NCBI GenBank assembly: GCA_030615475.1
Contig: JAUWZF010000005.1
Location: 1-15,280, forward strand
Reading direction: 5' to 3'
Length of the DNA: 15,280 nucleotides
Source of the DNA: Dehalococcoidales bacterium
GTDB taxonomy: Bacteria; Chloroflexota; Dehalococcoidia; Dehalococcoidales; RBG-16-60-22
This document shows positions 1 to 15,280 of the stretch, piece by piece; within the stretch, counting starts at the first letter, position 1; every line of letters begins with the position of its first letter. Made by a program: the position numbers and the translations under genes. Below the pieces are notes generated by a model. The model saw only the letters and a program-made list of their open reading frames with translations. It searched no databases and was not told the origin of the DNA.

Positions 1-883
1 CTTCGAGTCCGTGTACCATCTCCTCGAGATAGCCGAGCTGCGTTTGCATCGAGGGGTCGGTCTCGACGACATGCTTCAGCACAGGGAGGGCCTCATTGAC
101 TTTATCCACCGCCGAGGACGATGCGGAGACACTGTCGTCGCCGTAGATTATCCGGTAGATTTCATAAGAAGCCGTTTTCAGCTTTTCCGCGGAGGTCAGG
201 AGGGTCAGCTCCTTTTCCAGTTCTTCATCTTCCCCCTCCCACAGTTCCGCCTTCCCGATTTCGTCAATCTGAAAATCGAGCAATTCCTTCTGCCGGGCCA
301 ACTCCTGCTCGTTACGGGATAACGCCTTAATGTCACGTTCTATTTGATGAAGCTCCGCAGCCATGGCGCTGAAATTGTGTCTCAGTTCCCAGGCATGTGC
401 GTAGGCGTCCAGAAAATCCAGGTGCCGGTCTTTGTTCAATAGCGAAAGGTGCTCGCCCTGACCGTGGATATCAACCAGAGTCGTGCCGATATCCCGCAGC
501 AGAGACCGCGATACCGCCTGCCGGTTCACCCGCGGCGTGGTACGTCCCTGCCGGCGAAAATCGCAGGTGAGGAGGAGGGTATCATCATCTTCTTCAAGGC
601 CCTTTTCCGAGAGCAACTCGTGGAGTGGCACTCCTCTATCTTTCCGAGCTAAACGGAAAATGCCTTCAACCTGAGCTTCATCCGAGCCGTGACGGATATC
701 TTCTTCCTGCACCTGGCCGGACAGGAGGGCTTCAACGGCATCCACCACCAGCGATTTACCGGCGCCGGTCTCCCCGGTAATCACGTTCAGTCCTGCGGCG
801 GGCTTCCAGGTTATCGCCTCGATGATGCCGAACCCCTTTACGGTCAGTTCATCCAGCACTTTTCGCCGCACTCCCTTTTTCAT
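1..883 (-). CDS. recN: DNA repair protein RecN, N-terminal half (runs off window)
   Basis: RecN is an SMC-like ATPase that acts at DNA double-strand breaks. About 294 residues are visible; the C-terminal half lies beyond base 1. The reading frame shows the Walker A motif GETGAGKS at residues 37-44, in the usual place close to the N-terminus, and the RecN-typical stretch DIHGQGEH at 138-145 followed by SLLNKDRHLDFLD. A Glu/Lys/Leu-rich coiled-coil arm begins after about residue 160. The ATG at 883 has only a distant GGAAG upstream. The GTG at 859 (giving VLDELTVKGFGIIE, read as Met) fits the usual RecN start better and has GGGAG 11 bases before it, so the first eight residues may not be translated. 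Either start overlaps the 3' end of the DUF72 gene, by 35 or 11 bases, so the two genes are probably cotranscribed. The family call is firm; the start is not. Confidence 0.92.
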   Translation of the reverse strand, partial: MKKGVRRKVLDELTVKGFGIIEAITWKPAAGLNVITGETGAGKSLVVDAVEALLSGQVQEEDIRHGSDEAQVEGIFRLARKDRGVPLHELLSEKGLEEDDDTLLLTCDFRRQGRTTPRVNRQAVSRSLLRDIGTTLVDIHGQGEHLSLLNKDRHLDFLDAYAHAWELRHNFSAMAAELHQIERDIKALSRNEQELARQKELLDFQIDEIGKAELWEGEDEELEKELTLLTSAEKLKTASYEIYRIIYGDDSVSASSSAVDKVNEALPVLKHVVETDPSMQTQLGYLEEMVHGLE

Positions 884-1757
884 CGACTTTACGTTTATCT
901 TCCGATAATTCTAAATTCATCGATATCTCCTGAAACGGCAGTTGCAGGGCCTTCTTCAGGTCAACGACGTTGCGGGGCGCGTAGGCCTGCCAGTGGTTAT
1001 TGAAGAAGGCGAAGAGCATCTTTACTTTTTCCCCGGCGGCTTTCACCCTTTCGGCCAGTCCGGCGATTTCCTCGAGAGAATAGAGATACCGGTAACGCGT
1101 TTCACTGTTGCCGGTCCACCAGTCTTTAGCATTCCGGCCGTGAAAGCGGAAATAGGCGGTATCCGCCGTAAGTGGTATATCCGCCGCCACCGAGGATTGG
1201 AATTTCGGCTCGTCAATCTGTACCCAGGCCACGTTATTTTCCCGGAGCAAACGGGCGGTGCCGGCATCGTCGCTCCAGCTGCGGTGCCGCAGCTCCACGG
1301 CGAGCGGGTACTGCCCGAAGGTCTTCGCCACCGCGCCGAGTACCTGTCGGGCGTAGTCGTCGTTCTTAAAGCTGGGCGGGAACTGCGCCAGCAGAGCCCC
1401 GAGTTTTTCGTACTTTACCAACGGCTCAAGGCTGCGGTCAAAAAGGTCAACATCACGCTGTGAAATAACCGCGTCTTCTCCGTAAGCCTCTTTATACATT
1501 TTAGGATGGGTAAACTTCTGCCAGAGCTTGACCGCGAACAGAAATCCTTTGGGAGTATGCCGCGCCCAGTTATCCACATAGGCGGGATTGGGCGGGCGAT
1601 AGAATGAGCTGTTAATCTCCACGGTATTGAAGAACTGGCTGTAATATTCCAGCTCGTTTATCTTACCGGCGGGGTAGAAATAGCCTTTCCAGGTGCCCTC
1701 ACCTTTAGGGTAAGACCAGCCCGATGTGCCGATGTAGATACTAGCCTCAGAGGGCAT
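849..1757 (-). CDS. DUF72 (YecE-like) family protein
   Basis: This 302-residue protein belongs to the DUF72/YecE family, TIM-barrel-like proteins whose biochemical role is not established. The family opening YIGTSGWSY is at residues 8-16, followed by YFYP, the VEINSSFYRPP segment, AVELRHRSW in the middle and YFRFHGRN near residue 200, ending with the AFFNNHWQAYAP segment. Length is normal or slightly long. I chose the ATG at 1757 although the frame is open to 1820: 1757 has a GGAGG core six bases upstream, a perfect TATAAT lies 27 bases upstream, and family members begin just before the YIGTSGW motif. The extra 21 residues of the longer form would lie upstream of that promoter and look non-conserved. 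The 3' end overlaps recN. Confidence 0.9.
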   Translation of the reverse strand: MPSEASIYIGTSGWSYPKGEGTWKGYFYPAGKINELEYYSQFFNTVEINSSFYRPPNPAYVDNWARHTPKGFLFAVKLWQKFTHPKMYKEAYGEDAVISQRDVDLFDRSLEPLVKYEKLGALLAQFPPSFKNDDYARQVLGAVAKTFGQYPLAVELRHRSWSDDAGTARLLRENNVAWVQIDEPKFQSSVAADIPLTADTAYFRFHGRNAKDWWTGNSETRYRYLYSLEEIAGLAERVKAAGEKVKMLFAFFNNHWQAYAPRNVVDLKKALQLPFQEISMNLELSEDKRKVDEKGSAAKSAG

Positions 1758-1760
1758 GAC

Positions 1761-1770
1761 TCCCCTCCCC
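1761..1770 (-). promoter_or_regulatory. Ribosome binding site that fixes the DUF72 start
   Basis: On the minus strand this reads as a purine run with a GGAGG core six bases before the ATG at 1757. It favours that start over the upstream ATG at 1820. Confidence 0.65.
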
Positions 1771-1784
1771 CAGACTTTGAAATT

Positions 1785-1815
1785 ATTATACTCCAACAGG
1801 CTAAGTGAATGCCAA
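1785..1815 (-). promoter_or_regulatory. Predicted sigma70-type promoter for DUF72-recN
   Basis: Minus strand: a perfect TATAAT (1785-1790) with TTGGCA (1810-1815) upstream. The 19-base spacer is longer than ideal. Predicted transcription would begin about 20 bases before the DUF72 ATG. The -35 box sits in the T-rich tail of the terminator that ends the preceding operon. Confidence 0.5.
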
Positions 1816-1861
1816 AACAAAGGGAACCACCGGGCGGTAGTACTCCGCCATGATGGTCCCC
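1808..1861 (-). terminator. Rho-independent terminator closing the pad-like operon
   Basis: Bases 1822-1861 form an imperfect hairpin. The inner stem GGCGG/CCGCC (1833-1837 with 1845-1849) has a 7-base loop. The outer stem pairs 1822-1824 and 1826-1829 with 1859-1861 and 1854-1857, with one mismatch and a small internal loop. On the minus strand the stem ends in CCC and is followed by TTTGTTTT, as expected for intrinsic termination 27 bases after the stop of the membrane subunit gene. Confidence 0.65.
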
Positions 1862-1887
1862 AGATATTCCTGGTTTCCTTTTAGCTA

Positions 1888-2769
1888 CTATTCGGCTGGT
1901 AGGAGCGGCGTGTACACGCCCGCTTTCAGTATGGCGAACCTTAACGCCAGGCCGCCGATTATCTCGCTTACTATGGCAGTAGTCAACAGTCCGGACGAAA
2001 CCTCCCCGACAAAATAGGTGGTAATAGAGATGACAATCGGTATGACTATACCGAACAGGAAAACGCCGATCCAGAAGAGCGGGGCAAGACTGCCCCCGAT
2101 AAGCCTCTTGACAGCATCCTTCGCCGCCGTGCTGCTGTAGGTGGTGTTCCAGAGGTAAACGCCGATGATAATGGCCAGAGCTATCAGCACGACACGGATA
2201 ATGTTCTCAAGCGCGATAAGCTGGGCATGGTCGCCGGCCATCATTATAGCCAGGAGTATGGCGAGTCCGCCGGTCAGACCGCAGGTAACGAAGAGGACCG
2301 GTACAATCGCCGAATTCCATATTTTAATGGCACTGACATAGCTCACGGCAAAGCCGGTATAGATTGACTGGGCAAAGGCGAATATCCCGGCTAATACCAT
2401 GAACACGGTTATGGCGGTGGTTGCCCCCGGGACCCACTGGGAGAGGATAAGCTGTATCGTAGTCAAACCGATAAACAGCATTATGAATATAAAGCCGCGA
2501 GCTATCCAGGAAGTGCCCGGCTTCATAAACATCCGCCAGAACCTGAGTGGTTTGCTCAGGTGTATCATATAGGATAGACCCATAGCCAGGGCGAGCAGCC
2601 AGGCTACAAACATGCCCAAGAGGTTATCAAAGTAGGCAGCCGCCATATACAGGCCACCACTGATGCCCCCCAGGAAAAAGGCAAAGGCAATAAAGTTCCC
2701 CCGGCCATCTATCCAGTCTTTCTGCTGCGTGTACTTCACCATAAATTCATATGGTTTCATCTGAATCAT
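1888..2769 (-). CDS. padD: NrfD/PsrC-type membrane subunit, PadD-like
   Basis: This 293-residue integral membrane protein has about eight hydrophobic helices, roughly at residues 26-47, 50-72, 92-111, 117-146, 154-178, 188-207, 228-253 and 257-280. Layout and length match the NrfD/PsrC family, which anchors iron-sulfur/molybdenum complexes and exchanges electrons with quinone. No cytochrome-like heme motif is apparent. It starts 29 bases after the iron-sulfur subunit gene, with GGGGAGG nine bases before the ATG, and is the last gene before a terminator. By context it should pass electrons from phenylacetyl-CoA oxidation to the quinone pool. The NrfD assignment is strong. The name padD rests on the neighbouring ligase and oxoacid oxidoreductase, not on a diagnostic residue, and other NrfD enzymes (tetrathionate, polysulfide or sulfite type) share this architecture. 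Confidence 0.85.
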   Translation of the reverse strand: MIQMKPYEFMVKYTQQKDWIDGRGNFIAFAFFLGGISGGLYMAAAYFDNLLGMFVAWLLALAMGLSYMIHLSKPLRFWRMFMKPGTSWIARGFIFIMLFIGLTTIQLILSQWVPGATTAITVFMVLAGIFAFAQSIYTGFAVSYVSAIKIWNSAIVPVLFVTCGLTGGLAILLAIMMAGDHAQLIALENIIRVVLIALAIIIGVYLWNTTYSSTAAKDAVKRLIGGSLAPLFWIGVFLFGIVIPIVISITTYFVGEVSSGLLTTAIVSEIIGGLALRFAILKAGVYTPLLPAE

Positions 2770-2798
2770 TTCCGTATGCCTCCCCTTAAATTACTCGG

Positions 2799-3446
2799 TC
2801 AGTCAACGTAGTGGATTGACGGATCCGTGTCAAACTCAGGATGGAAAGGATGACCGTGCCTTTCCTTGATTACCCGGTTAATTTCGCTGTTGGGGTCATC
2901 CAGATCACCAAAGTGTATGGCTTTCGTCGGGCAGTTGATAACACAGGCCGGGGTAGCCTCGCGGTCAACACCGGGTGTTAACCCCAGCGCCATGCCGGAA
3001 TCGATTCTCTCCTTACAGAAAACGCACTTCTGGACTACCCCCAGGGCGTGAGGATACAACTCCCGTCCCATCTTCTCATGTTCGGTCAACTCCTGACCCG
3101 GGAAATACTGCGCTTTACCGTCATCATACATTGACCGCATCTGGTACGGACAGGCAACCATGCAGTACCGACAACCAACGCACTTGTCCTCGTCAACCCA
3201 CACGATGCCGTCTTCCCGCTGCTCTGTGGCCCCGGTGGGACAAACCTTGACACAGGCCGGGTCGGCACAATGATTGCAGCGTACCGTGTAGATGAGCTTG
3301 GTTACCGCCGGATACTTGCCGCTCTCTCCTATCAAAACCCTGTTCCAGAAAATATCGGGTGGCAGGAAGTGCTCCGCCTTGCAGGCCAAGACGCACTCAT
3401 AGCAGCCGACGCATCTTTTCAGCTCTATCGCCATTCCCCATCTCAT
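2799..3446 (-). CDS. padC: Four-cluster [4Fe-4S] electron-transfer subunit, PadC-like
   Basis: This 215-residue protein belongs to the DmsB/NrfC/PsrB family. It has sixteen cysteines in four ferredoxin-type groups: C12/15/18/22, C57/60/65/69, C89/92/95/99 and C141/144/168/172. That is the full complement for four [4Fe-4S] clusters wiring a molybdopterin subunit to an NrfD anchor. No Tat or Sec signal precedes the first cluster, as usual for this subunit. The ATG overlaps the stop of the catalytic subunit gene by four bases, with GGAGG nine bases upstream, so translation is probably coupled; Met5 (3434) is a possible alternative start. It should relay electrons from the Mo site to the membrane subunit downstream. 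The padC name is by context. Confidence 0.88.
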   Translation of the reverse strand: MRWGMAIELKRCVGCYECVLACKAEHFLPPDIFWNRVLIGESGKYPAVTKLIYTVRCNHCADPACVKVCPTGATEQREDGIVWVDEDKCVGCRYCMVACPYQMRSMYDDGKAQYFPGQELTEHEKMGRELYPHALGVVQKCVFCKERIDSGMALGLTPGVDREATPACVINCPTKAIHFGDLDDPNSEINRVIKERHGHPFHPEFDTDPSIHYVD

Positions 3447-6181
3447 AGCTTGTCACCTCCTGCTCCATCAAATTCTATTCTGTGGTCAATCTTATACACC
3501 TTGACCATCATTGCCGTCTCCTGGCTCCAGCATACCGGGCAGGCATGCTTGAAGTCTGATTCCAGCAGAATATTGAAGTTGGTACCCTTGCCATAGGCAA
3601 TGGGAGCACCCTTTGCCCAGGCGCCGGAGCAGGCGGATATGGCTATCGTCTTGGGGTGCTGACCCTGCATCGTCTTGAGGGTGCCGGTAGTCTTCCGCCC
3701 GTATGGCGACTCAAGGCAGATAAGGTCTCCGTCTTTAAGTCCCTTCTCCTCGGCGGTAGCCGCGTTCATGGTGATATTGTAGGTGTACGGATTAAGTCTG
3801 CTTACCTCGTCGAGCCAGGGCATTTCCATAGTGTAGGTGCCGTTGTGGACTATATCCCGATAGGAGAAGCTGTACAGGTCATACTCATCAGTAACCTCTT
3901 TGCCTACCTGCGGAGTGAAGTAACTGATGAGAGGCGTAAATTGCTCCCATTCGAGCTCTATACCCGCCTTCTCGGCGTTCTCCATGATTCCTTCCTTCAG
4001 CTCGGCGATGTGCTCCATGTAGATGGGTATCCTGACATCCACGTACCATCGCCAGTAAGCCTCCTTGACCTGCTTAGGCCAGCTAACACCACCGTGTTTC
4101 GAGATGTACTTCAGGTCATGCTTATCGCCGAAGTAGAACTTGAAGGCGCGGTCCATCATCTCGGGATAGGTAATCTTCTCATCAGGTTTTATCAGCTGGG
4201 TTACCTTCTTCGGGTCTATCTGCTTGACATCCCTGACACTGGCGATGTCGCCGCTTATCAGCGCCTCGCCGCCAAAGCTGGAGAAATAGACATTGTAGTA
4301 TTGATTCATCTCTCCTCTCATGTCTATTCTATCCGCCAGGTCCCAGAGGGCCTCAACCTTATTCCTCCGCTCATACTGGGGCTGAACCACAGGCTGCCTT
4401 ATCGGGAAAGTCCAGCCTTCCATGCCTATCGGGTGGTTAAAGAAGGGACCATGCGTTCCAAAGAGACAGTAAGCTTCCAGGGGGTGGCAATCGGGGAGGA
4501 CAATATCGGCAAAGCCCTCCATGAACTCGTTGGGTAGAATATTAAAGGATACCGTGAAGGGTATTTTCTTAAAGAATTTCTCGGCTATCTCGCGATTCTG
4601 GGTGCTGCGGATCATGTTGGCGCCGAAAATCATGGCTATTTCTATCTCGTATGGGCGACCCAGCTTATCCCAGTATTTATCAAAATCAGAGGTTACCGGC
4701 TGGGGAGAAAATGAGGCCGTGGGCACCATCTCCTTCATGAGAAAAGTATCGGGCACCTTGGACTCTTCCACCGGCCAAGGCTTATGCTCCATGAAGGTCC
4801 CGGCCGTCAGCATGCCGTCTTTGCAGGCGTACGGTATAACCTTGAACCTGCCTGTTTCCGGATGCCCTGCAACGTATGCCGGCCAGCCCAGCGTCCCACC
4901 GGGGACATCCATGGCGCCGACGATGGCGTTGAGCAGGCACATCGCACAGTAGCTCTGTGCCGAATTGGTGTGCCCCTGCCCACCACGGAACATGACGGCG
5001 GCTACCGGCCGGAGGGGAAGCTTTTCTCCCTCGATTTCAATGGTAGCTCCCACCATGGCTGCCTCAGCCCACTCGCTGGCGATGCGGCGGATGGTTGCCG
5101 CCGGCACGGTGCTCTCTTTTTCAGCCGCTTCTGGCGTGTACTGCTTCATATGGTCTTTGACCAGCTGGAATGACGGGTGGCATTTGACACCGTTAACCTC
5201 GTATTCACCGAGGATGGCGAAATCGCCGATGGTGGGGTCATCAAATGTCTTGGCTTTCCCGTCGCCTGCATCCCAGACCATGGGCTTATTGGTCTCTTTA
5301 TCCCTGATATAGAGCTCGTCCGGCCCGATGAGGTACGGCCCGTTTGTCTTCTTTTTAATGAACTCGGCATCATATATATTCAGCTCATTAAGGATGATAT
5401 TAACCATCGTCAGGGCGACAATCCCATCCGTGCCCGGCAAAATGGGTATCCACTCGGTGGCCTTGCCTCCGCCGAAGTTACAGATGGGGTCGAAGACGAT
5501 GTTCTTCATGCCCCTGGCCCTGGCATCAGCCGACAGCCTCATGTTAAAGCCCATGGAATGTCCCGAGCCGGTCCCTTTGTTGGAGCCCATCTGAATAACG
5601 TAGTTGCAGTACTTATAGTCGGGAACGATTGACCATGAGGCATGATAGAGGCCAGCACCCATGTGCGAGCCGCTGCCGCAGTGAAGCCCGGCGCCGCCGA
5701 CGTACCAGTTCTTGGTGCCGAAGACCGCCCCGAAAACGCCGAAGCCCAGGGGCAGGTCCGGTCCGCTGCCCGGCCCGGGCGTGCCGCCGTGAAAGAGCTT
5801 ATTGGGGTTCTCGGCGCGTATTTTCTTGAGGCGCTCGGCTATCTCGTCGAGGGCTTCGTCCCAAGAAATACGCTCCCACTTGGGGTCTTCGAAAAGTCCC
5901 TTTTTCGGGTTGGTCCTTTTCATCGGGTAGTTGATACGGTTGGGGTCATAGAGGGCCTGTATCATGGCTTCGCTCTTGGCGCATATCCCTCCCCGGGGAC
6001 CAAAGTCGTTGTCAGGCTCACCATTAATTTTCACGATGACACCGTTAACCCGGTGGGCGCGTATAGTGCACTGGCCATAGCAGCCGCCGCAGGTCGTCTT
6101 CACCCAGGTATCGTCCCAGATTTCCGGGTTACCCTTTACCGACATACCTCTTACCGGCTTACTTTGAGTTGGTGTAACCAT
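3443..6181 (-). CDS. padB: Molybdopterin oxidoreductase catalytic subunit, likely phenylacetyl-CoA:acceptor oxidoreductase (PadB-like)
   Basis: This 912-residue protein belongs to the DMSO reductase family. The N-terminal [4Fe-4S] motif is C31-x2-C34-x3-C38 with C67 in GGICAKSEA. The typical family segment ISWDEALDEIAERLKKI follows at about 105-121. A GTKNWYVGGAGLHCGSG segment puts C168 where the protein ligand to Mo or W usually lies. A dinucleotide-binding domain fills about 750-890 (NPYTYNITMNAATAEEKGLKDGD). There is no twin-arginine signal, so the enzyme should stay in the cytoplasm, where a CoA ester would be available. In the known pad pathway the Mo enzyme oxidises phenylacetyl-CoA to phenylglyoxylate with water and quinone, and the flanking genes here match that. 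A strong AAGGAGGTG lies about ten bases upstream of the ATG. Family certain; substrate inferred. Related tungsten or molybdenum enzymes (acetylene hydratase, transhydroxylase, thiosulfate reductase types) are alternatives. Confidence 0.8.
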   Translation of the reverse strand: MVTPTQSKPVRGMSVKGNPEIWDDTWVKTTCGGCYGQCTIRAHRVNGVIVKINGEPDNDFGPRGGICAKSEAMIQALYDPNRINYPMKRTNPKKGLFEDPKWERISWDEALDEIAERLKKIRAENPNKLFHGGTPGPGSGPDLPLGFGVFGAVFGTKNWYVGGAGLHCGSGSHMGAGLYHASWSIVPDYKYCNYVIQMGSNKGTGSGHSMGFNMRLSADARARGMKNIVFDPICNFGGGKATEWIPILPGTDGIVALTMVNIILNELNIYDAEFIKKKTNGPYLIGPDELYIRDKETNKPMVWDAGDGKAKTFDDPTIGDFAILGEYEVNGVKCHPSFQLVKDHMKQYTPEAAEKESTVPAATIRRIASEWAEAAMVGATIEIEGEKLPLRPVAAVMFRGGQGHTNSAQSYCAMCLLNAIVGAMDVPGGTLGWPAYVAGHPETGRFKVIPYACKDGMLTAGTFMEHKPWPVEESKVPDTFLMKEMVPTASFSPQPVTSDFDKYWDKLGRPYEIEIAMIFGANMIRSTQNREIAEKFFKKIPFTVSFNILPNEFMEGFADIVLPDCHPLEAYCLFGTHGPFFNHPIGMEGWTFPIRQPVVQPQYERRNKVEALWDLADRIDMRGEMNQYYNVYFSSFGGEALISGDIASVRDVKQIDPKKVTQLIKPDEKITYPEMMDRAFKFYFGDKHDLKYISKHGGVSWPKQVKEAYWRWYVDVRIPIYMEHIAELKEGIMENAEKAGIELEWEQFTPLISYFTPQVGKEVTDEYDLYSFSYRDIVHNGTYTMEMPWLDEVSRLNPYTYNITMNAATAEEKGLKDGDLICLESPYGRKTTGTLKTMQGQHPKTIAISACSGAWAKGAPIAYGKGTNFNILLESDFKHACPVCWSQETAMMVKVYKIDHRIEFDGAGGDKL

Positions 6182-6232
6182 CTGTATAATCCACCTCCTT
6201 AGTTATACGGCTTTCTCGCCGCTATTTTCTAA

Positions 6233-6260
6233 TTTATACGATATTGAAAAATTAGTGTAA
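6233..6260 (-). promoter_or_regulatory. Candidate internal promoter for padBCD-like genes
   Basis: Minus strand: TTACAC (6255-6260) and TATAAA (6233-6238) with a 16-base spacer. This would give a leader of about 45 bases before padB that contains its Shine-Dalgarno site. It lies in the only large gap (177 bases) inside the operon, so padBCD may also be expressed separately from the oxidoreductase genes. Confidence 0.4.
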
Positions 6261-6287
6261 CTCATAAAGAGAATTTTTTACACCAAT
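6251..6287. repeat. Inverted repeat upstream of padB-like gene, possible operator
   Basis: The arms ATTAGTGTAA (6251-6260) and TTACACCAAT (6278-6287) pair at nine of ten positions with 17 bases between them. The left arm contains the predicted -35 box. The spacing suits a dimeric regulator contacting separate turns of the helix. The loop is AT-rich and no T-run follows, so it does not look like a terminator. Confidence 0.4.
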
Positions 6288-6358
6288 CCGGGATATTTTT
6301 AAGGCTTATTGCTTCCAGACAACCCTCCTTTACTATAAATCACCATGAATAACCGGGA

Positions 6359-7288
6359 TTACTTACTGGCATCGCAAAGGCTCTTGATAAGGGCATACCG
6401 CTCATCGGCCACCTTTTGCAGTTCTGCCAGGCCATCTTCTTTCAGGTGGGAGAATTTCCGCATTAACTTCGTTAATTCAGTGACCGGCTTGGGGCTGGCG
6501 ACCTCATGGGTGAGGCGGAACTTACCATTTTCTGCTTCCCACAGCGGGAAATAATTGGTTCTCACCGCCGCGCGGCACACCTCAATGGACGAGTCAGGTT
6601 CTATGCGCCAGCCCATAAGGCAGGGGGCGAAAACATGAATATAAGCAAACCCTTCGTCTTTCTTCTCCTTTGCCTTGAGCAGTTTTTTGGCGAAGTCCTC
6701 CAGGTGACTCAGGGTGGCGGTAGCCACATAGACGGCTCCATGCATGGCCATAATGAGGGGCATGTTCTTAGATGGTGTTGGCTTGCCCTTGCCGGCGATA
6801 CCAACGGGGGTGGTGCTAGTCCAGGCACCCAGAGGGGTAGTGCTGCTTCTTTGATAACCGGTGTTCATGTAGCCTTCATTGTCGTAGCAGATGTAAATAA
6901 TATTCTCGTTTCTCTCGGCGGCACCGCTGAGGGGCTGGAAGCCGATATCAGCCGCGCAACCGTCGCCGGTGAAGCAGACTATGGTGGCGTCTTTGCCTAT
7001 CTTCTTATAGTACCTGGCAAGGCCGGTGGCGCTGGAGGGGACTCCGGTCATCAAACAGCTATAATAAGTCATACGATGCCATGTCCCTACGTTCTGTCCG
7101 TAAAAAACCGGGGCAGAGCAACCGGGGCAACCGACAAGCACCATATCCTTTCCCAGAACTTTCGGCACAAATCTGGCGGTGAGTTCCAGAGTACAGCCGG
7201 GACACCAGGCAACGCCTCCTGCATACAGCTCCTCTTTTTCGCGGAAATAGTCAAAAATCTTGTTTCTTTTCTTCGTTCCTTCTACCAT
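6359..7288 (-). CDS. padI: 2-oxoacid:acceptor oxidoreductase beta subunit (TPP-binding), PadI-like
   Basis: This 309-residue protein is the thiamine-diphosphate subunit of a pyruvate:ferredoxin oxidoreductase-type enzyme. N-terminal cysteines C29-x2-C32, plus C54-x2-C57, fit the cluster and active-site region of PorB proteins. The TPP/Mg signature runs from GDGCAADIG (108-116) to YDNEGYMNTG (135-144). The conserved APCLMGW segment is near residue 220. It follows the alpha gene after only four bases, with GGAGG nine bases before the ATG. In the pad pathway this subunit decarboxylates phenylglyoxylate and helps form benzoyl-CoA. The PorB family is certain, while pyruvate, 2-oxoisovalerate or indolepyruvate as substrate cannot be excluded from sequence alone. 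Confidence 0.85.
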   Translation of the reverse strand: MVEGTKKRNKIFDYFREKEELYAGGVAWCPGCTLELTARFVPKVLGKDMVLVGCPGCSAPVFYGQNVGTWHRMTYYSCLMTGVPSSATGLARYYKKIGKDATIVCFTGDGCAADIGFQPLSGAAERNENIIYICYDNEGYMNTGYQRSSTTPLGAWTSTTPVGIAGKGKPTPSKNMPLIMAMHGAVYVATATLSHLEDFAKKLLKAKEKKDEGFAYIHVFAPCLMGWRIEPDSSIEVCRAAVRTNYFPLWEAENGKFRLTHEVASPKPVTELTKLMRKFSHLKEDGLAELQKVADERYALIKSLCDASK

Positions 7289-7292
7289 TTTC

Positions 7293-8492
7293 TTATTCCT
7301 CCATCGGTATCCAGGTTACTTCCTGGTAGGGCTTGCCCTGTGCGGCGGCGCTTACTTCATCTATCACTCTCTCTATATGTGGTATGGTTATATCCAAATT
7401 AGCCAGCCCATCGATATAGCTCAGCATGGGTATGATGCCAATTTCCGGCGTAAGTGCTCTTATCTCCATATACATGGGCCCGCAGTTCCAGCCGAAACCA
7501 ACACTCCGGTCAATGACCCCTATTGCCTTCTTCCCCTTGAGGGCTTCGGCTAGCCGCTTACGAGGAAAGGGACGGAATAATCTTAACTTAACCAGGCCCA
7601 CTTTTATTCCCTCTGCCCTTTTAGCGTCAACCACCGTCCGTGCCGTCCCGGTGGCACTACCAGAGGTTACCAATACTATCTCTGCGTCCTCAGTGCGGTA
7701 CTCCTCTATCTGGCCTCCGTAGCTTCGCCCAAAAATTTCCCCGAACTCCTTGTCTATCTCATCCAGCTTTGCGGTTGCGCGTTCCAGAGCTGCACAGTGT
7801 TTGTAGCGAAGCTCCATAAACCCTATCTCAATACCGTGGGTGCCGCAGCTCAGAGGTTCTCCCGGAACCAGCCTGGGACGCTCCGGTTGCTGCTTTAAAG
7901 GTGCCAGGAACTGGTCGGCATCTTCCCTCTCCGGGATTTCCACCGCCGTTGCCAGGTAGGAAAGATAAAACCCGTCGTAGTTCACCATCACCGGAAGCTG
8001 GATATCAAAGTCTTCCGCCAGCCGAAAGGCCATTATCACCGAGTCAAGGATTTCCTGGCAGTCCTCCACTATTATCTGAATCCATCCTGTATCTCTCATG
8101 CTGATTATGTCCTGCTGACCACCGGAGACGGCCAGGATGCCCGGCGTCTCCCGGTTGGCGATAGCCATCACCACCGGGGCCCTGAAGCCAGAGGCTTGCT
8201 GGACAGCGTCATACATGAATACAAGACCCCAAGAGGACGTGGCGGTGAAAACCCGGCCACCGGCCATGCTGGCGGCAGTGACGACGTTCATCGCCGAATT
8301 TTCTCCCTCTACTTCTACCATCTCAGTATCCACGAGTCCATCAGCACGGAATGCGGAAAGCTGTTCTGCCACCTCACTCATTGGAGTTATGGGGTATGAA
8401 GTTGCTACATCCGGCCGGCAAAGCATAGCCCCGTAGGCGGCGGCGGCATTGCCGGTTATTACCCTGACCTGACCTTTTTGAGCTTTAGCCAT
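7293..8492 (-). CDS. padG: 2-oxoacid:acceptor oxidoreductase alpha subunit, PadG-like
   Basis: This 399-residue protein is the PorA-type alpha subunit. Near the N-terminus are GNAAAAYGA, then YPITPMSE (33-40), then an acidic stretch with VEVEGENSAMN, which in this family reaches the TPP site. The middle has TSSWGLVFM and SGGQQD, typical of the pyrimidine-binding domain. The rest matches the transketolase C-terminal-like domain (VTSGSATGTAR, LRLFRPFP). Its start overlaps the delta subunit stop by eight bases, with AAGGAG about nine bases upstream. In Azoarcus evansii the NADH-linked PadH gene follows padG; here the beta gene follows at once. Only the subunit type is certain. Confidence 0.86.
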   Translation of the reverse strand: MAKAQKGQVRVITGNAAAAYGAMLCRPDVATSYPITPMSEVAEQLSAFRADGLVDTEMVEVEGENSAMNVVTAASMAGGRVFTATSSWGLVFMYDAVQQASGFRAPVVMAIANRETPGILAVSGGQQDIISMRDTGWIQIIVEDCQEILDSVIMAFRLAEDFDIQLPVMVNYDGFYLSYLATAVEIPEREDADQFLAPLKQQPERPRLVPGEPLSCGTHGIEIGFMELRYKHCAALERATAKLDEIDKEFGEIFGRSYGGQIEEYRTEDAEIVLVTSGSATGTARTVVDAKRAEGIKVGLVKLRLFRPFPRKRLAEALKGKKAIGVIDRSVGFGWNCGPMYMEIRALTPEIGIIPMLSYIDGLANLDITIPHIERVIDEVSAAAQGKPYQEVTWIPMEE

Positions 8493-8778
8493 CGGTGAAT
8501 TCTCCTTCCGGAACCATAGAAATTACGTCTCGCGGGCATTCTTTAGCACAGACACCGCAGCCTTTGCAGTAAGCCAGGTCAACCTCGTAATAGTCTCCCA
8601 TGTCTTTCATGCACTGCGGGGGACAGTAGAGCGCGCAGAGACCGCAGTAGTTGCACTTCTCTTTATCCAGTACCGGCCTGGCCGTCCGCCAGCTCCCGGT
8701 GTCCATGCAAAGGAGCCCCTCATTGGCGTCAGACCAGGCGTTCTCGGTCTTTAAGATGAATTTATGCTTTATTACCAT
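8485..8778 (-). CDS. padF: 2-oxoacid:acceptor oxidoreductase delta subunit, 2x[4Fe-4S] ferredoxin-like, PadF-like
   Basis: This 97-residue subunit is built like PorD. After about 40 residues containing TGSWRTARPVLDKEKC, it has two complete [4Fe-4S] motifs: C42/45/48/52 and C71/74/77/81, each last Cys followed by Pro. It overlaps the gamma gene by seven bases and the alpha gene by eight, which implies coupled translation and one stoichiometric complex. A GGAGG lies seven bases before the ATG. Its role is to carry electrons from the TPP site to the external acceptor, most likely ferredoxin given the lack of an NADH-linked subunit. Confidence 0.86.
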   Translation of the reverse strand: MVIKHKFILKTENAWSDANEGLLCMDTGSWRTARPVLDKEKCNYCGLCALYCPPQCMKDMGDYYEVDLAYCKGCGVCAKECPRDVISMVPEGEFTDG

Positions 8779-9320
8779 CGGATTACCTCCACTTCGCGGT
8801 AGCCTCTCTCGACACTCTTCAGATTTCTCTCAAGGATGGCGCCGCTGAGATAGTCCGGCAGGCAGGACAGAATTGACTTCAATTCCAGCCAGCCGGTAGC
8901 GGCGGCAAAGGCGCCGAGAAGGCAAGTATTGGGAACATCCCGGCCGACTTCCTCAATGGCTATCCGGGTGGCGTTGACCACGCCGCCTATCTTGAGGTTT
9001 TCATCAGGCTGTTCGGTTAACTTCTTCGGGCTGTTCAGAATGAACACGCTTTCCGGCTTCAACCCCGTAAACAGGGTGGGGAGAGTTAGCAGGCCGGGGT
9101 CAATGACTATCAGGCAATCAGGGGTGTAGATTTGAGTTTTTTCCCGAATAGGTTTGTCATCAAAGCGAGTGAAAGCCACTACTGGTGATCCCCGTCTTTC
9201 AAAACCGAACATGGGAAAGGTAGCCACCGACTTGCCCTCGAGAACGAAGGCGCTGGCCAGCATCCTGGCCGCCATAACGCCCCCCTGCCCGCCACGTCCG
9301 TGAATCCTAATCTCTTTCAC
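8772..9320 (-). CDS. padE: 2-oxoacid:acceptor oxidoreductase gamma subunit, PadE-like
   Basis: This 182-residue protein is the PorG-type gamma subunit. It opens with the family motif GRGGQGGV (8-15), followed by FPMFGFERRGSPVVAFTRF, a segment typical of the subunit that contacts CoA and closes the complex. The start is a GTG at 9320 with GAGGGG about eleven bases upstream; an ATG eight bases further upstream is followed at once by a stop. It begins 79 bases after marR ends, on the same strand, and overlaps delta by seven bases. The order gamma-delta-alpha-beta equals padE-F-G-I of denitrifiers but also occurs in ordinary por or vor operons, so the pad name depends on the neighbours. Confidence 0.85.
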   Translation of the reverse strand: MKEIRIHGRGGQGGVMAARMLASAFVLEGKSVATFPMFGFERRGSPVVAFTRFDDKPIREKTQIYTPDCLIVIDPGLLTLPTLFTGLKPESVFILNSPKKLTEQPDENLKIGGVVNATRIAIEEVGRDVPNTCLLGAFAAATGWLELKSILSCLPDYLSGAILERNLKSVERGYREVEVIRW

Positions 9321-9349
9321 AGTTACATAATCCCCTCTTCATTCGTATT

Positions 9350-9376
9350 CAGCGCAGACAGTCCCCGGTTGCGCTG
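9350..9376. repeat. Perfect 7-bp inverted repeat between marR and the gamma gene
   Basis: CAGCGCA (9350-9356) pairs with TGCGCTG (9370-9376) around a 13-base loop in the 79-base marR-gamma gap. No T-run follows on the minus strand, so it is not an evident terminator. It could be an operator, an RNA processing hairpin, or chance. Confidence 0.3.
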
Positions 9377-9399
9377 TGAAACCACGATTTTTATTAAAA

Positions 9400-9894
9400 T
9401 TATTCGCGAAGCTTTCCGTTGCCGGCGGTCCTGGCGAGCCGGGGAGACAGGCTCTCTCTAATCGTCCTCATAATACCTACTAAAGCTTCAATCTGCTCTT
9501 TGTCTAGGCAGGACAAAACCTCACGGCTTAACTCCTGGGCGACGGGATTCAGCTGATTGGCTTCCTGCCAGCCTTTATCAGTGATGACGACTTTCACGGA
9601 CCTGCGGTCGTTAAGCGATGGCTCCCGGCGGACAACTCCCTGCCTTTCCATGGTATTAATAACCGCCGTAATGGAATTCTTTTCCCGGAAGACGCTCTCC
9701 GCGATTTCCGACGGCGTCATCTCGCCGCCGTTCTTGAACAGCGTACTCATGATGTGAAATCTGATGAGGGTGGCGTGGTAACGTCTTAACTCTACTTCAA
9801 GATACCGCGCCAGCACCTCGAAAGACATGAGGATGGATAATAAGGTGCCCAGCGGGGTTTTGTCGGTTCTCTTGCTTACTTCACTGATGGTCAT
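9400..9894 (-). CDS. MarR-family transcriptional regulator
   Basis: This 164-residue protein has a MarR winged-helix domain at about residues 40-125. The DNA-binding part has TPSEIAESVFREKNSITAV as helix-turn-helix and EPSLNDRRSVKVVITDKG as the wing, with the conserved DRRS. It sits between the divergent ligase gene and the oxidoreductase operon, where MarR regulators usually control both sides. A palindrome (9938-9954) overlaps its own predicted -10 box, which suggests autorepression relieved by an effector. Phenylacetyl-CoA or phenylacetate is a reasonable but untested candidate. Only a weak GGAAAA precedes the ATG, consistent with low-level expression. Confidence 0.88.
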   Translation of the reverse strand: MTISEVSKRTDKTPLGTLLSILMSFEVLARYLEVELRRYHATLIRFHIMSTLFKNGGEMTPSEIAESVFREKNSITAVINTMERQGVVRREPSLNDRRSVKVVITDKGWQEANQLNPVAQELSREVLSCLDKEQIEALVGIMRTIRESLSPRLARTAGNGKLRE

Positions 9895-9937
9895 GCTTTT
9901 TCCGAGGGGTAACTACGAAGCGTCAAATTAAGTTCTA

Positions 9938-9954
9938 TACAGAATTATTCTATA
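9938..9954. promoter_or_regulatory. Palindrome over the marR -10 box, likely MarR operator
   Basis: The core AGAATTATTCT (9941-9951) is an inverted repeat with a single central base, and the flanking TA/TA extends it to 17 bp with one mismatch per half-site. TTCTATA also occurs twice in direct orientation (9933-9939 and 9948-9954). Length and position fit MarR-type operators. Confidence 0.5.
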
Positions 9955-9975
9955 ACTATTGCCAGTCGATGTCAA
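9947..9975 (-). promoter_or_regulatory. Strong predicted sigma70-type promoter for marR and downstream genes
   Basis: Minus strand: a perfect TTGACA (9970-9975), a 17-base spacer and TAGAAT (9947-9952), one base off consensus. The transcript would start about 45 bases before the marR ATG. The -10 box lies within the palindrome at 9938-9954. Confidence 0.6.
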
Positions 9976-10040
9976 CAAAAAATAACAGTCAATCTCTTTT
10001 AATAGCGTTATTACCGGGTGTATATAACGGTACGGTTTTG

Positions 10041-10052
10041 TTCCATATGGAA
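10041..10052. promoter_or_regulatory. Perfect 12-bp palindrome in the divergent promoter region
   Basis: TTCCATATGGAA is self-complementary. It lies about 65 bases upstream of the marR -35 box and 53 bases upstream of the candidate ligase -35 box, a position open to an activator or a second repressor dimer. Its sequence differs from the palindrome at the marR promoter, so a different protein may bind. Confidence 0.35.
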
Positions 10053-10104
10053 TGAACGATTCTTTTCTAATGCGGCCAAAAGTAACTCTCCGCAGGCGCA
10101 TCAT

Positions 10105-10134
10105 TTGCCAACACAGGCTATTTTTGAGTATATT
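10105..10134 (+). promoter_or_regulatory. Candidate promoter for the phenylacetate-CoA ligase gene
   Basis: TTGCCA (10105-10110) and TATATT (10129-10134) with an 18-base spacer; an overlapping TATTAT at 10131 is an alternative -10. The leader would be about 55 bases. Confidence 0.35.
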
Positions 10135-10181
10135 ATATCTGGCTGATAGCGTCCCAGTCCCGTGACTGATAAGTAATAGAT

Positions 10182-10189
10182 AGGAGAGG
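10182..10189 (+). promoter_or_regulatory. Ribosome binding site that fixes the ligase start
   Basis: AGGAGAGG lies eight bases before the ATG at 10198. The in-frame GTG at 10189 overlaps this site and so is unlikely to be the start. Confidence 0.65.
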
Positions 10190-10197
10190 TGCGTGCC

Positions 10198-11529
10198 ATG
10201 AATAGCGGCGAATACTGGAACCCCCTACTGGAAACACTGCCCCGGGAAAAACTCCAGCGACTGCAATTGATGAAGTTCCGGGAGATTTTTACCTGGGCCT
10301 ACGAACACTCCAAGTTTTACCACAAGCTCTACAGTGATGCCGGCATAGAACCGGGCGATATCAAGACATTCGACGATGTAAAAAGAGTTCCCAGGATAGA
10401 AAAATCCATGATGAGAGACATCCAGGGTAAAGACCCCTTCCCGTACGGCGATATCCTGTGCGTCCCTCTGGAACAGGTGACGGATTACCGCCAGACCAGC
10501 GGCACGACGGGGCAACCCATTTACCAGGCCGATACCTGGCAGGACTGGGAATACAGTACCGAGTGTTACGCCTACGCGCTGTACGCCCAGGGCTACCGGA
10601 GCCGCGACCGGCTGTTCGTGCCCTTCGGTTATAATATCTTTATCGCCTTCTGGGCCTACCACTACGCCGGCGAGAAGCTGGGCTGCGAGGTGATTCCCGG
10701 CGGCGTCCTGAATACCGAGGCACGCATATTAAAGATGCAGGAGCTGAAAGCCACGGCGATGGGGGCCACGCCGACCTACGTGCTGGGCATGGCGGAGACG
10801 GCCAGAAAGATGGGCATAGACCCTCCTAAAGACCTGTTCATCAGGAAAATCACGGTGGCGGGAGAGCCCGGGGGCAGCATCCCGGCCACCCGGAAAAGGA
10901 TGGAGGAGGCCTGGGGGGCCAAGGTCTACGACCAGGTGGGCAGTACGGAAATCGGCCACTGGGGCTGGGAATGCCAGCACCAGTCCGGCCTGCATGTTAA
11001 CGAGGCGCACTTCCTGGTGGAAATTGAAGATGTTGATACGGGCGAACCCATCACCGGGCCCGGCAAGAGGGGCAAGATGGTGGTGACGTCCTTCACCCGC
11101 CAGGCGCAGCCCTGCATCAGGTTCGATGTCAAGGACTTGATTCAGTGGAACACGCAGCAATGCGATTGCGGGCGGACATTCCGGCTGCTGGAGGGCGGCC
11201 TTAAGGGGCGCACCGACGACATCACCAAGGTCAAGGGCGTGCTGCTATCGCCGATGTCTATCGAGGAAGTGGTCAGGGACATACCGCAGTTGAGCAACGA
11301 ATACCAGGTGGTCGTCACCAAGAAGGGTGACATCGACGATATTACGCTAAAAGTGGAAATAATCCCCGAGTACAAGGACGACGAGGCCGCCATCAGGGCG
11401 GTGCTGACCGACCAGCTTAGAGTGAAGACCAATCTGGGCTATAACATAGAATTTCACGAGTACGAGAGCCTGCCCCGGTCCCAGACCAAGAGCCGCCGGT
11501 TCCAGGACCAGAGGCCCAAACAACATTAG
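10198..11529 (+). CDS. paaK: Phenylacetate-CoA ligase (PaaK/PadJ family)
   Basis: This 443-residue AMP-forming ligase activates an aryl acid, ATP and CoA to the aryl-CoA thioester in the cytoplasm; length is normal for PaaK. Visible motifs are the ATP-binding loop QTSGTTGQP (99-107), AGEPGG (221-226), YDQVGSTE (244-251), the PaaK-style CDCGRTF (322-328), GRTDD (337-341), and a C-terminal AMP-binding C2 domain ending in a lysine-containing LPRSQTKSRR (K431). The tail is a little unusual: the common GKAxR form is replaced by QTKSRR. The gene diverges from marR and the oxidoreductase operon, the typical setting for the first step of anaerobic phenylacetate degradation. Phenylacetate is the family default; 4-hydroxyphenylacetate, indoleacetate or benzoate-like acids are possible substrates. 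Confidence 0.88.
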   Translation: MNSGEYWNPLLETLPREKLQRLQLMKFREIFTWAYEHSKFYHKLYSDAGIEPGDIKTFDDVKRVPRIEKSMMRDIQGKDPFPYGDILCVPLEQVTDYRQTSGTTGQPIYQADTWQDWEYSTECYAYALYAQGYRSRDRLFVPFGYNIFIAFWAYHYAGEKLGCEVIPGGVLNTEARILKMQELKATAMGATPTYVLGMAETARKMGIDPPKDLFIRKITVAGEPGGSIPATRKRMEEAWGAKVYDQVGSTEIGHWGWECQHQSGLHVNEAHFLVEIEDVDTGEPITGPGKRGKMVVTSFTRQAQPCIRFDVKDLIQWNTQQCDCGRTFRLLEGGLKGRTDDITKVKGVLLSPMSIEEVVRDIPQLSNEYQVVVTKKGDIDDITLKVEIIPEYKDDEAAIRAVLTDQLRVKTNLGYNIEFHEYESLPRSQTKSRRFQDQRPKQH

Positions 11530-11539
11530 GAGTATGACA

Positions 11540-11725
11540 ATGGCACAGGAATACGATATCAAAGGGATGGTGGAGAAAATCCGGGCCCTCAGGAAGAACG
11601 CCGAGGAGCTGAAGGAAATTTCCGGCGGTATTCAGGCCGTGGACCGGAATGCCGACCGCATCCTGGCCAACGTGAAGATGCTGGAAATATCCGTAAGCGA
11701 CGTGGCGGAGGTGCTGGGGAAGTAG
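11540..11725 (+). CDS. Small helical protein of unknown function, behind the ligase gene
   Basis: I do not recognise this 61-residue protein. It is charged and free of Cys and Trp, and looks almost wholly helical, with heptad-like hydrophobic spacing (MVEKIRALRKNAEELKEI, then ADRILANVKMLEISVSDVAEVL), suggesting a short coiled coil or helical hairpin. The AGGAG at 11528-11532 overlaps the ligase stop and is seven bases from the ATG at 11540; the ATG at 11534 is too close to that site. It starts ten bases after the ligase gene and is followed by a terminator, so it is probably cotranscribed and may act with the ligase. No signal peptide or membrane segment is seen. Confidence 0.7.
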   Translation: MAQEYDIKGMVEKIRALRKNAEELKEISGGIQAVDRNADRILANVKMLEISVSDVAEVLGK

Positions 11726-11774
11726 AGGGGTTGCCCCTTCAGCCAAAAGGCCAGACTGTTACCAACCACTGATG

Positions 11775-11811
11775 AAGCTGCGGGGTATCAGCCGCAGCTT
11801 TCATTTTTATT
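11775..11811 (+). terminator. Rho-independent terminator after the ligase operon
   Basis: AAGCTGCGG (11775-11783) pairs perfectly with CCGCAGCTT (11792-11800) around an 8-base loop and is followed by the T-rich TCATTTTTATT. It separates the ligase operon from the MATE gene. A minor GGGG-TTG-CCCC hairpin lies just after the small gene's stop. Confidence 0.8.
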
Positions 11812-11847
11812 CGTATCACCCTACAGGATTATCCGTAGAGAAAAGTT

Positions 11848-13230
11848 ATGCAGGAATATACCGAAAGACTAGGTTCCGCACCCCTGGGCAGGCTGCTTCT
11901 CAAGTTAAGCCTGCCGAGTATAGCCGGAATGATAACCATGAGTCTCTATAATATCGTTGACACCTTCTGGGTTGCCCGGTTGGGTCACGAAGCTATCGCG
12001 GCATTGACGATAGTATTTCCCTACCAGATTCTGTTTATTGCCGCAGGGGTAGGCACTGGTGTCGGTATCGGCGCTCTCGTTTCCCGGCGATTTGGTGAGA
12101 ATAATATCGAAGCCACAAACCACGTGGCCGGCCAGATATTCTTTTTAAGCGTTTTCTGGGGTGTACTCTTCATGGTGGCGGGCGTTTTCTTCTCAAAAAG
12201 CATCCTTACGGCATTCGGGGCTACGCCGGACATCATGGAATACGGCACCCAATATCTGGTAATTATTTCCTACGGAGCACCCCTGATAATCTTCGTTCTG
12301 GTGGTGAGTAGCCTTATCCGCGGTTCCGGTGACGCCGTAAAGCCAATGATTATCATGATTGCCGCGAGCGTGATAAATATTATCCTGGACCCGGTGTTGA
12401 TTATCGGCCTCGGGCCTTTCCCGGAAATGGGTATTCGTGGAGCGGCGCTGGCGACCATCATCGCTCAGTCGATAGGGGCGGTGCTCGCTCTCTATTACTT
12501 CCTGGCCCATAAAACCTCTTACCGGATACGGGTAAGCCACCTTCTCCCTAATATGCCCATCCTGCGTGATATTTACCGCGTCGGGGCCCCATCGTCGATA
12601 ATGGAATTGACAGAGAGCCTGGCCTTCATCCTGTTTAACAGAGTGGTGTCTACCTACGGGTCAATTGCCATCGCGGCGGTAGGCCTGGCCATCCGGATTT
12701 CCGACTTTGCTTTCATGCCGATTATCGGCGTCTCCAACGGGCTGCTGCCTATCGTCGGCTTCAGTTTCGGCGTTAAAAATTTCAAACGCCTGTGGCGGGC
12801 GGTAAAGTTGGCCTCGGTCGGTATCGCGCTGTTCCTTACCGTGGCTACCGTATTCATAGAGATATTTACTCCCCAGCTTATCAGTATCTTCAACGACGAC
12901 GTCGAATTACTTGAGGTAGCCGTACCTTCAATGCGTATATTACTGTCCACGATGCTGTTTATAGGTCCCAATATCATGTTTGTCACCGCATTCCAGGGGC
13001 TTTCCAGGGGGACGATGGCCTTGATTCTTTCTCTGGTGCGCCAGTTCATCCTGTTTGTCCCGCTACTGTATCTTTTCTCCCATCTATTCGGCATGTACGG
13101 AGTCTGGTATTCACTACCGGCCTCGGATACCCTGGGCTTTCTGGTGGCATACGGGTTTATCTATGTGGAATACAGGAGGCAGAAAAAGAGCGGTTACTGG
13201 ACGGATATTTCCGCGACGGATAGCGTATAA
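11848..13230 (+). CDS. MATE-family efflux transporter
   Basis: This 460-residue protein of the MATE (multidrug and toxin extrusion) family has about twelve hydrophobic segments in two halves. The N-terminal half has the family opening LSLPSIAGMITMSLYNIVDTFWVARLG (residues 20-46) in several pieces, then VFPYQILF and the GIGALVSRRFGENN loop. The second half starts near residue 246 with GAPSSIMELTES and contains GLAIRISDFAFMPIIG. MATE proteins export cationic drugs or metabolites using Na+ or H+ gradients. The gene has its own unit after a strong terminator, with only a weak GAGAAAAG before the ATG. Substrate unknown; no obvious link to phenylacetate metabolism beyond proximity. Confidence 0.92.
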   Translation: MQEYTERLGSAPLGRLLLKLSLPSIAGMITMSLYNIVDTFWVARLGHEAIAALTIVFPYQILFIAAGVGTGVGIGALVSRRFGENNIEATNHVAGQIFFLSVFWGVLFMVAGVFFSKSILTAFGATPDIMEYGTQYLVIISYGAPLIIFVLVVSSLIRGSGDAVKPMIIMIAASVINIILDPVLIIGLGPFPEMGIRGAALATIIAQSIGAVLALYYFLAHKTSYRIRVSHLLPNMPILRDIYRVGAPSSIMELTESLAFILFNRVVSTYGSIAIAAVGLAIRISDFAFMPIIGVSNGLLPIVGFSFGVKNFKRLWRAVKLASVGIALFLTVATVFIEIFTPQLISIFNDDVELLEVAVPSMRILLSTMLFIGPNIMFVTAFQGLSRGTMALILSLVRQFILFVPLLYLFSHLFGMYGVWYSLPASDTLGFLVAYGFIYVEYRRQKKSGYWTDISATDSV

Positions 13231-13238
13231 TTACCTGA

Positions 13239-13421
13239 TTAAGCAATCCCAAATAATCTCACGGCACTCTCCGTAGTCACTTCGGCAATTTCAGCTTCGC
13301 TCAGGCCCTTTAACGCCGCCCCCCCCACAGCGACCAGAGTACATCTGCCGGGCTTGTAGAACAACGCGGAAGCCGCCAGAAAAAAGGCGGCGGCAAACAA
13401 AAAGACACGACTATTTTTCAT
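13239..13421 (-). pseudogene. 60-residue ORF with a TatD-like C-terminal tail, possible gene remnant
   Basis: The last 23 residues (LKGLSEAEIAEVTTESAVRLFG and IA) look like the extreme C-terminus of TatD-family metal-dependent hydrolases, where a GLS-EEVA-TTENA-RLFG pattern ends the protein. The first 25 residues instead form a hydrophobic, signal-like segment (KNSRVFLFAAAFFLAASALF). None of the TatD metal ligands can be present in so short a frame. A run of eight C at 13319-13326 (G on the coding strand) sits at the join between the two parts, a likely indel site. I read it as the decayed tail of a lost hydrolase gene or a chance fusion. A real small exported protein is not excluded; the ribosome site is poor. 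Confidence 0.35.
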
Positions 13422-13489
13422 TATTAACCCCCAGGTAAATTACACTCTGTTTTTATAGTATCATGATCTCCGTCCGGCCAACAGGAAAG

Positions 13490-13519
13490 TTGACAAAACC
13501 ACGTTAAAAGAGCTAAAGT
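13490..13519 (+). promoter_or_regulatory. Candidate promoter for the lipoprotein gene
   Basis: A perfect TTGACA (13490-13495), an 18-base spacer and TAAAGT (13514-13519, two mismatches to TATAAT). The leader would be about 32 bases. Confidence 0.45.
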
Positions 13520-13557
13520 GGGGCCAGCTGGCATGTTTCTGGACAGGCGGCACACGG

Positions 13558-15054
13558 ATGAGAAGTTGTAGGTGCCTGGCTTTAGCGGGGCTTATTCTGG
13601 CATTACTGATATTGATTGGAGCCTGCAAGTCGGCTCCGGCCATCCCCCGGACGCCGGAACCCTCTCCCGCGGCGGTAACAGAACCAGCCCCTCAAATAAC
13701 CGCTCCCCGGGAAACCACCCCCGAGATTGCTCCTGAGCCACCGGCAGCTACGCCCGAAACCCCACCCTCTCAGTCGAAAGAGTCGCCGCCGCCATCGGTA
13801 GAGCCGACCGTCATATCCGAAGAGTTCTGGCAGACTTTCCAGAGCCGCTTCGGTTTTATGCCGGCCTTCCTTGATTTTCAAAGCGCCCGTGATGCCGGCG
13901 GCGCTTATGACCGACCCCACTTCGAGCTGTTTCAATGGGGCATGATTGAAAAAGAACCCGGATTTTTCGACTTCTTCGAGACGGATAACTACGTCCGGCA
14001 GGCCCAGTCTCACGGTATGCATATCCTGGCGAACATCCAGCCCTTCGCCCACTGGGACCAGGCGCAGTGCCACCAGGATTTACTTCCACCGGACCAGCCC
14101 GGAGACCCCCGTTTTTTCACTACCAAGGGCAAGCCCTGTGACATGGAGGGATATAAAAACTTTGTTATTAAACTTGTGGAAAGGTACGACGGCGACGGCA
14201 TCGACGATATGCCGGGTCTGACCTTCCCCATCAAGCACTGGGAAGTAATGAACGAGCCGGAATTCAGTACGGGAATGCTCATCTTTTTCCAGGGTGACGC
14301 TGCCGACTACTTCGAAATATTGAAGACCACCCATGAAGCTGTTAAATACGCCGACCCCGAAGCTTACGTGGTGCAGGGAGGCATGGCGGGGATGATGGAA
14401 ATAGACATCACCTTCTGGCAAGAGGTCTTCGACCTGGGCGGTGCCGACTACCTAGATATCATGAATATGCATTCCATCGGCCACGGCGAGCATCTGAATA
14501 TCCCCGCCTTTAGGCAATTCCTGGACAGCAACGGAATTCAGGGTAAGCCGATATGGGTAACCGAGGTGCAGTATCAGCAGTCCCATGAAACACAGGACTA
14601 TAACAACGAGGACTTCGCGGAAATACTGGCCCGCAGCTATATCTTTGCCCTGGCCAACGGCGTGGACAAGCTTTTTTACGTCAATATCAAGATGCCGCCG
14701 ATATTCGGCGGAGGCGGGCCACCCTTCGACGAGAGGTCAGCATTAATAAAGGATAACGGCGAGAAATCCGCCCTCTTCCATGCTCACGCGACCATTGCCG
14801 GGATACTGGGAGACCTGAGCGAAGACGACACGGTAGAAATAATCAGGGAAAGAGTGGGCAGCTGGCATATCGAGGCGGGGCAATATAAATTCGTTATCCA
14901 GGGCAGGACGGTTTACGCCCTCTGGGGCAGCGGCTCCCTGCCCGCGGAAATAACCGGAGAAGTCAGGGTAATCGACATCACCGGTGCCGAGAGGGTAGCC
15001 GACGCCGCCTCGCTGCGGTTGAGCGACAGCCCGATATTCGTCCTGCCCGAGTAG
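13558..15054 (+). CDS. Lipoprotein with a clan GH-A-like glycoside hydrolase domain
   Basis: This 498-residue protein starts with a hydrophobic signal and the lipobox LIGAC, so C23 should be lipidated and the protein held outside the membrane. Residues 24-80 are a Pro/Glu/Thr-rich linker. The rest reads as a TIM-barrel glycosidase: HFELFQWGMIEKEPGFFDF near 122 resembles the opening of such barrels, NEP (232-234) gives a candidate acid/base E233, and WVTEVQ puts E336 as candidate nucleophile about 100 residues later, the usual arrangement of clan GH-A retaining enzymes. Between them are HWEV and MNMHSIGHGEH. Exact family (GH39, GH5 or another) and substrate cannot be assigned by eye. The ribosome site is weak (GGCGG). 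It is transcribed alone, with no polysaccharide genes around it in view. Confidence 0.75.
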   Translation: MRSCRCLALAGLILALLILIGACKSAPAIPRTPEPSPAAVTEPAPQITAPRETTPEIAPEPPAATPETPPSQSKESPPPSVEPTVISEEFWQTFQSRFGFMPAFLDFQSARDAGGAYDRPHFELFQWGMIEKEPGFFDFFETDNYVRQAQSHGMHILANIQPFAHWDQAQCHQDLLPPDQPGDPRFFTTKGKPCDMEGYKNFVIKLVERYDGDGIDDMPGLTFPIKHWEVMNEPEFSTGMLIFFQGDAADYFEILKTTHEAVKYADPEAYVVQGGMAGMMEIDITFWQEVFDLGGADYLDIMNMHSIGHGEHLNIPAFRQFLDSNGIQGKPIWVTEVQYQQSHETQDYNNEDFAEILARSYIFALANGVDKLFYVNIKMPPIFGGGGPPFDERSALIKDNGEKSALFHAHATIAGILGDLSEDDTVEIIRERVGSWHIEAGQYKFVIQGRTVYALWGSGSLPAEITGEVRVIDITGAERVADAASLRLSDSPIFVLPE

Positions 15055-15093
15055 ACGTAGCGCATACCCGCCGTCTTCTGATAAAATCCTTAC

Positions 15094-15280
15094 ATGAGTC
15101 GCGTCACCATGTTCACCGGCAAGGGAGGAGTCGGCAAGACGACCTGCTCCGCCGCCACGGCGTTACACCATGCCGCTTCGGGGCCGACCCTGACCATCTC
15201 CACCGACGCCACGCCTTCGTTATCGCACATCTTCGAGGTAGCCGATAAGCAAAAACCCGCCCGGGTCATGCCGCGCCTCT
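15094..15280 (+). CDS. ArsA/GET3-type anion-transporting ATPase, N-terminus (runs off window)
   Basis: Only 62 residues are visible. The frame opens MSRVTMFTGKGGVGKTTCSAA, giving the deviant Walker A GKGGVGKTT at residues 9-17, and continues with TLTISTDATPSLSHIFEV, corresponding to the STDPAHSL segment of ArsA/GET3 proteins. The usual DPAHSL is altered to DATPSL. The family includes the arsenite-pump ATPase and tail-anchored-protein targeting factors; no arsenic genes are in view, so no specific role is given. No Shine-Dalgarno site is seen before the ATG, 39 bases after the lipoprotein gene. Confidence 0.8.
   Translation, partial: MSRVTMFTGKGGVGKTTCSAATALHHAASGPTLTISTDATPSLSHIFEVADKQKPARVMPRL

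What the first reader, a model, noticed from the sequence alone, without database searches (positions are those of the whole stretch)
1888..11725. Compact anaerobic phenylacetate-to-benzoyl-CoA module
Seen: a PaaK-type ligase diverges from a MarR regulator, four oxoacid oxidoreductase subunits and a three-subunit molybdopterin/FeS/NrfD complex. Known: this set carries out phenylacetate -> phenylacetyl-CoA -> phenylglyoxylate -> benzoyl-CoA in Aromatoleum and Thauera (PadJ, PadBCD, PadEFGHI). Inferred: the host uses the same route, or an analogous arylacetate route. If the host is Chloroflexota, as its style suggests, this would widen the known range of the pathway, and downstream benzoyl-CoA reductase genes should exist elsewhere in the genome.
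Basis: partly seen in the sequence, partly recalled or inferred. Interest (0 to 1): 0.72.

Follow-up and report, generated by a model that had tools for sequence, protein, structure and literature searches.

The report
Acid-shortening module resembling phenylacetate pathway
An uncultured relative of Dehalococcoides carries a gene set that probably activates an organic acid, oxidises the carbon next to the acid group and splits off CO2, much like the known phenylacetate route, but its enzymes are only distantly related to that route and the ring-breaking steps that should follow were not found in the host or its close kin.

Summary
The contig belongs to a partial (77.65% complete) genome in Dehalococcoidia, probably Dehalococcoidales by its named kin. 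The layout (divergent PaaK-like ligase and MarR; 2-oxoacid oxidoreductase gamma-delta-alpha-beta; cytoplasmic Mo/FeS/NrfD complex) is conserved in close kin. The general chemistry, acyl-CoA alpha-oxidation followed by oxidative decarboxylation, is well supported: the Mo subunit falls in a PadB-like clade outside the respiratory enzymes tested, and linkage to such oxidoreductases recurs in several phyla. It is not a PadBCD-EFGHI-J set: Mo, alpha and ligase lie outside PadB, PadG and PadJ, PadH is missing, and beta lacks PadI's N-terminal FeS domain. The ligase is about 30% identical to PadJ and to E. coli PaaK, which are 64% identical to each other. The predicted benzoyl-CoA reductase was not found (BcrB, BamB, OAH: none over cut-off in the host or four relatives with this module; all are incomplete or of untold completeness), whereas two other relatives with related modules have BamB. 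The catalytic alpha/beta pair seems to have been replaced by a paralogue with a different active-site signature, so the substrate is open. Pad-type genes were already predicted in a Dehalococcoidia cell (PMC4959651): a new variant of a known kind.

The parts
1888..2769 (-). NrfD-type membrane anchor, 293 aa (position of PadD)
   Evidence: PF03916 78.9 bits, cut-off 25.8; 28-30% identical to the anchor in the second Pad operon type L149/L153/L160; the PadD of L144 gives no Pfam match at 1e-5
2799..3446 (-). FeS electron-transfer subunit, 215 aa, PadC-like
   Evidence: 42.7% identical over 213 aa to the 215-aa PadC of L144, 33% to E. coli DmsB; Fer4 families
3443..6181 (-). molybdopterin/Fe4S4 catalytic subunit, 912 aa, cytoplasmic, PadB-like clade
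   Evidence: PF00384, PF04879, PF01568; tree of 119 rows; no Tat motif and open frame only 919 aa; Cys168 aligns with the Cys of ArrA and PsrA at that place
6359..7288 (-). 2-oxoacid oxidoreductase beta (TPP) subunit, 309 aa, without PadI's N-terminal FeS domain
   Evidence: PF02775; PadI model positions 138-439 only, 313 bits, cut-off 700; DNA mostly nearer to a stand-alone paralogue than to module kin
7293..8492 (-). 2-oxoacid oxidoreductase alpha subunit, 399 aa, apparently replaced by a paralogue
   Evidence: PF01855, PF17147; tree; sliding identity; signature PITPM / NRETPGILAVSGGQQD
8485..8778 (-). 2-oxoacid oxidoreductase delta (ferredoxin-like) subunit, 97 aa
   Evidence: TIGR02179 86.5 bits, over cut-off 60.05
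8772..9320 (-). 2-oxoacid oxidoreductase gamma subunit, 182 aa, GTG start
   Evidence: TIGR02175 191.5 bits, over cut-off 81.1
9400..9894 (-). MarR-family regulator, 164 aa
   Evidence: PF01047 46.9 bits, cut-off 24.6; 80-92% identical in module kin
9895..10188 (.). divergent promoter/operator region: TTGACA (9975-9970, - strand) with a -10-like TAGAAT 17 bases on, imperfect inverted repeat about 9931-9945, inverted repeat CGTTATTA...TATAACG 10006-10029, palindrome TTCCATATGGAA 10041-10052
   Evidence: blocks conserved, with changes, in the four-locus alignment window/L035/L037/L213; coordinates; function inferred
10189..11529 (+). PaaK-like AMP-forming acyl-CoA ligase, 446 aa (GTG; an in-frame ATG lies 9 bases later)
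   Evidence: PF14535 64.8 bits; PaaK model TIGR02155 249 bits, cut-off 646; about 30% to PadJ and to E. coli PaaK
11848..13230 (+). MATE-family transporter, next to the ligase in the window and in L035; possible exporter of product (speculative)
   Evidence: TIGR00797 247 bits, over cut-off; L035

Best explanation
It is a Pad-like one-carbon-shortening module. The ligase makes an acyl-CoA from an incoming acid of the type R-CH2-COOH. The membrane-anchored, cytoplasm-facing Mo/FeS/NrfD complex oxidises the CH2 next to the thioester to a keto group (four electrons, to the quinone pool) and releases the 2-oxo acid R-CO-COOH. The four-subunit, ferredoxin-linked oxidoreductase then turns that into R-CO-CoA, CO2 and reduced ferredoxin. 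MarR senses a pathway ligand and controls both arms from the shared promoter region. R is probably an aryl or other bulky group, but it is not fixed: alpha and beta appear to have been replaced by a paralogue. In this lineage R-CO-CoA is probably not ring-reduced; it may leave as free acid after CoA recovery. Shown: gene set, conserved order, clade positions, mosaic alpha/beta, no BCR/OAH found at the stated thresholds. Inferred: the reactions, electron acceptors, regulation, substrate class and fate.
For: The Mo subunit lies in a 112-row clade (SH-aLRT 100) with PadB proteins of real pad operons and outside E. coli DmsA, FdnG, NapA and a PhsA-like protein. It has no Tat motif, as expected for CoA-ester substrates. 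FeS subunit 43% to PadC at equal length. This Mo clade is linked to gamma/delta/alpha/beta oxidoreductases in several gene orders in Chloroflexota, a Desulfobacula and other delta-type MAGs: 11 of 24 named loci inside the 39-row subclade against 0 of 37 outside (loci only). In relative G301 the Mo (67%) and alpha (63%) homologues lie on the contig that also carries BamB (1186 bits to the solved benzoyl-CoA reductase 4z3w) and OAH over cut-off, within about 40 kb; there beta (436 aa) keeps the PadI N-terminal FeS domain. Housekeeping Por is a separate clade.
Against: No subunit passes a Pad equivalog cut-off. The alpha substrate loop differs from both Por and PadG. The ligase is not a PaaK/PadJ orthologue and scores almost as well to 2-hydroxyisobutyryl-CoA synthetase (208 bits) as to phenylacetate-CoA ligase (218 bits). 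No ring-reduction genes were found in the lineage. NrfD was not detected in the related modules of G301 C7 and ARS79, nor a separate FeS subunit in ARS79, so the membrane link is not general. One oxidoreductase cluster (L218) sits beside Mo proteins of the PhsA-like group outside the PadB-like clade, so linkage alone does not prove this chemistry. No functional data exist.
Confidence: 0.6

Rival explanations
1. Complete anaerobic phenylacetate pathway as in Aromatoleum, feeding benzoyl-CoA into ring reduction in the same cell.
For: Same functional classes in one locus. Relatives G301 and G302 have related modules plus class II BamB. Pad oxidoreductases were predicted in DEH-C11 (PMC4959651). 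The genomes searched lack parts: G000, G294 and G302 do not show the housekeeping Por alpha that G295-G297 and 13 of 13 family/order relatives have.
Against: 0 of 5 genomes with this very module (G000, G294-G297) has a BamB match at E<=1e-60, OAH over cut-off or BcrB over cut-off (one weak hit, 21 bits, in G294). Bzd-type and BcrC models were not searched separately. No PadH; alpha, Mo and ligase lie outside the Pad clades.
Confidence: 0.1
2. A narrower form of the best explanation: phenylacetate or a close arylacetate is the substrate, but the cell only shortens it to benzoyl-CoA and releases benzoate (recovering ATP, for example through ADP-forming acyl-CoA synthetases), exporting it through the neighbouring MATE transporter and leaving ring reduction to partners.
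For: No ring-reduction genes found in the lineage; ADP-forming synthetase-like alpha subunits in G000 (2 hits of 418-421 bits, below the 567 cut-off); MATE beside the ligase in the window and in L035; indolepyruvate-type oxidoreductase genes or pieces in G000 and kin could supply arylacetyl-CoA.
Against: Ligase lacks the PaaK pocket sequence; alpha loop unlike PadG; MATE substrate unknown; an AMP-forming ligase makes the energy yield poor.
Confidence: 0.3
3. Another narrower form: the substrate is a non-aromatic, hydroxylated or branched acid; the module is a general alpha-oxidation tool.
For: Ligase scores nearly as high to 2-hydroxyisobutyryl-CoA synthetase as to PaaK; third alpha signature with the Por/PadG tryptophan replaced by serine; no aromatic ring genes found.
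Against: The closest module of G301 sits with BamB and OAH, which points to aromatics for the ancestor.
Confidence: 0.25
4. Respiratory Mo reductase (polysulfide/thiosulfate/arsenate type) lying by chance next to a pyruvate synthase.
For: PhsA, DMSO type II and ArrA models are the best NCBIfam matches of the Mo subunit, all far below cut-off.
Against: No Tat motif; PadB-like clade; conserved linkage; alpha not in the housekeeping Por clade.
Confidence: 0.03
5. The alpha/beta mosaic is an assembly chimera in the MAG, not a real replacement.
For: G000 shows only one alpha gene; the MAG has 265 contigs; no reads can be checked. No alpha entry shares a contig length with a Mo entry in the database listings.
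Against: Module and stand-alone copies of one genome (L038, L209) are only about 72% and 62-65% identical near the two junctions, which gives an assembler little to confuse.
Confidence: 0.2

Closest known systems
Phenylacetyl-CoA:acceptor oxidoreductase PadBCD (Thauera/Aromatoleum type)
   Same: Three subunits Mo/FeS/membrane anchor; no Tat motif; Cys at the same position in 8 of 8 PadB1 and 3 of 3 PadB2 rows; FeS 43% to PadC; next to an oxoacid oxidoreductase
   Different: Mo 27-34% identical to the two PadB types and in another subclade; anchor matches NrfD in Pfam, the PadD of L144 does not
Phenylglyoxylate:NAD oxidoreductase PadEFGHI
   Same: gamma, delta, alpha, beta present; PadG and PadI models match slightly better than Por models (397 v 394, 313 v 292 bits)
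   Different: No PadH, no N-terminal FeS domain on beta, alpha outside the PadG clade, different substrate loop: presumably ferredoxin-linked and of other specificity
PadJ / PaaK phenylacetate-CoA ligase
   Same: Same AMP-forming superfamily branch and C-terminal domain PF14535
   Different: About 30% identical, while PadJ and E. coli PaaK are 64% identical to each other; segment FGYNIFIAFWAYHYAGE in place of YGYGLFTGGLGAHYG(G/A)E (that this is the substrate pocket is recalled)
Pad-type genes predicted in Dehalococcoidia DEH-C11 (Wasmund et al. 2016, PMC4959651; passages read)
   Same: Both oxidoreductase classes in the same class of bacteria
   Different: Sequences of DEH-C11 were not compared here; the passages read report gene content, no assay

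Membership tests
PadBCD | Mo subunit in the PadB clade | tested here: not met
   119-row tree: shares the large PadB-like clade but lies outside the PadB1 (8 rows) and PadB2 (3 rows) clades
PadBCD | cytoplasmic Mo subunit without Tat signal | tested here: met
   open frame of 919 aa leaves no room
PadBCD | FeS subunit of PadC type and membrane anchor of PadD type | tested here: inconclusive
   FeS 43% to PadC; anchor NrfD-like, unlike the PadD of L144 but 28-30% to that of the second Pad operon type
PadBCD | oxidises phenylacetyl-CoA to phenylglyoxylate with quinone | not testable with these tools
   needs enzyme assay
PadEFGHI | alpha in the PadG clade / over NF045764 cut-off | tested here: not met
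   397 bits against cut-off 700; outside the 13-row PadG clade
PadEFGHI | NAD(FAD)-binding subunit PadH | tested here: not met
   no window gene typed as pyridine-nucleotide oxidoreductase; tblastn of PadH over 70 bits finds none in module kin, but does in ARS79 (L070/L214) and others; the rest of G000 was not searched for it
PadEFGHI | PadI with N-terminal FeS domain | tested here: not met
   309-aa beta aligns to model positions 138-439 of 443; relative G301 C7 has it (436 aa)
PadJ/PaaK | over PaaK model cut-off, grouping with known PaaK | tested here: not met
   249 bits, cut-off 646; about 30% identity; no ligase tree was built
Housekeeping pyruvate synthase (Por) | alpha groups with the Dehalococcoidales Por | tested here: not met
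   separate clade, 36-41% identity
Respiratory Psr/Phs/Arr reductases | Tat signal and grouping with them | tested here: not met
   (PsrA and ArrA were not in the tree; E. coli DmsA, FdnG, NapA and a PhsA-like protein were)
Complete phenylacetate-benzoyl-CoA degradation | benzoyl-CoA reductase and OAH in the genome | tested here: not met
   none over cut-off (BcrB, OAH) or at E<=1e-60 (BamB) in G000 and G294-G297; genomes incomplete or of untold completeness; one PF01869 match at a contig end (C26) was not typed; bzd and BcrC models not searched

The most novel reading that the evidence does not exclude
A Dehalococcoidales lineage has turned an ancestral arylacetate-to-benzoyl-CoA module into a stand-alone alpha-oxidation route: ring reduction and the NAD-linking parts were lost, and by swapping in the catalytic alpha/beta pair of a paralogous oxidoreductase the route acquired a new substrate, a third specificity class beside pyruvate and phenylglyoxylate enzymes, whose shortened product is excreted or cross-fed.
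Probability: 0.25. Interest if true: 0.65.

Novelty: new variant of a known kind. Interest (0 to 1): 0.42.

Why it matters
What the non-dehalogenating Dehalococcoidia live on is little known. A Pad-like module without ring reduction would make them arylacetate or fatty-acid shorteners that pass products to partners, a claim that can be tested with one labelled substrate. It also warns that gene-name annotation (PaaK, Pad, Por) can over-predict complete aromatic degradation in MAGs, and points to an oxidoreductase-linked subclade of PadB-like Mo enzymes in several phyla of which I know no characterised member.

Tried and rejected
Rejected: housekeeping pyruvate synthase (separate clade); respiratory reductase; benzoyl-CoA reductase in G000 from PF01869 (the typed hit is a generic activase, TIGR00241, between plsX and an amidohydrolase; the second hit, C26, runs to a contig end and was not typed); BamB among the AFOR proteins of G000 (19 hits to an AOR-like query, but none at E<=1e-60 to a true BamB).

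Led nowhere: plasmid tblastn for a named PadB (best-ranked hit 28% identical over 95%). The contig-length comparison is only suggestive; its lists were copied by hand and may hold slips. Structure prediction was not used. Rows dropped: alpha tree kept proteins of 340-460 aa and 150 bits or more (L110 and L179 left out); Mo tree kept 780-1000 aa (one of the nine PadB1 stretches, L147, is missing); the linkage count left out loci shorter than 5.7 kb and counted L036, whose contig starts at the Mo gene, as unlinked. That count is biased because its queries come from the window. The Mo tree was a quick search without bootstrap, with long outgroup branches that do not form one side.
Full report
WHAT IS THERE. 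The window is contig C88 of a 1.41-Mb, 265-contig genome, 77.65% complete. Gene calls and families confirm the finding. On the minus strand lie MarR, oxidoreductase gamma, delta, alpha and beta, the Mo subunit, the FeS subunit and NrfD; on the plus strand, diverging from MarR, the PaaK-like ligase and then a MATE transporter. Shine-Dalgarno-like sequences precede most starts. DUF72 (849-1820) lies beyond NrfD and a weakly GH42-like protein (13558-15054) beyond the MATE gene.

HOST AND CONSERVATION. The best named relatives of the Mo subunit are Chloroflexi RBG_13_51_18 (87%), a Dehalococcoidales MAG (86%), Dehalococcoidia W425 (85%) and another Dehalococcoidales MAG (86% over residues 1-642). 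The order ligase/MarR/gamma-delta-alpha-beta/Mo/FeS/NrfD/DUF72 is the same in L035 and L037; the truncated L038 and L213 agree as far as they reach. Of 294 genomes drawn from the class, 18 (G000 included) had a Mo match at E<=1e-100; besides G000 only G039 and G062 had one of 60% identity or more.

REGULATORY REGION. Aligning the ligase-MarR gap of the window, L035, L037 and L213 shows conserved blocks: TTGACA with a -10-like hexamer 15-17 bases on (counted by eye), an imperfect inverted repeat (about 9931-9945), an inverted repeat CGTTATTA...TATAACG (10006-10029) and TTCCATATGGAA (10041-10052) (coordinates). That these are promoter and MarR operators is inference.

MO SUBUNIT. It has the Fe4S4 cysteines and a Cys (168) that aligns with the Cys of ArrA and PsrA at that place (that these are Mo ligands is recalled). 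It has no Tat motif, and the open frame (919 aa) leaves no room for one; the three E. coli enzymes show one. For true Pad references I searched 150 genomes of the family of a Sulfuritalea genome with the PadI model: 26 of 150 matched, all over cut-off. Stretches around 13 of these matches were fetched: 9 show Mo, FeS, gamma, delta, alpha, FeS-beta and a PaaK in that order; three (L149, L153, L160) have Mo, FeS, NrfD and the oxidoreductase but no PaaK; L161 shows no Mo gene. PadH was found in all 12 shorter loci L123-L134. In a 119-row tree the window's Mo lies with these PadB proteins in a 112-row clade (SH-aLRT 100), outside DmsA, FdnG, NapA and a PhsA-like protein, but not inside PadB1 (8 rows) or PadB2 (3 rows). 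In its own 39-row subclade, 11 of 24 named loci have at least two oxidoreductase subunits nearby, against 0 of 37 named loci outside (Fisher p 6e-6; loci only, queries from the window, so biased; the pad operons themselves lie outside this subclade and are linked too). Against a one-to-one rule, the Mo proteins beside one oxidoreductase cluster of G298 (L218) group with the PhsA-like protein.

OXIDOREDUCTASE. NCBIfam scores PadG and PorA almost equally (397 and 394 bits), both under cut-off. In a 53-row tree alpha falls neither in the Dehalococcoidales housekeeping Por clade nor in the PadG clade (13 rows plus L220), but in a third clade (18 rows, 88/92) with the Mo-linked alphas of G301, ARS79, Desulfobacula and others. 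The stretch after Asn113-Arg114 differs by clade: Por mostly NRALSxPLSVWGDHSD, PadG mostly TRDGITPQSVWGGHQD, the four module kin NRETPGIHAVSSGQQD, window NRETPGILAVSGGQQD. The window and the two stand-alone copies have Met where the other alphas mostly have Gln after PITP. That this stretch lines the active site is recalled, not shown here.

MOSAIC. The window's alpha is 84-85% identical to stand-alone copies in G296 and G297 but 72-76% to the alphas of the module kin, and groups with the former (99/93, 100/97). Sliding DNA identity to the nearest module relative L038 is 87-92% over MarR and gamma, 79-88% around delta, 68-81% over alpha and beta, and 82-84% after them; to stand-alone L209 it is mostly 77-84% over alpha and beta, with dips to 74 near the alpha/beta boundary and 70-74 at the end of beta. 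L209 lies near CoA-transferase genes, an aldehyde:ferredoxin oxidoreductase and a short-chain dehydrogenase; no such families were found among the neighbours of L208 that were scanned. So alpha and beta of this module appear to have been replaced by the paralogue. An assembly chimera cannot be excluded.

LIGASE. It is 30.7% identical to PadJ and 29.5% to E. coli PaaK, which are 63.6% identical to each other. Solved relatives score 218 bits (phenylacetate-CoA ligase) and 208 bits (2-hydroxyisobutyryl-CoA synthetase). Close homologues in the databases are mostly named phenylacetate-CoA ligase where a name is given, but sequence does not justify that substrate.

DOWNSTREAM PATHWAY. BcrB: over cut-off in 0 of 16 genomes, matches at E<=0.001 in 8 of 16 (best 176-190 bits in G303, G305, G306); none in G000, G295-G297 and one of 21 bits in G294. 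The model's cut-off is thus not met even in genomes with OAH, and bzd and BcrC models were not tried. OAH: in G000 only crotonase-level hits (71 and 54 bits, cut-off 464); of 15 other genomes over cut-off in 6 (G039 and G301 are apparently the same genome), a partial match in G062/G300, and none at 1e-30 in G294-G297, G299, G302 or G304. BamB: with G301's BamB, which scores 1186 bits to the solved benzoyl-CoA reductase 4z3w, 4 of 9 genomes match at E<=1e-60 (G301, G302, G303, G306), none of G000, G294-G297. In G301 the module relative, BamB and OAH share contig C7 within about 40 kb. So two related Dehalococcoidia genomes have a module plus class II reduction, and the window's lineage seems to lack the latter. 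Caution: completeness of G294-G297 was not told, and G000, G294 and G302 do not show the housekeeping Por alpha either, although 13 of 13 family/order relatives have it.

WHAT ELSE THE GENOME OFFERS. ADP-forming acyl-CoA synthetase-like alpha subunits are in 6 of 7 genomes, all below cut-off; two in G000 (421 and 418 bits, cut-off 567). An indolepyruvate oxidoreductase piece (271-aa frame at a contig start) is in G000; 4 of 7 genomes have a match over cut-off. Arylacetyl-CoA supply and ATP recovery are therefore possible but unproven.

LITERATURE. PMC4959651 (passages) reported phenylglyoxylate and phenylacetyl-CoA oxidoreductase genes in a Dehalococcoidia cell and proposed the phenylacetate route. 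PMC5736913 (passages) and PMC6472368 (passages) report class I benzoyl-CoA reductase in marine Chloroflexi or Dehalococcoidia; PMC10570749 (passages) reports BamB in some Dehalococcoidia MAGs; PMC7673041 (passages) reports bcr or bam genes in MAGs that include Dehalococcoidia. PMC5109826 and PMC4148979 (passages) describe partial or full Pad gene sets in sulfate reducers. PMC10581246 (passages) proposes the same route in ANME archaea. None of the passages I read describes this module without ring reduction or the alpha/beta replacement; the searches were made, most listed papers were not opened, and only the held open library was searched.

VERDICT. Observation confirmed; interpretation right in kind, not in membership, and its prediction of benzoyl-CoA reductase was not borne out. 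A new variant of a known kind with an open substrate.

Noticed in passing
L154-L156 (G301 contig C7, 140-200 kb): Dehalococcoidia-class genome with a related Mo/oxidoreductase module, an aldehyde:ferredoxin oxidoreductase, a PaaX-like regulator (below cut-off), three BamB-type proteins and OAH within about 40 kb: a class II benzoyl-CoA cluster.
   Followed up: partly
L070/L214 (G302, Dehalococcoidales ARS79): Module with a PadH-like pyridine-nucleotide subunit between alpha and beta (order Mo, gamma, delta, alpha, PadH-like, beta with N-terminal FeS part), no separate FeS or NrfD gene detected; the same genome has BamB on other contigs.
   Followed up: partly
L149, L153, L160 (genomes of the Sulfuritalea family): A second pad-like operon type: Mo 33-34% to the window instead of 27-32%, NrfD-type anchor, no PaaK in the stretch; substrate unknown.
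   Followed up: no
rows outside the 39-row subclade of the Mo tree, e.g. L063, L081, L084, L089, L098: Large PadB-like Mo family mostly without detected oxidoreductase neighbours in Rhodospirillaceae, Betaproteobacteria, Zixiibacteriota, Planctomycetota and others, with several copies in some genomes (L081 holds three); function unknown.
   Followed up: no
G000, many contigs: 19 matches to an aldehyde:ferredoxin oxidoreductase in a 1.4-Mb genome, none at BamB level: a striking expansion of such oxidoreductases.
   Followed up: no
window 849-1820: DUF72 protein conserved beyond NrfD in L035, L036 and L037 (73-79%); no link to the pathway is evident.
   Followed up: no
G298 (L217-L220, L075, L206): One delta-type MAG holds seven matches to the alpha subunit at E<=1e-40; one of them (L220) lies beside a PadH-like gene (47%) and groups with PadG.
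   Followed up: partly
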